Origin: an uncultured Spirochaetota bacterium
GTDB lineage: Bacteria; Spirochaetota; Brachyspiria; Brachyspirales; Brachyspiraceae
DNA: 64,000 nucleotides
Assembly (NCBI GenBank): GCA_944390575.1
Contig: CALXQJ010000002.1
Coordinates: 1 to 64,000, forward strand
Direction of reading: 5' to 3'
Shown here: positions 1 through 64,000 of the stretch, one piece after another
How the letters are laid out: each line of letters begins with the position of its first letter
How positions within the stretch are numbered: position 1 is the stretch's first letter
Notes under the pieces: generated by a model
The model's database searches: none
The model's input: only the letters and a program-made list of their open reading frames with translations
Told to the model about the DNA's origin: nothing
Program-made: the position numbers and the translations under genes

Positions 1-40
1 TTGTAAAAAATATATATTTTTGAATATTTATAATACTTAT

Positions 41-82
41 AAAAAAATAGGCACAAGCTAAAAATAAGCCTATGCCTTTTTT
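41..82 (-). terminator. Hairpin terminator after the outer-membrane protein gene
   Basis: Arms at 50-59 and 67-76 pair (GGCACAAGCT with AGCCTATGCC, including two G-U type pairs). The hairpin is flanked by an A-run at 41-48 and a T-run at 77-82, so it can work on either strand. It lies 16 bp past the stop of the minus-strand gene at 98. Confidence 0.75.
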
Positions 83-97
83 AAGTATAAAAATTAA

Positions 98-766
98 TTA
101 TTTACCAAACTGAAAGCCCATTCCAAAAGTAATAGCTACAGTAGCATAGTCTTTATAATCATCAATAGAAGCTAATACTTTATATTCTCTTTCACTAATA
201 GAATAACCCTCCATATAAATATCAAACATAGCAGATAGAGCAATTTTTTCTGTTTTGAAGAATTTATATCCTAAAGTAGTTCTTGCATATCCTCCTAATA
301 TAGGATCACTTAAATCTTTAGTAATACCAAACTTAAAACCTCCGGCAAGTCCAAGTATAAAGTTATTCTCAAAGTCAAAATTTAAGGCAAGACCAATATA
401 ATAAGCAGGAATAATAGTTAAAAATATAGTTGATGGATTGTCTAATATTCCATTTTTCTTATAATCATATTTAGAGTTAATTAAATATGTCAAATTAATA
501 GGAGCAGCACCAAAATCAAACAATAAAGAAATCATTTTAAGCGAGTTAGAACCATCTCCTATTTGAAAACCATAGCCAAGCTGAAAATTATAATCTTTTT
601 TAAATACAATGCTTGAATTTAAAGCATCTTTTTTTACATCTTTATTAAAAATTACTCCAGTTTCAGCACCAAATTTAGGGTTGATGTGAAATTGTATTCC
701 AGCAAATAGTATGTTGATAGAAAATATTGAAATTATTAAACTTATTAAAATTATTTTTATTTTCAT
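98..766 (-). CDS. Small outer-membrane beta-barrel protein (hypothetical)
   Basis: This 222-residue protein begins with a signal peptide (hydrophobic residues about 4-22, ending near LFAG). The rest is alternating polar/aromatic segments with short turns, many Gly, Phe and Tyr, and a C-terminus ending in FGMGFQFGK, as expected for a small 8-10 strand outer-membrane barrel. It resembles the small surface barrels common in spirochaetes (DUF2715-like or Brachyspira surface proteins), but no specific family motif is certain. The start is supported by AGGAG eight bases upstream of the ATG. It stands alone, with a terminator behind it and its own promoter in front, divergent from ruvB. The substrate or role is unknown. 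Confidence 0.7.
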   Translation of the reverse strand: MKIKIILISLIISIFSINILFAGIQFHINPKFGAETGVIFNKDVKKDALNSSIVFKKDYNFQLGYGFQIGDGSNSLKMISLLFDFGAAPINLTYLINSKYDYKKNGILDNPSTIFLTIIPAYYIGLALNFDFENNFILGLAGGFKFGITKDLSDPILGGYARTTLGYKFFKTEKIALSAMFDIYMEGYSISEREYKVLASIDDYKDYATVAITFGMGFQFGK

Positions 767-799
767 AAATATCTCCTAATATATTTATTTATGTACTAA

Positions 800-828
800 A
801 GTTTAATATAATTTCTTTACTATTTCAA
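800..828 (-). promoter_or_regulatory. Candidate promoter for the outer-membrane protein gene
   Basis: On the minus strand a TTGAAA -35 (823-828) is followed after 17 bp by TAAACT (800-805), which is four of six matches to the -10 consensus. It lies about 35 bp upstream of the start codon. The -10 is weak, so this is a tentative call. Confidence 0.4.
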
Positions 829-969
829 ATTGTTTTTGTAAGAAAAATAAAAAATAGTGCAGTTTTTATACCCCACCCATGCATTTTTTGTCAAAATAGT
901 TATACATATAATACATTTTTAGTTATATATAGTTCATTTTTAGTGCATTATTTTTTGATAAAAAATAAT

Positions 970-998
970 TTGTGATTTTAAATATTTTGTAATATAAT
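970..998 (+). promoter_or_regulatory. Promoter for ruvB
   Basis: TTGTGA (970-975), 17 bp spacer, TATAAT (993-998). This predicts a transcript start near 1005 and a leader of about 30 nt. No Shine-Dalgarno sequence is visible in front of the ruvB ATG at 1036. Confidence 0.65.
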
Positions 999-1035
999 AC
1001 TTGCCAAAATATATATAGATACAGTAATATAAAAT

Positions 1036-2091
1036 ATGCAAGACAATAATCTAACAAATCCAAATGAAAGTATTTTAAATGAAGATAGTTCTACTTCGTC
1101 TATACGACCATTAAAATTTGATGATTTTTTAGGGCAAGATAATATAAAATCAAAATTAAAAGTATTTATAGAAAGTGCAAAGAAAAGAGAAGTAGCATTA
1201 GACCATATACTTTTTTTTGGACCTCCTGGACTTGGAAAAACAACACTTTCTCAAATTATAGCAAGTGAACTTGGTACAAATATAAAAGCAACATCAGCTC
1301 CAGTAATAGAGCGTGCTGGAGATTTAGCTTCAATACTCACAACGCTACAAGAGAAAGATGTTTTATTTATAGATGAGATTCATCGTCTTCGCACTGTAGT
1401 AGAAGAAGTTTTATATTCTGCTATGGAAGATTTTTTTGTAGATATAAAGGTAGGGGAAGGAGCAAGTGCCAAGAGTTTTAGAGTAAAACTACCGCATTTT
1501 ACTTTAATAGGGGCTACTACAAGAAGTGGACTACTTTCTACACCTCTTTATGATAGATTTGGAATTATAGAGCGTCTTGAATTTTATACTGATAATAATT
1601 TAGCTGATATTGTAAAAAGAAATGCTTTACTATTAAAAATTCAAATTACAGATGATGCAGCACTATCAATAGCAAAGCGTTCTCGCGGTACACCTCGTAT
1701 TGTTAATAGACTTCTACGTCGTGTTTTTGACTTTGCTACTGTTTCTAATGTTTTAACTATAGATGAAAATTTTGCAAATGATTCTTTAGAACAATTAGGT
1801 GTAGATAAGCAGGGTTTTGAAGCATTAGACAAATTATACTTAAACACTATTATAAAAAATTATAATGGAGGACCTGTAGGAGTTGATACTTTATCTGTAT
1901 CATTATCAGAGCAAATAGAAACAATAGAAGATGTGATAGAACCATACTTAATACAAAGTGGATTTATAAAAAGAACAGCTAAAGGACGTGTTGCCACTTT
2001 GAAGGCATACTCCTATTTAAATATTAGAAAAAATTATGACGATAACTATAATATAGAAGAAAATACTTTATTTGATAATGCTAAAGAATAA
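1036..2091 (+). CDS. ruvB: Holliday junction branch migration DNA helicase RuvB
   Basis: RuvB is the hexameric AAA+ motor that, with RuvA, drives branch migration of Holliday junctions during recombination repair. The 351-residue length is normal for the family. The N-terminal segment [20 protein letters not shown] is typical. Walker A is G62-P-P-G-L-G-K68-T-T and Walker B is D113-E-I-H116. The sensor/arginine region [18 protein letters not shown] and the C-terminal winged helix (about residues 265-335, with [18 protein letters not shown]) are both present. The gene has its own promoter but no clear ribosome-binding site. The M23 peptidase gene starts 11 bp after its stop, so the two are probably cotranscribed. 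ruvA and ruvC are not in the window. Confidence 0.97.
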
Positions 2092-2102
2092 TATAGTGAG
2101 GT

Positions 2103-3257
2103 GTGATTATTTCTACTGTAGATTTGGATAAAAATAAAAATAATGTAGAACTCGATAACTACTATAAACAGGAATTAAGTAGAGATGTATCTTCTTTAGT
2201 AAATAAAGTTATATCAAATGTTTCAGATAATCATACACCTACGGTAAAGAAAAATAGAAAAATTAAAAAGTATACAAATTACAATACAAAAAGAAGTATA
2301 AAATTATATAAAAAACAAAAGAAAAGACACAAAATAGAAAATACTAAAAAAGCTTTTGTAAGACTTTATGATTCTACCTACTTTATAAGAGAAATATTTT
2401 ATGATATTTCAAAGTTTATAAAAAAGCTTGGTGGAAAAGAGAGAAGTATTTTAATATTTTATGATAATAAAGAAAAAGCTATTAATTTACCTATTAATAA
2501 CTTTATGATAATATTTTTTATATTAATTATATCTGCATTAATATATACAGGATATGATGCTTTTGAAAAACAAAAAAGTGCAAGAGAGTTTTATAATACA
2601 CTATCTGCTCGTGAGGCTAGAACATACACTTTGATTGAAGATTATAAAGGAGCATTAAAAAGATACTCAAAAGCATTAGCAGAATATAATAATATGATAA
2701 AAAATATGTCACACGATATAGATTATGATAATAGTACAATTCCTTTATTAAAAAATAATTCAGAAGATATAGACATCAATAAAACATTATTAGAAATAGA
2801 ATCATATCAAAAGGATATATTATCTTTTTTATCAGTATCTTCAAAAATACATAATGAAATACCATTAGGTTGGCCTGTATCGGGTGGTGGTAGAATATCA
2901 AGTGGATATGGTGCACGTCCTTCTCCGTTTAATCAAAGTAAGAGTTATCATTATGGGGTTGATATTGCTGGTCCTTATGGTAGTAAGATACTTGCTGTTG
3001 GTGATGGAGTTGTTACTTATGCTGGATGGCGTGGTGGATATGGTTGGTTTGTTCTTATTAATCATAAGAATGGATATCAAACTGCTTATGGACATAATTC
3101 TAAAATTTTAGTTTCATTTGGTCAAAAAGTAAAAAAAGGACAAACTATAGCATTAATTGGAAATACTGGGCGTACTACAGGTATACACTGTCATTTTGAA
3201 GTTAGGGTAGGGGGCGATCATAAAAACCCTATGCCGTATCTTGGTGCAAGATTTTAA
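2103..3257 (+). CDS. Membrane-anchored M23 (LytM-type) peptidoglycan peptidase
   Basis: This is a 384-residue zinc metallopeptidase expected to cut peptide cross-links in periplasmic peptidoglycan, or to regulate such cutting. The start is GTG with GAGG close upstream. About 130 mostly basic residues, presumably cytoplasmic, precede one membrane segment (about 134-151). A helical region follows, then the M23 domain (about 258-378). The zinc ligands are visible: H283-x3-D287 (HYGVD) and H362-C-H364 (HCHFEV), along with the family motif GNTGRTTGIHCHFE. With all ligands present it is probably catalytically active, unlike the EnvC type. The long basic cytoplasmic leader is unusual. It follows ruvB by 11 bp. 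Confidence 0.9.
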   Translation: MIISTVDLDKNKNNVELDNYYKQELSRDVSSLVNKVISNVSDNHTPTVKKNRKIKKYTNYNTKRSIKLYKKQKKRHKIENTKKAFVRLYDSTYFIREIFYDISKFIKKLGGKERSILIFYDNKEKAINLPINNFMIIFFILIISALIYTGYDAFEKQKSAREFYNTLSAREARTYTLIEDYKGALKRYSKALAEYNNMIKNMSHDIDYDNSTIPLLKNNSEDIDINKTLLEIESYQKDILSFLSVSSKIHNEIPLGWPVSGGGRISSGYGARPSPFNQSKSYHYGVDIAGPYGSKILAVGDGVVTYAGWRGGYGWFVLINHKNGYQTAYGHNSKILVSFGQKVKKGQTIALIGNTGRTTGIHCHFEVRVGGDHKNPMPYLGARF

Positions 3258-3287
3258 TAATTATTATTAATTATAATATTACTTTAT

Positions 3288-4895
3288 ATGCATAATTCTA
3301 ATAAGAGATATTTAGGAGAGTTTTATACTCCTTTAAGTTTTGCTAAGAAGGCTATTGATTATATTTATAAGTATATATCTAAAGAAGAGCTTGCTTCTGG
3401 AAAATATAGAATATGGGATATGGCTTGTGGGCTTGGTAATTTGGAGTATTATTTTGATAGTAGTATTTATAAGTATTTATATATGTCTACTATAAGAGAA
3501 GAAGATGTTTTATACTGCAAAAATAAATTTATAGATGCTTGTATTTTTCAGTATGATTATTTAAATGATGATATATATGATAATAATATTATATATACAA
3601 AAATACCAGAAAAATTAAAAAGAGACTTAGAAGATAAATCTATAAAGTGGATTATATTTATAAATCCTCCTTATGCTACAAGTCAAGTTGCTGGTACTAA
3701 CTCTAAGAGTAAGAAAAATGTTAGCAGTAGCCTTATAAGAGATATTATGCATAAAGAAAAATTAGGGGAGTCTTCAAGAGAGCTTTATATACAGTTTTTA
3801 TATAGAATACATAAAGAATTTTTTAATAAGAGTGCTTATTTGTTTATATTCTCAAAAACAAATTATATAAAGTCAAATAACAATGAGAAAATTAGAAATA
3901 CTATATGTAATTATAAGTTTATGGATGGATTTTTATTTTCATCTATAAATTTTGATGATACTTCAAAACAAGTTCCATTTGTTATATCATTTATTATGTG
4001 GCAAATTAGTAATAGTCATAATATAAAAAATGAAAATATTATTTTAGATGTTTTAAATGATGATACAACTTTTTCTATTAAAAAGAATTATAGTGTTGTA
4101 GATAGTAATAATTTACTTAATAAGTGGATTAAGCGTGTTCGTACATCTGAAACTTTTGTGCCATTATCTTCTGCTATTAAAGTAAAAACTAATGGAAATG
4201 ATATTCGAGATAAGGTTGCTTCTGGATTTATAGGGTCTTTAATGAGTTGTGGAAGTGACTTAATGAAACAAAATTTAACTTCTATACTTTCTGCCCCTCA
4301 AGCATCTGCTGGTTCTCTCTCTATAACAAAAGACAATTTTGAAAAGGCTATGGTAATACATGCAATTAGAAGGAGTATAAAGGTTAATTGGCTTAATAGT
4401 AGTGATCAGTTTATTATTCCAAAAGAAGATATTAGTATGGTTTTTATTTTAGATTGTATAGTATGGACTTTGTTTTCAAGTTCAAATCAAACTTCTTCTA
4501 TGGATAATGTTTATTATAATGAAAAATATTATAAAATAGTAAATCATTTTTATCCTTTTAGATATATGGAAGTTTATGAGAATAATAGTTTTTTTGATTT
4601 TGATGGTGAAGATAGATTTGTTGCTATATATATAGAAGAAAATAAAAAGTATTTATCTAAAGAAGCTATTGATTTATTAGAAAAGGGTAAAGAACTTTAT
4701 AAGTTTTTTTATTCTAATATAGATAGTATTAATAAAGAAAAATTTAAAATATCACTTTTTGATGTTGGATTTTGGCAGATTAGAAAATCTCTTAAAGATA
4801 CTAAGATAGGTGTTTCTTTACTAAAAGAGATAAAATATTATAGAGATGTATTAAGAGAAAATATATTAAAAGAATCTTATAAGTTTATTTCCTAA
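3288..4895 (+). CDS. Orphan N6-adenine DNA methyltransferase-like protein
   Basis: The 535-residue protein has the motif order of gamma-class adenine DNA methylases. The N-terminal GEFYTPLSFAKKAIDYI resembles that of type I/TaqI-like enzymes. The SAM-binding motif I is D44-MACGLGN51 and the catalytic motif IV is N126-P-P-Y129. The C-terminal half (about residues 260-535) has no motif I recognise and could recognise the target sequence. There is no restriction subunit or HsdS-like gene beside it, so it looks like a solitary methylase, or a modification module whose partner is elsewhere. It starts 30 bp after the M23 gene, has no obvious Shine-Dalgarno sequence, and ends 7 bp from a convergent gene. 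Its actual target is unknown. Confidence 0.75.
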   Translation: MHNSNKRYLGEFYTPLSFAKKAIDYIYKYISKEELASGKYRIWDMACGLGNLEYYFDSSIYKYLYMSTIREEDVLYCKNKFIDACIFQYDYLNDDIYDNNIIYTKIPEKLKRDLEDKSIKWIIFINPPYATSQVAGTNSKSKKNVSSSLIRDIMHKEKLGESSRELYIQFLYRIHKEFFNKSAYLFIFSKTNYIKSNNNEKIRNTICNYKFMDGFLFSSINFDDTSKQVPFVISFIMWQISNSHNIKNENIILDVLNDDTTFSIKKNYSVVDSNNLLNKWIKRVRTSETFVPLSSAIKVKTNGNDIRDKVASGFIGSLMSCGSDLMKQNLTSILSAPQASAGSLSITKDNFEKAMVIHAIRRSIKVNWLNSSDQFIIPKEDISMVFILDCIVWTLFSSSNQTSSMDNVYYNEKYYKIVNHFYPFRYMEVYENNSFFDFDGEDRFVAIYIEENKKYLSKEAIDLLEKGKELYKFFYSNIDSINKEKFKISLFDVGFWQIRKSLKDTKIGVSLLKEIKYYRDVLRENILKESYKFIS

Positions 4896-4902
4896 ATTAT
4901 AA

Positions 4903-5805
4903 TTATTTTTTCTTTGCTATTAGTCTTATATTTTGACCTATACTAAAATATTCTTTTTTATTTATATTATAGTCTATAAATGCTTTTTTAGGATTAAAAA
5001 TTATTTTGATAAAAAAGTCTAAAAATCCACAAATAGCATTAATACTTAATACACCCAAACAAATATTTCTTTTAACATTTTCTTTTGAGTTGTATTCATT
5101 ATATAATATTTCTACTATATTAAAGTTTTCATCTTTTAGCAGTTTAGAAATACTATTTATATTAAAGTGTAGGGTATGTTCTGTTTCAAATAATATTCCC
5201 ATCTCATTAAAGTTATTATGATTAGGGGTTGATGGTATTTCTATATATAATAGCCCATTGTCATTAAGCATAGAGTGTATATGTTTAATAATACTTCTTG
5301 GATCTACAAAATGTTCTAATATATGAGACATTATTATAATATCATATTTTTCATTTTCATCTGCTTTTAGAAAATCCTCTTTCATTGTTATATTAAAATT
5401 TTTTTTAGCTTTTTCTCTTGCATCATTATTAAGTTCATATCCTAATATATTATGATTATCTCTTTTAAAAAAGTTTAAAAGAGTTCCATCAGAAGCACCT
5501 ATTTCTAATATATTTATTTTTTTATTCTCTTCTATAAATTTTTTTATATAATTATATCTTTTTAAGGCACGGGCATATTTTATTTTTTTTTCTATATAGC
5601 TATATATAAAACTAGAATTTTTATTATAAAAGTCACTTTTATATAAAGCCTCTATCTCTTCATTAGAAGGCTCTTCAATAAAATATAAATCACAATCTCT
5701 ACATTGATAAATATCTTTACTACTTTTCCAAATACGATTAACTTTATCAACTATATATTTTTCATCTATATGATTATAACATAAAGGACATTCATTTTTT
5801 TTCAT
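4903..5805 (-). CDS. Class I SAM-dependent methyltransferase with N-terminal zinc-binding motif
   Basis: The 300-residue protein starts with two CxxC pairs (CPLC at 6-9 and CRDC near 36-39), a small zinc ribbon seen in front of sugar C-methyltransferase-like proteins. The SAM-binding motif ILEIGASDGTLL follows at about residue 99, then SHILEHF and the acidic post-motifs typical of the Methyltransf_23 group. A hydrophobic stretch (about 253-272) near the C-terminus may bind the membrane peripherally. The substrate cannot be read from the sequence; a surface-glycan sugar or lipid is plausible by family. It is the last gene of the rimP-nusA-nitroreductase run, 9 bp after the nitroreductase. Confidence 0.75.
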   Translation of the reverse strand: MKKNECPLCYNHIDEKYIVDKVNRIWKSSKDIYQCRDCDLYFIEEPSNEEIEALYKSDFYNKNSSFIYSYIEKKIKYARALKRYNYIKKFIEENKKINILEIGASDGTLLNFFKRDNHNILGYELNNDAREKAKKNFNITMKEDFLKADENEKYDIIIMSHILEHFVDPRSIIKHIHSMLNDNGLLYIEIPSTPNHNNFNEMGILFETEHTLHFNINSISKLLKDENFNIVEILYNEYNSKENVKRNICLGVLSINAICGFLDFFIKIIFNPKKAFIDYNINKKEYFSIGQNIRLIAKKK

Positions 5806-5814
5806 AATAAACTA

Positions 5815-6327
5815 TTAGTAACTTTCATAATGTATTTTATTTTTGTCAAATCTATCTTGATTATATAACTTAACATTTTCATCAATATATCCAATAGCAA
5901 CAATACCAAGAGGATTAATATGTTCAGGTATATTAAAAAGCTTTCTAGTATTTTCTACTCTATCTTCTCTAGGATGAACAGAAATCCAAATAGAACCAAG
6001 TCCTTGTAAAGTAGCAGAAAGTAGCATATTTTCAATAGCTGCAGAACAGTTTTGAATCCAATATCTTTCTTTAGCCTCGCTTGAAATATCCCCACAAACA
6101 ACAATAGCAATATTTGCAGTTTCAAGCATCTTGGAGTATGGATGATAATTCATTATAGTATTAAATGTATTTTTATTTTTTACTATAATGAATTCCCAAT
6201 TTTGAGTATTATTTGCAGAAGGAGCATACATAGCAGATTTCAAAATATATTCCAACTTTTCATCTTCTACATTCTTATCTTTTATAAACTTTCTTATACT
6301 TCTTCGCTTAAAAAATAAATCTTCCAT
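5815..6327 (-). CDS. Nitroreductase family FMN oxidoreductase
   Basis: The 170-residue protein carries family hallmarks. The N-terminal RRSIRKF contacts the FMN phosphate, SAMYAPSANNTQNWEF follows, then NCSAAIENMLLSATLQGLGSIWI, and the C-terminal region has PLGIVAIGY. Such enzymes are cytoplasmic, dimeric, FMN-dependent and use NAD(P)H to reduce nitro compounds, quinones or flavins; the natural substrate here is unknown. It lies 32 bp after nusA and 9 bp before the methyltransferase, so it is probably read from the rimP-nusA promoter. Sequence alone does not explain its place in this operon. Confidence 0.88.
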   Translation of the reverse strand: MEDLFFKRRSIRKFIKDKNVEDEKLEYILKSAMYAPSANNTQNWEFIIVKNKNTFNTIMNYHPYSKMLETANIAIVVCGDISSEAKERYWIQNCSAAIENMLLSATLQGLGSIWISVHPREDRVENTRKLFNIPEHINPLGIVAIGYIDENVKLYNQDRFDKNKIHYESY

Positions 6328-6359
6328 ATCAATTATTAAATAAAATATTTACTATAATA

Positions 6360-7856
6360 CTATTCAAAAGCAAGTTCAATACCACAATTAGGACACTTAT
6401 TCATATCCTCAGTAATACGAGAACCACAGTTAGGACACTCATAAACTTCCTCAACAACCTCTTCTTCAATAGTCTCATAATCAGAATACATCTCATCAGA
6501 ATCAACAATACTAACAAACTCTCTTAATTGATTAATAAACTCCTCAACAACAGTTTGCTCTAATTGAGTTCTACTAACAATATCTTCTACAGCCATATGA
6601 TATAATTCTTCAATAGAATTAATATTACTATTAACTAATACATCAATAATATCTTTATCCATACTATAAACACTATGTAAAGAATAAAGACTATTAACAA
6701 CCTCATTATCCTCAGCAACTATTTCATTTTCTTCTATAATATCATTATTCTCTTCTTCACTATCATTATCAGAGAATATTTGATTTAATGAGATTAAATC
6801 TTTTAATAATTCAGGATTTTCTTTAATATCAGTTTCTGTTTTTAAATCAAAAGTATATCCAGTAATTTGAGAAGCTAATTTTACATTATATCCATTTCTA
6901 CCAAGTGCCAAAGATAATTGTTCATCAGGTATTATAATCATAGCTTCTTTTTTATCAGGATCAGTAATTATAATACGAGTAGGCTTAGCAGGTGTCATAG
7001 CTTCATATATATATTCTCTTATATCTTTAGACCATTTTACAACATCTATTTTTTCACCCTCAATCTCTTTAATAATAGATTGTATTCTAATTCCCTTTTG
7101 ACCTATGCAAGCACCAACAGGATCAACTTCAGGCTTATTAGAAGCAACAGCAACTTTAATTTTTAATCCAGCTTGTCTAACTACATTTTTAATTTCTATA
7201 GTGCCATCAGCAATTTCTGGTATCTCTAATTCAAATAATTTTTTTATAAAGTCAGCTTTAGTTCTTGTTAGATATATAGTAGGGTGTCCAGATCTATCAT
7301 TTTCTACTTTGTATATATAAGCTCTAATTCTATCTCCCACACTATAATGTTCTCTTGGAGACTGATCTTTTTTAAGTAGTAATCCCTCAGTTTTACCTAA
7401 GTTTACATAAATATTGCCTCTATTTTCTCTTTGAAAATATCCATTTACAAGTTGATTTTCTCTTCTTTTAAATTCATTATAAATGAGATTTTTTTCTAAC
7501 TCTGTAATTTTTTGGAAAAATATAGTTTTTGCAGTATTACTTCCAATACGGCTAAACTCCTTAACATGGTCTAAAAGTATTAATACCTCATCGCCAATAG
7601 TTATATTATTATCAAGTCTCTTAGCTTCTTCTATAGAAATTTCTTTATTTCTATTGTTAACAATATCTACAACAATAGCACCTCTATATACTGTAGGATT
7701 ATTATTATCCCAATGAATATGAAAATTAATATCATTGCCATACTCTTTTCTTAAAGCAAGTATCATAGTCTGCTCTATAACTTCTTTTAAAAGTTCAATA
7801 CTAATATCTTTTTCTTCAGAAAGTAATTGTAAATTGTGTCCAACGTTTTCAAACAT
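6360..7856 (-). CDS. nusA: Transcription termination/antitermination factor NusA with an added zinc ribbon
   Basis: NusA binds RNA polymerase and RNA to control pausing, termination and antitermination. The 498-residue protein has the NusA N-terminal domain (1 to about 125), an S1 domain (about 130-200, with GDRIRAYIYKVE) and two KH domains (about 210-345, with CIGQKGIRIQSI and ALGRNGYNVKLA). An acidic linker follows (about 365-395), then a helical repeat (about 400-450). The last 27 residues form a zinc ribbon, CPNC...CPNC, which the classic NusA proteins do not carry. The start has GGAG eight bases upstream. It is 24 bp after rimP and shares its promoter and leader hairpin. infB, the usual next gene, is replaced by a nitroreductase. 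Confidence 0.95.
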   Translation of the reverse strand: MFENVGHNLQLLSEEKDISIELLKEVIEQTMILALRKEYGNDINFHIHWDNNNPTVYRGAIVVDIVNNRNKEISIEEAKRLDNNITIGDEVLILLDHVKEFSRIGSNTAKTIFFQKITELEKNLIYNEFKRRENQLVNGYFQRENRGNIYVNLGKTEGLLLKKDQSPREHYSVGDRIRAYIYKVENDRSGHPTIYLTRTKADFIKKLFELEIPEIADGTIEIKNVVRQAGLKIKVAVASNKPEVDPVGACIGQKGIRIQSIIKEIEGEKIDVVKWSKDIREYIYEAMTPAKPTRIIITDPDKKEAMIIIPDEQLSLALGRNGYNVKLASQITGYTFDLKTETDIKENPELLKDLISLNQIFSDNDSEEENNDIIEENEIVAEDNEVVNSLYSLHSVYSMDKDIIDVLVNSNINSIEELYHMAVEDIVSRTQLEQTVVEEFINQLREFVSIVDSDEMYSDYETIEEEVVEEVYECPNCGSRITEDMNKCPNCGIELAFE

Positions 7857-7880
7857 ATTTATAGCTCCATAAAAAATTAT

Positions 7881-8378
7881 TTAAAAGTCTAATCTTGTTT
7901 TTATAATATTCTCTTTTTTAATTTTTACATTATTATCATCTTCATCTTCTATAATAATATATTCATTACTTACTTCTTTTAGAATAGCATAAGTAGTGAT
8001 AAACGTATCATTATTCTCTTCATTGTTGTTTTCAACTCTATACTTTATCTTAATAGGCATATCTATAAACAACTCAAACCTATCTTCAATTTTCCACCTA
8101 AGTCCAGCACTAGATACTGTAATAGAATAATCTCCATCATCATATCCTTGCATTTTTATACACTCTTGTATAACTTTAGTAGTATCTATACAGTGCTTAT
8201 GAGATATACTACCTTCTTTTTTGAATATAATGGCATATATTTTATTATTATCTTTTATAGACTTTAGTTTAAAGTCTAGCAAGTATATATCATAGTTATT
8301 TTCTAACTTTGTAATTACATCTTTATAAAGTATTTCTTCATTAACACATTTTTTTGTATGATTTTTTTTATTTTTCAT
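7881..8378 (-). CDS. rimP: Ribosome maturation factor RimP
   Basis: RimP helps assemble the 30S subunit. The 165-residue length and the pattern HKHCIDTTKVIQECI...YSITVSSAGLRWKIEDRFELFIDMPIKIKY match the family; the usual V-S-S-P-G-L-x-R core is altered to VSSAGLRWK. The position directly before nusA is the conserved bacterial arrangement. Only a weak GAG ribosome-binding site precedes the ATG. A strong promoter and a terminator-like hairpin lie in its roughly 80-nt leader, which suggests attenuation of the operon. The N-terminal extension is rich in Lys and Asn. Confidence 0.88.
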   Translation of the reverse strand: MKNKKNHTKKCVNEEILYKDVITKLENNYDIYLLDFKLKSIKDNNKIYAIIFKKEGSISHKHCIDTTKVIQECIKMQGYDDGDYSITVSSAGLRWKIEDRFELFIDMPIKIKYRVENNNEENNDTFITTYAILKEVSNEYIIIEDEDDNNVKIKKENIIKTRLDF

Positions 8379-8398
8379 ATTTTTACTCTATATAAAAT

Positions 8399-8434
8399 AA
8401 AAAAAGAGAGTTAGTTAGTATAACTAACGCTCTT
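8399..8434 (-). promoter_or_regulatory. Terminator-like hairpin in the rimP-nusA leader (putative attenuator)
   Basis: Arms GTTAGTTA (8410-8417) and TAACTAAC (8421-8428) pair perfectly around a 3-nt loop. After one A/G mismatch, 8404-8408 pairs with 8430-8434. On the minus strand the stem is followed by seven U residues (8399-8405). It lies between the promoter at 8464-8492 and the rimP start at 8378, with no gene ending before it. It can therefore act only on the rimP-nusA transcript or on a very short RNA. Confidence 0.7.
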
Positions 8435-8463
8435 AGTGATTTTAGTACTAATTATTGATTTAC

Positions 8464-8492
8464 ATTTTATAACTAGTGTTTTATTTTGTCAA
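8464..8492 (-). promoter_or_regulatory. Strong promoter for rimP-nusA
   Basis: On the minus strand a perfect TTGACA (8487-8492), a 17 bp spacer and TAAAAT (8464-8469). The predicted transcript start is near 8457, giving a leader of about 80 nt that contains the hairpin at 8399-8434. Confidence 0.75.
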
Positions 8493-8526
8493 GTATTTAT
8501 TTTTATATATTTTTTGTAAAAAAACT

Positions 8527-8555
8527 TTGATTAATTTGTTAAATTAATGTATTAT
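8527..8555 (+). promoter_or_regulatory. Promoter for the gene at 8563 (predicts a leaderless mRNA)
   Basis: TTGATT (8527-8532), 17 bp spacer, TATTAT (8550-8555). The expected transcript start is 6-8 bases beyond the -10, which coincides with the ATG at 8563. No Shine-Dalgarno sequence is present. Confidence 0.6.
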
Positions 8556-8562
8556 CTAATTT

Positions 8563-9501
8563 ATGAAGAACATAAAAATATCTACTTTAGATGAAAAATC
8601 TATATTAGAATTAGAAAATACAGATGAGGCTATAACTATCTTTATAGATGATCAAGGTACTACTAAAGATAAGTTAATGGTTTTAAATGATTTATTAGAA
8701 AAGAAAGAAAATGTTACAGTTAATATATCTTCTTCTAATATTTCTACAGACAAAAATCATATAGTGGGAATTAATTTATTAAAGTATATTCTTTCTGTTA
8801 GGAATTTAGATTTTTATTCTTCTATAAATAGCAGATTGTCACACTTAAAAGATTTTTCTAAACTTATACATATAAGACGATTAAGATTATATGGAGAGCT
8901 TGAAAGAGATATTTCATTTCTTCCATTAGATCCTTTAGAAGAGCTTGAGAGTATTTATATTGATAATGGTCTTACTCTTAAACAGGATGTTTATTTAGAA
9001 AGAAGAGAAACACTAAGAGAGATAGGAGCTTCTCTTTTTAGAATGGAGTCTTTCAGTAAGAATCCAAATATTGTAAAGATAGCTATTTTATCATCTGTTA
9101 CTTGCCCTGATATGATATATAAAAAATTACCTAATCTAAAGAGCATATATATAGAGAAGGGTAATGGAATTAATAATTTTTCTTTTTTGAACACTATTAA
9201 AACTTTAGAAGAGATAGAGCTTAATGATATAAAATCTTTAACTTCTATTCCTGATTTGAGTAGTTTGAATAATTTAGAAAAAGTTGTTCTTAAGAATTTA
9301 AGAAATTTAGATAATATAGATTATATAATTAATAATAAGAATATCAAAATATTGGTTATAGAGAATATAAAGTGTAAAATTAATATTGAAGAATTATATA
9401 ACATGGAAAGATTGAAATATATCAATATTATTACAGATGATAAGTTATATGATAAAAATGTAGCCAATGCTTTAGGAAATTTAGGATATCAAAAATATTA
9501 A
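8563..9501 (+). CDS. Leucine-rich-repeat-like cytoplasmic protein (hypothetical)
   Basis: The 312-residue protein has no signal peptide. It shows irregular repeats of about 22-25 residues with Leu/Ile spacing like that of leucine-rich repeats, for example LEELESIYIDNGL, LPNLKSIYIEKGN, LEEIELNDIKSL, LEKVVLKNLRNL and IKILVIENIKC (about residues 75-300). Such folds are usually protein-binding surfaces; the partner is unknown. Its start coincides with the transcript start predicted from the promoter just upstream, so it may be translated from a leaderless mRNA. Its TAA overlaps the TAA of the convergent kdsD gene in a shared TTAA at 9498-9501. Confidence 0.6.
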   Translation: MKNIKISTLDEKSILELENTDEAITIFIDDQGTTKDKLMVLNDLLEKKENVTVNISSSNISTDKNHIVGINLLKYILSVRNLDFYSSINSRLSHLKDFSKLIHIRRLRLYGELERDISFLPLDPLEELESIYIDNGLTLKQDVYLERRETLREIGASLFRMESFSKNPNIVKIAILSSVTCPDMIYKKLPNLKSIYIEKGNGINNFSFLNTIKTLEEIELNDIKSLTSIPDLSSLNNLEKVVLKNLRNLDNIDYIINNKNIKILVIENIKCKINIEELYNMERLKYINIITDDKLYDKNVANALGNLGYQKY

Positions 9502-10460
9502 AACGCTTTTGTTTTTAGAATATCGTGAATATGTAATACACCTATAGGTATTTTTCCTTTTTCTGTATCTTCTACTACTATTAGATTTGTGATTTTACCT
9601 TCCATTATGTGTAGAGCTTCACCTATTAATGTATTTTGATATATAGTTTTTGGATTTTTATTCATTATGTCTTTAACTAATATATCTGATATAGAACTTT
9701 GTTTAATAAGTATTCTTTTTAAATCTCCATCAACAATACATCCCTCTAAAATACCATTATCATTAATAACAATAGCAATACCAAGTTTGTGTTCTATAAT
9801 TTTTAATAGACAATCGTGTAAAGTTGTATTTGTATTAATTAGAGGTAAATTATCTTTATGCATTAATTTTTTTACCTCAGAGAGTTGACGTCCTAAACTT
9901 CCACCAGGATGATATATAGCAAAATCTTCAGCCTTAAATCCTCTCACTTCCATTAATGCAGTAGCAATAGCATCCGATAAAGCAAGCGATACAGTAGTAG
10001 ATGTAGTAGGAGCTAATTTTAAAGGACAAGCCTCTTCTTTTACATATATTAATAATGTAATATCAGCATATTTAGCTAAAGTAGATTCTTTATTATTTGT
10101 AATAGCTATATATTTTATATTTTGTCTACACAGCCAATTTACAAGCTCTATAATCTCTCGAGACTCTCCAGCATTAGAATATAAAATAAGATAATCATCT
10201 TTTGTAATCATTCCAAAATCACCATGATTACATTCATTAGGATCAACATAAAAAGAAGGTGTACCCGTAGAAGCAAAAGTAGCAGCTGCCTTTCTTGCTA
10301 TAAAACCACTTTTTCCTACCCCAGAAGTAATAACTCTACCCTTAACATCCAATAAAGTTTGAACAGCTCTTTCAAATTCTTTATCTATTTTTAGTGATAG
10401 ATTCTTGATTCCCTCACTTTCTAATATTAAAGTAGTTCTTCCTCTTTCTATGATATTCAT
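9498..10460 (-). CDS. kdsD: D-arabinose 5-phosphate isomerase (KdsD/KpsF family)
   Basis: This enzyme converts D-ribulose 5-phosphate to D-arabinose 5-phosphate, the first step toward Kdo for lipopolysaccharide or lipo-oligosaccharide. The 320-residue protein has an SIS sugar-isomerase domain (about 30-170, with VITSGVGKSGFIARKAAATFASTG, ...NECNHGDFGMI... and LAPTTSTTVSLALSDAIATALM). Two CBS domains follow (about 200-318). Domain order and length are those of KdsD. AAGG lies nine bases before the ATG. It is the last gene of the long minus-strand run. Together with lpxD it shows lipid A/Kdo-type chemistry in this organism. Confidence 0.93.
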   Translation of the reverse strand: MNIIERGRTTLILESEGIKNLSLKIDKEFERAVQTLLDVKGRVITSGVGKSGFIARKAAATFASTGTPSFYVDPNECNHGDFGMITKDDYLILYSNAGESREIIELVNWLCRQNIKYIAITNNKESTLAKYADITLLIYVKEEACPLKLAPTTSTTVSLALSDAIATALMEVRGFKAEDFAIYHPGGSLGRQLSEVKKLMHKDNLPLINTNTTLHDCLLKIIEHKLGIAIVINDNGILEGCIVDGDLKRILIKQSSISDILVKDIMNKNPKTIYQNTLIGEALHIMEGKITNLIVVEDTEKGKIPIGVLHIHDILKTKAF

Positions 10461-10471
10461 AAAAATATACC

Positions 10472-10600
10472 TTAATCTATAACCGCACTTATTAAGTGTC
10501 CAGCTAATCTTTCTATAGCTTTATCTATATATTTTTTACTTTTTAATTTCTTTTTATATAGGTCTATTTTCTTATAATTAATTTTTACTGCCGTTTTCAT
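10472..10600 (-). CDS. Very small basic protein, weak FlgM-like C-terminal pattern
   Basis: I place the start at the ATG 10598-10600, preceded by AGGGG nine bases upstream, giving 42 residues; a longer form starting at 10663 would overlap yraN by 53 bp and lacks this support. The sequence is strongly basic in its first half (KINYKKIDLYKKKLKSKKY) and ends in an amphipathic helix (AIERLAGHLISAVID). The layout, a YKKKLKSKKY-type segment before an AxxLAxxLI helix, faintly recalls the sigma28-binding C-terminus of FlgM, but it is too short to be sure. It sits 10 bp after yraN in the same operon. The function is unknown. Confidence 0.45.
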   Translation of the reverse strand: MKTAVKINYKKIDLYKKKLKSKKYIDKAIERLAGHLISAVID

Positions 10601-10610
10601 AAATAAACCC

Positions 10611-10973
10611 CTATATAAAAATATCTTCAATAAAAGATATTTCTCTATTTTGTGGGGTATCATCTATCAAAACAGCCCCAAAGGAACATTTTTGATTTAA
10701 ACCTAATCCTTTTTCAATTAAGTATTGCTCAGCTGTATTATATAATTTTCTCTTTTTCTTTTCTGTAATAGAATAAGCTGAATATCCAAAACTTCCTTGT
10801 CTTCGATATTTTACTTCGATAAACACAACAACAACTCCTTTTGTCATTATTAAATCAATCTCACCTCTATCCTTAGTTCTATAATTTTTTTCAACTAAAT
10901 TATATCCAAGTTTTATGAGATATTCTAAGGCTATACTCTCTCCTAGATCGCCTATTTTTTTATTATTTTTCAT
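10611..10973 (-). CDS. YraN/UPF0102 family endonuclease-like protein
   Basis: The 120-residue protein matches the small UPF0102 family: GDLGESIALEYLIKLGYNLVEKNYRTKDRGEIDLIM, then VVVFIEVKYRRQGSFGYSAYSITEKKKRKL. This is an endonuclease-like core with the conserved acidic residues of GEIDLI and the E-x-K of IEVKYR. The cellular role of the family is poorly defined and may concern DNA repair or recombination. Its ATG overlaps the TAA of the upstream HD-GYP gene by one base, so the two are translationally coupled. Proximity to rnhB is common in other bacteria. Confidence 0.88.
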   Translation of the reverse strand: MKNNKKIGDLGESIALEYLIKLGYNLVEKNYRTKDRGEIDLIMTKGVVVVFIEVKYRRQGSFGYSAYSITEKKKRKLYNTAEQYLIEKGLGLNQKCSFGAVLIDDTPQNREISFIEDIFI

Positions 10974-12175
10974 TATACATTAAATACTCTACTATTAACC
11001 TCCTCCAAGAAGTTAATATCTTTATCTACTTTTTTGATAAAAATATTACTACTTTCTACTAAATTAATAACTTCACCATCATCTATAAATACATTGTTTT
11101 CATCTGTTAAAATTTTGATAATAGGTCTTATAGGAAAAGCTGAGTTCGTAGCAAAAACAAGCCCCTTTCTATTATCATTCAATACAACAACAGTACCAAC
11201 AGGGTATACAGAAAATCTTGAAACAAATACTTTAGCTATAGTAGGGTCGTATTTGACATTAGCTCCTTGTAGTATTTCTCGAATAGCATCTGATAATAAT
11301 ACCTTAGTTGTATCTGTATTAGCTTGAAAAGCATCTATTTGAAACTCTGATTTTTCTTCTGTCTTAACTCTTGTATATTTTAGCTTTTTTTCTATAGCAT
11401 GTGCTATAGCTACTATTTTCGCATATATATGAATATTGTTTCCACTTATACCACGTGGATACCCTTGCCCATTAAAAAACTCATGATGCTCTAAAGGAAT
11501 AATAGCAATTTCTTCATCCAAGCGGAAATTGCTTTTCATAATCTTATATCCATATACAGTGTGTTTTTTTACCTCATTATACTCATCTTTAGTAAACTTA
11601 TTAATTTTTCTAAATATCTTATCAGGAACTTGTACCAAACCTATATCATACAATGCAGCACCAACACCAAGCTTTTTTAATTTAGTATCATTAATCTGCA
11701 TTTCTTTACCTATTATCATAGAAATAATAGATACATTCAAAGAACGAATAAAGTATTCATCTTCTTTAGGAAGATTGTATATATTTAAAAGCTGTATAAC
11801 ACTATTTAAATTTCTATTTAATAAATCTATAAGCTCATCTATAATCTCATTAAGTTCATTAATATTTACTATATTATTGTTCTTAAAGTTTAATAAGTTA
11901 ATTTTCATCTTCTTTATAGCTTTAAGATAAATACCATGGAAAACTCTATATTCTACTAAGAAATTATCAAAATCTTCTGATGTATTTCCACTACTAGAAG
12001 AACTTTCATCTTTGATATATACTTCATTAATCTCCCATTTTTTTAGTCTATCTATATCAGCTTGTTCTATATCTATAAATTTACTAATAGCTAAAAATTC
12101 ATTATCTAAATAAATATCTTGTTTATCAGCTTCAGTAGTGATATTATCTAACTTTATTTTTGTAAAATTTTCCAT
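10973..12175 (-). CDS. HD-GYP domain protein with degenerate active site
   Basis: The 400-residue cytoplasmic protein has an HD-GYP domain at about residues 145-275. Active HD-GYP enzymes hydrolyse cyclic-di-GMP with a metal centre. Here the HD dyad motif HDIGK reads Y176-D-I-G-L180, so the metal-binding His and the conserved Lys are gone. The late aspartate of the usual AIxDxxDA motif reads AIAHAIE. H205 (KHTVYGY), H230-H231 (EHHEFFNGQGYP) and the GYP motif remain. The N-terminal about 120 residues and the C-terminal tail match no domain I know. I infer loss of phosphodiesterase activity, with a possible role as a binding or regulatory protein. It overlaps yraN by one base and follows the flhB-like gene by 2 bp. 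Confidence 0.8.
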   Translation of the reverse strand: MENFTKIKLDNITTEADKQDIYLDNEFLAISKFIDIEQADIDRLKKWEINEVYIKDESSSSSGNTSEDFDNFLVEYRVFHGIYLKAIKKMKINLLNFKNNNIVNINELNEIIDELIDLLNRNLNSVIQLLNIYNLPKEDEYFIRSLNVSIISMIIGKEMQINDTKLKKLGVGAALYDIGLVQVPDKIFRKINKFTKDEYNEVKKHTVYGYKIMKSNFRLDEEIAIIPLEHHEFFNGQGYPRGISGNNIHIYAKIVAIAHAIEKKLKYTRVKTEEKSEFQIDAFQANTDTTKVLLSDAIREILQGANVKYDPTIAKVFVSRFSVYPVGTVVVLNDNRKGLVFATNSAFPIRPIIKILTDENNVFIDDGEVINLVESSNIFIKKVDKDINFLEEVNSRVFNV

Positions 12176-12177
12176 AA

Positions 12178-12450
12178 TTATGATAACTCAGCCTTTAATT
12201 GATATACATACTTGAGAATAATACTAACAGCCTCATATACAGAATAAGGTATTTCATCTCCAACTTTTAATTTTAATAGTTCATCTGCAGTTTCTGTATC
12301 TTTAACCACAGCTATATTATTCTTATTAGCTATTTCTACTATCTTCCTAGCTAAATAGTTCTCACCCTTAGATATAACAACAGGAGCATTATGTACTTCT
12401 CTGTCATATACAAGTGCTATAGCTTTATCCTCTTTTTTACTTTTTTTCAT
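12178..12450 (-). CDS. FlhB C-terminal-domain-like protein (YlqH/EscU family, cytoplasmic)
   Basis: The 90-residue protein matches the cytoplasmic domain of FlhB-type export switch proteins: KAIALVYDREVHNAPVVISKG, then ARKIVEIANKNNIAVVKDTETADEL and VGDEIPYSVYEAVSIILKYVYQL. It has no membrane segments and no NPTH autocleavage site, as in B. subtilis YlqH. These stand-alone FlhB-like proteins may modulate or partly replace the FlhB C-domain in flagellar export. It overlaps the upstream gene by 14 bp. The order rnhB, ylqG-like, ylqH-like matches the arrangement recalled from Bacillus. Confidence 0.85.
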   Translation of the reverse strand: MKKSKKEDKAIALVYDREVHNAPVVISKGENYLARKIVEIANKNNIAVVKDTETADELLKLKVGDEIPYSVYEAVSIILKYVYQLKAELS

Positions 12451-13486
12451 AATTCTCTAAATATTCCATCTCTAACTTTATATTATCAAATTCTTTTAAT
12501 TTACTATAAATATTAATTTCATTTAATTTATAGTATAATCTCTTATCAAAAAATAAAACTCTTATTATATAATAATCGTATTCTTTTTTTATATCAATAT
12601 TACAAATATCATTTTTATTATCATCATATACTATAAAAGTGAACTTTGTATTAGAATTATTTTCATAGTCTTTAAATATATATAATGATAATTCTTTTAC
12701 TTCATTGTTAATAATAATTGGTATAGGTATAAGAAATGTATTTTCTTTATTTCCTCTTTTCTTTTTATTAGAAGATAAAACTTTTAAAAGAAGTATAAAA
12801 ATACTCTTTTCATCATTAGATAAATCTTTTTTTATACTGTCAAAAAGAATAGACAATATAGCAAAATACCCATTATTATCTACATACTCTTTTATATCAT
12901 TATTATCAAGTAATGTAAATAATATTTCGGTTATTTTATTCTTTATGTTAGAGTTTTTTATTGCTATTAATTTATCAAATATACTATTTAGCATTCTTAA
13001 TTCTTCTACTGTAAAGTAGATTTCATTAGACAGAGATGTGAGTATAAAGTTTTTTTTATGACTATTAATATTAGGTAGATATTTTAGTATAGTTTCTATA
13101 TATAGAATATTTTTTTCACTTGGCTTTATATTTCTTGATACTAATAGGGTAGTGATATCATCATTTTCTTTTTTTATTAGTATATTATCATTAAGATTTT
13201 TATTATTTTTTATATTCTCTTTTGCTTCTTCTATTGTTTTAGCATCTTTTATTATACTTAGTGTAAACATATTATCTTTTTCTACTTTTTCCACTAGTGC
13301 AAAACCTTTATCTATTATTCCATTTTTGAATATAGCTACAACTTTATTGCCCATAATATTAATAATAGCTTTATTATTATCTATTTGTCTCATAAGAGCA
13401 TACTGAACAATATCACCATTTTTAATAGCTTTAGGTTCTTTATTTAGCATATATTGCATTATTTTTTTATTATTAATATTAATCAT
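12437..13486 (-). CDS. YlqG/FliK-like protein (hypothetical)
   Basis: The 349-residue protein has no signal peptide or membrane segment. Its last about 100 residues have the layout of the FliK hook-length control C-domain: PIPIIINNEVKELSLYIFK (compare LPIFLNGExxELxLxI), then a strand-rich region and the final helical part LKEFDNIKLEMEYLENYEKK. The N-terminal part (about 20-80) looks like a beta-rich domain. The motif match is weak; the assignment rests mainly on position, since Bacillus-type genomes place a FliK-like ylqG between rnhB and ylqH. It may act with the FlhB-like protein in export switching. It starts 3 bp after the rnhB stop. Confidence 0.6.
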   Translation of the reverse strand: MININNKKIMQYMLNKEPKAIKNGDIVQYALMRQIDNNKAIINIMGNKVVAIFKNGIIDKGFALVEKVEKDNMFTLSIIKDAKTIEEAKENIKNNKNLNDNILIKKENDDITTLLVSRNIKPSEKNILYIETILKYLPNINSHKKNFILTSLSNEIYFTVEELRMLNSIFDKLIAIKNSNIKNKITEILFTLLDNNDIKEYVDNNGYFAILSILFDSIKKDLSNDEKSIFILLLKVLSSNKKKRGNKENTFLIPIPIIINNEVKELSLYIFKDYENNSNTKFTFIVYDDNKNDICNIDIKKEYDYYIIRVLFFDKRLYYKLNEINIYSKLKEFDNIKLEMEYLENYEKK

Positions 13487-13489
13487 AAA

Positions 13490-14164
13490 TTATTTTCTAT
13501 TTTTTTTACCATAAGATTTTATAGGTTCAAATGAATATCTATGCCTATCGCTTGGACTATACTTTATTATACTCTCTATATGTTCTTTAGTTCCATACCC
13601 TTTATTTTTATGAATTAAATACTTTTTATATTCATCATCAATATTTTCCATAGCTTTATCTCTAGAAACCTTTGCAATAATACTTGCACAAGCAATAGAG
13701 TAGCTTCTAAAATCACCTTTTATTATAGCCTCTTGCTTTATATTGATATCTAAGTTTAGAGCATCTATAAATAGAATATCTGGTTTTATATTTAGTTGTT
13801 CTATAGCTTTAATCATTGCGTATTTTGTAGCATTTAATATATTGATTTCATCTATTATTTTTTCTGATGCAGAATATACAGAGTAGGATAGGGCATTTTC
13901 TATAATTTGATGATATAGTTTTTCTCTTTTTTTAGCAGATATTTTTTTAGAGTCATTAATATCTTTTATTATATTTTCTCTAATAATATTATTTTGACTA
14001 TCTAATTGTAGTGGCATAATGACGGCTGAAACAGTGACCTCTCCAAAAAGAGAGCCACGTCCAACCTCATCTAATCCACAAATATATTTATAACCTTCTC
14101 TAAGGTATTTTTCTTCAAAGTATAATTTATTATCTAAATTATTATCATCTTCAAATAAATACAT
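13490..14164 (-). CDS. rnhB: Ribonuclease HII
   Basis: RNase HII cuts the RNA strand of RNA-DNA hybrids and starts removal of misincorporated ribonucleotides. The 224-residue protein contains the active-site motifs: YICGLDEVGRGSLFGEV (Asp-Glu of DEVGRG) at about residue 30, DSKKISAKKREKL, then FIDALNL and IIKGDFRSYSIACASIIAKVSRDKAM, with Asp and Ser/Ala positions as in the family. C-terminal HKNKGYGTKEH and SPSDRHRYSFEP are also standard. It starts 15 bp after the stop of the giant coiled-coil gene, with no terminator between, so it probably belongs to the same transcript unless a promoter lies inside the giant gene. Confidence 0.96.
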   Translation of the reverse strand: MYLFEDDNNLDNKLYFEEKYLREGYKYICGLDEVGRGSLFGEVTVSAVIMPLQLDSQNNIIRENIIKDINDSKKISAKKREKLYHQIIENALSYSVYSASEKIIDEINILNATKYAMIKAIEQLNIKPDILFIDALNLDINIKQEAIIKGDFRSYSIACASIIAKVSRDKAMENIDDEYKKYLIHKNKGYGTKEHIESIIKYSPSDRHRYSFEPIKSYGKKNRK

Positions 14165-14179
14165 ACTTCAAAAATCATA

Positions 14180-17100
14180 TTATAGATACTGCATCGCAAG
14201 GAAAACAGTAGCTCCAATACCAGTCAAAGAACCAAGTACAATAGCTAAATCATTATTTTTAGCTTGAGGTGTTGTATTTGTATTATTGATAGTTCTATTT
14301 TTTCTTATCTGTATAGATAATTTTTTCTCTAAGTTTTCTAAGCTCTGCTCTTGTAACATATCTCTTTGTCTTATTAGAGAATTAGTTTCCTCTCTTGCAG
14401 AGTTAAACTTATTATCAATATAGTTCTTTAACTCCTCACTTTTATTATTGTCTGTTCTTAATTTTCTTCTAACAGCTCTTAATATATTTTCTCTATCTTT
14501 GTTACAAGTATCAATAACATCATAAGCATCTTTAAGTAGATTTTTATGTTTTTCTTCTAAGTTAGTTTCAAAAACTTGATTTCTCTTAGATTGTTCTTCA
14601 AGTTTATTATTAACACTTGTATTAATATCATCTATAAGCTTATTTGTTCTTCTACTATGAGAATTAATTTTCTTATTTGCATATTTTATTAAATCCTCAT
14701 GTGTCTTGTCATACTTACTCATCATCTCTGAAGTATTTTTCATAAGCTCATTATGAGTTCTAGTTAAGTATTCATTAAACTCTTTATTTTTATTATCTTG
14801 CTCCATAATCTTATTAGATATAATGTCATTATGATCTTTTATAGCACTATTAAGATTATTTTCCACATTGCGAATAATATCAGCATTAATAGCATTATTA
14901 CGCTCTAATAAGTCCTTAGTGCTTCTAATCAAGTCTTCATTATTTCTTGTTATAGCATCATTAAGAGCGAAATTTTTTCTATCTTGCTCATCTAATCTAT
15001 TATTAACACTTTGATTAATAACTCTAATTAGTTCATTATTCTGTCTAGTTTGCTCTTCTAAAGATTTATTAGCACTATTTATAATATCTTCATAAGTTTT
15101 ATCATGCTTTCTAAGCATTTCAGTAGTACTTCTGATAAGCTCTTCATGATTCTTATTTAGATACTCAGTGAACTCTCTATTTTTATTATCATTTTCAACC
15201 ATCTTTACATTGATAGTATTATTATGTTCATCAAGTGCACTATATAGATTATCTTGAACTTCTCTTATTATCTGACTATTTAGTGCATTATTTTTTTCTA
15301 ATAAATCCTTAGCACTTCTAATTAGCTCTTCATTATTTTTGCTAATATACTCACTAAGTTGATAATTTTTTCTATCCTGTTCATTAAGTTTAGCATTAAC
15401 ACTTAAATTAATAGCATTAATTAAGTCATTATTTTGTCTGCTTTGCTTTTTTAATGATCTATGAGCCTTACCTAAAATATTTTGATAAGTTTGATCATGT
15501 TTCTGAAGCATTTCAGTAGTATTTTTAACTAAAGCTTCGTGAGTTTTACTTAAATGATCGTTAAACTCTTTATTTTTACTATCCTGTTCCATAATCTTAT
15601 AAGTCATATTTGTATTATGATCTTTTATCATCTGATTAAGATTATTTTCAACATTCTGTATTATTTGACTATTAACGATATTATTCTTTTCTAATAAATC
15701 TCTTGTAGACTTAATTAAGTCCTCATGATCTTTAGTAATAGCCTCATTAATAGCATTAGTTTTTCTATCTTGCTCATTAAGTCTGTAGTTTACACTATTA
15801 TTTAATGCATTAATAAGCTCATTATTTTGTTTTGTCTGTTCTTCTAATCTTCTATTAGTATCATTAACTATATTCTGATAACTCTGATCATGTTTTTGAA
15901 GCATTTCTGTAGTGCTTCTGATTAGAGATTCTTGAGTTTTAGCTAAATAGTCATTAAACTCTTTGTTTTTATTATCTTGTTGTAAGATTTTATAGTTTAT
16001 AATACTATCTTGCTCTTTTATAGAATTATTAAGATTAGCTTGTACTTCTCTCATAATTTCTGAGTTTAGAGCATTATTTTTTTCTAATAAATCTTTAGCA
16101 TTTTTAATTAAATCTTCATGAGTTTTAGTGAAAGATTCATTTAACTCTTGATTTTTTCTGTCTTGCTCATTAATTCTAGAGTTTACAGTTAGATTAATAG
16201 CATTTATTAAATCATTATTCTGTTTACTCTGCTTTCTTAAAGATCTATTAGCCTTACCTAATATCTCCTGATATGTTTTATCATGCTGTTGTAGCATATC
16301 AGTAGTATTTTTTAGTAGAGCTTCATGAGTTTTAGTTAGATATTCATTAAAGCTTCTGTTTTTATTATCTTGCTCTATTATTTTAGAGTTTAGAGTATCA
16401 TTATAATCTCTCATCATATTATTGAAATTACTTTCTACATTTTGAATAATCTGAGAGTTTAGAGCATTATTTTTCTCTAATAAATCTCTTGTAGTTTTAA
16501 TTAATTCTTCATGATCTTTAGTGATAGCTTCATTTAATGCATAATTTTTTCTATCTTGAGCCATCATCTTATCATTTACAGTATTATTAAGAGCTTTAAT
16601 AAGTTCATTATTTTGTCTTGTCTGCTCTTCTAATCTTCTGTTAGTACTGTCTACTATTGCTTGATAGCTTTGATCATGCTTTTGAAGCATTTCAGTAGTG
16701 TTTCTAAGTAGAGTTTCATGAGTTTTAGTTAGATAATCATTAAACTCTTTATTTTTATTATCTTGTTCTAATATCTTAAATCCTATATTAGCATCATGTG
16801 TTTTTATAGTATTATCAAGATTATATTGAACTTCTTTAATAATTTCAGAGTTCATAGCATTATTTCTTTCTAATAACTCTTTAGCACTATTAATTAACTC
16901 TTCATGACTCTTAGCAAAAGATTCACTTAAAGCATCATTTTTTCTATCTTGTTCATTAAGTCTAGAGTTAACAGTTAAGTTTATAGCATTAATAAGCTCA
17001 GCATTTTGTCTACTTTGTTTTCTTAAAGATTTATTAGCCTTACCTAATATCTCTTGATAAGATTTATCATGCTGTTGTAGCATTTCAGTAGTATTTCTTA

Positions 17101-20100
17101 GAAGAGCTTCATGAGTTTTAGCTAAGTAATCACTAAACTCTTTATTTCTATTATCATGTTCTATAATCTTAGAACCTATATCTTGATTATGTTCTTTTAT
17201 AGATTCATTAAGACTAATTTTAACATCTCTAATAATTTGATTATTTAATTCATTATTCTTCTCTAATAAGTCTCTTGCATTTTTCATAAGTTCTTCATGA
17301 TTTTTAGCAAAAGATTCATTTAGAGCAATAGCTTTTTTATCTTGCTCATCTAATCTACTACTTACATTTAAGTTTATAGTATTGATAAGCTCATTATTTT
17401 GTCTTGTCTGTTCTTCTAATCTTCTATTAGTATCATTTACTATATTCTGATAAGCTCTGTCATGTTCTTTAAGCATATCAGTAGTATTTCTGATTAATTC
17501 TTCATGAGTTTTAGCTAAGTAGTTACTAAACTCTTTATTTTTATTATCATTTTCTAAAATCTTAAAGTGAATAGTATCATTTTGTGTTTGTATTTTCTCA
17601 TTAAGATTTCTTTGTACTTCTTTAATAATCTGATTATTTAGAGAGTTATTTTTCTCTAATAATTCTTTAGCACTTTTGATTAAGTCTTCATTATTTTTAC
17701 GAACAGCTTCATTTAGATCAGCATTTTTTCTATCTTGCTCATATATCTTGCTATTTACAGCATTATTAATAGCAGTGATAAGATCAGCATTTTTTCTAGT
17801 TTGTTCTTCTAATCTTTCATTAGCATTAGCTATAATATCTGCATAAGTTTTATCATGTTTAGCAAGCATTTCTGTAGTATTTTTCATTAAAGCTTCATGA
17901 GTTTTAGCTAAGTAGCTATTAAACTCTTTGTTTTTATTATCTTGCTCTAATAATTGTAGTTTAATAGAAGAATTTTGTTCTTTAATAGAGTTATTAAGGT
18001 TATCTTGAACTTCTTTAATAACTTGAGCGTTCATATTGTTGTTTCTATCTAATAAGTCTTTTGTATTTTTAATTAGCTCTTCATGATTTTTATTAATTTG
18101 TTCACTTAAAGCAGTATTTTTTCTATCTTGTTCATACAACTGAGTATTAACAGTATTAGTGATAGTATTAATTAAATCATTATTGATTCTAGTTTGTTCT
18201 TCTAATTTTCTATTAGTGTTATTAACTATATCCTCATAAGTTTTATCATGTTTAGCTATCATATCAGTAGTATTTCTTAGTAGCTCTTCATGAGTTTTAG
18301 CTAAATTGTCACTAAATTCTTTGTTTTTATAATCCTGCTCACGCATTTTATAGCTCATAGCAGTATTTTGTTCTTTTATAGTAATATTAAGATTTTCTTG
18401 AACATCTTTAATAATCTCAGCATTTAGAGCATTATTTTTCTCTAATAACTCTTTAGTATTCTTAATAAGCTCTGCATGACTTCTGCTGAATGAGTCATTT
18501 AATCTTTCACTCTTTCTATCTTGCTCTTCAAGTCTATTGTTTACACTATTATTAAGAGCTTGTATTAATTGCTCATTTCTATGAGTTTGCTCTTCTAACT
18601 TTCTATTAGTGTTATTAACTATGTCTTGATAAGACTTATCGTGTTTAGCAAGCATCTCTGTAGTGTTTCTTAATAACTCTTCACCTGTTTTAGCTAAGTA
18701 GTCGCTAAAGTCTTTATTTTTAATATCCTGCTCACGCATTTTCATACTCATAGCAGTATCATGATCTTTAATAGTGCTATTTAGGTTAGTTTGAACATCT
18801 TTAATAATTTGAGCATTCATCTCATTATTACGTTCTAATAACTCTTTAGCACTCTTCATTAAGTCTATATGATTTTTGTTTATAGACTCACTTAAGTCAT
18901 GATTTTTTCTATCCTGCTCAGTAAGTTTTGCATTTACAGTGTTATTGATAGTATTTATAAGATCATTATTAAGTCTAGTTTGTTCTTCAAGCTTTTGATT
19001 AGTATTATTTACTATATCTTGATAAGACTTATCATGTTTTTGAAGCATTTCAGTAGTATTTCTTAGAAGTGCTTCGTGAGTTTTAGCTAAGTAGTCACTA
19101 AAGTCTTTATTTTTATGATCTTGCTCTACCATTTTGAATTTCATAGTAGTATCATGTTCTTTTATAGTGTTATTAAGGTTACTTTGAACTTCCTTAATAA
19201 TTTGAGCATTCATAGCATTATTTTTTTCTAATAAGTCTTTAGTATTTCTTATTAACTCTTCATGATTTTTATTTATAGTTTCATTTAGATAATGATTTTT
19301 TCTATCATGCTCTGCTAATTGACTGTTAACAGTTTGAGTTAGAGCATTTATTATTTCATTATTCTGCTTTGTTTGATATTCCAACTTTTTATTAGTGTTG
19401 TTAATAATATCTTCATAAGCCTTATCATGTTTCTGAAGCATTTCAGTAGTATTTCTTAGAAGTGCTTCATGAGTTCTGCTTAAGTATTCACTAAACTCTT
19501 TATTTTTATTTTCATTTTCTGTGATTTTGAAATTAATGTTTGTATCATGCTCTTTAATAGTATTATTAAGATTAGTTTGAACATCTTTAATAATTTGAGC
19601 ATTCATAGCATTATTACGTTCTAATAAATCTTTAGCATTTTTGATTAATTCTTCATGATTTTTATTTATTAGAACATTAAAGTCAGCATTTTTTCTATCT
19701 TGATCTTCAAGTCTTGAGTTTACACTACTATTGATAGCATTTATTAAGTCTTGATTTTGTTTGCTTTGTTCTTCTAATCTCTTATTAGTATTAGCTACAA
19801 TATCTTCATAAGCTCTATCATGTTTCTGAAGCATTTCAGTAGTATTTCTAATTAATTCTTCATGAGTTTTAGTTAGATAATCACTGAACTCTTTATTTTT
19901 ATGCTCATTTTCCATTATTCTAAAGCTAATATTATCATTATGTTCTTTTATAGTATTATTAAGATTAGTTTGAACATCTTTGATAATTTGAGCGTTCATT
20001 ACATTATTACGCTCTAATAAGTCTTTAGCATTTTTGATTAACTCTTCATGATTTCTGTTGATCATTTCATTTAGATCAGCATTTTTTCTATCCTGTTCAG

Positions 20101-23100
20101 CCAACTTAGAATTTACAGTATTATCAAGAGATTGAATTAATTGTTCATTTCTATGAGTTTGTTCTTCAAGTTTTTGATGAGTAGCTGTTACTATATCATC
20201 ATAAGCTCTGTCATGCTTTTGAAGCATATCAGTAGTATTTCTTATTAACTCTTCATAAGTTTTGTTTAGATAATCACTAAACTCTTTATTTTTCTGATCA
20301 TTTTGAACCATTTTATAGTTCATAGCCATATCATGATCTTTAATTTTGTTGTTTAGATTATCCTGAACTTCTTTAATTATTTGATTGTTCATTAAGTTAT
20401 TTTTTTCTAATAACTCTTTTGTATTTCTAATAAGCTCTTCATGACTCTTATTGAAAGACTCTGTAAGTCTATCATTCTTTCTATCATGTTCTGCCAATTT
20501 AGCATTTACACTATTATTAAGCATACTTAGAAGATCATTATTTTGTTTAGTTTGTTCTTCAAGTCTCTTATTAGTGCTATGAACCATATCTTCATAAGTT
20601 TTGTCATGTTTAGCAAGCATTTCAGTAGTATTTTTAATTATCTCTTGATGAGTTTTATTTAAATACTCTGCGAACTCTTTATTTTTCTGTTCATTTTCTA
20701 TCATCTTATAGTTGATAGAAGTATCATGCTCTTTTATAGTGTTATTAAGGTTGCTTTGAACTTCCTTAATAATCTGAGAGTTCATTTCATTATTTCTTTC
20801 TAATAATTCTTTTGTATTTCTAATAAGCTCTTCATGACTCTTATTGAAAGATTCTGTTAATCTATCATTTTTTCTATCTTGTTCTGATAACTTAGCATTT
20901 ACACTATTATTTATAGCAGTTAGAAGCTCATTATTTTGTCTTGTTTGTTCTTCAAGCTTTTGATTAGTGCTATTAACTATATCTTGATAAGATTTATCAT
21001 GTTTCTGAAGCATTTCAGTAGTATTTCTTAGAAGTGCTTCATGAGTTTTAGCTAAGTAGTCACTAAACTCTTTATTTTTAGTGTCATACTCCATCATTTT
21101 GAAGTTTATAGCAGAATCATGTTCTTTTATAGTATTATTAAGGTTGCTTTGAACTTCTTTGATAATTTGATTGTTCATAGCATTATTACGTTCTAATAAT
21201 TCTTTAGCGTTTTTGATTAACTCTTCATGATTTCTATTAATAGCTTCATTTAGATCTTCATTTTTTCTATCTTGCTCTTCTAATTTAGCATTTACACTAT
21301 TATTTATAGCATTGATTAACTCTTTATTTTGTTTAGTTTGTTCTTCTAATTTTAGATTAGTGCTATGTACTATATCTTGATAATTTTTATCGTGCTTAGC
21401 AAGCATTTCAGTAGTATTTCTTAGAAGTGCATCATGAGTTTTAGCTAAGTAATCGCTAAATTCTTTATTTTTATAATCTTGCTCTAATAATTTGTTATTA
21501 ACAGCTGTATTTTGCTCTTTTATAGTATTATTAAGATTGCTTTGAACCTCTTTAATAATTTGAGCATTCATAGCATTGTTTTTCTCTAAAAGAGATTGAG
21601 CATTTCTAATTAACTCTTCATGATTTCTATTGATAGACTCATTTAAGTCGGCATTTTTTCTATCATGTTCTTCAAGTTTAAGAGTTACACTATTATTTAT
21701 AGCATTAATTAATTCTTGATTCTGTCTTGTTTGTTCTTCAAGCTTCTTATTTGTACTATGAACCATATCTTCATAAGTTTTATCATGCTTAGCAAGCATT
21801 TCAGTAGTATTTCTAAGAAGTTCTTGATGAGTTTTATTTAAGTATTCACTAAACTCTTTATTTTTAGTATTTTGTTCAGCAAGTTGTCCTTGTACACTAA
21901 TATTTTGTTCTTTAATAGTGTTATTAAGATTAGTCTGAACATCTTTGATCATTTGAGCATTCATTACATTATTTTGCTCTATTAGATCTTTAGCATTTTT
22001 AATTAACTCTTCATGATTTTTATTTATAGTATCATTAAGTTTGTTATTTTTTCTTTCTTGTTCTTCAAGTCTTGCAGTTACACTATTATTTAAAGCTTCT
22101 ATTAACTCAGAGTTTTGTCTAGTATTTTCTTCAAGTTTAAGATTTGTATTATTAACAACATCCTCATAAGCTTTATCATGCTTAGCAAGCATATCAGTAG
22201 TATTTCTAAGCAATTCTTCATGAGTTTTGCTTAAGTACTCACTAAACTCTTTATTTTTATTGTCTTGCTCCATAAGTTTGAAGCTAATGCTTTCATTTTG
22301 AGCATTAATTTTTTCATTAAGATTTTCTTGAACACTCTTAATGATTTCATTATTCATAGCATTATTTTGCTCTAATAATTCTTTAGCATTTCTAATTAAC
22401 TCTTCATGACTCTTATTGAAAGCAGCATTAAGTTTTTCACTCTTTCTATCTTGTTCAGTAAGTCTTGCTTCTACACTCTGATTTAATGCATTTATAAGCT
22501 CATTGTTTCTTTGAGTTTGCTCTTCAAGTTTCTGATTAGTGCTGATAACAATATCATTATAGCTCTTATCATGCTTTTGTAGCATTTCTGTAGTATTTTT
22601 AAGTAATTCTTGATGAGTTTTACTTAAATACTCATTAAACTCTTTGTTTTTTACATCCTGTTCTGATATTTTAAAGCTTATAGTAGCATTATGTTCTTGA
22701 ATAGTGTTGTTTAAGCTTTCTTGAACATCTTTAATTATTTGAGAGTTCATAGCATTATTTTTTTCTAATAATTCTTTAGTACTCTTAATTAATTCTTGAT
22801 GATTTTTATTTATAGATTCATTTAAAGCTTCATTTTTCTTATCATGCTCTTGTAGTCTTGCAGTTACACTATTATTTATAGCATTGATAAGTTCATTATT
22901 TTGTTTAGTCTGCTCCTCAAGCTTTTTATTTGTATTATGAACCATATCTTCATAAGTTTTATCGTGCTTTTTAAGCATTTCAGTAGTATTTTTTAGCAAT
23001 TCTTGATGAGTTTTGCTTAGATAATCATTGAACTCTTTATTTCTACTATCTTGTTGGAGCATTTTTTTGCTCATAGCATCATTTTGCTCTTTTATAGTAT

Positions 23101-26100
23101 TATTAAGATTGTCTTGTACACTCTTAATAATTTCAGAGTTCATAGCATTATTTTTTTCTAATAATTCTTTAGTGCTTCTGATTAATTCTTCATGACTTCT
23201 ATTAAATGCTTCATTCATATCCGCATTTTTTCTGTCTTGTTCTTCAAGTCTTGTGTTTACACTATTATTTAATGCAGCTATAAGTTCATTATTCTGCTTA
23301 GTTTGTTCTTCAAGCTTCTTATTAGTATTATTAATAATATCTTCATAAGCTTTATCATGCTTTTGTAGCATTTCTGTAGTATTTCTAAGTAATGCTTCGT
23401 GATTCTTATTTAAATAATCGCTAAACTCTTTATTTTTATTATCATGTTCCAAGAGTTTTAAGTTTACAGCTTCATTTTGCTCTCTTATAGTGTTATTAAG
23501 ATTCTCTTGTACATCTCTAATAATCTGAGAGTTCATAGCATTATTTTGCTCTAATAAGTCCTTAGCATTCTTAATTAACTCTTCATGAGTTTTATTAAAT
23601 GCTTCATTCATATCAGCACTCTTTTTATCCTGTTCATCAAGTCTTGCAGTAACACTATCATTAAGCGCCTTGATTAACTCATTATTTCTTTGAGTTTGCT
23701 CTTCAAGTTTCTTATTAGTGTTACTAATAATATCCTGATAATTTTTATCGTGCTTTTCTAGCATTTCTGTAGTATTTCTTAATAGAGCATCATGAGTTTT
23801 GCTTAAATATTCATTAAATTCTTTATTTTTATTATCTTGTTCGAGCATTCTTGCTGTCATAGAGTCGCTATGCTCTTTTATAGTAGTATTAAGATTGTTT
23901 TGAACATTCTTAATAATTTCAGAGTTCATAGCATTGTTTTGATCTAACAACTCTCTAGCATTATTGATTAGCTCTTCATGATTTTTATTTATAGATTCTG
24001 TAAGAGCATTATTTCTTTTTTCTTGCTCTTGTAATTTTAGATCTACATTATTATTAATAGCATTGATAAGCTCATTATTTTGCTTAGTTTGTTCTTCTAA
24101 TTTTCTATTAGCATTTTCAATGATATCTTCATAACTCTTGTCGTGTTTTTGAAGCATTTCTGTAGTATTTCTAAGTAATGCTTCGTGAGTTTTGCTTAGA
24201 TATTCATTAAATTCTTTATTTCTATTTTCTTGCTCTAATATTTTTGAGTTTATACTTTCATTTTGTAATTGAATTTTGTGGCTAAGATCATTTTGTACAG
24301 TTTTAATGATCTCAGAGTTCATAGCATTATTTTTTTCTAATAATTCTTTAGCACTCTTAATCAATTCTTCATGATTTTTATTTATAGCAGAGTTAAGATC
24401 TGCATTTTTCTTATCTTGCTCATCAAGTCTTGCAGTAACACTATCATTAAGAGCTTTAATAAGTTCATCATTTTGTTTAGTTTGTTCTTCTAATTTTCTA
24501 TTAGTGCTTTCAATGATATCTTCATAGCTCTTATCATGCTTTTTAAGCATTTCAGAAGTATTTTTAAGCAATGCTTCATGAGTTTTGCTTAGATATTTAT
24601 TAAACTCTTTGTTTCTATTTTCTTGTTCTAATAATTTATCGTGAATAGCATTATTTTGTTCTTGTATTCTATTATTAAGATTATCTTGTACATTCTTAAT
24701 AATTTCAGAGTTCATAGTATTATTTTTTTCTAATAACTCTTTTGCATTTTTCATCAATTCCTGATGATTTTTATTGAATACAGCATTAAGGTCTGCATTT
24801 TTTCTTTCTTGCTCTTCAAGTCTTGCATTAACACTATTGTTTATAGCATTGATAAGCTCATTATTTTGTTTAGTTTGTTCTTCTAATTGCTTATTTGCAC
24901 TTGCTATGATGCCTTCATAAGTTTTATCATGTTCTTTGAGCATATCATTAGCATTTTTCATAAGTTCATCATGAGCTTTGCTTAAATACTCATTAAACTC
25001 TCTATTTCTATTATCTTGCTCAACCATCTTATTATGCATAGCATCAGTATGTTCTTTAATCTTATTATTAAGATTATCCTGAGCTTTCTTAATAAGTTCA
25101 GTATTCATAGCGTTATTTTTTTCTAATAACTCTTTTGCATTTTTGATTAACTCTTCATGACTTTTGTTGAATGTTTCATTTAGAGTATTATTTTTTCTAT
25201 CTTGTTCATCTAATCTTGAGTTTATAGTTTCATTGATGATTTTAATAAGTTCATCATTTTTAATAGTTTGTTCTTCTAACTTTTTATTAGTATGAGCTAA
25301 TATTTCTTCATAAGCCTTATCATGTTTTTTAAACATTGCTGTTGTAGTTTTGATAAGGGAATCGTGAGTTTTACTTAAATGCTTATTAAACTTCTTGTTT
25401 TTATTGTCTTGTTCTAAAAGTTTTAATATTATAGCATCATTTTGTTCTTTAATTTTATTATTAAGATTTTCTTGTACACTCTTAATAATTTCAGAGTTCA
25501 TATCATTATTTTTTTGTAGCAATTCTCTTGCACTTTTCATCAACTCTTGATGGCTTTTATTAAACTTATCATTGAACTCTGCATTTCTTCTTTCTTGTTC
25601 TTCTAATCTTGAAGTTACACTATTGTTAATAGCTTCGATAAGCTCTGTATTTTGTTTATTTTGTTCTTCTAATCTTGTATTAGTATTATTTACAATATCT
25701 TTAAAAGTTTTATCATGCTTTTGTAGCATTTCAGTTGTACTTTTCATAAGATCATCGTGAGTCTTATTTAAGTATTTACTGAACTCTTTATTTTTGTCAT
25801 CTTGCTGATTAATTTTTAGATTAATATTATATTCATAATTTCTAAGCTTTTCATCTATATTTTCAGTATTAGTTCTTACTAATTCAGAGCTTTTATCTAA
25901 AAGATCATTAGCATTTCTTAAAATATCTTCATGGTTTTTATTAATATTTTCAGTAAGTTCTTTATTTATCTCTTCTTGCTGTTTAAGTTTAGCCTCTAGT
26001 GAAGCTGTTAATTTTTTAGTACTTTCTTCTTGCTGAGATAATTTATGACTTATTTTATTCTCATGCTCTTGCATAGTGCTTCTTAAGCTTTTATCAAGAG

Positions 26101-26929
26101 TATTAATCATCTCAGAGTTCATTTTATTATTTTTATCTAATAACTCTTTTGTACTTTTAAGAACTTTTTTGTGTCTTTTATCTATACTTATATCAAATTC
26201 TCTGTTTTTAGTATCTTGTTCTAACATTTTGATACTAATATCATCGCTTTGATCTTTTATCTGATCTTGAATAGTTTGTTTAAGTTCAGCACTTAATTGA
26301 TTATGTTTTTCTATTAATTCTTTAGCACTATCTAATAATTCTTCATTATTTTTATTTAATTGCTCAGTAAGTTCTGCATTTTTCTTATCTTGAGCTTCAA
26401 GTCTTGCATTAACACTTGTATTGATAGAGTTAAGAAGTTCATTATTTTTCTTAGCTTGTTCTTCTAATTTCTTATTAGTATTAGAAATAAGCTCTTGATA
26501 GCTTTTATCACGTTCTTGTAGTAAATCAGAAGCACTACTTAAAACATCTCTTTGAGTTTTATCTAATCTTTCTTTTAATTCTTTAGTAATATTACCTTGT
26601 TCCGATAATTTAGCTTGAATGTCTTCATTAATGTTTTTTATAGCTTCATTATTCTCATTATTCTTTTTTTCCAAAAGGGCTTCAGTATTTTTTACTAATT
26701 CTTCATTATTTTTTTCTATAGTTTTAGCCAACTCTTGATGTTTTTTATTTTGTTCTTCTATTTTCTTTTCTAATTCTTTTTTAATTTCTTCACCATCTAT
26801 ATTACCACTTGATAGGGATATATTGTCTTGAGTATTTTTCAAAGAATCCGATGCATATACGTTGCGATTAAAAAATTCTTTGTTTCTTTTATCCATTTCA
26901 TCGAAATTCTGTAAATCTTTTTTTTCCAT
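14180..26929 (-). CDS. Giant repeat coiled-coil protein with C-terminal membrane anchor
   Basis: At 4249 residues (12.75 kb) this gene fills a fifth of the window. There is no signal peptide. Residues 1 to about 385 are irregular coiled coil. From about 385 to 4100 the protein consists of 131-residue units in strict register. Each unit has two related halves of 66 and 65 residues, marked by THEALLRNTTEMLQKHD and SHEELIKNAKELLEKNN. It is very rich in Asn, Glu, Lys, Gln, Leu and Ile, with no Pro inside the regular units I read. A divergent tail (about 4100-4225) precedes one hydrophobic segment (about 4227-4249, LAIVLGSLTGIGATVFLAMQ). I infer a long cytoplasmic rod fixed to the inner membrane by its C-terminus, perhaps structural. 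AAGGA precedes the ATG. It heads the run to rnhB and the flagellar-export-like genes. No catalytic domain is seen. Confidence 0.9.
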   Translation of the reverse strand: MEKKDLQNFDEMDKRNKEFFNRNVYASDSLKNTQDNISLSSGNIDGEEIKKELEKKIEEQNKKHQELAKTIEKNNEELVKNTEALLEKKNNENNEAIKNINEDIQAKLSEQGNITKELKERLDKTQRDVLSSASDLLQERDKSYQELISNTNKKLEEQAKKNNELLNSINTSVNARLEAQDKKNAELTEQLNKNNEELLDSAKELIEKHNQLSAELKQTIQDQIKDQSDDISIKMLEQDTKNREFDISIDKRHKKVLKSTKELLDKNNKMNSEMINTLDKSLRSTMQEHENKISHKLSQQEESTKKLTASLEAKLKQQEEINKELTENINKNHEDILRNANDLLDKSSELVRTNTENIDEKLRNYEYNINLKINQQDDKNKEFSKYLNKTHDDLMKSTTEMLQKHDKTFKDIVNNTNTRLEEQNKQNTELIEAINNSVTSRLEEQERRNAEFNDKFNKSHQELMKSARELLQKNNDMNSEIIKSVQENLNNKIKEQNDAIILKLLEQDNKNKKFNKHLSKTHDSLIKTTTAMFKKHDKAYEEILAHTNKKLEEQTIKNDELIKIINETINSRLDEQDRKNNTLNETFNKSHEELIKNAKELLEKNNAMNTELIKKAQDNLNNKIKEHTDAMHNKMVEQDNRNREFNEYLSKAHDELMKNANDMLKEHDKTYEGIIASANKQLEEQTKQNNELINAINNSVNARLEEQERKNADLNAVFNKNHQELMKNAKELLEKNNTMNSEIIKNVQDNLNNRIQEQNNAIHDKLLEQENRNKEFNKYLSKTHEALLKNTSEMLKKHDKSYEDIIESTNRKLEEQTKQNDELIKALNDSVTARLDEQDKKNADLNSAINKNHEELIKSAKELLEKNNAMNSEIIKTVQNDLSHKIQLQNESINSKILEQENRNKEFNEYLSKTHEALLRNTTEMLQKHDKSYEDIIENANRKLEEQTKQNNELINAINNNVDLKLQEQEKRNNALTESINKNHEELINNARELLDQNNAMNSEIIKNVQNNLNTTIKEHSDSMTARMLEQDNKNKEFNEYLSKTHDALLRNTTEMLEKHDKNYQDIISNTNKKLEEQTQRNNELIKALNDSVTARLDEQDKKSADMNEAFNKTHEELIKNAKDLLEQNNAMNSQIIRDVQENLNNTIREQNEAVNLKLLEHDNKNKEFSDYLNKNHEALLRNTTEMLQKHDKAYEDIINNTNKKLEEQTKQNNELIAALNNSVNTRLEEQDRKNADMNEAFNRSHEELIRSTKELLEKNNAMNSEIIKSVQDNLNNTIKEQNDAMSKKMLQQDSRNKEFNDYLSKTHQELLKNTTEMLKKHDKTYEDMVHNTNKKLEEQTKQNNELINAINNSVTARLQEHDKKNEALNESINKNHQELIKSTKELLEKNNAMNSQIIKDVQESLNNTIQEHNATISFKISEQDVKNKEFNEYLSKTHQELLKNTTEMLQKHDKSYNDIVISTNQKLEEQTQRNNELINALNQSVEARLTEQDRKSEKLNAAFNKSHEELIRNAKELLEQNNAMNNEIIKSVQENLNEKINAQNESISFKLMEQDNKNKEFSEYLSKTHEELLRNTTDMLAKHDKAYEDVVNNTNLKLEENTRQNSELIEALNNSVTARLEEQERKNNKLNDTINKNHEELIKNAKDLIEQNNVMNAQMIKDVQTNLNNTIKEQNISVQGQLAEQNTKNKEFSEYLNKTHQELLRNTTEMLAKHDKTYEDMVHSTNKKLEEQTRQNQELINAINNSVTLKLEEHDRKNADLNESINRNHEELIRNAQSLLEKNNAMNAQIIKEVQSNLNNTIKEQNTAVNNKLLEQDYKNKEFSDYLAKTHDALLRNTTEMLAKHDKNYQDIVHSTNLKLEEQTKQNKELINAINNSVNAKLEEQDRKNEDLNEAINRNHEELIKNAKELLERNNAMNNQIIKEVQSNLNNTIKEHDSAINFKMMEYDTKNKEFSDYLAKTHEALLRNTTEMLQKHDKSYQDIVNSTNQKLEEQTRQNNELLTAINNSVNAKLSEQDRKNDRLTESFNKSHEELIRNTKELLERNNEMNSQIIKEVQSNLNNTIKEHDTSINYKMIENEQKNKEFAEYLNKTHQEIIKNTTEMLAKHDKTYEDMVHSTNKRLEEQTKQNNDLLSMLNNSVNAKLAEHDRKNDRLTESFNKSHEELIRNTKELLEKNNLMNNQIIKEVQDNLNNKIKDHDMAMNYKMVQNDQKNKEFSDYLNKTYEELIRNTTDMLQKHDRAYDDIVTATHQKLEEQTHRNEQLIQSLDNTVNSKLAEQDRKNADLNEMINRNHEELIKNAKDLLERNNVMNAQIIKDVQTNLNNTIKEHNDNISFRIMENEHKNKEFSDYLTKTHEELIRNTTEMLQKHDRAYEDIVANTNKRLEEQSKQNQDLINAINSSVNSRLEDQDRKNADFNVLINKNHEELIKNAKDLLERNNAMNAQIIKDVQTNLNNTIKEHDTNINFKITENENKNKEFSEYLSRTHEALLRNTTEMLQKHDKAYEDIINNTNKKLEYQTKQNNEIINALTQTVNSQLAEHDRKNHYLNETINKNHEELIRNTKDLLEKNNAMNAQIIKEVQSNLNNTIKEHDTTMKFKMVEQDHKNKDFSDYLAKTHEALLRNTTEMLQKHDKSYQDIVNNTNQKLEEQTRLNNDLINTINNTVNAKLTEQDRKNHDLSESINKNHIDLMKSAKELLERNNEMNAQIIKDVQTNLNSTIKDHDTAMSMKMREQDIKNKDFSDYLAKTGEELLRNTTEMLAKHDKSYQDIVNNTNRKLEEQTHRNEQLIQALNNSVNNRLEEQDRKSERLNDSFSRSHAELIKNTKELLEKNNALNAEIIKDVQENLNITIKEQNTAMSYKMREQDYKNKEFSDNLAKTHEELLRNTTDMIAKHDKTYEDIVNNTNRKLEEQTRINNDLINTITNTVNTQLYEQDRKNTALSEQINKNHEELIKNTKDLLDRNNNMNAQVIKEVQDNLNNSIKEQNSSIKLQLLEQDNKNKEFNSYLAKTHEALMKNTTEMLAKHDKTYADIIANANERLEEQTRKNADLITAINNAVNSKIYEQDRKNADLNEAVRKNNEDLIKSAKELLEKNNSLNNQIIKEVQRNLNEKIQTQNDTIHFKILENDNKNKEFSNYLAKTHEELIRNTTDMLKEHDRAYQNIVNDTNRRLEEQTRQNNELINTINLNVSSRLDEQDKKAIALNESFAKNHEELMKNARDLLEKNNELNNQIIRDVKISLNESIKEHNQDIGSKIIEHDNRNKEFSDYLAKTHEALLRNTTEMLQQHDKSYQEILGKANKSLRKQSRQNAELINAINLTVNSRLNEQDRKNDALSESFAKSHEELINSAKELLERNNAMNSEIIKEVQYNLDNTIKTHDANIGFKILEQDNKNKEFNDYLTKTHETLLRNTTEMLQKHDQSYQAIVDSTNRRLEEQTRQNNELIKALNNTVNDKMMAQDRKNYALNEAITKDHEELIKTTRDLLEKNNALNSQIIQNVESNFNNMMRDYNDTLNSKIIEQDNKNRSFNEYLTKTHEALLKNTTDMLQQHDKTYQEILGKANRSLRKQSKQNNDLINAINLTVNSRINEQDRKNQELNESFTKTHEDLIKNAKDLLEKNNALNSEIMREVQANLNNSIKEQDSIINYKILQQDNKNKEFNDYLAKTQESLIRSTTEMLQKHDQSYQNIVNDTNRRLEEQTKQNNELINALNNSVNYRLNEQDRKTNAINEAITKDHEDLIKSTRDLLEKNNIVNSQIIQNVENNLNQMIKDHNTNMTYKIMEQDSKNKEFNDHLSKTHEALVKNTTEMLQKHDQTYQNILGKAHRSLKKQSRQNNDLINAINLSVNAKLNEQDRKNYQLSEYISKNNEELIRSAKDLLEKNNALNSQIIREVQDNLYSALDEHNNTINVKMVENDNKNREFTEYLNKNHEELIRSTTEMLRKHDKTYEDIINSANKSLEEQTRQNNELIRVINQSVNNRLDEQDRKNFALNDAITRNNEDLIRSTKDLLERNNAINADIIRNVENNLNSAIKDHNDIISNKIMEQDNKNKEFNEYLTRTHNELMKNTSEMMSKYDKTHEDLIKYANKKINSHSRRTNKLIDDINTSVNNKLEEQSKRNQVFETNLEEKHKNLLKDAYDVIDTCNKDRENILRAVRRKLRTDNNKSEELKNYIDNKFNSAREETNSLIRQRDMLQEQSLENLEKKLSIQIRKNRTINNTNTTPQAKNNDLAIVLGSLTGIGATVFLAMQYL
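14722..25738 (-). repeat. Tandem 393-bp coding repeat, at least 29 units in perfect register
   Basis: A short anchor in each unit (GCATTTCAGTAGT or a variant, encoding part of the TTEML segment) occurs at 14722, 15115, 15508, 15901, 16294, 16687 and 17080. I rechecked it at 17473, 17866, 18259, 20224, 22189, 24154, 24940, 25333 and 25726. All lie on a 393-bp grid: 28 intervals equal 11004 bp exactly. Units differ by many substitutions, but no insertion or deletion has accumulated. Confidence 0.95.
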
Positions 26930-26967
26930 GAAGCATCCTTGCGATAAATTATAATATACAATTCCAT

Positions 26968-26996
26968 ATAATACATTAAAAAAATGAAAATATCAA
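26968..26996 (-). promoter_or_regulatory. Promoter for the giant coiled-coil gene
   Basis: On the minus strand TTGATA (26991-26996), 17 bp spacer, TATTAT (26968-26973). The predicted transcript start is near 26961, with a leader of about 30 nt ending in an AAGGA ribosome-binding site. It is back to back with the holB promoter. Confidence 0.65.
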
Positions 26997-27003
26997 ATAT
27001 CTA

Positions 27004-27032
27004 TTGATATAAATTTGTTTATAATTTATAAA
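27004..27032 (+). promoter_or_regulatory. Promoter for the delta' gene
   Basis: TTGATA (27004-27009), 17 bp spacer, TATAAA (27027-27032). Its -35 is separated from the -35 of the divergent giant-gene promoter by only 7 bp, so the two may compete or be co-regulated. Confidence 0.6.
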
Positions 27033-27060
27033 TATTTAATATTTTTTAGGAGAATTTAAC

Positions 27061-28443
27061 TTGGCAAAAGTTTTAGGACAAACAACTCCATTAAAAATAA
27101 TGTCTGGTATATATAAGAGTGGAAGACTACATCATGCTTATTTATTCTATGGTGAAGAGGGAGTAGGTAAGTTTGAGAGTGCTTTGAATTATGCTAAGGT
27201 GATACAGTGCGATAGGCAGGATGGTACTTACTGTGATGAGTGTAAGTCTTGTAAGATGATAGATCAGTATAAGCATCCTGATGTTGTTGTTGCTGGTACT
27301 GATGAGCGTTTTAGAAATGCTGAGATTTATTTTAATCAATATATAGAATATAAATTGCCTTATTTATTTAATAATTTTTATACCGCTTGTAGATCTATAC
27401 TTTATAAAGTAGAAAGTATGATTTTTAATAGTTATGATAACTACCCATCTAGTGAGCCTAAAGAATATATGCTTGGCTCTAAAAAAGAAACTTCAAGATA
27501 TGCATTAATAGAGCCTTATTACTTAGCTGTTAATTATACTCTTCAAGAATTAAGAGAAGATAATATAGAATATATAGACTCTATATTTAGAGCAAAATCT
27601 AAAGAAGCCTTAGAAATAGTAAAAAATAAAGGAATGAAGAAAAAAGCAAGCATAGAGGGAGATTTCTTTACAGCTTTAAAAAAAATACATTATAATATAA
27701 TTCATACTGTAATCCCATTAGATACAGTTAGAAATATTATAGAAATAACTTATAGAAAACCAAGATTAGGTAAAAAAAGAGTTATAATTATAGAAGGTTT
27801 AGAACTAATGGATGGTAGAGCCCCTAATATCTTTTTAAGAACATTAGAAGAGCCTACAGATAATAATATATTTATTCTTATAACATCAAATAGTAATAAT
27901 TTAGTTCAAGATGGTATGAAACCATTACTTTCTCGTATGATGTCTTTGGAATTCTCTTCTTTACAAGAGAAAACTCTAAGATCTATACTAATGAAGAGAT
28001 TAAGATTAGATGAAGAAAAAACAGCCTCAGTTATAGATTATGCTAATGGTAGTGTGTCAAAAGCTGTAAAATATTTGCTTGACAAAAAATTAAATACAAG
28101 CGATAATCTTATCGAAGTATTATTGTCTTTTATAGACTCTATTCTTCATAAAGATGCTTCTAAAATATCAAGTATCATAACTCTACTAACAGAAAATGAT
28201 TATGATATTATAGACGTGCTTAAAGAATTAAGTAACATTTTTAAAAAATCTTTAGAAGATAAGTATTTAGAAGTAGATAATAGAAAATATATACTTCCAA
28301 GTTCTATTACAGATGAAAGTATTATTTTTATAATAGATGAGTTGGATATGATTATTAATACCTTAATCAATACTAATTCACAACCGAAAATGATACTTTG
28401 TAAGGCTTTAACTAACATTTATATGTGGTTACATAATTATTAA
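27061..28443 (+). CDS. holB: DNA polymerase III delta' subunit-like clamp-loader ATPase
   Basis: Delta' is the clamp-loader subunit that helps place the sliding clamp on DNA. The 460-residue protein starts at TTG, eight bases after AGGAG. It has LHHAYLFYGEEGVGKFESALNYAK (Walker A, about 24-47), then a zinc module with cysteines in CDRQDGTYCDECKSCK and HPDVVV. Later it has RVIIIEGLELMDGRAPNIFLRTLEEP, the sensor-like ITSNSNN and LLSRMMSLEF. Between about residue 83 and 217 there is an insertion of roughly 130 residues of charged/helical sequence, which explains the excess over the usual 320-350. Whether this subunit is delta' or a diverged relative is not fully settled. The next gene starts 19 bp later. 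Confidence 0.85.
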   Translation: MAKVLGQTTPLKIMSGIYKSGRLHHAYLFYGEEGVGKFESALNYAKVIQCDRQDGTYCDECKSCKMIDQYKHPDVVVAGTDERFRNAEIYFNQYIEYKLPYLFNNFYTACRSILYKVESMIFNSYDNYPSSEPKEYMLGSKKETSRYALIEPYYLAVNYTLQELREDNIEYIDSIFRAKSKEALEIVKNKGMKKKASIEGDFFTALKKIHYNIIHTVIPLDTVRNIIEITYRKPRLGKKRVIIIEGLELMDGRAPNIFLRTLEEPTDNNIFILITSNSNNLVQDGMKPLLSRMMSLEFSSLQEKTLRSILMKRLRLDEEKTASVIDYANGSVSKAVKYLLDKKLNTSDNLIEVLLSFIDSILHKDASKISSIITLLTENDYDIIDVLKELSNIFKKSLEDKYLEVDNRKYILPSSITDESIIFIIDELDMIINTLINTNSQPKMILCKALTNIYMWLHNY

Positions 28444-28462
28444 AACTTTATAGGAGTTATAC

Positions 28463-29458
28463 ATGAAAAAGATATTTCTTGTATTAAGTGCAGTTGTTTT
28501 AGCATTTTCAGTTCTTTATGCTCAAGATGAAGCTACTACAGGTCAAACAGAAACTGAAAATACTTCTTCTACTAATGAAAGTGATGATACTCAAAAAGAC
28601 ACTATATCAGAATTACAGTTTTTCTCTCCATCTTTTACAGATTTAAGAAATACTGATGAAGGTAATCTTGATAAGGAATTTCAGCTTTTACAAACTAATT
28701 TAATTAAATTAAAAGATGATTATTTATTTAGAATAGCATATAAAGCTAATAAGATTTTAGAAAATTATACTAATGTAAATTATACAGATACTAATCAGTT
28801 ATTTTTCAATGCTTTTAGATATTATGATTTAATAGCAGGTCCTATTGCTACTGATAATAATGTAGATATAGCTCTTTATGAAGTTCAAAAATCTATGAAT
28901 CTTTATAAGAGTTTTGAACCTACATATTTAGCTTTAGGTAAAACTAATGAATTAGCTCAAGTAACTTATGAATTAAACCTTTATGCAGGTTTACTTAATA
29001 TGTTTAAGGGTACTTCTTCTTACTATACTAAAGCTGTTAAATATTTAAATGATGCTTTAGCTTATGAAGAGGCTACTACTAAGGATACTGATAGATTAAT
29101 TACTCTTAATACATATTTAGCTGGTATTAATTATAGACTTGCTACTAAAAATCAGCCTTCTGATGTTAATAAGGTTTATTATTTGAATCAGATGTTTAAT
29201 AATTTATGGGATTTAACTACTTTAAAGAATTCAGATGAGGCTACTCGTGATGCTAAGTATAAGCTTTTACTTACTCAGTATCATAAAGTTTTATCAGTAA
29301 ATACTGAAAGATTTAAAACTACTTATCAAAAGTATTATGATGAGTTAGGATTTACTTATGGAGATACAGAATCTGAGATATTAAGTAGAGAAGAAAAGCC
29401 TGAATACAAAGAAAGTAGTGCTAACAACACTGAAACTACTACTACTACAGAACAGTAA
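28463..29458 (+). CDS. Exported helical protein (hypothetical)
   Basis: The 331-residue protein has an AGGAG site nine bases before the ATG and a classic signal peptide (MKKIFLVLSAVVLAFSVLYA, cleavage after LYA). A Thr/Ser/Glu-rich linker follows (about 21-48), then a mostly helical body with tetratricopeptide-like spacing (about 60-300, for example YYTKAVKYLNDALAYEEA). It ends in an acidic tail and a run of Thr (about 305-331). It is probably periplasmic. I do not recognise the family. It is likely cotranscribed with the delta' gene and is followed by a strong terminator. Confidence 0.7.
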   Translation: MKKIFLVLSAVVLAFSVLYAQDEATTGQTETENTSSTNESDDTQKDTISELQFFSPSFTDLRNTDEGNLDKEFQLLQTNLIKLKDDYLFRIAYKANKILENYTNVNYTDTNQLFFNAFRYYDLIAGPIATDNNVDIALYEVQKSMNLYKSFEPTYLALGKTNELAQVTYELNLYAGLLNMFKGTSSYYTKAVKYLNDALAYEEATTKDTDRLITLNTYLAGINYRLATKNQPSDVNKVYYLNQMFNNLWDLTTLKNSDEATRDAKYKLLLTQYHKVLSVNTERFKTTYQKYYDELGFTYGDTESEILSREEKPEYKESSANNTETTTTTEQ

Positions 29459-29503
29459 AATTCATATATAACTTTCTTAAAAACAAATAGAATAAAAATA
29501 ATA

Positions 29504-29551
29504 AAGAAGGTGTGTATTACTTAATTATTAAGTATATATACCTTCTTTTTT
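29504..29551 (+). terminator. Terminator after the exported protein gene
   Basis: AAGAAGGT and ACCTTCTT (29504-29511 and 29540-29547) form the base of a long hairpin; an inner TACTTAAT/TTAAGTA stem continues it. T residues run to 29551. It ends the delta' and exported-protein transcript. Confidence 0.85.
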
Positions 29552-29558
29552 ATTACAC

Positions 29559-29586
29559 TTGACATTAATAAAAAATAAATTAGAAT
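29559..29586 (+). promoter_or_regulatory. Promoter for superoxide dismutase
   Basis: A perfect TTGACA (29559-29564), 16 bp spacer, TAGAAT (29581-29586). The transcript start is predicted near 29593. That rules out an in-frame ATG at 29585 as the start codon. Confidence 0.7.
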
Positions 29587-29626
29587 GTTCTTACATACAT
29601 ATATAATTTTTTTGGAGGTTTTCAAT

Positions 29627-30229
29627 ATGTTTGAATTAATGAAGCTACCATATGACAATAAAGCATTAGAGCCTTATATGTCTTCTTCTACTTTAGATTT
29701 TCATCATGGTAAGCATTTAAATGCTTATGTTACTGTTGTAAATAGTGAAATAGAGAAAGATAGTTCTTTAAATGGAAAGAGTGTTGAAGAGTTAATTAAA
29801 CTTTCTTATAATAATCCTGATAAAACAGTTTTATTTAATAATGTTGCTCAGATGTATAATCATGGAGAGTTTTTCTCTTCTATGAAGAAAGATGAGAATC
29901 CTACTATCCCTGCTGAGCTTAAAGCTAAGATAGAAGAAGATTTTGGATCTGTTGAGGCTTTTAAGGAGAAGTTTGTTTCTACTGGAGTATCTCAGTTTGG
30001 TTCTGGATGGGTTTGGCTTGTACTTGCTAATGGTAAATTAGAGGTTCGTAAATATGCTAATGCTGTTAATCCTGTTACAGATGGTAGTGTTGGTTTATTA
30101 TCTTGTGATGTTTGGGAGCATTCTTATTATTTAGATTTCCAAAACAGAAGAGCTGATTATATCAAGACTTTTGTAGATAAATTAGTTAATTGGGAATATG
30201 TTGCTGATAAGTATAATAAAGCTAAGTAA
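29627..30229 (+). CDS. sodB: Superoxide dismutase, iron type
   Basis: This enzyme turns superoxide into oxygen and hydrogen peroxide in the cytoplasm. From the ATG at 29627 (GGAGG at 29614-29618) the protein has 200 residues, the usual length. Metal ligands are H26 (FHHGKH), H79 (YNHGEFF), D161 and H165 (DVWEHSYY). The glutamine Q75, four residues before H79 in NNVAQMYNH, is the iron-type placement of the active-site Gln, so iron rather than manganese is inferred. An upstream in-frame ATG at 29585 falls within the promoter and is rejected. It is a single-gene unit, which fits an oxygen-tolerant anaerobe. Confidence 0.95.
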   Translation: MFELMKLPYDNKALEPYMSSSTLDFHHGKHLNAYVTVVNSEIEKDSSLNGKSVEELIKLSYNNPDKTVLFNNVAQMYNHGEFFSSMKKDENPTIPAELKAKIEEDFGSVEAFKEKFVSTGVSQFGSGWVWLVLANGKLEVRKYANAVNPVTDGSVGLLSCDVWEHSYYLDFQNRRADYIKTFVDKLVNWEYVADKYNKAK

Positions 30230-30248
30230 TTAATTTATACTATATAAA

Positions 30249-30280
30249 AAAAGGGGCTTTATTAAAATAAAGTCCCTTTT
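30249..30280. terminator. Bidirectional terminator between sodB and fabV
   Basis: AAAAGGGGCTTTAT pairs with ATAAAGTCCCTTTT (one G-T pair) around a 4-nt loop, with A-run before and T-run after. It can end transcripts of both convergent genes. Confidence 0.85.
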
Positions 30281-30298
30281 ATTTTTATAATTAATTAT

Positions 30299-31486
30299 TT
30301 ATTCAATATCAACATCTTTACTATAATCTACACCATCCATTTCAAAGCCATGCATATTCATATAGTCCTTTCTAAATAAAGACATATCTACAAGTTCTTT
30401 TATATTTTTTTTATTTAGTTTAGCCCAAATATCAGAAACTTCTTTCTGTACATCATCTCTAAGTTCTAAGTCATCAAGCCTTATTCTGTTTTTATCATCA
30501 ACAATTACACCATTTCCAGATAATAACTTCTCTTCAAGCATTCTATACATCTGTTCAATACAACCCTCATGTATACCTTTTTCTTTCATAATCTTAAATA
30601 ATATACCAATATATAAAGGTACTGTAGGTATAACAGAAGAAGCACGAGTAACAACAGCTTTAGCTACAGCAACATAAGAATGTCCATTAATTTTTTCCAT
30701 CATCTTTTTATCAAGTTCATTAGCAGTAGATTCTAAATGTTCTTTTGCCTTTCCAATAGTTCCATTTCTATAAATAGCTTGAGTCATTTTAGGACCAATA
30801 TAAGAATAAGCAATATTAATAGCATTATTTGCAAGTAAATCAGCATCAAGTAAAGCATTAGTCCATAAAGCCCAATCTTCTCCTCCCATTACCTTAACAG
30901 TATTTGTAATATCATCTTCATTTGCAGGAGAGATAGAAACATCTAATAATTCTTCAGTTAAAAAATCTATTCCCATACCATTATAATTTTCACCAATAGG
31001 CTTTAATGCAGAGCGATGAGTCACACCAGTTTTTTCATCAAGTCGTACAGGAGCAGCTAAGCTATAAATTACTAAGTCTATCTTCTCTCCATTAAAAAAT
31101 TCTTTAGCTTCTTTAATAACAGTTTCTTTAGAAGAGTTTAGAAAAGCATCTAAAGATAGATTTTTTTGACTAATACCATCATTCTTAGCAAACTCATCAA
31201 AAGCTCTATTATTATAAAATCCAGCACCAGCAGTTCTTTTTTTTGCAACATCAGCACCCTTACCAACAGATACATTTAAAGTTTTAGCTCCAAGTCCATA
31301 AGCAATAGCAATTCTACTAGCAAGTCCATACCCCTGAGATGCTCCTATTATAAGTGCATTTTTTATATTAGATTTAATTTTTCCTTTAGATTTTACATAA
31401 TTAATTTGTTCTTCTACTAATTTTTTACAACCCTCAGGATGTGCAGTTGTACATATATTATTTAATATTTTTGGCTCTACTATCAT
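30299..31486 (-). CDS. fabV: Trans-2-enoyl-CoA/ACP reductase FabV
   Basis: FabV reduces the trans-2 double bond in fatty-acid elongation using NADH, replacing FabI or FabK. The 395-residue length is standard for the family. Visible motifs are the N-terminal NICTTAHPEGCKKLVEEQI, the NADH-binding GASQGYGLASRIAIAYGLGA, SVGKGADVAKKRTAGAGFYNN, YSLAAPVR, and the catalytic Y-x8-K in YIGPKMTQAIYRNGTIGKAK. AAGGGA precedes the ATG. A promoter (31518-31546) and a terminator at 30249-30280 make it a single-gene unit. In some anaerobes related reductases work in butyrate-type fermentation, which is an alternative role. Confidence 0.95.
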   Translation of the reverse strand: MIVEPKILNNICTTAHPEGCKKLVEEQINYVKSKGKIKSNIKNALIIGASQGYGLASRIAIAYGLGAKTLNVSVGKGADVAKKRTAGAGFYNNRAFDEFAKNDGISQKNLSLDAFLNSSKETVIKEAKEFFNGEKIDLVIYSLAAPVRLDEKTGVTHRSALKPIGENYNGMGIDFLTEELLDVSISPANEDDITNTVKVMGGEDWALWTNALLDADLLANNAINIAYSYIGPKMTQAIYRNGTIGKAKEHLESTANELDKKMMEKINGHSYVAVAKAVVTRASSVIPTVPLYIGILFKIMKEKGIHEGCIEQMYRMLEEKLLSGNGVIVDDKNRIRLDDLELRDDVQKEVSDIWAKLNKKNIKELVDMSLFRKDYMNMHGFEMDGVDYSKDVDIE

Positions 31487-31517
31487 ATTCTATTTCCCTT
31501 AAAAAATAATTATAAAT

Positions 31518-31546
31518 ATTTTATTTTATAATTCTAAATTTGTAAA
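31518..31546 (-). promoter_or_regulatory. Promoter for fabV
   Basis: On the minus strand TTTACA (31541-31546), 17 bp spacer, TAAAAT (31518-31523), about 25 bp upstream of the start codon at 31486. Confidence 0.6.
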
Positions 31547-31575
31547 CTATAAAAACTTTTTGTATTTTTTATATA

Positions 31576-31604
31576 TTGAAGTTAATAATACTTTATAGTA
31601 TAAT
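31576..31604 (+). promoter_or_regulatory. Promoter for the META-domain lipoprotein
   Basis: TTGAAG (31576-31581), 17 bp spacer, a perfect TATAAT (31599-31604). The start is predicted near 31611, 28 bp before the ATG. Confidence 0.7.
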
Positions 31605-31638
31605 AACATAAAATTAAACAATTAAAAAAGAGGTAAAA

Positions 31639-32127
31639 ATGAAAAAGTTATTATTATCTATTTTTATTGTTACAGGAATATTATTTTTAGCTTCTTGTAA
31701 TAAAAAAGATAATCAATCATCAGAAACTTTTAATCCAGATGATTTTGAAATTATAGTAACAGAAGATCCAAGTGAATTATCAGACTTTGAAGTAGAACCT
31801 ATATCAGGACAAGAGTTTGTATTAACTAATATGTATCCAGATAAGAATATTACAATAAGTTTAATAAGCACTAATGGTACTTATATGCTTGCTGGTGTTT
31901 CTGCTGTTAATAATTATTTTGCAGATTTTACAATTAAAGGAAATACTATAGCTATTGGTAATATTGGTAGCACTAGAAAGGCTGGTCCTGAAGAAGATAT
32001 GAATATAGAAACTGAGTATTTAAATTTATTAAATTCTGTTGGTATTATTTTCTATGATGGACAAGTTTTATCTTTAGAAACTACTAATGGTGTTGAATTA
32101 CTTTTTGTACCATCAACTAATAAATAA
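31639..32127 (+). CDS. META-domain lipoprotein
   Basis: The 162-residue protein has a lipoprotein signal peptide with lipobox LASC and modified cysteine at C20. An acidic linker follows. Residues about 55-155 fit the META (HslJ-like) domain: WxL-like start replaced by QEFVLTNMYPD, then GVSAVNNYFADFTIKGNTIAIGNIGSTRKAGPEEDMNIETEYLNLLNSV and LSLETTNGVELLFVP. META proteins in other bacteria are linked to envelope stress or motility; no specific activity is known. AGAGG precedes the ATG. It is a single-gene unit with its own promoter and a perfect hairpin terminator. Confidence 0.85.
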   Translation: MKKLLLSIFIVTGILFLASCNKKDNQSSETFNPDDFEIIVTEDPSELSDFEVEPISGQEFVLTNMYPDKNITISLISTNGTYMLAGVSAVNNYFADFTIKGNTIAIGNIGSTRKAGPEEDMNIETEYLNLLNSVGIIFYDGQVLSLETTNGVELLFVPSTNK

Positions 32128-32151
32128 TTTTAATTAAAATAGTATTAATAT

Positions 32152-32186
32152 AAAGAGTAGATTACACAAATAATCTACTCTTTTTT
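32152..32186 (+). terminator. Terminator after the META-domain lipoprotein
   Basis: AAAGAGTAGATTA (32152-32164) and TAATCTACTCTTT (32171-32183) pair perfectly over 13 bp around a 6-nt loop, followed by T residues to 32186. Confidence 0.9.
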
Positions 32187-32321
32187 GTTTTATATTTATA
32201 AATAAGTTTTTATTATTATTTATAATAATCTATATTTCTATTTATTATCAGATACTAATATCAATTTTTTATATTCTTAAATAAATTATATTAAGTAATA
32301 ATATTAAAGTGATCATTTAAT

Positions 32322-32358
32322 AATAAGTAAAATATTTATAGTAAATATTTTACTTATT
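32322..32358. promoter_or_regulatory. Perfect 17-bp palindrome upstream of copA (possible operator)
   Basis: Arms 32322-32338 and 32342-32358 are perfect reverse complements (AATAAGTAAAATATTTA and its complement) around a TAG centre. There is no T-run, so it is not a typical terminator. Its right end overlaps the candidate -35 of copA (32357). The rest of the 32128-32427 gap is AT-rich with no open frame. Confidence 0.45.
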
Positions 32359-32385
32359 GAATTTTATATATTTTTATTATATTTT
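32357..32385 (+). promoter_or_regulatory. Candidate promoter for copA
   Basis: TTGAAT (32357-32362), 17 bp spacer, TATTTT (32380-32385). The -35 overlaps the end of the palindrome at 32322-32358, which would let a bound regulator block polymerase. Confidence 0.4.
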
Positions 32386-32427
32386 AGAATAATTATAGTT
32401 TTATTTATATAAAAAAGGTTTTGCAAT

Positions 32428-34734
32428 ATGGATAATAAAATAATATTAAAAATAGGTGGTATGCATTGTTCTGCATGTGCACGCTCTATAGAACGTTCTT
32501 TTAAAAAGACTAATGGTGTTTTAGAGGTTAATGTTAATATAGCTACTGAGAAGGCTACTTTAAGCTATAATGATTCTATACTTAAGTATGATGATATAAT
32601 AAAACAAATAGAGAAATTAGGCTTTTATGTGGCAGAAGGAGATAAAGAGATACAAAAGCAAAAAGAGTTAAAAGAACAAAAAATACGTCTTATACTTTCT
32701 ATTATTTTTTGTATTCCTTTGTTTTATGTATCAATGGCACCTATGGTATCTATGCTTACTAGTATATATTTACCAATACCAAATATTTTAGTACATCATA
32801 TTAGTCCAAGATTTTTTTCTATATTTGCACTTATATTTACAATACCAGTTATGATTTTTGGTTATAAGTTTTATACTATTGGATTTTCTTCACTATTTAG
32901 GGGTAGTCCTAATATGGATTCTTTAATTGCTATTGGAACTACTTCTGCTTTTATTTATAGTGTGTATTCTAGTATTTTATCTTTTTTGGGGAATAATCCT
33001 CATGGAGATAATTTATACTATGAGTCTGTTGCTGTTATACTTACATTAGTTCAGCTTGGTAAATATATGGAGTCTCGTAGTAAGGGTAAGACAGGAGAGG
33101 CTATTAAGAAGCTTATGGGGCTTAGACCTAAAAAGGCTTTTATTATTGACTCTAATACTAATGAAGAAGTTGAGGTTAATGTATCTGATTTAAAGGTTGG
33201 GGATATTATTATTGTACGCCCGGGAGAGAGTATACCTGTTGATGGTGAGATTATAGAGGGGGCTAGTTCTATAGATGAGTCTATGCTAACGGGCGAGAGT
33301 ATTGCTGTTGAAAAGGGTGTGGGAGATACTGTTATTGGTGCTTCTATTAATAAGACAGGTAGTTTTAAGTTTAGGGCTACTAAGGTTGGGGAAGATACTG
33401 CTTTATCTCAGATTATAAAACTTGTTGAGAATGCACAGGGTAGTAAGGCACCTATTGCAAATTTGGCTGATATAGTTTCATCTTACTTTGTACCTACTGT
33501 TATGATTATTGCTTTTATTTCTGCTTTATTGTGGTTTGTTTTTACTCATAATTTTGTTTTTGCTCTTACTATTTTTGTATCTGTTTTGGTTATAGCTTGT
33601 CCTTGTGCTTTGGGGCTTGCTACTCCTACTGCTATTATGGTTGCTACTGGTAAGGGGGCTGAACTTGGTATTTTATTTAAGGATGCTTCTGCTATTGAAG
33701 TTTTACATAAGGTTAATGCTTTAATGTTTGATAAGACTGGTACTTTAACTGAGGGTAAACCTTTTGTTACTGATATTATTTCTAATGATGAGAAAAGAAT
33801 ATTAACTATTGCTGGTAGTGTTGAGTGTTTGAGTGAACATCCTTTGGCTAATGCTATTGTTAGTCGTGCTAAAGATAGTGGTGTTAATTTCTTAAAAGTT
33901 GATAGTTTTAATGCTATATCTGGATTTGGAGTTGAGGCTACTATTGACTCTAATAATATACTAATAGGTAATGAGGCACTTATGAATAGTAGAAGTATTA
34001 ATACTGATTTTTATAAAAGTGATATAGACTTACTATCTTCATCTGGTAAAACTTGTATGTTTATTGCTGAAAATAATGTTTTACTTGGTATTATAGCTTG
34101 TGCTGATAGATTAAAAGAAGATAGTATTAATACTATTAAAACTCTACAAAAAAAAGGTATTAAAACAGCTATGATAACTGGGGATAATTCTAAAACTGCT
34201 AATAATATTGCAAAAGAACTTGGTATTGATACTGTTTTTTCTGAAGTATTGCCTGCTGATAAATCTAATATAGTAAAAGAGTTTCAGGCAGATAGTAGTT
34301 CTAATAAAAATAATATTGTAGCTTTTGTTGGTGATGGTATTAATGATGCTCCTGCTTTAACTCAGGCTGATATTGGAATTGCTATTGGAAGTGGTACTGA
34401 TGTTGCTATTGAGAGTGCTGATATTGTTTTGGTAAAGTCTAAGACTAGGGATGTTATATCTGCTATAGAACTTAGTCATGCTACTATTAAAGATATTAAA
34501 CAAAATCTATTTTGGGCATTTTGCTATAATGTTCTTGGTATACCTATAGCTTGTGGAGTACTGCATATATTTAAAGATTATTTAGTATCTTCTTCTGTAG
34601 GTGGATTTTTAGTTGCTATTATGGGTCCTGATTTACTTCTTAATCCTATATTTGCTGCACTTGCTATGAGTTTGAGCTCTATTTGTGTTGTATTTAATGC
34701 TTTGAGGCTTAATTTATTTAAACCTAGTATTTGA
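32428..34734 (+). CDS. copA: Copper-exporting P1B-type ATPase
   Basis: This inner-membrane pump exports Cu(I) from the cytoplasm using ATP. The 768-residue protein has one N-terminal heavy-metal-binding domain ([10 protein letters not shown]14 and C17) and membrane helices. The A-domain contains LTGES and the transmembrane metal motif is C391-P-C393 (IACPCALG). The phosphorylation site is D435 (DKTGTLTEG). SEHPLANAI and [14 protein letters not shown] in the N- and P-domains, then [11 protein letters not shown], complete the pattern. CPC with this HMA type indicates copper (or silver) rather than zinc. AAGG lies before the ATG. No copper chaperone or regulator gene is adjacent. Confidence 0.95.
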
Positions 34735-34822
34735 TATTAATTTTTATTAAAAAGTATTAAATAGATTTTTTTATTTACCGAGAGTATTATGTATATTAAA
34801 ATTTTTTATAGGGGTAAATAAT

Positions 34823-35617
34823 ATGATACGCTCTTTATGGACAGGTGCTAGTGGTATGAATGGTATGCAGTTTAAAACTGATACTATTGCTAATAACCTT
34901 GCTAATGTTAATACTATTGGTTTTAAAAAGGTAAGAGCTGATTTTGAGGACTTAATTTATCAAACTCAGAGAGTAAGTGAAACACCTGCTACAGAGGATT
35001 TGGTTGCTCCTGTTGGGCTTCAAACTGGTCTTGGAGTAAAGAGTGCGGCTACTCAGAAAATGTTTGAACAGGGTTCTTTACAGGCTACTGGAAATAAATT
35101 AGATTTAGCATTAGAGGGAGAGGGCTTTTTTCAGGTATTAATGCCTGATGGTAGTGTTTCTTATACTCGTGATGGTTCTTTTAAGATAGATGCTAATGGT
35201 CAGCTTGTAACTTCTAATGGGTATAAACTTGTTCCTGAGATTATTTTTCCTGAGAATTTTTTAGTTGAAAAAATATCTGTATCTCGTGAAGGGACAGTTT
35301 CTGTTGTTATTGGTGATGAGAATGAGGCTGTTGAACTTGGTACTATTACTTTACATAGATTTATAAATCAAGCGGGTCTTATGTCTATAGGTGATAATCT
35401 TTATAAAGAGACTATTGCTTCTGGTCCTGCTTTTGAGGGTGAGGCTGGTGTTAAGGGCTTTCCTCGTATTCATCAGGGTTTTGTAGAGGCTTCTAATGTG
35501 AAGGTTGTTGATGAGATGGTTGATTTGATTGTAGCTCAGAGAGCTTATGAAATGAACTCTAAAACTATTCAAACTTCTGATAACTTACTTGCTACTGTTG
35601 TTAATATGAAGAGATAA
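34823..35617 (+). CDS. flgG: Flagellar distal-rod protein FlgG
   Basis: FlgG forms the distal rod of the flagellar basal body, which in spirochaetes lies in the periplasm. The 264-residue length and the sequence are typical: N-terminal MIRSLWTGASGMNGMQFKTDTIANNLANVNTIGFKKVRADFEDL, central GEGFFQV...YTRDGSFKID.NGQLVTSNGYKL, and C-terminal QGFVEASNVKVVDEMVDLIVAQRAYEMNSKTIQTSDNLL. AGGGG precedes the ATG. It stands without flgF, flgH, flgI or other rod genes beside it and has its own terminator. The gap to copA is 88 bp, so a separate promoter is likely. Confidence 0.96.
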   Translation: MIRSLWTGASGMNGMQFKTDTIANNLANVNTIGFKKVRADFEDLIYQTQRVSETPATEDLVAPVGLQTGLGVKSAATQKMFEQGSLQATGNKLDLALEGEGFFQVLMPDGSVSYTRDGSFKIDANGQLVTSNGYKLVPEIIFPENFLVEKISVSREGTVSVVIGDENEAVELGTITLHRFINQAGLMSIGDNLYKETIASGPAFEGEAGVKGFPRIHQGFVEASNVKVVDEMVDLIVAQRAYEMNSKTIQTSDNLLATVVNMKR

Positions 35618-35635
35618 ATTAATATACATTCATAG

Positions 35636-35678
35636 AAAAAGAGTGATAATAACTTTGATGTTTTTATTACTCTTTTTT
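35636..35678 (+). terminator. Terminator after flgG
   Basis: AAAAAGAGTGATAA and TTATTACTCTTTTT form a stem with one G-T pair, followed by T residues. It also has an A-run on the other side and may serve the convergent gene at 35706. Confidence 0.8.
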
Positions 35679-35705
35679 ATTATTAAAATAATAAAAAAAT
35701 ATTAT

Positions 35706-36263
35706 TTAGAAATGCTCTTTTCTATATATAACACCGTGAGATTCTTCATCTCTAACATATAATGATACTAACTCTTCATATTCTTTTTTGATATTTTCAG
35801 CATACTGTTCACCTTTTTCATTATAGTCGTGTCCAGAATTATAATATCTTAAAGTAGTAATTAAGTTTCCATTAAATCTTGCTAATAGTTTTTTAATAAA
35901 CTTAACTCCAAGTATTATATTATCTCTTTTATTATATCTATTAAGACTTGGATCTACATCCTCATTTGCAATAGGTGTTATTTGACAATATCCGTATGCA
36001 TTTTTTCTAGATAATGCTGTTGGAATAAAGCTACTTTCTACTTTGATAAGAGAAACCATAAGAATAGGATCTACATCGTATGTCAAACATATATCAAATA
36101 TTTCTTTAATAAGCCAGAAATCTTGATTATAATGATTTGCTATACCTTGTATTAATGTTACCCAGTTATGTTTTGGAAAAGAGTAATTATTAATATTTGC
36201 ATTAAAAGTTCTAAGAGTTATGCTACTTAGAAATAGAGTTAATATTATAATAGTTCTCTTCAT
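35706..36263 (-). CDS. Lytic transglycosylase (SLT family), exported
   Basis: The 185-residue protein has a signal peptide (hydrophobic residues about 4-18). Its lysozyme-like SLT core has the catalytic glutamate E76 in LIKVESSFIPTALSRKNAYGYCQITP, the family motif ESxFxxxAxSxxxAxGxxQ, then NIILGVKFIKKLLARFNGNLITTLRYYNSG. It cleaves the glycan strands of periplasmic peptidoglycan. Spirochaete enzymes of this size can be flagellum-related, and flgG is next to it on the other strand, but cotranscription is impossible because the two genes converge. Confidence 0.88.
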   Translation of the reverse strand: MKRTIIILTLFLSSITLRTFNANINNYSFPKHNWVTLIQGIANHYNQDFWLIKEIFDICLTYDVDPILMVSLIKVESSFIPTALSRKNAYGYCQITPIANEDVDPSLNRYNKRDNIILGVKFIKKLLARFNGNLITTLRYYNSGHDYNEKGEQYAENIKKEYEELVSLYVRDEESHGVIYRKEHF

Positions 36264-36465
36264 AGTTTTTATAATCTCTTAAATTAATTATATAATATTT
36301 ATTTTTCTATAACCATTATCGTTTTTATTATATATAATTATTACAATAAATCAATGTAATATTATCATATAAATTAGTATATATATATAGTAATTTATAT
36401 TTTATTTTTGTTTAAAATGATATATAATGTTTACAAAATATTAATAATTTATCTCAAATATTATA

Positions 36466-37311
36466 ATGAAAATTATAAGAATAATAATTATATATTTAGT
36501 ATTATTATCACCTCTTATGGGGCAACAGGCTAATTTACAGTCAGGACTTTATATTGCTACTGACTTGAGGGGGAATTTTTATCCTTATATTCATGGTGGC
36601 GGTAGTATTATATTATTTTATCGATTTATTTCTGATGTGTTTCCTGGATATATTTGGGAGGGAATTAAAACTGATGTTGGTATTTATGATTATATAAGTG
36701 CTGAAAAAAATAATTTTACTTTGTTTGTTAGTAGCAGTATTAGTAAGTATTTTGATATAGATACTAAGGTTGCTTTTAATAGTTATTATACTTCTGCTAA
36801 GAGAGGACTTATTGTTTTTGATGATAAAAATGCTTCCTATAACTTTGATGGCATAGAGAAAGCTCATAAAGAGTCGGCATTTGGTTTTGAAGTTGCTATT
36901 AAACCTACTTTGAGATATGAGTTTTTTGAGAATCTTTTTGATGGTAGAGGTATTATACTTCAAGTTGCTACTACTATTAAGTATGCATTTGCAAATACTG
37001 ATAGTGAATATTATTTAGATTATGATTTGCTTCTTTTAAGAGAGTTTAGCGATTTTTCTTATGAGTTTGACTCTTTACTTCTTTTTAATTTATCTCCTAT
37101 GTCTGTTGGGGTAAATTATATGCTTGGATATGTTCAAAATACTAAAAATATTTGGCATAAGTTAGGAATATATGCTAATTTAAGGTATGATTTCTTTAAT
37201 AGATTATATTTGGATGTTAATGGAAAGATAGGACAGTATTTGTATCATACTATGTATCCTGGTACTTTATATTTTGATGTTAATACTATGATTAGTTTTA
37301 AAATATTGTAA
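36466..37311 (+). CDS. Outer-membrane beta-barrel protein (hypothetical)
   Basis: The 281-residue protein has a signal peptide (about 1-20, ending LMGQQA). The body has alternating aromatic and polar strands with many Tyr, Phe and Gly, as in beta-barrel outer-membrane proteins; the C-terminal strand is FDVNTMISFKIL. No Shine-Dalgarno sequence is visible and the ATG lies inside an AT-rich TATAAT-like string. The next gene starts 27 bp downstream and may be in the same transcript. I recognise no specific family. Confidence 0.65.
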   Translation: MKIIRIIIIYLVLLSPLMGQQANLQSGLYIATDLRGNFYPYIHGGGSIILFYRFISDVFPGYIWEGIKTDVGIYDYISAEKNNFTLFVSSSISKYFDIDTKVAFNSYYTSAKRGLIVFDDKNASYNFDGIEKAHKESAFGFEVAIKPTLRYEFFENLFDGRGIILQVATTIKYAFANTDSEYYLDYDLLLLREFSDFSYEFDSLLLFNLSPMSVGVNYMLGYVQNTKNIWHKLGIYANLRYDFFNRLYLDVNGKIGQYLYHTMYPGTLYFDVNTMISFKIL

Positions 37312-37338
37312 TAAATTATAATAAATTGTGAGGAGACT

Positions 37339-38718
37339 ATGAAAAATATTAAGCTACCTATATTTTATATTTCAGTTATTGTTTTATCTGCTTTTATTAG
37401 TTATTTTATTTTTTCTAAGCCTAAAAGCAGTAAAATAGAGCTTTATTCTTATATTGGTGATTTTGGAGAAGTTATTGATAAAGTTATTATTACTTATGAT
37501 AAGAATATTAAAGATTTTAAAAATATAGATACTAATACCTATACTATAAATGCAAAATCATATATACAAGCTGGAAACAAAAAAGGAAGTTTAGATTATG
37601 ATTTAAATAGAAAGATAGAATATATAGAAACTACTAATAATCAGGTTATACTATATCTTAATAGTGGAGAGGGTAAAACTTTTAGTTGGACAGAAGATTT
37701 AAGACGTAATGTTAAATCTAAATTAGAGTATACAGTAGTTCAAAATACTGATATAGATGTTATTAATACTTCTGATGAGAAAGTTGTTATTAAAAATAAT
37801 ACTAAATATGTTTGGGATAATAAAATTATTAATGATGATATTACAAATATAGAGTATATTTCTGATAGAGATGGCATTAATTATCATTTTTATAACTCTA
37901 CTAATAGTGATAAACTTATAGTTTGGTTTGTTGGTTCTGGTGAGAGTGGTTTTGATAATATGAATAATAAAGAGGCACCTGTTATTGCTAATGATGGGTT
38001 TGTATCTTTTATTAGAGAGGATATTCAGAATATATTTAATGGTGCTAATGTAGTATCTTTTCAGCCTATAGAGAGTTGGAGTGATTTATCTTCATCTAAG
38101 AAAAAAGTATATGAGACTGTTTATAAGAAACTTAATAAAATTATAGAAAAATATGGAATTAATAAAGATAAAATAGTAGTTGCAGGCTGTTCTTCTGGCG
38201 GGTATATGGCTACTGAGATGATTATAAAGTATCCAGATTTATTTGCTTCTGCTATTATTGCTTGTCCTGCTTTAAGTGTGAATAATGTAACAGATGAAGA
38301 TTTAGAAAGTATGAAAAAGTCTAAAACTGCTATATGGCTTGTACAAGGGGAGACAGATGGGGCTGTCGCTACAGAAGATAATGCTCTTCGTATGTTTAAT
38401 ATATTATCTTCTAATCGTGATATTATAACTACAAGAATATTAGAAGATTATAGCTCTAGTTATACTACTTATGAAACTTTGGATGATAAGTATAAACTTT
38501 CTTTGTATGATACTGTAGATAGACAATCTATTAAAAACTTTGATGGTACTACATCAGAGACAGGTCTATTAAAGTATGAAGTAGATTTTAATAGAGATGG
38601 AGAAAGTGAGGTATATAAGTTTTTGGATCATTTTTCTTGGATATATCCACTTAATAATACTACTAAAGATTCAAAGGGTGTTTGTGTTATTGATTGGTCT
38701 AGTAAGTTTGTAAAATAA
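37339..38718 (+). CDS. Membrane-anchored alpha/beta hydrolase-like protein
   Basis: The 459-residue protein has an N-terminal hydrophobic segment (about 7-27), either a signal anchor or a signal peptide. The N-terminal third is beta-rich. The C-terminal part (about 190-459) is alpha/beta hydrolase-like with the nucleophile elbow GCSSGGYMATEMI (GxSxG) and the later VQGETDGAV, where an Asp could be the acid. A His near the end (LDHFSWIYP) may complete the triad. It resembles prolyl-oligopeptidase or esterase-type proteins (PHB depolymerase-like), acting outside the cytoplasmic membrane. Substrate unknown. GAGGAG precedes the ATG. Confidence 0.7.
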   Translation: MKNIKLPIFYISVIVLSAFISYFIFSKPKSSKIELYSYIGDFGEVIDKVIITYDKNIKDFKNIDTNTYTINAKSYIQAGNKKGSLDYDLNRKIEYIETTNNQVILYLNSGEGKTFSWTEDLRRNVKSKLEYTVVQNTDIDVINTSDEKVVIKNNTKYVWDNKIINDDITNIEYISDRDGINYHFYNSTNSDKLIVWFVGSGESGFDNMNNKEAPVIANDGFVSFIREDIQNIFNGANVVSFQPIESWSDLSSSKKKVYETVYKKLNKIIEKYGINKDKIVVAGCSSGGYMATEMIIKYPDLFASAIIACPALSVNNVTDEDLESMKKSKTAIWLVQGETDGAVATEDNALRMFNILSSNRDIITTRILEDYSSSYTTYETLDDKYKLSLYDTVDRQSIKNFDGTTSETGLLKYEVDFNRDGESEVYKFLDHFSWIYPLNNTTKDSKGVCVIDWSSKFVK

Positions 38719-38731
38719 AAAAAATATATAT

Positions 38732-38756
38732 AGGATAGAGTTTTTTACTCTATCCT
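38732..38756. terminator. Bidirectional terminator between the hydrolase and DegT-like genes
   Basis: AGGATAGAG (38732-38740) and CTCTATCCT (38748-38756) pair perfectly around a 7-nt loop, with T-rich sequence after it and A-run before it. It sits between convergent genes. Confidence 0.85.
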
Positions 38757-38762
38757 TTATTT

Positions 38763-39821
38763 TTATCTTATTTGCTTTATTAGTTTACAAATTAAGTCTG
38801 CTTCTGATTTTTGAAGTGTTGGATATATTGGTATTGAGATACTTTTTAGATATGCATTTTCTGTATTTGGGAAATTTTCATTTGGTAGTTTTAAATAATG
38901 ATGAAGAGGTTTAAATATTGGACGAGCAACTTCTACATTATGCCTTTCAAACATTTTTATAATATCATATATATTCATAGTAGCATCTTCACTAATCATA
39001 CATACATATCTATAATATGAAGGTTTTTCACTATCATGTTGTGATAGTTTTATTAATTTACTTTCTAAAATAGCATTGTCATAGTATGATGCTATATCAC
39101 TTCTAACTTCTACCATTCTATCTAAATGTTTGAACTCTTCTATTGCTATAGAGGCTTGTAAGTCTGTAGCTTGATAATTATATCTTGTAATAAAGTTTTC
39201 TTTTTTATCATAATGAATAATATCTCTTATAGAATCCATACCCTTTTTCTTAGTGATAATAACACCACCAGCACCACCAGAAGTTATCATTCTTGTTGCA
39301 GAAAGTGAAAAATAAGCATAATCTCCAAAACTACCAAGAGGCATATCTCTATATTTTCCACCCAAACTATGAGTAGCATCTTCTATTACAGGAACTTTAA
39401 TATCAGTAAGCTCATCTATTAAAGCACAATTTCCAAACATATGAGATATTATAATAGCCTTTGTTTTATTATTTATAGACTCAATTACATTATCCATAGA
39501 AATTTGAAAGCTATCTTCATTTATATCTATAATAACAGGTGTTGCATTTAATTTTTTTACTACTTGAAGAGGAGAAGCATTTAAAAATGATGACATAATA
39601 ACTTCATCACCTTCTCCAACATTTAAATGTCTTAAAATAAGCTCAAGAGCATTAGTACCATTGTTTACAAATATAGCACTATAGCTTTTACCAAAATAAT
39701 TAGCAAAATTTCTTTCAAACTCATAAATAATATCACCAGTAGCAAGATTATCGCTAATCATAACCTTTAATGCACTTTCTAAATCTTTTTTTCTTATAGT
39801 AGGTCTTGAGTGACGAATCAA
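38763..39821 (-). CDS. DegT/DnrJ/EryC1 family protein lacking the PLP lysine
   Basis: The 352-residue protein has the DegT aminotransferase fold: a start at TTG with GGAG seven bases upstream, LATGDIIYEFERNFANYFG, NNGTNALELILRHLNVGEGDEVIMSS, VIEDATHSLGGKY, then the region that normally holds the PLP-binding lysine. That region reads YFSLSATRMITSGGAGG; the usual ATK is ATR (codon AGA at about 39286). Without the Schiff-base lysine, aminotransferase activity is doubtful. The family acts on nucleotide-sugar keto groups for surface glycans. It could be an inactive partner, a changed enzyme, or a real loss. It is a single gene between convergent and codirectional neighbours, and rsgA lies upstream. 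Confidence 0.8.
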   Translation of the reverse strand: MIRHSRPTIRKKDLESALKVMISDNLATGDIIYEFERNFANYFGKSYSAIFVNNGTNALELILRHLNVGEGDEVIMSSFLNASPLQVVKKLNATPVIIDINEDSFQISMDNVIESINNKTKAIIISHMFGNCALIDELTDIKVPVIEDATHSLGGKYRDMPLGSFGDYAYFSLSATRMITSGGAGGVIITKKKGMDSIRDIIHYDKKENFITRYNYQATDLQASIAIEEFKHLDRMVEVRSDIASYYDNAILESKLIKLSQHDSEKPSYYRYVCMISEDATMNIYDIIKMFERHNVEVARPIFKPLHHYLKLPNENFPNTENAYLKSISIPIYPTLQKSEADLICKLIKQIR

Positions 39822-39892
39822 ATTTATTCTCCAATAGTTATTTTAAAAATAAATATATAATAGTATATTATTATTTTCAATATATATTATTA

Positions 39893-40969
39893 TTACTTTC
39901 TTTTTTTATGTTTAGTAACTTTTTTTATAGCTAATTTTCTATCTTTTTTTATTTCTATAGAAGTTTTTTGTAGTTCTTTTATTTCATTTAGAAGAGTAAT
40001 ATAAGCTTCATATCTTTCATAAGGTATTTTATCATTTTCTACTAATTCTAATATATAACAATCAGGTTCATGTTGATGAGTGCAGTTATTAAATTTACAG
40101 TTTTTAGCAAGTTCTTCTAAATCATTAAAAGTTTTTTTAATACCACGTTCATCTTCCCACATACCTAGATTTCTAAGACCAGGTGTATCTATAACAACTC
40201 CACCATTTTCTGTTAATAATAGTTCTCTATGAGTTGTTGTATGCATTCCTTTAGAGTCATATTCACGAACTTCATTTGTACGCATTCTCTCTTCTTTTAG
40301 TAAATAATTGATAATAGTAGATTTCCCAGCACCAGAGGCCCCTATAAATACTGAAGAAGTATCTTTTTTTATATATTTAGTAAATATATCGCAATTAAAT
40401 CCTGTTTTAGAGCTATAAGCAAATACTATTTCATTTGGATATGTTTCTTTTATTGTATTAAGCAACTCTTTATAAACACTCTCTTCAAATAAATCACATT
40501 TACTAATTGTTATTATAGGTTTTATTTCTGATGTATGTATTATAGATAAATATCTTGCAATAGCAGTCATAGGCATTTCATTATCAAGAGCTATAATTAT
40601 AAAAGCATAGTCTATATTGCTCACTATTGCTTGTATATCATTTTTTTTAACATTAGCTTTTCTATATAGAATATTTTTTCTTGTTATTATGGTATCTATA
40701 AAAGCGTTATTGTCGGATTTTGTCATAAGCACCCAATCACCCACAACAGGTAATTCACTTTGAACTTCTGAATTATATCTAATTTTTCCTTTTATACGTG
40801 CTAAAAACTCGCCCTCATCTGATAGTAGTGTATAATATCTTTTATTTATTCTTATCACTCTTGCAGGTATTAGGTTTGTTTTGTTTATATCTTTGATACT
40901 ATCAATTTTTAGTATTTCTATTGTTTTTTCTTTAAAGTATTTATCAAAACCTATGTCTTTAATTTTCAA
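39893..40969 (-). CDS. rsgA: Small-subunit ribosome biogenesis GTPase RsgA
   Basis: RsgA is a circularly permuted GTPase that checks late 30S assembly. The 358-residue protein starts at TTG. It has an N-terminal OB domain (about 25-95), then the G4-like TISKCD, the P-loop GASGAGKST with K216, HTTTHREL, DTPGLRNLGMW (G3), and the zinc module CKFNNCTHQHEPDC near the C-terminus (about 295-310). Order G4-G1-G3 confirms the permutation. A perfect consensus promoter lies just upstream, divergent from the M30 peptidase gene. A Lys-rich tail ends the protein. Confidence 0.95.
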   Translation of the reverse strand: MKIKDIGFDKYFKEKTIEILKIDSIKDINKTNLIPARVIRINKRYYTLLSDEGEFLARIKGKIRYNSEVQSELPVVGDWVLMTKSDNNAFIDTIITRKNILYRKANVKKNDIQAIVSNIDYAFIIIALDNEMPMTAIARYLSIIHTSEIKPIITISKCDLFEESVYKELLNTIKETYPNEIVFAYSSKTGFNCDIFTKYIKKDTSSVFIGASGAGKSTIINYLLKEERMRTNEVREYDSKGMHTTTHRELLLTENGGVVIDTPGLRNLGMWEDERGIKKTFNDLEELAKNCKFNNCTHQHEPDCYILELVENDKIPYERYEAYITLLNEIKELQKTSIEIKKDRKLAIKKVTKHKKRK

Positions 40970-40999
40970 AATTTTATCCGTTATTTATTATGAATTTTT

Positions 41000-41028
41000 A
41001 TTATATTTAATAATATTTTATTTGTCAA
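41000..41028 (-). promoter_or_regulatory. Perfect consensus promoter for rsgA
   Basis: On the minus strand TTGACA (41023-41028), 17 bp spacer, TATAAT (41000-41005). The leader to the TTG start codon at 40969 would be about 25 nt. Confidence 0.8.
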
Positions 41029-41039
41029 ATATTATATAC

Positions 41040-41068
41040 TTGTAATGATTTTGTTATGAGTGTATAAT
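41040..41068 (+). promoter_or_regulatory. Promoter for the M30-type peptidase gene
   Basis: TTGTAA (41040-41045), 17 bp spacer, TATAAT (41063-41068). The transcript start is near 41075, leaving only about 14 nt of leader before the ATG at 41089. Confidence 0.65.
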
Positions 41069-41088
41069 ATTTATTAGAGTATAATTTT

Positions 41089-42309
41089 ATGAGAAAAGTT
41101 TTATTTTTAATTTTTATATCTTTTTTATTTTCATCTTGTCATTTAAGAAATTTAACAGGTAGTGGTGAAATAACATTTAAAAAATCATTCTATGCACAGA
41201 GAATTAGTGGTGGTAGTTATGGTTCTGATGAGGTTGTTAATGCTTATCTTGTAAAAGAAACTGAACATTTAGCTGTTTATGTTGAAAATGGATATAGTAT
41301 ATCTGATTATGCTTTAGTTAGAATCTATCAAGATTTTGAGAATTATTATACAGATATGATAAATATTTATGGTGACCATACAGATTTGGATGGAAACTCT
41401 AAAGTTATAATTCTTTTAATGAAACTAAACCAAACAACATCTACCACTACATCTTCAGTTCTTGGATATTTTAGACCAAGTGATTTGATATATGGAAAGG
41501 GAAATAATGGTGAAATACTTTATATGGATATAGAAAAATCTAACTTAGATCCTAATAAAATGGTTGGTACTATATTACATGAGTTTCAGCATTTAATTAA
41601 TTATAATTTAAATAAAGATAATATAGATGTGTGGCTTAATGAAGCTCTTTCTGAGTCTGCTACTATTTTATATAATGATAATACTATTATAGACAGAATG
41701 ACGGAATTTAATAAATTAGAAGGATATTATTCTTTTTATACTTGGAACCTACCTTCTGATTGGAATGGAGAGAGTAGCGGAGATAGTACTACTCAACAAT
41801 CTATATTCTCAAGCTACCCATCTTCTGCAATGTTTATGTATTGGCTTTATATTAAGTCTAACTATAACAAAAATATATTTAAAGATATTGTAAATGTTAA
41901 GTATTTAGATTCTTACAGTAGAATACATAGTATTGCTACTAAGTATGGAATAGTTAGTTATTCTTGGGATGATTTACTTCTTAAATGGATAGTAGATGTA
42001 GATCATGGCGTTGTAAAAAAAGATGATAAAAATAAGGCTTATGTAAATACATACAAAAAAAATGCTACTGTATTATATCCAGGTGCCATACTTATAGTTC
42101 AGGGCAAAAAATCTTATCAAATAGGAGGCAAAACTCCTAATATATATTATAAAGAATATGAAGGTTATAAATATACTACTGGATCTACTATGATGTATAA
42201 TAGAGAAAATAATAATAAAGAAGATAGAACTGCTTTAGTTAATAAAGATACATCATTATCTACTGATAATACAGGTGTAAAATTGACTATACCTAATTCA
42301 ATATTTTAG
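41089..42309 (+). CDS. M30-like (hyicolysin type) zinc metallopeptidase lipoprotein
   Basis: The 406-residue protein has a lipoprotein signal with lipobox and C17 (LFSSC). The zinc site is H164-E-F-Q-H168 in GTILHEFQHLINYN, and the third ligand is E185 in WLNEALSESA, the gluzincin layout of peptidase family M30. SDYALVRIYQDFENYYTDMINIYG and DGNSKVIILLMKL, ahead of the active site, also fit that family. It is likely anchored to a membrane and faces outward or into the periplasm; the substrate is unknown. A short leader without a strong Shine-Dalgarno sequence precedes it. The next small gene starts 10 bp after its stop. Confidence 0.82.
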   Translation: MRKVLFLIFISFLFSSCHLRNLTGSGEITFKKSFYAQRISGGSYGSDEVVNAYLVKETEHLAVYVENGYSISDYALVRIYQDFENYYTDMINIYGDHTDLDGNSKVIILLMKLNQTTSTTTSSVLGYFRPSDLIYGKGNNGEILYMDIEKSNLDPNKMVGTILHEFQHLINYNLNKDNIDVWLNEALSESATILYNDNTIIDRMTEFNKLEGYYSFYTWNLPSDWNGESSGDSTTQQSIFSSYPSSAMFMYWLYIKSNYNKNIFKDIVNVKYLDSYSRIHSIATKYGIVSYSWDDLLLKWIVDVDHGVVKKDDKNKAYVNTYKKNATVLYPGAILIVQGKKSYQIGGKTPNIYYKEYEGYKYTTGSTMMYNRENNNKEDRTALVNKDTSLSTDNTGVKLTIPNSIF

Positions 42310-42319
42310 GCTATTTATT

Positions 42320-42610
42320 TTGAATATAAAAAATATTTTTATTATAGTTTTATTTTTTACTTTATTTTTGAAGTATCAAACTATTACAGGAGTTGTTACT
42401 GTGCTTGGCACTCATAACTTTCCAGATATTGTTATTCAAGCTAATAATACAAATTATTATTTAGATAATAAGTTATTTAATGAGTATATTAAGTATCATA
42501 CTCAAACTATAACGGTTAGAGGAAAGGTAAAAAAAGAAAAGCTGTGGCTTGCTGATAGAAGTGAGTCTTTTTATAGATATTATTTACTTGATGTGAAAAT
42601 GCAAGATTAA
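42320..42610 (+). CDS. Small exported protein, possible OB-like fold (hypothetical)
   Basis: The 96-residue protein would start at TTG. It has an N-terminal hydrophobic segment (about 4-18) and a beta-rich remainder: ITGVVTVLGTHNFPDIVIQANNTNYYLD, then ITVRGKVKKEKL, which recalls the small OB-fold periplasmic proteins. There is no cysteine lipobox. The spacing of 10 bp after the peptidase suggests cotranscription. I cannot assign a function; the start codon is uncertain because only a weak AGG precedes it. Confidence 0.55.
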   Translation: MNIKNIFIIVLFFTLFLKYQTITGVVTVLGTHNFPDIVIQANNTNYYLDNKLFNEYIKYHTQTITVRGKVKKEKLWLADRSESFYRYYLLDVKMQD

Positions 42611-42631
42611 ATTATTAAAAGTTTATTATTT

Positions 42632-44413
42632 ATGCGAGAAAATTCTTTAGTATCTATATTAGTTCCTGTTTATAATTTAGAAGATAAGATATCTTATAAT
42701 ATTAATTTTTTGATTGATAGAGTATCTTCTTTTTTGAATAATGTTGAAATTATCATATCTGATGATGGGAGTGTTGATAATACTCAGAGTGTTATAAGGA
42801 ATTTTATAAATAATTTTGACTATTCTCTACATTCTAATATAAAAAAAATTATTGGTATTTATAATAAAGAGAATAATGGTAAGGGTTATGCATTAAAGAG
42901 AGCTACTGAGATTGCTAATGGAGAATATATAGTATTTTGTGATTCTGATATGGAGATAGATCCTATACAGATTAAGACTTTTTTTGATATAATGAAAAAA
43001 GAAAATGCTGATGTTGTTATAGGTTCTAAGAGGCATAAAGATTCTAAAGTGAATTACTCTAATACAAGAAAAGTAATTTCATTTATTTATTTTTTATTTG
43101 TGAAGATATTTTTCTCTCTTCCTATACAAGACACACAAACAGGACTTAAGCTTTTTAGAAGGGAAGCTATTATTAATATTTTTCCAAGAGTATTAGTTAA
43201 GGCTTTTGCTTATGATTTGGAAGTTTTAGTTGCTTGTCATTCTAATAATAAAAAAATAGTTTCTGCTCCTGTTATTGTAAATCCAAATAGGCATTTTGGT
43301 TTTATTAGATTCTCTGTACTTTGGAGAACATTTATTGATACTATTGCTATATTTTATAGGCTTTATTTTATTAAGTTTTATAGAGATTTATTTGATGAGT
43401 TAAAAGATGAAGATAAACTTGTAAGTATTATAATACCATTAAAGTGTATAAATGATTATATCAAAGAAGAATTAGAGTATCTTCTTATTCAAACATATAA
43501 TAATTTTGAGGTTATTATTCTTCCTGATTCTTATATAGAAAATGATATTAGTTCTAATTTGTTTAAAGATAAAAGAGTTCGAATAATGAGTACAGGTAGT
43601 TTAGCACCTGCATTAAAAAGGGCTAAGGGTGTTGTAGAGTCTTCTGGAGAGATATTAGCATTTTTGGATGATGATACTTTTCCAGAGAGAGATTGGCTTA
43701 AAAATGCACTTAGAGCTATGAATACTAAAAATATTTATGCTTTAGGTGGACCTGCTATTACTACTACTAAGGATAGTTTTTTTAAGCAAATTAGTGGTCT
43801 TATTTATAGTTCTAAGCTTATGAGTGGAAGTCATAAGTGTAGATATATACCTGATAAAGTTCATTATGTAACAGATTTTCCAAGTTGTAACTTTATTATA
43901 ACTAGAGAGCTTTATAATAGAGTAGGGGGCTTTGATTCTGAATATTGGCCTGGAGAAGATACTATTTTATGTAATAATATAATGAAAGCTAAAGAGAAAA
44001 TATTATATACTCCAGAAGCTTTAGTTTATCATCATAGAAGAGATTTATTTTTTGGACATTTTAAACAGTTAAAAAATTATGCTTGGCATAGAGGGTATTT
44101 TGTAAAGAAGTATGGCGGGAACTCTCTTGAGATATCATATTTTATACCGTCTATATTTGTACTTTATACAATATTTTTAATTTTTTCTTTTATTTTTAAT
44201 ATTCCTAGTGGTATAAGTAGATTTATACCTTTTTTAGATACTACATCTATCACTGTATTAATGTGTATACCTCATAGTATATACTTAATTAGTTTATTAT
44301 TAAGTGCTATTAGTACACTCTCTATACCTAAAGGCATAATGAAAGCTATAGGAATATTTATGTCACATTGTTGTTATGGAGTCTATTTTATAAAAGGTTT
44401 TTTCTCTAAATAG
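42632..44413 (+). CDS. Double glycosyltransferase family 2 protein, membrane-bound
   Basis: The 593-residue protein joins two GT2 domains. Domain 1 (about 1-235) resembles dolichyl-phosphate mannosyltransferase-type enzymes: SILVPVYN, D44-D-G-S, the metal site D104-S-D106 and DTQTGLKLFRREA. Domain 2 (about 265-500) has VSIIIPLK, D346-D-D, then GGFDSEYWPGEDTILC. Three hydrophobic segments lie after it (about 508-530, 547-570 and 574-592). It would transfer sugars at the inner face of the cytoplasmic membrane, perhaps making a lipid-linked glycan for surface use. Sugars are not predictable. It is 21 bp after the small gene and converges with lpxD. Confidence 0.85.
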   Translation: MRENSLVSILVPVYNLEDKISYNINFLIDRVSSFLNNVEIIISDDGSVDNTQSVIRNFINNFDYSLHSNIKKIIGIYNKENNGKGYALKRATEIANGEYIVFCDSDMEIDPIQIKTFFDIMKKENADVVIGSKRHKDSKVNYSNTRKVISFIYFLFVKIFFSLPIQDTQTGLKLFRREAIINIFPRVLVKAFAYDLEVLVACHSNNKKIVSAPVIVNPNRHFGFIRFSVLWRTFIDTIAIFYRLYFIKFYRDLFDELKDEDKLVSIIIPLKCINDYIKEELEYLLIQTYNNFEVIILPDSYIENDISSNLFKDKRVRIMSTGSLAPALKRAKGVVESSGEILAFLDDDTFPERDWLKNALRAMNTKNIYALGGPAITTTKDSFFKQISGLIYSSKLMSGSHKCRYIPDKVHYVTDFPSCNFIITRELYNRVGGFDSEYWPGEDTILCNNIMKAKEKILYTPEALVYHHRRDLFFGHFKQLKNYAWHRGYFVKKYGGNSLEISYFIPSIFVLYTIFLIFSFIFNIPSGISRFIPFLDTTSITVLMCIPHSIYLISLLLSAISTLSIPKGIMKAIGIFMSHCCYGVYFIKGFFSK

Positions 44414-44422
44414 AATAAACTT

Positions 44423-45463
44423 TTATTTTCTTTTAAACTTTACTTCAAATTTTTTCTCAATAAAATCTATAAGCTCTGGAAGTTTTTTAGCAGAAATAAG
44501 TTTAATCATTTCTTTATTAATATCTTCAGCAGGACTACCAAGCATAGTAGAATTAGAAGCAATGCTAACATTAGACATAACTCCAGATTGCCCTCCAAGT
44601 ATAACTCTATCACCTAAAGTAACATGATCAGCAAGACCAACCTGTCCAGCCAATATACAATGATGTCCAATCTTACTACTTCCAGCAATACCAACTTGAG
44701 ATACTATAATAGAATGTTCCCCAATATCACAATTATGAGCAATCTGTACTAAATTATCTATCTTTACTCCGCTTCTAATAATAGTAGAACCCAAAGTAGC
44801 CCTATCAATACAAACATTAGCACCAATTTCTACATCATCTTCAATAATAACATTACCTCTCTGTGGTATCTTTACTTGTTTTCCATCCACTTCAAAAAAT
44901 CCAAAACCATCATTTCCAATAACAGTTCCAGATCCTATAATAACATTATTATTTATAATAGAGTCATCTTGAATAGAAACATTAGCATATATTTTACAAT
45001 TTTCCCCAATATATACATTATCCCCAATAAATGTATTAGCTTCTATTATGGTACCCTTTTTTATTTTTACATTGTTTCCAATATATACATTATCAGCAAT
45101 ATAAATATCTTTATCTAAAATAGCACTATCACTTATGAAAGCAGAATCTTTAATAGTACCTAAACTATATTTTTTATCCTCAAACATAAAATATAATAAC
45201 TTAATAAATGCTTCTTTAGGATTTTTATGAATAATAAATACTTTATTATTATTATCTTCTTTTATATTTTCACTTAATTGTTCTTTTATAATTAGAGCAT
45301 TAGCCTTACTTTTTATAGCAAAGTCTAAATACTTATCATTACTCACACAAAATACAGAGTTTTCTACTATATTTTCTATAGAAGATAAAGTGCTAACTTC
45401 TGTATTATCATCTCCTATAACTTTAATAGCATTTAAAAAATTAGCAATTTCTTTTACTTTCAT
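44423..45463 (-). CDS. lpxD: UDP-3-O-acylglucosamine N-acyltransferase LpxD
   Basis: LpxD adds the second hydroxy fatty acid to UDP-glucosamine in lipid A synthesis. The 346-residue protein has the N-terminal uridine-binding domain (about 1-100) and a left-handed beta-helix of hexapeptide repeats (about 110-320). The catalytic histidine is H243 in [16 protein letters not shown], and [28 protein letters not shown] follows. It closes the tamB-bamA-ompH-lpxD run, the usual envelope-biogenesis order. Together with kdsD it indicates that a lipid A-like molecule is made. Confidence 0.95.
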
Positions 45464-45511
45464 AATATTTTACTCCAATAACACAATATAAAAAATGTAA
45501 AATAAGTAATA

Positions 45512-45952
45512 TTATCTTCTATTAGGCTTATTTACAGATTCTTTTACAGCAGTAATAACCGCATCAGTAATATCAAATTCTCTATCAGCATAAAGAATAG
45601 AGTTTTCAGTTCTCTCTAAAATAAGAGTATATCCATCTTTTCTTACAATGCTAATTAAAGCTGAGGCTACCTGTCTTTTAATTTGTCCTCTAAAAGAATT
45701 ATCTCTACTATTTGCAATATTGCTATCAGAAGTATCATCATCTGATGTAGTTAATTTACTTTTTTCTGCTTCTATTTTTTCTTTAAGTTTATCTACAAGT
45801 TCTTGATCTTTAGTTACTTCTCTTATAACTCTCTCTAAGTCAACATACCCAACTTTTGTTAATCTATAAGATTGAGTAAATAAAGTAGGAGAAATAATAG
45901 ACACCGCTATAAAAACAATAAACATCAATCCAAACACATAATACTTTTTCAT
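45512..45952 (-). CDS. OmpH/Skp family periplasmic chaperone, short
   Basis: Skp-type proteins carry unfolded outer-membrane proteins through the periplasm. This 146-residue form has a signal peptide (about 5-28), then KVGYVDLERVIREVTKDQELVDKLKEKIEAEK (compare IAYVDxxxV), a short acidic insert (about 69-82, SDDDTSDSN) and a C-terminal part ILERTENSILYADREFDITDAVITAVK. The coiled-coil arm is much shorter than in E. coli Skp. AGGAG precedes the ATG. It lies between bamA (39 bp) and lpxD, which supports the assignment. Confidence 0.82.
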   Translation of the reverse strand: MKKYYVFGLMFIVFIAVSIISPTLFTQSYRLTKVGYVDLERVIREVTKDQELVDKLKEKIEAEKSKLTTSDDDTSDSNIANSRDNSFRGQIKRQVASALISIVRKDGYTLILERTENSILYADREFDITDAVITAVKESVNKPNRR

Positions 45953-45991
45953 TTTTTACTCCTTTTATTATAAAAATTATCAATTTATTTT

Positions 45992-48613
45992 TTAGTAGAA
46001 AGGATGATTCATAGTAAATGCTATACCCCATCCACGTCCAAGCCAAGCACCTAAAGGTGAGAAAGTATCGCCTTCAAAATCTTGTATCCCCTTACCAAAT
46101 CCAACATCATCTTTATTATATACAAATCTCTTAGCAAAGTAAAATCTTATATTAAATATAGGTATTGTTAATCTTACCCCAAAACCTACAGAGTACATAT
46201 ACTGAGAAGGGTCAAATATATCAGCAACATTCATAAATTGAGAAGGATAATTCTTAGCATCTCCAGTTTCATTAAATCCAGTACTATCAGGTAGCCATAA
46301 TTGTCCAGCATCTAAGAAAGTAACAAACCCAAGTGTTTTAGGTATAATAGGTATACGCATCTCAGCAAAGAAACGCACTTTAGCACGACCATAACTCCAA
46401 GAATCTAAACTATCTCCAGAGCTTGATTGCATATCATAAGTAGATAATCCTCTATTTTTTTTAAATATAGTATATTTAGAAGTATCCCAACCACGAACAT
46501 CTTCAAAAGGATTAAGATAGTATAATACATCCGCATCATTTCTAATATCAAGTCCAGGTATACCAATAATTTGCCCAACTTCACCATAAAGTGCAAATGA
46601 TAACCAATCTGTAGCAGGTACAGCAAGAAATCCTGTAGCATTAAGTCTCATAAGCTGTGTATGATTAAAGTAAAAATCTACAGTCCCTCTTAAGAAACTA
46701 CCCTTAGTAGGGTTTAAGTAGTCATTTCTACTATCTCTCAATAATGAGTATGAAACAATAAATGTTGTAAACCAATCACTTTCCCATCTATTAAAGCTAC
46801 CATCATCTTTATTTATTCTGTGAGTTAAATATTTTTTAATATCATTAAGTACATGATCAGGACCTGCATCGCTTGCACCTTGATCGTGCCACTGCATATA
46901 TTGTTGTACTATAGTATCAAAAGTTAAGAAAGTAGAGTAGTAATCAGCAAAATAATATCCAAGTCTAACAATACCTTCAAAACCATGTCTTGTATAATAT
47001 GAATACTTAGGAAGACCAAAATCTCCAGTACCTATAACATCCCCTGTATTAATATCTTCATAGAAGTATGATAAATCTAAACCAAGATATACAGGTAAAT
47101 TTAATAAGTATGGTTCAGCAAAGTTAAATGCTATACGCTTTTGTGTTTGTCCATACTCTCCACTTACTCCTATTTGAAGTCCACGTCCTAAGAAATTCTG
47201 CTCACGTATAGATGCAAAAGCTTTGAATCCAGATCCAGTAGAGAAACCACCACCACCAGATACCATAGCACTTCTACCATCTTGTACATTAAGAACAAGC
47301 TCCATAAGTCCTTCAGCAGAACCAGGCTTTACATTAATATTAATATTTTCAAAGAATTGAGTATTATAAAGTCTCTCTTGTATTCTTTGAATTTTAGCAG
47401 AATTAAATATTTCTCCAGGTTTAATATCTATATATCTTTGTATAACAAAATCTTTAGTTTTTGTATTTCCCTCTATAGTGATATTTTCAATATGTGCTTT
47501 ATCATTTTCTATAATATCATACATTATATTTACTATCTTATTATCTTCATTTACTGTGATTATAGGTATAACTTGCCTAAATATATATCCTCTCTCTGAG
47601 TATTTATTTTGTATACCTTGATAGTCTGACATATGATATGTATAATTATATAGAGCACCTTTTTTACTTTTTAAGTCTCTTTGTATATTGTCTGAAGGAA
47701 TAATAATATTACCTTTAAAAGAAATATCTCCAAAGTAGTATTTTTCACCTTCAGTGATGTAAATATCTATTATTAAATCTTGTTCATTTTTGATTTGAGC
47801 ATCTCGCCATTGATATGTAAATTTAACATTATCTACTTTAGCTTTATAATATCCTCTATCAGCATAATATTTTACTATCTTAGCTTTATCTTCTTCAAAT
47901 TTAAACTCATTAAATTTTCCAAGAGAAAGAAAACCATTTTCCTTTGTACTCATCTGTCTTTTAAGTTCATTAGCAGAAAAATGTGTATTCCCGTGAAAAC
48001 GAATAAAAGCAACCTTAACCTCATTACCCTCTACAATATTCATTTCTATTAATACTTCAGAAGTATTCTTATTTTCTATTACCTTAGGTTCTACGTATGC
48101 CTTTAAATAACCTTTATCCTGATAGTTTGTAATAATATAATTTACAGCATCATTTAATTTTTGTGGTATATAAGGATCTCCAGGCTTTAATACAGACTTT
48201 ATAGTATCATTTAATGCTGTTTTTGTAAGTCTTTTATTTCCAATATATTCTATATCCTTAACTATAAATCTTTCAGCTACAACAATATTAAGAATAACAC
48301 CATTACCTTCTCTTTGTACATCTATTGCTACTCTGTCAAAAGACTGTGTTCCAAATAGACTTTTTACAGCATTATTAATTTCTGTTCTATTAAATTTTTG
48401 ACCTGCTTTGATAGGGAAATTATTTTTTATTTGATCTTTTGTTAATCTTGTTTCACCAACTACATTAATATCTTTTATTTCTAAACCTTCATATATTGCT
48501 ACATTAGTTGCTTTTTTTAAATTTTCAAAGTCACTTTCTGCACCTATAAGAAAAGTTATAGATAGTACGAAAATAGACAATAAAATAATTAAATGCTTTT
48601 TAATGAGAAACAT
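45992..48613 (-). CDS. bamA: Outer-membrane assembly factor BamA
   Basis: BamA inserts beta-barrel proteins into the outer membrane. I place the start at the ATG 48611-48613, preceded by GGTGGAG six bases upstream and overlapping the tamB stop as TAATG; a longer form starting at 48625 lacks such a site. This gives 873 residues: signal peptide, five POTRA domains (about 45-425), then the barrel (about 440-873). Barrel landmarks include GGGGFSTGSGFKAFASIREQNFLGRG and GGxGxG-rich turns. The C-terminus ends in MNHPFY with aromatic residues as in barrel proteins. It follows tamB and precedes ompH and lpxD. Confidence 0.95.
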   Translation of the reverse strand: MFLIKKHLIILLSIFVLSITFLIGAESDFENLKKATNVAIYEGLEIKDINVVGETRLTKDQIKNNFPIKAGQKFNRTEINNAVKSLFGTQSFDRVAIDVQREGNGVILNIVVAERFIVKDIEYIGNKRLTKTALNDTIKSVLKPGDPYIPQKLNDAVNYIITNYQDKGYLKAYVEPKVIENKNTSEVLIEMNIVEGNEVKVAFIRFHGNTHFSANELKRQMSTKENGFLSLGKFNEFKFEEDKAKIVKYYADRGYYKAKVDNVKFTYQWRDAQIKNEQDLIIDIYITEGEKYYFGDISFKGNIIIPSDNIQRDLKSKKGALYNYTYHMSDYQGIQNKYSERGYIFRQVIPIITVNEDNKIVNIMYDIIENDKAHIENITIEGNTKTKDFVIQRYIDIKPGEIFNSAKIQRIQERLYNTQFFENININVKPGSAEGLMELVLNVQDGRSAMVSGGGGFSTGSGFKAFASIREQNFLGRGLQIGVSGEYGQTQKRIAFNFAEPYLLNLPVYLGLDLSYFYEDINTGDVIGTGDFGLPKYSYYTRHGFEGIVRLGYYFADYYSTFLTFDTIVQQYMQWHDQGASDAGPDHVLNDIKKYLTHRINKDDGSFNRWESDWFTTFIVSYSLLRDSRNDYLNPTKGSFLRGTVDFYFNHTQLMRLNATGFLAVPATDWLSFALYGEVGQIIGIPGLDIRNDADVLYYLNPFEDVRGWDTSKYTIFKKNRGLSTYDMQSSSGDSLDSWSYGRAKVRFFAEMRIPIIPKTLGFVTFLDAGQLWLPDSTGFNETGDAKNYPSQFMNVADIFDPSQYMYSVGFGVRLTIPIFNIRFYFAKRFVYNKDDVGFGKGIQDFEGDTFSPLGAWLGRGWGIAFTMNHPFY

Positions 48614-51600
48614 TAAAATCTCCACCGAGTAACAATATTAAATTCCTGCCCTGTTTCTATAATATTGAAAGGATTTATTTTATACTCAAATACAAAATTT
48701 GCAAGTTTGTAATTTTTTAAAAGAGAAACCTCAAATCCAAACTGATGGTCAAAATAATAAGCATCAGCAGGCTTACCTAAAATATTAGGGATAGAAGGGT
48801 CATTTACTCTATATGTAACATCATACTTAATATATAAATACTTAGAGACATATTTACCTATACCAACACTAGTATTATCCCAAACAGAAGCTGCTGTTAA
48901 TGAATTATTATTTGAAAATATAAGGTTATTTACTACAGTAGGGTTTAATGTGATATAGTCTATATCTAAAAATTGACGAACCCATCTTTCTACTGGTCTT
49001 AATACTGTACTTCTTAATATTAAATCACTATAATTTAATATTAATTGCTGGGATTGTTCTTGATTTATACTATTATTTAGAGTTGATGTACTTTCTACGT
49101 ATGCTTGATTATCTCTATTTCCAAATGTTCCTTGAGGAATTCCTGCTAATTGATTTACTTGATACTGTCCTAATGCTGGAACCGTATAGAACTTTACAGG
49201 CGTTATACCACTATTATCTGGTGTTAGTAGTTGTGATAGTCTAGCATCCATCTCCATATATAAAGTAACACTTTCGCCTGCACTATTATTTTCAAAGGAA
49301 TTAGCATTATTAATACTAGTAGTGCTTGGATAGTATTTTTTATATGAAAATGCTGTTGCTGTTATTATAGGATCTACACTGTTAACCGTAGGAAATGTTA
49401 CATTACCATTTTCTATTTGATATATATTTTGCAGATAGTATATATTTCCTCTATTAAATTCTATAGTACCAGCTAATTCTAATCCATTCTCTAAGGTATT
49501 AAATACTTGCATCTTGGCACCTTCTTCTAAATAAACATCTCCAACCAAATTATGAGTAACTCTAACTTGTTGCCAAGCCTCTATTAAAAAGTCCCAATAT
49601 ACTTTACTAATAAGACCATATACATGTTGCTTATATGTACTTTGATTTGCAAATCCTAATTGTACATCCGATTTCATTAAAGTTAGAATACCACCTATTC
49701 TTGGAGATTCTAAATTTCCGCCTACAGTAATATCTACATGTAGAGGGCCTTTAATTTTTAGTAGTGTAAGATCTATATCTCCATTTAAAAGCCCTAATTG
49801 TTCATCCGATGAAAGTAGATCAAAAGACATATAGTTTATTTTATTTTTAAATAATTCAGCATTTCCAGATATGGTTAGATTTTTTTTGCCTCTGTATGTA
49901 AAAGATAAGTTATTAATATTAAAATCATGTCCTTCAAAGTTTAAGTCTACAATAGTCTCATCAAATACATCAGAGAAATATATCATTTTTACCTTTCTAC
50001 CATGCCCTAAAAAACGTCCTGTAATAGCTAAATCATCTAAATCACCGTGTAATTTAGCGTATAGGGTATATGGTTTATCATTTACTATGAAGTTTGTAGG
50101 AGAGGATTGTATTTCTGTAAATAGAGTGTTGAATATTTCAAATACTTCTACATTTAATTTACTTGATGTTAATAATATATCTACATCTTCTTTTCTATTT
50201 TTATTAATATCTCCACTAATATTTAGTATATCATAATAATCATATTTATATACTAAATCTGCTATTGTATTTCTATCTTCTTTGTATATTTTACCCTTAA
50301 TACCATGGGGTTTTGTATTTTTGAATTCTATAGAATCATTAGTGTTTTTTGTAATTAAAGTACCAAAAGCAGGTAATGTTCTTTTATTAACTTTAATAGG
50401 TGTAGTATTTATTCTATATTCACTTCTACCATCTGCTAAACTTCTCATATTATAACTTATTTTTCCATTGAATGTACTTAAGAAAAATAAATCATTTACT
50501 TCTATTTCCATATTATGCAGATCTTTAGAAAAGTATGCTTTTTCTATTTTTACTTGCTGAGGTTTTTTTAATGGATTTGATATTGAAAAGCCATTAGCAC
50601 CTGTTTTTGTCATTAGTACATTTTTTAATTCTAATTCATCTTTTTTATAAACACCACTTAATTCTATATTATATCTCTCACCTATAACTTCAAAATCTTT
50701 AATATTAAGATTATCTAAATATACAACAGGGCTATTAAAAGATCCTATAATAGTAGTATTTGCAGATAGTATACCATATAAACCACCACCTATTGTGAAG
50801 TTAAAAGGTAAGTCTAATGCTGTCATCTTACCATATATATTATCCTTATTAATAGAAGCATCTATAACAAGTACTCCATCATTATCTATATCTCTTAAAG
50901 CTGCATTAAATTTATTAATACCATCAGATACATTTAATTTTCCCTCACCAACAACTCTATTGTCTCCATAATCCAATATTATATTAGTAAACATGATATT
51001 ATTATTATTTGTAAGTTCAAATTGAGTATTAAGAGTAAATACTGGTGAAATGGTTTTATTAGCTTTTATATCTCCATGTACATATATAGGCTTATTATTT
51101 TGATTATTAATATCTATATTTGCACTAAAAATAATATCTTGATACTTTAACTCTTTAGGTGTTTTTATATTTATATTAAATATTCCATTTGTTTGTATAT
51201 TTCCTTTTACTTCTAATTCTTCATTTTCTGTATTTACGTATAGTGATATATTATCTTGATTTTTTATAGTAAATCCATTTACTTTATAGTCTCCAACAGG
51301 AGTTATAATATCTCCACTCATCTTTACATTAAACTTATTATCATAGTCAATATTAGCCTTAGCATTAATTTCATCTTTATCTGATAGCTTATAATATACA
51401 TTATTAATATCTATTTTATTATTATAAATATCAGCACTAAGTTTCATTAGATATTCTTCTGTATATATCTTCTTAGAAGCCACATCTATACTATGAATAT
51501 GTCCTTTTCCAGAAGTATACATCTCATTACTCATTGTATAATTAATATTTAATGAAGAGAGATTATCTATAGGGTTTTGTCCAAGTGCTACTATAAATAT

Positions 51601-53073
51601 TTCTTGAGGTATATCTCCTGATGCTTTTGCTATAATAGGGGTTGTTTTGTCTAATGATATATCTATTTTTAGTGGATTGTCATATAAATTTACTATTTGA
51701 TTTATTTTTATATTTTTATCTTTCTTATTATATCTTATATTCCAAGCTAATTGATTTTGAAGACTATTAAGATAGCTTAGAGTGTGTATTGTAAATAAAG
51801 AACTATATTCATTATCATTGTTTCTTAATGGTCTTAAACTCATTCTTGATGATAGTTTATTATCACCTAACTCTATATTTCTAATATTTAAATTTGCTCT
51901 TGAGGCATATATATTTGTTGTTGGTATAGATGCATTTGCTATAATATTTCCGTTAAATAATTCTATCATTGCATTTGATAATACTATATTATTATTTGTT
52001 AAGTATGCATCTAATACTGCAAAGAATAATTTATCTCTTGCTTTTAGATTAAAGTCTAGAGATAAGTCTTTTTCTTTTGAGTATTCTCCACTAAAATTTA
52101 TAGTTGCATACTGAAATGAATTTACAGTATTACTAATAGTTTGTATTATTTGATTATCTAATTTTATTACGTTATATATAATAGGAGTATCTAAAACTAT
52201 ATTAAGTATTTTTGATATAGCATCCTTATCTATATTTAGATCAATAGCCTCAAAGTTTAATTTATTATCACTATATGTGTATAATGCATTAAATATTTCA
52301 GAATTATCAGTATCTCTATATATATTTGCAGTTGCTGTATTAAAATCATTTGTTATATTAATATCATATTCAAATAAATTTCTATTATTATCATACCCTT
52401 TTATTGTAGATTTTAAATTAGATATATTAGTATCACTTTCTATTAAAAACTTAATTGTTGTATCATCTGGTATATTTATGCTATAGTTAATAAAATATTT
52501 TTTTGTTTGAAAGTTTGCTGTAAACTCATCTAATGATACTATAGTTTTTCTGTCATTATTATCTTTTATTTCACTGATAAAGTTATTAATATGCACTCTT
52601 TTATCATAGAGTGATGTAGATATAATTTTTATAATTTCTCTAAACTCATTAGCAGTTATGGAGCTACTATTTCCTGTATCTATATTTAATATACTCCTAT
52701 CAAAATATACAGGATAAAAATATGCACTATTAATATTAATATCACTAATAAGATTTATTATATTTCTATTCTTAATTAATCTTAAAGGATTGATTCTAAT
52801 AGAAGCTTTATCTAAAAAAAAGAAATTATTTTTATTATTATTCTTAGAATATAGTTTTATATTATCAAGTACAATATATAACTTGTATGATATATTAATA
52901 TCCTCTATATATACATTAACAGGAGATGATTTATTTATATATTCTATAATATTATCTAAGTACTTCTGTTTATTTACTATAACTATAGATATACTAATAA
53001 TAGTAGGTAGAAAAAAAGCTATCAAGGTAGATACTATATATAGTTTAAAGTGAGAGTGCTTTTTATAACGCAC
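48613..53073 (-). CDS. tamB: TamB-type translocation/assembly or lipid-transport protein
   Basis: This 1486-residue inner-membrane-anchored protein starts at GTG, with GGAGG eight bases upstream. One membrane segment (about 12-32) is followed by long beta-strand repeats typical of AsmA/TamB proteins, thought to form a groove that carries lipids or helps outer-membrane protein assembly. The C-terminal TamB domain (about 1140-1486) includes GDVYLEEGAKMQVFNTLENGLELAGTIEFNRGNIYYLQNIYQIENGNVTF and DPIITATA. The downstream bamA starts at its stop codon, so the two are translationally coupled. Genomes with no tamA often pair TamB with BamA, which fits this layout. Confidence 0.9.
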   Translation of the reverse strand: MRYKKHSHFKLYIVSTLIAFFLPTIISISIVIVNKQKYLDNIIEYINKSSPVNVYIEDINISYKLYIVLDNIKLYSKNNNKNNFFFLDKASIRINPLRLIKNRNIINLISDININSAYFYPVYFDRSILNIDTGNSSSITANEFREIIKIISTSLYDKRVHINNFISEIKDNNDRKTIVSLDEFTANFQTKKYFINYSINIPDDTTIKFLIESDTNISNLKSTIKGYDNNRNLFEYDINITNDFNTATANIYRDTDNSEIFNALYTYSDNKLNFEAIDLNIDKDAISKILNIVLDTPIIYNVIKLDNQIIQTISNTVNSFQYATINFSGEYSKEKDLSLDFNLKARDKLFFAVLDAYLTNNNIVLSNAMIELFNGNIIANASIPTTNIYASRANLNIRNIELGDNKLSSRMSLRPLRNNDNEYSSLFTIHTLSYLNSLQNQLAWNIRYNKKDKNIKINQIVNLYDNPLKIDISLDKTTPIIAKASGDIPQEIFIVALGQNPIDNLSSLNINYTMSNEMYTSGKGHIHSIDVASKKIYTEEYLMKLSADIYNNKIDINNVYYKLSDKDEINAKANIDYDNKFNVKMSGDIITPVGDYKVNGFTIKNQDNISLYVNTENEELEVKGNIQTNGIFNINIKTPKELKYQDIIFSANIDINNQNNKPIYVHGDIKANKTISPVFTLNTQFELTNNNNIMFTNIILDYGDNRVVGEGKLNVSDGINKFNAALRDIDNDGVLVIDASINKDNIYGKMTALDLPFNFTIGGGLYGILSANTTIIGSFNSPVVYLDNLNIKDFEVIGERYNIELSGVYKKDELELKNVLMTKTGANGFSISNPLKKPQQVKIEKAYFSKDLHNMEIEVNDLFFLSTFNGKISYNMRSLADGRSEYRINTTPIKVNKRTLPAFGTLITKNTNDSIEFKNTKPHGIKGKIYKEDRNTIADLVYKYDYYDILNISGDINKNRKEDVDILLTSSKLNVEVFEIFNTLFTEIQSSPTNFIVNDKPYTLYAKLHGDLDDLAITGRFLGHGRKVKMIYFSDVFDETIVDLNFEGHDFNINNLSFTYRGKKNLTISGNAELFKNKINYMSFDLLSSDEQLGLLNGDIDLTLLKIKGPLHVDITVGGNLESPRIGGILTLMKSDVQLGFANQSTYKQHVYGLISKVYWDFLIEAWQQVRVTHNLVGDVYLEEGAKMQVFNTLENGLELAGTIEFNRGNIYYLQNIYQIENGNVTFPTVNSVDPIITATAFSYKKYYPSTTSINNANSFENNSAGESVTLYMEMDARLSQLLTPDNSGITPVKFYTVPALGQYQVNQLAGIPQGTFGNRDNQAYVESTSTLNNSINQEQSQQLILNYSDLILRSTVLRPVERWVRQFLDIDYITLNPTVVNNLIFSNNNSLTAASVWDNTSVGIGKYVSKYLYIKYDVTYRVNDPSIPNILGKPADAYYFDHQFGFEVSLLKNYKLANFVFEYKINPFNIIETGQEFNIVTRWRF

Positions 53074-53438
53074 TCAAAGTCCTCCATAAGTTATAGTTAT
53101 AATCTAAAACATTAAATAGTCATAATATGTAATATATCGGATATTTATAAACTATAATATTATAACTTATTTCATTTTATAAATACAATATTTTTTTATT
53201 AATTATTAATATATATAAGTACACTCTATTACTTTATATAACTTTTTTACTCTTAAGTTATTTTCATATATTCTACTATATAGTTTTTAATATATTAAAT
53301 AATATATTTTAGTAATAATTCCTTATCTATATTTTTTATTTAAAATAAAAACCTATTTATATAAGAATCAATATTTAAAATTTATTTATCTTATATAAAT
53401 AGGTTTATTTGTTTTCAAAAACAATCAGTATATAAATA
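53074..53438. other. 365-bp AT-rich gap between tamB and the PTS gene
   Basis: No open frame or RNA gene is visible. It holds the ribosome-binding site and a tentative minus-strand tamB promoter (ATGACT at 53118-53123, 16 bp spacer, TATAAC at 53096-53101), then about 220 bp of plain AT-rich sequence, then the terminator of the PTS gene. Confidence 0.5.
53349..53406 (-). terminator. Terminator after the PTS permease gene
   Basis: Arms 53349-53366 and 53389-53406 are perfect 18-bp reverse complements (AAACCTATTTATATAAGA) around a 22-nt AT-rich loop. On the minus strand the stem is followed by TTATTTTA. It lies about 30 bp past the stop at 53439. Confidence 0.75.
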
Positions 53439-55082
53439 CTATTTTATATTATACTTTTGTTTTATTAAGTTTTTATAAACATCAGCTTGTGTACCATATA
53501 TAGCCTGAATACCTTTACCCATTCTAATAACTTTTTTAGCATTAAGATCATTCCAAGTATCATCATCTGCAACTTTAGTTTCATCTATTACAGTTACTCT
53601 AAGCCTTGTAATACAAGCATCTATATTTTCTATATTATCAACACCCCCAAGAGCAAGAACTATACTATCTATAATGCTATCATCTTGATTATTATTAGTA
53701 GTAGTGGCATTATCATTTTTTTCATTATAATCAGCTCTCTTGTATAGTTTTACTTCACTACCTTCACGACCAGGAGTAGCAAAATTAAATTTCATAATTA
53801 ATAATCTAAATACAAAATAATAAATAATAGAATAAACAGGTCCTAATATTAATATCCACTGATATGAAGTTTTAGATATACCCTGTAGTAGTCCAAAGAA
53901 TGTAAAATCTATAAGTCCTCTTGAGAATGTAATACCAACAGCAACATTTAATACATAAAGTATCATATATGCCAAACCTTCTAAAATAGCATGAACTACA
54001 TATAAAGCAGGTGCTATAAATAGGAATGTAAACTCTAAAGGTTCTGTAATACCAGTTAAAAATGAAGTTAAAGCTGCAGACAATAATATACCTTTAGCTT
54101 TATCTTTATTTTCTTTATCAGCAACTTGATACATAGCAAAAGCAGCAGCAGGAAGTCCAAACATCATAGGTAAAAAACCACCAGTCATAGTACGAGTAGC
54201 AGCTGCACTAAAGTGAGTTACTGTAGGATCAGCTAATTGAGCAAAGAATATTCTCTGTCCTCCAGCAATAAGTTGTCCTCCAACTTCCATTACACCACCA
54301 AGCTCAGTATACCAAAATAATGGATAAATAGCATGATGAAGACCAAATATATTTAATATTCTCATAGAAAAACCATAAAGAAATGTACCAATAGCACCAG
54401 TAGCAGCAAATAATTCTCCAGCTTTTACAATACCTCTAAAAATAGTAGGCCATATAAATGGAAATATAGCAGCAAGAGGAATAAATAATACCATAGTAAC
54501 AACAGCTACAAATCTATTTCCACTAAAGAATGCTAAGTAGTCAGGTAAAGTCTTATTTGAAAATCTATTTGTAATAAAAGCAGATAAAAGTCCACATACT
54601 ATACCACCAAAAACACCAGTTTGTAAAGTAAATATTCCAAGCTCTTTTGCAAATAAAGCAGCACGCCCAGCAGCCTCAGCATCGCTAAGTCCTTGAGACA
54701 TTAAATATGCCGCTGTAGTATTTTCAGGTGTATATCCTTGAAACTTTAATATTATACCTATCACAGTATGAAACAATAAAAAACCAACAACAGCAGATAA
54801 AGCAGCTGTTTCTTTATTCTTATCAGACATACCAATAGCAATACCAACAGCAAATAGTATAGGTAAATTAGCAAATACTAAAAGTCCAGCACTGAAAAAT
54901 AATACTAATATTTTATTAATAATAGTTCCATCTTGTAAAAAAGTAAGATTATATGTTTCTATTAGAGCAGGGCTTGTAAAAGCACCTCCTATTCCAAGTA
55001 GAATACCAGCCATTGGTAGTATAGCTATAGGTAGCATAAATGATCTACCTATTTTTTGTAATAATGCAAATGAGTTTTTCAC
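53439..55082 (-). CDS. PTS glucose/N-acetylglucosamine-type permease, IIC-IIB
   Basis: PTS permeases bring in a sugar while phosphorylating it. The 547-residue protein starts at GTG (AAGGA eight bases upstream). It has an EIIC domain with about ten membrane segments (1 to about 430; LPIAILPMAGILLGIGGAF, FGLHHAIYPLFWYTELGG, GITEPLEFTFLFIAP) and a C-terminal EIIB domain (about 470-547) with the phosphocysteine in NIDACITRLRVTV. EIIA is missing and must come from elsewhere. nanE directly upstream (27 bp) suggests an amino sugar such as N-acetylmannosamine or N-acetylglucosamine rather than glucose, but this is inference. Confidence 0.9.
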   Translation of the reverse strand: MKNSFALLQKIGRSFMLPIAILPMAGILLGIGGAFTSPALIETYNLTFLQDGTIINKILVLFFSAGLLVFANLPILFAVGIAIGMSDKNKETAALSAVVGFLLFHTVIGIILKFQGYTPENTTAAYLMSQGLSDAEAAGRAALFAKELGIFTLQTGVFGGIVCGLLSAFITNRFSNKTLPDYLAFFSGNRFVAVVTMVLFIPLAAIFPFIWPTIFRGIVKAGELFAATGAIGTFLYGFSMRILNIFGLHHAIYPLFWYTELGGVMEVGGQLIAGGQRIFFAQLADPTVTHFSAAATRTMTGGFLPMMFGLPAAAFAMYQVADKENKDKAKGILLSAALTSFLTGITEPLEFTFLFIAPALYVVHAILEGLAYMILYVLNVAVGITFSRGLIDFTFFGLLQGISKTSYQWILILGPVYSIIYYFVFRLLIMKFNFATPGREGSEVKLYKRADYNEKNDNATTTNNNQDDSIIDSIVLALGGVDNIENIDACITRLRVTVIDETKVADDDTWNDLNAKKVIRMGKGIQAIYGTQADVYKNLIKQKYNIK

Positions 55083-55109
55083 AATTTCATTCCTTTTTTA
55101 ATTTTAACA

Positions 55110-55790
55110 TCATATAGATTCTATAGCCCTAACAAACTTTTCTGCTATTTGCTTAGGTCGAGTAATAGCACCACCCACTACAACAGCAAAAGCTCCCATC
55201 TCTATAGCTTTTTTTGCTTTTTCAGGAGTATCAAGATTTCCTTCCCCAATAACAGGAATAGTGACATTTTTTAATACCTCAGATAATGTGCTAAGAGGAT
55301 CATTTCCTTTAGTATATTCTGTATATCCACATAAAGTAGTTCCCACTATATCTATACCAATATTTTGTGCATAAATAGCTTCTTCTACAGAAGAAATGTC
55401 ACCCATTATTAATTGATTAGGATATTTTGATTTTATACTTTTTACAAAATCTTCTAAAGATATATTATCAGGTCTCTCTCTCTTTGTAGCATCAATAGCT
55501 ATAATATCCACACCCTCATAAGCTAATTCTACAACTTCTTTAATAGTAGGAGTTATATACACATTACACTCACCATAAACTCTTTTTATAATACCAATAA
55601 TAGGTAATTTTGTATTAAGTTTAATTTCTTTTATATCAGAAACAGTATTAGCTCTAATACCACCAGCATTTGCTTGAGTTGCAGCTAATGCCATTCTTCC
55701 CATAATAAAAGAACTATGAAGTGGCTCATCCTCCAATGCCTGACAGGATACTATCAGTTTTCCCTTAATTTTATTTAACACTTCACTCAT
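55110..55790 (-). CDS. nanE: N-acetylmannosamine-6-phosphate 2-epimerase NanE
   Basis: NanE converts N-acetylmannosamine 6-phosphate to N-acetylglucosamine 6-phosphate in sialic acid or ManNAc use. The 226-residue TIM-barrel protein has [60 protein letters not shown], and the phosphate-binding [33 protein letters not shown], all family features. GGAG is upstream, somewhat far from the ATG. It is just ahead of the PTS gene, so imported ManNAc-6-P would feed it. No sialic acid lyase or nanK is in the window. Confidence 0.95.
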
Positions 55791-55861
55791 AAATTATATT
55801 TCTCCATTGTATTATATATTATTAAGTATATTTCTTTTTACTTAAAATTCAAAACCTAAAA

Positions 55862-57478
55862 TTAATCCTCTATGTATGAATATGTAAAAATATATCTTCC
55901 AAGAGGATTAAATATAGCTCCTTTTAACTTAGGACTAATCATAAAAGGGTCTAATCTATAAATTATAGGTATAATAGGCATATATTCAAATATAATATCT
56001 TCTGCTTTGTGTAGAGCTTCCATTCTTTTTTGATTATTAGTCTCTTTTGTAGCCAATTTTAATAACTCTTGAAACTTATCACTTTCAAATCCAGTATGAT
56101 TTACAGAATTAATAGTAGAAAAATAATTAAGCATAGAAAGTGCATCACTAAAGTCAGCAGTCCACCCAGTACGTGCTAAATCATATTCTTTTTGAACCAT
56201 AGCTTGAAAAGTTTCATTATACATTTCAGATTTTATTGTAATATCAATATTAAGATTCTCTTTATACATACTTTGCATAGCCTCAGCTATTAAAGTAAAA
56301 TATCCAGGAGTAGTTCTTATTTTTAATACAGGAAAACCTTCTCCATTTGTATAACCTGCTTCTTCTAATAATTTCTTTGCTAATTGTATATTTTCATTAT
56401 ACTTACTTGAATCTATATAATTTGAACCATTAACTCTAAAATCTGTTATATTATCATAATCTTTTATACCATAAGCAACCCAAGCATTTGCAGGTATTTG
56501 ATTTAACTTTGTTACATTTGATATTATATAATTTCTATCAAATGCTAATGCAAGAGCTTTTCTTATATTTTTATTTGTTAGCACATCTTTTTTTGTATTT
56601 ATAGCAAGAAAATATATTCCATAAGCATTTTCTTGTAGTATATATTTATCTTTTTTTAATTGTTCTATTTCTCCAAGAGGTGCTTCTATAACAGAAAATT
56701 GAATATCTCCATTTTTTATGTATGACAAAGCTGTATTGGAATCTTCTATTATTATAGAATTAATTTTTTTTGCTATTATACTTTTTTTATCATAATAGTA
56801 TGGGTTTTCTTCCATTGTGATTTTTTCATCGAATTTTCTTTCAGTCATATAATATGGACCATTCACTACATAAGTTTCAGGAGATAAAGTCCATTTATCA
56901 CCATACTTTTCTATAATATCCTCTCTAACAGGAAAATAAACACTGCTAATAGATAAGTATTCTAAAAAATACGGAGTAGGGTTTTCTAATGTTATTTGAA
57001 GAGTATTATCATCTACTGCTTTAACACCAAGTTCAGAAATATCTTTTTTCCCAGATAAGCAATCATTTGCATTTTTTATTATATTAAGCATATATGAGTA
57101 TGTAGCAGCAGTTTTAGGGTTTGCAGCTCTTTTTATAGCATATTCAAAATCTTTAGCACTAACATTTTTTCCATCCGACCACTTAGCATCATCTCTTATA
57201 TAGAATGTATATACAATCCCATCTTCTGATATATCCCACTTATAAGCATTTCCAGCAACTACATTGTCATCTTTATCTTTTTTAGTTAAACCTTCAAAGA
57301 AATGAATCATATAAATAGAACCAAAACTTAATGAATTTAGAGTAGGGTCTAAAGTACGAGGTTCAGCTCCAAGAGTAATAGATATTTCATTTTTTATATT
57401 AATGTTGTTTTTAGTACAAGAAAAAATAGAGATTAGTAGTATTATAGAAATTAGTATTTTTTTCATATTAGTATCCAT
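55862..57478 (-). CDS. Oligopeptide-binding lipoprotein (OppA family), copy 1
   Basis: This is an SBP_bac_5 family solute-binding lipoprotein for an ABC importer of peptides. The 538-residue form starts at 57478, but an in-frame ATG four codons later may be the true start; neither has a strong ribosome-binding site. The lipobox is SIFSC. Typical features are TLGAEPRTLDPTLNSLSFGS, WSDGKNVSAKDFEYAIKRA, NPTPYFLEYLS and the C-terminal IPIIYRLDPFMISPKLKG. It closely resembles the gene at 60196 and has the same length. No permease or ATPase genes are in the window. It sits 71 bp before nanE and after the TmpB-like gene's terminator. Confidence 0.9.
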   Translation of the reverse strand: MDTNMKKILISIILLISIFSCTKNNINIKNEISITLGAEPRTLDPTLNSLSFGSIYMIHFFEGLTKKDKDDNVVAGNAYKWDISEDGIVYTFYIRDDAKWSDGKNVSAKDFEYAIKRAANPKTAATYSYMLNIIKNANDCLSGKKDISELGVKAVDDNTLQITLENPTPYFLEYLSISSVYFPVREDIIEKYGDKWTLSPETYVVNGPYYMTERKFDEKITMEENPYYYDKKSIIAKKINSIIIEDSNTALSYIKNGDIQFSVIEAPLGEIEQLKKDKYILQENAYGIYFLAINTKKDVLTNKNIRKALALAFDRNYIISNVTKLNQIPANAWVAYGIKDYDNITDFRVNGSNYIDSSKYNENIQLAKKLLEEAGYTNGEGFPVLKIRTTPGYFTLIAEAMQSMYKENLNIDITIKSEMYNETFQAMVQKEYDLARTGWTADFSDALSMLNYFSTINSVNHTGFESDKFQELLKLATKETNNQKRMEALHKAEDIIFEYMPIIPIIYRLDPFMISPKLKGAIFNPLGRYIFTYSYIED

Positions 57479-57517
57479 ATTTTATTATAAATCTTACTAA
57501 TAATTATAAATATACTT

Positions 57518-57557
57518 AAAAAAAATAGCTATACATATAGTATTATGTATAGCTATT
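57518..57557 (-). terminator. Terminator after the LysM/TmpB-like gene
   Basis: AATAGCTATACATA (57524-57537) and TATGTATAGCTATT (57544-57557) pair perfectly over 14 bp around a 6-nt loop. On the minus strand the stem runs into eight U residues (57518-57525). Confidence 0.88.
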
Positions 57558-57578
57558 AATATTTATTTTTTATTTTAC

Positions 57579-59315
57579 TTATTGATTTGTATTATTATTT
57601 TGTTGTTGTTGTCTTAATTGTAGAGCTTCATCATAAGTAATATACTCTAAATCAGGGTTATATTCTCCAGAACGCTCTTCTCCATTAAGAGATGGTATTA
57701 CAAGTCTCTGTCCTGGTAAAATTAAATCAGGATTATCAGGATCTCTTAATATATTTCTATTAGCCTGATATATTCTATACCATTGTAGAGGATTGTTATA
57801 TATATAGCTAAATCCTGCAATTCTCCATAGAGCATCAGTTAATGGCACTCTTCTTACAACAATATAGTATTGTGGTAAAACAGTTACTTTACCTTCAGTA
57901 TTTAATTCTGTACCAGTCATACCATCAATAACTTGTCCAGTAACATCATTTCCATCTTCCTGAACACCACCCTCAACAACTTCACCATCAGCAGGTCTTT
58001 GAGGTCCTTTTTCATTAATAGCATTTAAAGTCATATTTGCTTTTTCTATATTCTCACGAGATAGTTTCTGATTATCAGCATTAAATGCTTCTTCAGCAGC
58101 CTTTAACTCGCTATTAAACTTTTTATCATCATCAGAATCAGGTATAATATAACCCTTTTCCATTAAATCATTATATCTATTTTTTAAATCTTCTATATAC
58201 TTTTGATTTTCTTCTCTTAGTATAGCATTATTTTTAGCTTCTAATATAGAGTCTAAAGAATCTGAAGCTTGTTTTGCTTTTTCACTTGCTTGAGCAGGAT
58301 TAGTCTCTACTACCTTATTAGCATCATTAAGAAGTGTAGATATTTTATTATCATTCTCATCACCTCTTGTAATAGTATTATCTCCTATCAAATTATCATA
58401 TTTCTGTTGAGCACTTGCTATATCCTGTTTAGCTTTTGCAATAGCTTCCGCCTTAGCTTTAGCCTCTGCTTCAGCTTTTGCCTTAGCTGCTGCAGCCGCT
58501 GCCGCAGCTTTAGCTTCAGCTTCTGCCTTAGCCTTTGCTTCTGCTGCTGCTTTAGCTTTAGCCTCAGCTTCTGCCTTAGCTTTTGCTTCAGCTTCAGCTT
58601 TTGCCTTAGCTGCTGCTTCTGCTTTAGTTAGAGCATCTAAAGCTGCTTTTACATTTTGTTGTACAGATGCAAAATTATCTTCTTTTAATGAACTATCAGC
58701 CTTATCTAAAGAAGCTAATATGTTTTTTTCATCAGCTCCACCAGCGATAATTTTATTTGCACCCTTAGAAGCATTATACTTAGAACGAGCATCTTCTATA
58801 GATTTTGAAGCTGTAGCTCTCTCTCTATTTAAATAAGTTTCCTTAACATCAAAAGCTGCATTAATAGCATTTCCATATAAAGTTAATACATTATTAAAAT
58901 CATTAGATGCACTTATTAATTGCTCTTCATTCTCTGCCATAGTATCAGAACCAGGTAGATTTGTCATAGCATCATTAGCATTACTATAATTTAATAAAGC
59001 CTCTTCATACTTAGCTTTAAATTGAGCTTCGCCTGATATACCTAATTGCTCTATTTCTGTAATAGCTTTACTAGCATCACTTTTAGATTTTTGTACTTTT
59101 AAGTTGAATAATCTATAAAAAAGAGATGCTGAAGTTTTATCTATAGAACTTGAAGCTTCTTGAGATTTATCATAAGACTTTTGATATTCTCCATCATTTT
59201 GTAATGTTTCAGCTTCACCTGTAAGTCTTGCTGAATCATCATAAGTTTGTGCTGGTAGTGTAGTCCACGTAAAAGATATTAATGCTATAGAAGATATTAT
59301 TTTTTTTATTTTCAT
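57579..59315 (-). CDS. Exported Ala/Lys/Glu-repeat protein with C-terminal LysM-like domain (TmpB-like)
   Basis: The 578-residue protein has a signal peptide (about 1-22). A helical region follows (about 25-225), then an alternating Lys-Ala-Glu-Ala stretch at about residues 228-296. Next is more helix, and a LysM-like region near the C-terminus (about 485-550: PLTDALWRIAGFSYIYNNPLQWYRIYQANRNIL, then LILPGQRLVIP), which would bind peptidoglycan. The repeat and the neighbouring lipoprotein recall the TmpA/TmpB pair of Treponema; that link is by architecture only. It is 21 bp after the lipoprotein gene and ends in a terminator. It probably forms a periplasmic rod or spacer. Confidence 0.72.
   Translation of the reverse strand: MKIKKIISSIALISFTWTTLPAQTYDDSARLTGEAETLQNDGEYQKSYDKSQEASSSIDKTSASLFYRLFNLKVQKSKSDASKAITEIEQLGISGEAQFKAKYEEALLNYSNANDAMTNLPGSDTMAENEEQLISASNDFNNVLTLYGNAINAAFDVKETYLNRERATASKSIEDARSKYNASKGANKIIAGGADEKNILASLDKADSSLKEDNFASVQQNVKAALDALTKAEAAAKAKAEAEAKAKAEAEAKAKAAAEAKAKAEAEAKAAAAAAAAKAKAEAEAKAKAEAIAKAKQDIASAQQKYDNLIGDNTITRGDENDNKISTLLNDANKVVETNPAQASEKAKQASDSLDSILEAKNNAILREENQKYIEDLKNRYNDLMEKGYIIPDSDDDKKFNSELKAAEEAFNADNQKLSRENIEKANMTLNAINEKGPQRPADGEVVEGGVQEDGNDVTGQVIDGMTGTELNTEGKVTVLPQYYIVVRRVPLTDALWRIAGFSYIYNNPLQWYRIYQANRNILRDPDNPDLILPGQRLVIPSLNGEERSGEYNPDLEYITYDEALQLRQQQQNNNTNQ
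58428..58632 (-). repeat. Low-complexity Lys-Ala-Glu-Ala coding repeat
   Basis: The region encodes about 68 residues of alternating KAEAEAKA/KAAA motifs, repeated imperfectly and built from GCA, GCT, AAA and GAA codons. It predicts a long single helix. Such runs may gain or lose units by slippage. Confidence 0.8.
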
Positions 59316-59336
59316 TTTAGATACACTCCTTCAATC

Positions 59337-59948
59337 TTAATTAGTAGCTTGTTCCAAGCTTTCTAATTCTTTAATCATAGCTTCTAATTCTGCTAAACGT
59401 TCTTTAACTCTATTTAAAGCTTCATCACTTCTATCAAACTGTTCTTTTGTTTTATTATATAAAGTTGTATAAGCATCTTTTGCAATGTATAGACTATCTA
59501 CTAAAACTTTATAGTCTTTAGTTTCTGCATTATAAAGAGCTATTGCTTTATCATAAGCAGCATTTGCTTTATTATACTCATCATTATACATAACATTAGC
59601 TTTTATAAACTGAGCATTAGTCATACTATCATCTGTTTGTTTCTTTAGAAGTTCAGCATAAGGAGGAAGTCCTTTTTCAAAAACTAAATTATAATTAGTT
59701 TCTGCTGTTAGAAGTAATTCTTTTGCTCTTTGAGCTTCATCTTTATTTTCTTCTTTAATAATAATTTCTGCTTCTGCATATCCTTGTTCTGCTATATCAA
59801 AATCATTTTGTGCAAAAGTTTTTAATTCTTCATATTTATTTATCGTTTCTCTTAATTTAGTTACTCTTTCATATTCTTTTCTTGGAAGTCCATCACAAGA
59901 GATAACTAAAAATGTTAAAAATAGAGTAAAAGCCACTTTAACATTCAT
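59337..59948 (-). CDS. Helical lipoprotein (TmpA-like position)
   Basis: The 203-residue protein has a lipoprotein signal with lipobox and C18 (LVISC). The mature part is almost wholly helical and charged (residues about 25-200), with coiled-coil-like spacing, for example EEELKTF-, NRVKERLAELEAMIKELESL. The start has AGGAG upstream. It has a promoter at 60041-60069 and is followed after 21 bp by the LysM/TmpB-like gene; together they look like a membrane-anchored pair. No enzymatic motif is seen. The family is not recognised with certainty. Confidence 0.68.
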   Translation of the reverse strand: MNVKVAFTLFLTFLVISCDGLPRKEYERVTKLRETINKYEELKTFAQNDFDIAEQGYAEAEIIIKEENKDEAQRAKELLLTAETNYNLVFEKGLPPYAELLKKQTDDSMTNAQFIKANVMYNDEYNKANAAYDKAIALYNAETKDYKVLVDSLYIAKDAYTTLYNKTKEQFDRSDEALNRVKERLAELEAMIKELESLEQATN

Positions 59949-60040
59949 AATAAATCACTCCTCTAAATATTGTAAAAATAGTATTTTCATAAACATAATT
60001 CTTGAATTTAAATAAAAAAATATAACACTTTTGTAAAAAA

Positions 60041-60069
60041 ATATTATTAAAGTTTTATTAAAAAGTCAA
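60041..60069 (-). promoter_or_regulatory. Promoter for the lipoprotein/LysM operon
   Basis: On the minus strand TTGACT (60064-60069), 17 bp spacer, TAATAT (60041-60046). The predicted transcript start is near 60034, giving an 85-nt leader with AGGAG before the ATG. Confidence 0.65.
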
Positions 60070-60195
60070 GATGACTATTATACAATAACGTATATTTTTA
60101 TTATTTAATAAGTTATTTTTTTTATATTCATATTTTTTTATTTATTTTTTTATATTATAATATTTTAAACATTATGTTAATTAAGGAGTGATAGT

Positions 60196-61812
60196 GTGAG
60201 AAAAAAATTAGGGGCTTATTTTATATTAAGTATTTTTGCTTTTATTTTGGTTGTTTCTTGTAATAAGAACTCATCTAATGTTTCTACATCTGATGATAGT
60301 ATTGTAATTTCTCTTGGAGGAGAAGTTAATACTATAGATCCTCATCTAAATACAGCTTCTGCTGGTACTGTTTATATTAGATATTTTTTTGAGGGTCTTA
60401 CTAAAAAAGATAAAGATGGCAGTATTGTAGGTGGAGTTGCTAATAGTTGGAATGTATCTGATGATGGACTTACTTATACTTTTTATTTGAGAACTAATGC
60501 TAAATGGTCGGATGGTAAAGCAGTTGTTGCAGATGATTTTGTATATAGCTATAGACGATATGTAGATCCTGCTGTTGCTGCTTCTTATGGAAGACTTTTG
60601 AAGCCTATTAAAAATGCACTTGATATTATTCAAAGTAAAAAGCCTGTAGAAGAGCTTGGAATAAAAAAGATAGATGATTATACTTTGGAAATTACATTAG
60701 AAAATCCAACAGCGTATTTTTTAGAGCTTGCTAATATATATTTACCTGTTAGAAAAGATATTATAGAAAAGTATGGTGATAGTTGGACTTCTTCTCCTGA
60801 AAGCTATATTGGTAATGGTGTATATAAAATGAAAGAAAGACGTAGAGATGAAAAGATAGTAATGGAACTTAATACTAATTATTATGATGCTGATAGTATT
60901 GTTGCTGATAATATTACTGTTTCTATGATAGCTGATAAAAATGCTGCTTTAATTGGTGTTAGAAATGGAGATATTCATTTTTCTACTTTAGTTCCTACTC
61001 AAGAAATAGATGCTTTACAAAATGAAGGGTTAATAGTGATGAATCAGGCACTTGGTACTGTATTTTTTGAAATTAATCTAACAAACTCTACATTTACAAA
61101 TTCTAAAGTTAGAAAAGCTTTAGCACTTGCTATAGATAGAAACTATATTGTAAACACTGTAAATAAAGCTTCTCAACTTCCTGCAGGAGCTTTTGTACCA
61201 CCTCTTATTAAAGACTATGATGGTAAAACAGATTTTAGAACTATTGGTGGCGATTATATTAGTACAAAGCCTGAAGATTATCATTATAATATAGAAGAAG
61301 CAAAGAAATTACTTGCTGAGGCTGGATATCCTAATGGAGAGGGTCTTCCTGTTATTGAAGTTATGGTTGCTAATGATGGAAATGTTGTTATGGTTGAGGC
61401 TATACAGGAGATGTGGAAGCATATTGGTGTTAATGCTACTATTGTACCACGAGAATGGTCTGTTATACTACAGAGTTTTAGAGATTTAAGCTATCAGGTT
61501 ATATTAAGTGGGTGGACTGGTGATTATAATGATCCTATGACTATGCTTGATTTATATTTAAGTTTTGCTAAGAGCAATCCTGGATATGTTAATAAAGAGT
61601 ATGATGATTTATTATATTTGGCAGAGCAGACTGTTGATCCTAAAGAGAGAATGGATATTCTACATAAGGCTGAAGCTATATTAATAAATGATATGCCTAT
61701 AATACCTATACATTATAGAACAAATCCTATAATGATTTCAAAAAAGTTAAAAAATTATACTTTAGATCCACTTGCTAAGTATAGATTTGATTATGCTTAT
61801 TTAGATAAGTAA
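60196..61812 (+). CDS. Oligopeptide-binding lipoprotein (OppA family), copy 2
   Basis: This is another 538-residue SBP_bac_5 lipoprotein, starting at GTG with AAGGAG seven bases upstream. The lipobox is LVVSC with C22. Features include SLGGEVNTIDPHLNTASAGT, WSDGKAVVADDFVYSYRRYVDP, NPTAYFLELAN and IPIHYRTNPIMISKKLKN. It is a clear paralogue of the gene at 55862, with the same length and segment order. It is likely a periplasm-facing peptide receptor using permeases encoded elsewhere. It is divergent from the lipoprotein operon and has its own terminator. Confidence 0.92.
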   Translation: MRKKLGAYFILSIFAFILVVSCNKNSSNVSTSDDSIVISLGGEVNTIDPHLNTASAGTVYIRYFFEGLTKKDKDGSIVGGVANSWNVSDDGLTYTFYLRTNAKWSDGKAVVADDFVYSYRRYVDPAVAASYGRLLKPIKNALDIIQSKKPVEELGIKKIDDYTLEITLENPTAYFLELANIYLPVRKDIIEKYGDSWTSSPESYIGNGVYKMKERRRDEKIVMELNTNYYDADSIVADNITVSMIADKNAALIGVRNGDIHFSTLVPTQEIDALQNEGLIVMNQALGTVFFEINLTNSTFTNSKVRKALALAIDRNYIVNTVNKASQLPAGAFVPPLIKDYDGKTDFRTIGGDYISTKPEDYHYNIEEAKKLLAEAGYPNGEGLPVIEVMVANDGNVVMVEAIQEMWKHIGVNATIVPREWSVILQSFRDLSYQVILSGWTGDYNDPMTMLDLYLSFAKSNPGYVNKEYDDLLYLAEQTVDPKERMDILHKAEAILINDMPIIPIHYRTNPIMISKKLKNYTLDPLAKYRFDYAYLDK

Positions 61813-61843
61813 TAATTAGATAAGTAATAAAAGGTTAAATAAA

Positions 61844-61892
61844 AAAAAGCTAATAGATTATATGTATTACTCTTATAACTATTAGCTTTTTT
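61844..61892. terminator. Terminator between the OppA copy 2 and DUF438 genes
   Basis: AAAAAGCTAATAG (61844-61856) pairs with CTATTAGCTTTTT (61879-61891), and an inner TTATA/TATAA pair follows after a bulge. A-run before and T-run after allow action on both strands. Confidence 0.85.
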
Positions 61893-61902
61893 ATAATATT
61901 TA

Positions 61903-62763
61903 TTAATTATATCTATTATTTATATTTTCTAAATCCTCTTCTTTTAGTGTAGATACTAATAGAGGTATTAGTATATTTTCTTCTTTAAATATCATATCAT
62001 TTATATTTTCTTTTATATTATTTAATTTTTCTTTATTTGGATTTTTTATAAAACTTTCTAAATCTTCTAATATTTGTCTATTTACTAATGTCATTACTTT
62101 TGATGGTTCTTTATTTCCATATTTATTCAATGCTGTAAAGAATAGATTTTCTTTTTTTTGATAATGTATTTTTATATTATTATATAGGTTTTTAATATCT
62201 TCTATATTATCAAACTCTATATTTTTAATAATATTTTCTATTTCTCTATTTTCTTCTTTAAACAACTTAATAAAAGAGTAATTATCATATACAGATAAAT
62301 CTCCACTGTCCATAGAATTATGTAATAATAAGCTTCTCATATAAAAAAATTGCTGTGCCTCATCAATTTCCATACCACTTTCAATAAGTTCATTCATAGC
62401 ATTATGAGTTTCAAAGGCAGATACAGTTTTTAACTTTTTATCAAACTCTTTTTTTAATATATCAGCATTTTCTCCACTATGAAGTCTTACTATTATATCT
62501 TTTAATATATCATTTCTTGTATTTTCTTTTGTCTTTTCTAAAATAAAATTATTTTCAAAAAATACCTTTTTTACCTCTTCAAAGTTTATATTCTTAAGCT
62601 TTATAGCCTTATCAAGTGTCATAACCTTAGCTACAGTGTTAAACATAACTTTATTATTTATTTTATCAAAACCTAAATTAAATAATAAATCTTTAATTTT
62701 ATTATGTGCAGTGCATATATTATATACGCTATCATTTAAATCTATTTTAATTATATTATCCAT
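61903..62763 (-). CDS. DUF438-type protein with degenerate hemerythrin-like domain
   Basis: The 286-residue cytoplasmic protein has a DUF1858-like N-terminal domain (about 4-75: IDLNDSVYNICTAHNKIKDLLFNLGFDKI). A DUF438 segment follows (about 84-150: ILKDIIVRLHSGENADILKKEFDKKLKTVSAFETHNAMNELIESGM), then a hemerythrin-like four-helix region (about 165-280: FIKLFKEENREIE, HYQKKENLFFTALNKYG, KEENILIPLL). Several His ligands of active hemerythrins are missing, for example in VNRQILEDL where family members often have HxxI. Related proteins are linked to iron-sulfur cluster repair or sensing; here metal binding is doubtful. AAAGG lies before the ATG. Confidence 0.78.
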   Translation of the reverse strand: MDNIIKIDLNDSVYNICTAHNKIKDLLFNLGFDKINNKVMFNTVAKVMTLDKAIKLKNINFEEVKKVFFENNFILEKTKENTRNDILKDIIVRLHSGENADILKKEFDKKLKTVSAFETHNAMNELIESGMEIDEAQQFFYMRSLLLHNSMDSGDLSVYDNYSFIKLFKEENREIENIIKNIEFDNIEDIKNLYNNIKIHYQKKENLFFTALNKYGNKEPSKVMTLVNRQILEDLESFIKNPNKEKLNNIKENINDMIFKEENILIPLLVSTLKEEDLENINNRYN

Positions 62764-62842
62764 ATTTTTAAAAACCTTTATTGTTAGAGTAGTCTAACTA
62801 TTTTATATGTCTATTAAAAATAATCAATATAAAAATATAAAA

Positions 62843-62878
62843 AAAGTTAGATATCTAAAATATTTAGAATCTAACTTT
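62843..62878 (-). terminator. Terminator after lon
   Basis: AAAGTTAGAT (62843-62852) pairs with ATCTAACTTT (62869-62878), and TCTAAA pairs with TTTAGA inside. On the minus strand the stem runs into TTTTTTATA. It lies about 20 bp past the lon stop. Confidence 0.8.
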
Positions 62879-62900
62879 ATTATTATTCATTAAAAGAAAT

Positions 62901-64000
62901 TTAGCTATTTTTTAATGCTTTTTCCTTTAATTTATTCTTTTTGTTTTCATCAAGTTTAAACATAAAGTCAAAAACTTCTTCTACCTGTTTTACAGGATGA
63001 AATGTTATACCTTTTTTTACATTGTCTGGTATCTCATCTAAATCTCTTATATTTTCATAAGGTATTATAATATGCTTTATAAAACCAATTCTTTTAGCTG
63101 CTATAGTTTTTTCTTTAAGACCACCAATAGGAAGAACCTTACCTTGTAGAGATAATTCTCCAGTCATAGCAGTATCATTTCTAATAGACTTATCCATAGC
63201 AAGAGAAAGTAAAGCTGTTGCCATAGTAATACCTGCAGAAGGACCATCCTTAGGAGTTGCTCCCTCTGGAATATGTAGGTGAATTATAGCATCATTAAAA
63301 AAGTCATTTTTTACACCATATTCTAATGCTATACTTCTAACATAAGAATAAGCTATCTGTACACTTTCACTCATTACATCACCAATTTGACCAGTTACAT
63401 TAATGCTACCAGCATCATTTTTCTCAGATACTCTAATAGATTCTATAGTAAGAGTAGTACCACCCATAGAAGTCCAAGCAAGACCTATTGAATATCCTGC
63501 TTTTTCTATTTTTTCTGTAAGATCATTAGTCCATATTGGTTTTTTAAGGTATTTTTCTAAGTCTTTTGTTTCTATAGTATATTGATAACTTTCTTTATTA
63601 TTAGAATTATTTTCTGCTTCCATATTTTCTACAACTTCTGAAGCTATTTTTCTACATATTTTCTCTATTTGTCTTTCGAAATTACGTAGTCCAGATTCTC
63701 TTGCATATCCATCTATTATAGTAGATATTGCATCATTTGAGAATTTAATATTTTTAGCAATAAGACCATGATTTTCTAATTGTTTTGGTATAAGATATTT
63801 TGTAGCTATTTTTATTTTCTCTTCTAAAATATAGCCTGATAATCTTATAACTTCCATTCTGTCTAGTAGGGGAGAAGGTATAGTATCTAATGTATTTGCT
63901 GTTGTAATAAAGAGTATATTAGATAAGTCAAATGGTAAATCTAAATAATGATCTCTAAAAGTAGAGTTTTGTTCTGGGTCTAAAACCTCAAGTAATGCAC
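62901..64000 (-). CDS. lon: ATP-dependent protease Lon, C-terminal part (runs off the window)
   Basis: Lon degrades misfolded and regulatory proteins. The reading frame is open to the window edge at 64000, so only the last about 366 residues are visible and the start is outside. It shows the end of the AAA+ domain (ALLEVLDPEQNSTFRDHYL, NILFITTANTLDTIPSPLLDRMEVI) and the small helical domain (RNFERQIEKICRKIASE). The protease domain has the catalytic Ser in PKDGPSAGITMATAL and Lys in GGLKEKTIAAKR. An internal ATG at 63857 is not the start. The terminator at 62843-62878 ends it. Confidence 0.96.
   Translation of the reverse strand, partial: ALLEVLDPEQNSTFRDHYLDLPFDLSNILFITTANTLDTIPSPLLDRMEVIRLSGYILEEKIKIATKYLIPKQLENHGLIAKNIKFSNDAISTIIDGYARESGLRNFERQIEKICRKIASEVVENMEAENNSNNKESYQYTIETKDLEKYLKKPIWTNDLTEKIEKAGYSIGLAWTSMGGTTLTIESIRVSEKNDAGSINVTGQIGDVMSESVQIAYSYVRSIALEYGVKNDFFNDAIIHLHIPEGATPKDGPSAGITMATALLSLAMDKSIRNDTAMTGELSLQGKVLPIGGLKEKTIAAKRIGFIKHIIIPYENIRDLDEIPDNVKKGITFHPVKQVEEVFDFMFKLDENKKNKLKEKALKNS

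Follow-up and report, generated by a model that had tools for sequence, protein, structure and literature searches.

The window analysed, 64,000 nucleotides of a contig from an uncultured member of the Brachyspiraceae, carries a single open reading frame of 12.75 kb in the slot between a holB-like gene and rnhB; it encodes a giant repetitive protein that ends in a membrane anchor (Table 1). The other five frames across the same interval contain 234-1001 stops each. The gene takes up ~0.64% of the 2.0-Mb genome of a gut spirochaete, which is 99.8% complete in 19 contigs. Directly after rnhB, on the same strand (12437-13486), lies a gene for a 349-aa protein with no Pfam or NCBIfam match, homologues of which also follow rnhB in two congeners (G001, L051; G003, L056); its C-terminal part may resemble FliK-like proteins.

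Table 1. Features of the slot between the holB-like gene and rnhB, with positions in the window
Feature	Position	Strand	Remarks
rnhB (RNase HII)	13490..14164	-	Pfam RNase_HII; starts 15 bp past the giant gene's stop
Giant gene, tail-anchored probable coiled coil	14180..26929	-	single open frame, 4249 codons + stop
C-terminal membrane anchor, aa 4226-4249	14183..14254	-	end AIVLGSLTGIGATVFLAMQYL; from hydropathy, alignment and profile search
Decayed last unit and non-repeated linker, aa 4062-4225	14255..14746	-	precedes the membrane helix
28 complete 131-residue (393-bp) units, aa 394-4061	14747..25750	-	indel-free; hydrophobic seam unbroken
N-terminal part, aa 1-393	25751..26929	-	first ~45 residues non-repeated, then degenerate helical repeats
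AAGGA ribosome-binding-like site	26936-26940	-	upstream of the giant gene
Promoter-like site TTGATA-17-TATTAT	26968..26996	-	10/12 consensus matches; such sites no commoner than in shuffles
holB-like gene (DNA polymerase III delta' subunit)	27061..28443	+	Pfam DNA_pol3_delta2; divergent, other side of the slot

Protein autocorrelation reached 0.58 at lag 131, lay at 0.56-0.58 at lags 262 and 393 and was still 0.56 at lag 655, the best lag other than multiples of 131 giving 0.19; DNA autocorrelation was maximal at 393 (0.705). Each of the 28 complete units matches the unit consensus at 84-108 of 131 residues, and a weak unit flanks them at either edge (29/131 and 38/131 matches). When lags of 100-159 were scanned, the best lag of each core unit was exactly 131, so there has been no net length change over 11 kb; the '4% indels' that TRF reported in the array are a product of its own consensus alignment. 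These results bear out an earlier note on this DNA, which had described at least 29 units without insertion or deletion, diverged by many substitutions, and had proposed autocorrelation as a check; its 29 anchor sites on a 393-bp grid agree with our unit map, the 29th falling in the decayed C-terminal unit. It missed the genus-wide family described below, and also the higher-order nature of the 131-residue unit, which is a dimer of a 69-residue one.

Exact repeats in the gene reach 54 bp at most, and every 75-mer occurs just once, making collapse of the assembly by ordinary short reads, a concern of the earlier note, unlikely. That the gene is an artefact of assembly or annotation is barely credible: the assembly is a draft, but the units are distinct enough to be assembled uniquely, the frame is open throughout, and orthologues are found in independent assemblies.

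Adjacent units differ with pS 0.515 and pN 0.196 (median dS ~0.9, dN ~0.24), corresponding to a dN/dS of ~0.25. Random synonymous codons would give a synonymous difference of 64-70%, versus 51% seen; with synonymous divergence this near the random level, the array is old and lacks recent homogenisation as a whole, a younger-looking patch in units 20-24 (pS ~0.35) excepted.

The hydrophobic-residue spectrum of all 4249 residues is dominated by a single peak at 3.638 residues, whose power of 57 compares with a shuffle maximum of 1.5, and the local hydrophobic period in windows of 50, 80 and 100 residues, which are too short to detect the 131-residue repeat, is 3.638-3.639. Thirty-six turns of 3.638 residues make 130.97 residues, so that with a unit of 131 residues the hydrophobic seam closes from unit to unit; because ~1 in 4 integer lengths would close the seam within 45 degrees, this match is a consistency and not a proof. 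Arithmetically, 131 residues can be divided into ten hendecads and three heptads. The phase of the seam is coherent through the 28 units (-22 to -31 degrees), and an uncharged seam, from which K, R, E and D are all absent at -40 to +60 degrees around the helix, stays in register along ~0.55 micrometre. The sequence thus supports a unit length held by helical register, with register the probable object of selection, and would offer a clear case of a repeat-unit length explained by helix geometry.

Leu, Ile, Met and Phe are present in the seam, whose flanks are 57-86% bulky residues, while Asn, His, Gln and Thr make up much of its centre (N/H/Q/S/T ~42-76% between -20 and +40 degrees), so that a coil built on it would hold less firmly than a leucine zipper. 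The Asn and His layers are conserved; unit-to-unit entropy is ~0.5 bits in the seam, compared with 1.6-1.8 for the opposite face, and this combination of a conserved inside and a drifting outside is the pattern of a structural rod. AlphaFold2 predictions for two stretches, as single-chain models that are silent on oligomers, gave helices 120-140 residues long (pLDDT by block mostly 77-94, pTM 0.25); the decayed last unit and the linker before the anchor were predicted to be helical with low-confidence breaks. Together, the hydrophobic period and the predicted helices support the earlier note's proposal of a long helical, probably coiled-coil rod.

A giant amphipathic helix could instead lie on the inner membrane and coat it in the manner of perilipin 4, with no coiled coil. 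The 11-residue-type periodicity, the amphipathicity, the membrane anchor at one end and the weak matches of one orthologue to Apolipoprotein A1/A4/E (36 bits versus a cut-off of 90) would all fit, and there is a published precedent in Plin4, which is described as a giant helix made of repeats with an 11-residue period (PMC5889406, PMC8064757) and without bulky hydrophobics (PMC8064757). The hydrophobic face of the giant protein is, however, narrow, with bulky residues at its edges and a largely polar centre, and no bulky-free membrane face of the Plin4 type was found in its seam; the repeats also have a net charge of -102 over 3668 residues, which is poor for an anionic inner membrane. As far as sequence can tell, the polar centre and the net negative charge count against a helix that coats lipid, which we consider unlikely. 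Plin4 itself, to our knowledge, has no membrane anchor.

The sole strongly hydrophobic stretch of the giant protein is its C-terminal anchor, the best 19-residue mean elsewhere being 0.04, and no signal peptide is visible by hydropathy, as the earlier note had also read the protein. The only proline among the 4249 residues, aa 4221, lies within the linker just before the anchor. Positive residues precede the membrane helix; by the positive-inside rule such a flank stays cytoplasmic, so these residues and the lack of a signal peptide favour an N-in orientation. We infer that the rod is cytoplasmic and that a tail of few residues would be periplasmic.

By position, the giant gene is orthologous to an undescribed Brachyspira gene that immediately precedes rnhB, on the same strand, and is kept in congeners with a readable slot. 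Complete copies, leaving out those interrupted by a contig end or by masked bases, encode 50 (G001), 147 (G003), 643, 644, 712, 713, 714, 724, 1172 (G010), 1419, 1556, 1557, 1596, 1707, 1829 and 4249 residues. The orthologues share with the giant protein a helical period (3.62-3.64 residues) and a C-terminal membrane helix, found at the end of every compared copy; they differ from it in length and in having unit lengths that are other than 131 or irregular. Across the genus the anchor follows the pattern ...S(L/I/V)......(L/I)AxQxL, with (L/I)AxQxL in most compared copies; the 50- and 147-residue forms keep the membrane helix and lack this exact ending. The giant protein carries the C-terminal S...(L/I)AxQxL and matches the C-terminal profile with E = 1.2e-26, its own sequence being one row of that profile. 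When the best 16 candidates per genome were scored in 296 genomes of the phylum, the 24 positive genomes were all Brachyspira, and no relative outside the genus was found; in the three sister-genus genomes compared the slot gene is absent and other genes lie beside holB. Five short frames elsewhere in congeners matched the membrane helix alone; the two of these that were scanned held no frame of at least 60 aa.

No Pfam or NCBIfam family matched the giant protein, and a sequence search with two 131-residue units matched no PDB chain. Pfam matches of the orthologues (DapB, SQAPI, Exonuc_VII_L and Apolipoprotein, with two just above cut-off) and a PHROG match (best stretch 26 residues) were discounted as effects of composition, since they covered unrelated folds and differed from orthologue to orthologue, and the adhesin BPP43_05035 was rejected as a relative, being an unrelated beta-propeller. 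A published description of the slot gene was not found in a literature search covering few subscription papers. The slot thus holds an undescribed genus-wide family with a fixed chromosomal place and an ~85-fold length range around one membrane anchor, which would provide a natural series for membrane-tethered bacterial rods of roughly 0, 20, 100, 200 or 600 nm.

With orthologue lengths running from 50 to 4249, total length is not a genus-wide constant. The earlier note had suggested selection on register or on total length: the former is supported, given 36 x 3.638 = 130.97, whereas a length fixed across the genus is not supported, the orthologues having 50-1829 residues. Orthology of the 50-residue frame in G001, which is based on position, a ribosome-binding-like site and the membrane helix, is less sure than that of the other copies. 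In G005 the slot gene is broken into a 134-residue N-terminal piece by holB (L053:11074-11478) and a 209-residue C-terminal piece by rnhB (L055:6476-7105), on different contigs, reflecting either rearrangement or misassembly; in its close relatives G004 and G006, holB and rnhB flank the slot on either side. The 50-residue form and the broken gene indicate that a long rod is dispensable in some species. Main-clade orthologues (G007, G009 and G022; L043, L040 and L039) carry a 4-residue DEKI microrepeat and, unlike the indel-free giant array, show many indels of 4, 8, 11 and 12 residues between close relatives; those of 4, 8 and 12 are common and probably stem from slippage of the DEKI motif, so we do not count the surplus of 4-residue indels as proving that register is selected.

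The genome that carries the giant gene, 2.0 Mb in size, is the smallest of the 26 Brachyspira genomes compared (congeners, 2.5-3.4 Mb), and in a HolB tree it forms a long, deep branch within Brachyspira (80/78 support). Its size suggests reductive evolution, yet it holds the longest measured version of the slot gene. These lengths bear on the main rival reading, which places the function in and close around the anchor and treats the rod as a length-tolerant appendage, freely expandable and helical mainly as a guard against misfolding, its length having no role. Orthologues of 50 and 147 residues that retain the anchor, the two separated pieces in G005, and near-identical orthologues that differ by whole units are all what it would predict; it is harder to reconcile with a 12.75-kb gene kept intact in the genus's smallest genome, with a dN/dS of ~0.25 and zero stops or indels at dS ~1, or with the conserved Asn and His layers, and we regard it as a real but minor possibility.

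The same lengths make it very unlikely that the rod is a molecular ruler whose length, species by species, sets or matches the cell diameter or the flagellar-pole distance. Computed at 0.15 nm per residue, a rod of ~0.6 micrometre is of the order of the cell width, which is 0.3-0.45 micrometre in described species other than the host of the giant gene (PMC4603578, PMC3035287), and the indel-free array would suit a ruler; but near-identical orthologues change length by whole units, and G005, closely related to species with long rods, has a broken slot gene.

Relatives also bear on how the 131-residue unit arose. In the five nearest species the slot gene still repeats the 69-residue unit singly, not as a double unit, and the 131-residue unit aligns to 2 x 69 with a score of 339 (80 ± 12 when shuffled), 62/131 identities and one 7-residue gap; on this alignment the unit is 69 + 62, that is, a dimer of a putative ancestral 69-residue unit minus one heptad. 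The N-terminal edge of the giant protein keeps the older spacing of 138 (2 x 69), with aa 132-262 giving 39/131 matches at lag 138 versus 14 at 131. Within the 69-residue clade, orthologues of 93-97% identity differ in length by a single whole 69-residue unit, and the 131-residue unit itself was not found in any measured slot orthologue. The homology to the 69-residue unit, the 7-residue gap, the lag-138 relic and the whole-unit changes point to a likely history in which the 69-residue unit was doubled, a heptad was lost and the double unit was then amplified.

We consider it moderately probable that the giant protein forms a cytoplasmic coiled-coil rod of two or more strands, ~0.6 micrometre long and tail-anchored in the inner membrane, which would serve as a scaffold or tether and would have grown by register-preserving amplification. 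A constant anchor, a variable rod, a conserved core, a drifting surface and register-keeping units suggest a scaffold or tether of self-associating helices, a function that we read from shape alone. One C-terminal helix would hold the rod in the inner membrane, leaving the N terminus free in the cytoplasm. The giant gene would then be an overgrown member of a Brachyspira-specific family with a constant anchor and a modular rod: 69-residue helical units would have been duplicated, one pair would have lost a heptad, and the resulting 131-residue double unit would have risen to ~29 copies. Units could be added without breaking the hydrophobic seam because 131 residues make 36 turns, and later indels would be removed by selection because the seam would shift by ~100 degrees per residue. 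Attached to the membrane, such rods may lie side by side with their own copies or reach cytoplasmic partners across the cell.

By analogy, the best reading of the slot protein is that it is giantin-like in layout and not homologous. Golgins, giantin among them, are very long coiled coils in the cytosol that are fixed to a membrane by a single C-terminal anchor, an architecture with which the sequence of the giant protein is compatible; Pfam and NCBIfam scans and a PDB search with two units found no golgin homology. A 2016 review (PMC5082667) named the coiled coil of giantin (GOLGB1), at 3056 residues, as the longest identified, and the giant protein is longer. Giantin differs in being a eukaryotic Golgi protein of constant length between species, whereas the Brachyspira slot family varies in length and the giant protein has exact tandem units and a hendecad-rich periodicity. 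A bacterial golgin-like system, its reach tuned from ~0 to 600 nm by register-preserving units and its rod length tracking cell diameter or periplasmic flagella number between species, is a more speculative extension that we hold to be distinctly improbable.

Crescentin and intermediate-filament-like proteins are described as cytoplasmic coiled coils with a role in cell shape (PMC10873595). The giant protein is likewise a candidate cytoplasmic coiled coil, for which a shape role is at most possible; crescentin-type proteins are far shorter, and the giant protein has no profile match to any family. We know of no tail anchor in crescentin-type cytoskeletal proteins. The Pfam and NCBIfam scans likewise gave no family match that would link the giant protein to CfpA, the cytoplasmic filament protein of spirochaetes. 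Pfam and NCBIfam scans found no ATPase head domain of the SMC/Rad50 kind in the giant protein, and the SMC match of one orthologue scored 17.9 bits versus a cut-off of 567.

Elsewhere in the window, a 312-aa protein (8563-9501, forward strand) has a sequence that reads like leucine-rich repeats, and a 578-aa protein with no Pfam match (57579-59315, reverse strand) is encoded with a 24-bp tandem repeat of Ala/Lys/Glu type at 58429-58627. At 45992-53073 on the reverse strand, an Omp85-type gene with five POTRA stretches overlaps a 1486-aa gene to which no Pfam family matched; the two genes could form a TamB-like plus Omp85 arrangement.

Follow-up and report, generated by a model that had tools for sequence, protein, structure and literature searches.

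The last six regular units of a tandem array in a giant gene of Brachyspira alternate between two types, A and B, and this alternation is real. The pairing behind it is old and has been kept at the protein level; it is not the trace of recent growth. The array lies in the window (the whole stretch of 64,000 nucleotides that was analysed), and its gene encodes a helical protein of 4,249 residues (about 499 kDa by translation of the ORF), read on the minus strand between the genes for RNase HII and a DNA polymerase III delta'-like protein.

The giant gene and its array

The gene, its parts and its neighbours are as follows:

13490..14164, minus strand: RNase HII gene (rnhB), same strand as the rod gene and 15 bp downstream of it
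14180..26929, minus strand: giant helical rod protein gene, start codon to stop (ORF list, translation)
14183..14251, minus strand: C-terminal transmembrane segment (tail anchor), residues about 4227-4249, by hydropathy
14789..25792, minus strand: array, 28 units (3-30) of exactly 131 codons, aligned without insertions or deletions
25793..26929, minus strand: N-terminal region, residues 1-379, not in the regular 131-residue array, with the same 3.64 stripe
27061..28443, plus strand: DNA polymerase III delta'-like gene, divergent neighbour of the rod gene

The array spans residues 380-4047 with a period of exactly 131 codons (393 bp), and its units are numbered 3 to 30 from the N-terminus. Proline is absent from it, and hydrophobic residues recur every 131/36 = 3.639 residues (36 turns per unit), in phase over 3,668 residues (spectral power 274) and at a period common to the flanking N- and C-terminal parts of the protein. 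The phase of this stripe is flat across the unit boundary; a spectrin-like bundle was set aside because the stripe stays in phase over the entire unit. AlphaFold2 modelled a unit pair as two helices, residues 2-127 and 132-261, weakly interrupted where they meet, at low confidence (pTM 0.25), and a hairpin arrangement of units is possible in this model, for which Foldseek returned no match in the PDB. The C-terminal segment is the sole hydrophobic stretch above 1.6 in the whole protein, and no N-terminal stretch reaches the threshold that it meets, from which we infer a cytoplasmic, tail-anchored rod. Inside the cell several chains would presumably join into a straight rod, about 630 nm long if it is one straight helix.

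Neither Pfam nor NCBIfam holds a family matching the 4,249-residue protein, PHROGs likewise gave nothing meaningful, and a profile of the unit pair found no relative among viral contigs. Elsewhere in the window, the ORF 57579-59315 contains 12-30 bp tandem repeats at 58429-58627; their consensus is TTAGCTTTAGCTTCAGCTTCTGCC, and they are Ala-rich on the minus strand.

Two unit types, alternating in protein but not in silent sites

The C-terminal end of the array comprises the following units, those of types A and B being assigned by identity and tree unless stated otherwise:

16754..17146, minus strand: unit 25, type A
16361..16753, minus strand: unit 26, type B
15968..16360, minus strand: unit 27, type A
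15575..15967, minus strand: unit 28, type B
15182..15574, minus strand: unit 29, type A, more diverged
14789..15181, minus strand: unit 30, type B per tree, without both quoted B marks
14396..14788, minus strand: degenerate 31st unit, EE pair lost

The original prediction, that the last six units alternate, holds: units 25, 27 and 29 are of type A and units 26, 28 and 30 of type B. The type A mark, GCCTTACCTA, starts at 15465, 16251 and 17037, positions 786 bp or exactly two units (2 x 393 bp) apart, and these three copies are all that the window contains, against 0.06 expected. The type B mark, ATGATCTTTA, is present at 15725 and 16511 as predicted but is not specific to B units, since the window has further copies at 18761 and 20333, both beyond the A-B block and at a different phase of the unit. 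Unit 30, of type B according to the tree, carries neither of the quoted B marks. Within the A-B block, identity to the unit two places away is 73, 73, 66 and 64%, against 56-57% to the adjacent unit. Units nearer the N-terminus are unpaired, as had been proposed, with a lag-2 minus lag-1 excess of at most 0.013 in all six-unit blocks starting at units 3-21; this excess is clearly positive solely in six-unit blocks that reach the last units. The 31st unit, considered as a continuation of the alternation, was rejected: it has lost the EE pair and is basic, yet shows no overall affinity to A or B.

A likelihood tree of all 28 units of 131 codons, the check proposed with the prediction, grouped A units with A units (99/94) and B units with B units (79/84). 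Adjacent units were not always nearest neighbours, as the outcome named as contrary would have required: joining units 25+26, 26+27 or 27+28 was rejected (AU p <= 2.4e-4). The tree further resolved the sub-pairs (25,27) (99/91) and (26,28) (97/88), so that the branching order is mirrored, ((25,27),29) in A and ((26,28),30) in B, which is the prediction of two-unit block copying. A DNA tree of the units agrees with the likelihood tree, and third positions fail to resolve the A from the B types. Outside the A-B stretch adjacent units cluster (15+16 and 17+18, also 12+13 in the DNA tree), indicating that single-unit growth or exchange was the rule elsewhere in the array. The A-B units behave as members of a higher-order tandem repeat in one respect, grouping by position within a multi-unit block and not with their neighbours; the whole-block likeness, silent sites included, that marks recent block copying was not found. 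Divergence from the other units is greater close to either end of the array than in its centre (Spearman 0.64 with distance from the end, p 2e-4), which is why we interpret the A-B stretch as an old edge of the array and not as its growth zone.

The contrast between A and B peaks at unit positions 27-52 and 105-117, and dropping columns 28-60 and 100-117, which were picked after seeing the data, removes most of the alternation (p 0.32). The alternation may thus be patch-wise and not whole-unit. Lag 2 nevertheless exceeds lag 1 in nine of ten blocks of 13 residues along the unit. The segment V/I-N-N-x-N-x-K-L-E-E-Q-T is replaced in A units by L-G-K-A-N-x-S-L-R-K-Q-S, an EE-to-RK change, and unit positions 36-48 carry a net charge of +5 in each of the three A units, compared with 0 to +2 in the 25 others. 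The three basic patches, one at every second unit and hence about 39 nm apart if the helix is straight, are:

17003..17050, minus strand: basic patch of unit 25 (ILGKANKSLRKQSRQN), net +5
16217..16264, minus strand: basic patch of unit 27 (ILGKANRSLRKQSKQN), net +5
15431..15478, minus strand: basic patch of unit 29 (ILGKAHRSLKKQSRQN), net +5

Derived residues exist in B units as well, for example E at position 107, a site occupied by Q in 21 of the 22 units that lie outside the A-B block.

The age of the pairing was addressed at silent sites, with a null obtained by shuffling codons within columns. Same-type units two apart use the same codon for 58-77% of their shared residues (about 65%), against about 60% from codon bias alone. 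The silent lag-2 minus lag-1 contrast of the A-B block is -0.067 against a null of -0.006 +/- 0.025, neighbours being if anything closer; over the whole array the silent signal is evident at lag 1 (z 4.6), slight at lag 2 (z 1.3) and nowhere clear beyond, and units 25 and 27 retain some silent similarity (z 2.3). The longest exact runs between same-type units are 18-23 bp. Two yardsticks help to gauge these values. Repeats in congeners whose copies grew recently have 80-92% of codons in common and exact runs of 50-332 bp; the delta' gene found here shares 58-64% of codons with its congeners (saturation 53%), and close species share 82-93%. Measured against both, the silent divergence indicates that the A-B pairing is old. 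The claim that this part grew recently by copying unit pairs therefore fails, because silent sites are near-randomised and without pair signal and exact runs are short. Its companion, that the alternation records how the gene expanded, survives in part: the tree and the congruent order fit block copying, and the word "recent" is contradicted. The suggested paired function is possible, since what is left of the alternation is confined to the protein sequence and a charge switch is part of it.

Explanations for the alternation

Taken whole, the explanation that on balance accounts best for these data is an old two-unit block repeat in a cytoplasmic, tail-anchored rod whose types were kept by selection; its historical part (old pair copying, silent scrambling and selection) is likely and is held with more assurance than the whole. 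A pair of 131-residue units would have been copied twice as a block, long ago, at the membrane-proximal edge of the array, at a time about as old as the deep splits of the genus, judging by silent-site divergence. Silent positions would later have been scrambled, and selection on the protein would have held the type-specific residues and so kept the types apart, the strongest retained difference being the basic EE-to-RK patch on every second unit.

The most serious alternative, which we consider unlikely, requires no pair duplication at all: A and B marks would have arisen by selection or by short gene-conversion patches on a single-unit array, favouring alternating charge, for example for partner fit or staggered assembly. 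The concentration of the signal in two patches with little elsewhere, silent sites common to neighbours and not to same-type units, and a basic charge switch exactly in A units all agree with this alternative. Convergence, however, predicts neither that A and B each own derived residues nor that they share one branching order, and the excess of lag 2 over lag 1 along nearly the whole unit also speaks against it. Because silent sites are saturated, old selected block duplication and patch-wise selection or conversion are only partly separable; the shared branching order favours the former. Recent expansion through copying of unit pairs is very unlikely. Type-wise clustering with congruent order, and a DNA identity of 82% between units 25 and 27, are what it would produce, but it is at odds with silent sites near saturation that lack a pair signal, and with exact runs of at most 23 bp where recently grown congeners have more than twice that. 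Chance resemblance or an assembly artefact is scarcely credible: coiled-coil repeats easily come to look alike and only six units are involved, but permuted unit orders give alternation equally strong anywhere in the array with p of about 0.001, in-register exact runs between units never exceed 54 bp, so that units are distinguishable even by short reads, and the frame is open over an unbroken 12.7 kb.

With an old block duplication as the preferred history, its functional side is more tentative: a cytoplasmic tether or scaffold is a plausible but somewhat doubtful role for the rod. The basic patches might serve, at regular intervals, as points of contact with a partner filament, lipid or nucleic acid. 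That the alternation is a functional ruler, with basic docking patches at every second unit (about 39 nm) in the membrane-near part of a ~0.6-micrometre rod acting as a golgin-like tether in thin spirochaete cells, is an analogy that we regard as improbable, though less so than recent pair copying. The alternation itself is ordinary repeat-gene history, with the caution that pairing at the protein level does not by itself imply recent growth. Greater interest attaches to the host gene, which reaches 4,249 residues in this lineage and belongs to a family of tail-anchored helical rods that changes fast and has no name; the family offers a natural length series for testing the role of such a rod.

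Relatives in Brachyspira and comparison with known systems

Relatives were sought in 26 genomes of the genus, at loci L055-L078 upstream of rnhB; RNase HII was found in 25 of the 26. Where the contig permits, rnhB is preceded by a gene for a tail-anchored helical protein, beyond which lies, in most cases, delta' in divergent orientation, and a coil gene between the two was seen in most congeners examined. The giant gene shares the features of this family, namely the delta'-rnhB position, the C-terminal transmembrane tail and a stripe near 3.63 residues per turn. Three genomes were examined from two other genera of Brachyspiraceae, and none has a coil gene adjacent to rnhB. One genus member (G021, L058:6000-16600) has unrelated genes before rnhB, among them one similar to DNA adenine methylases, and a coil gene was not seen there. 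In another (G007, L075, rnhB at about 2011-2660, minus strand) the match to RNase HII is divided between two frames, pointing to a frameshift that is either genuine or an assembly error. In the delta' tree, genome G000 branches deeply within the genus; its 2.0 Mb make it smaller than any other of the 26 genus members listed, which span 2.5-3.4 Mb. In the libraries searched the family is unnamed, and we found no paper describing it; Pfam searches of congener proteins gave mutually inconsistent coil matches and no passing stretch.

The 131-residue period occurs in none of the congener coil genes compared, several of whose ORFs are truncated by runs of N or contig ends; G006, a fragmented assembly, has a 147-residue coil form. 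The repeat module is nevertheless homologous: unit residues 1-69 align to the 69-residue unit of the L075 group with a score of 224 (null 63 +/- 12), the last 62 residues align to it more weakly (117, null 58 +/- 11), and the two halves of the 131-residue unit resemble each other (107.5 vs 54 +/- 11). These matches imply successive repeat levels of 69, then 69+62 = 131, then 262 residues. A locking of unit lengths across the family to whole helical turns was considered and rejected, the mean distance from a whole turn being 0.218 against 0.25 by chance at 3.635 only, a weak and non-independent result.

The congener coil genes between delta' and rnhB are thus the closest counterparts of the rod gene, like it in neighbours, C-terminal anchor, stripe of ~3.6 residues and tandem repeats, and unlike it in length (intact frames of 643-1,829 vs 4,249 residues) and main period (54-121 vs 131 residues). 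One of them (L068:1835-6508, minus strand) contains a recent higher-order repeat with alternating spacings of 101 + 105 = 206 residues and exact DNA runs of up to 332 bp. Two spacings alternate there and were copied as blocks, as is likely for the two unit types of the A-B stretch; with 87% same codon at lag 206 the L068 copies are recent, whereas the silent sites of the A-B stretch are scrambled.

Beyond the genus, SMC, MukB and Rad50 have been named as the longest prokaryotic coiled coils, and in 22 proteomes surveyed by a heptad-based predictor no bacterial coiled-coil domain exceeded 400 residues (PMC1322226). The rod protein shares long helical coils with SMC/MukB/Rad50 but differs from SMC/Rad50 in having a tail anchor and no match to an ABC ATPase head in Pfam or NCBIfam; two congener proteins gave weak, coil-only matches to SMC and Rad50, far under curated cut-offs. 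Our literature search found no paper linking Brachyspira and cytoplasmic filaments. The golgins giantin, golgin-84 and CASP combine a very long coiled coil with a C-terminal membrane anchor and an N-terminus free in the cytoplasm (PMC4707255). They are eukaryotic, no sequence relation to them is expected and, unlike the rod protein, they are not one regular tandem array, so that the likeness is one of working principle only: a long coil held to a membrane at its C-terminus.
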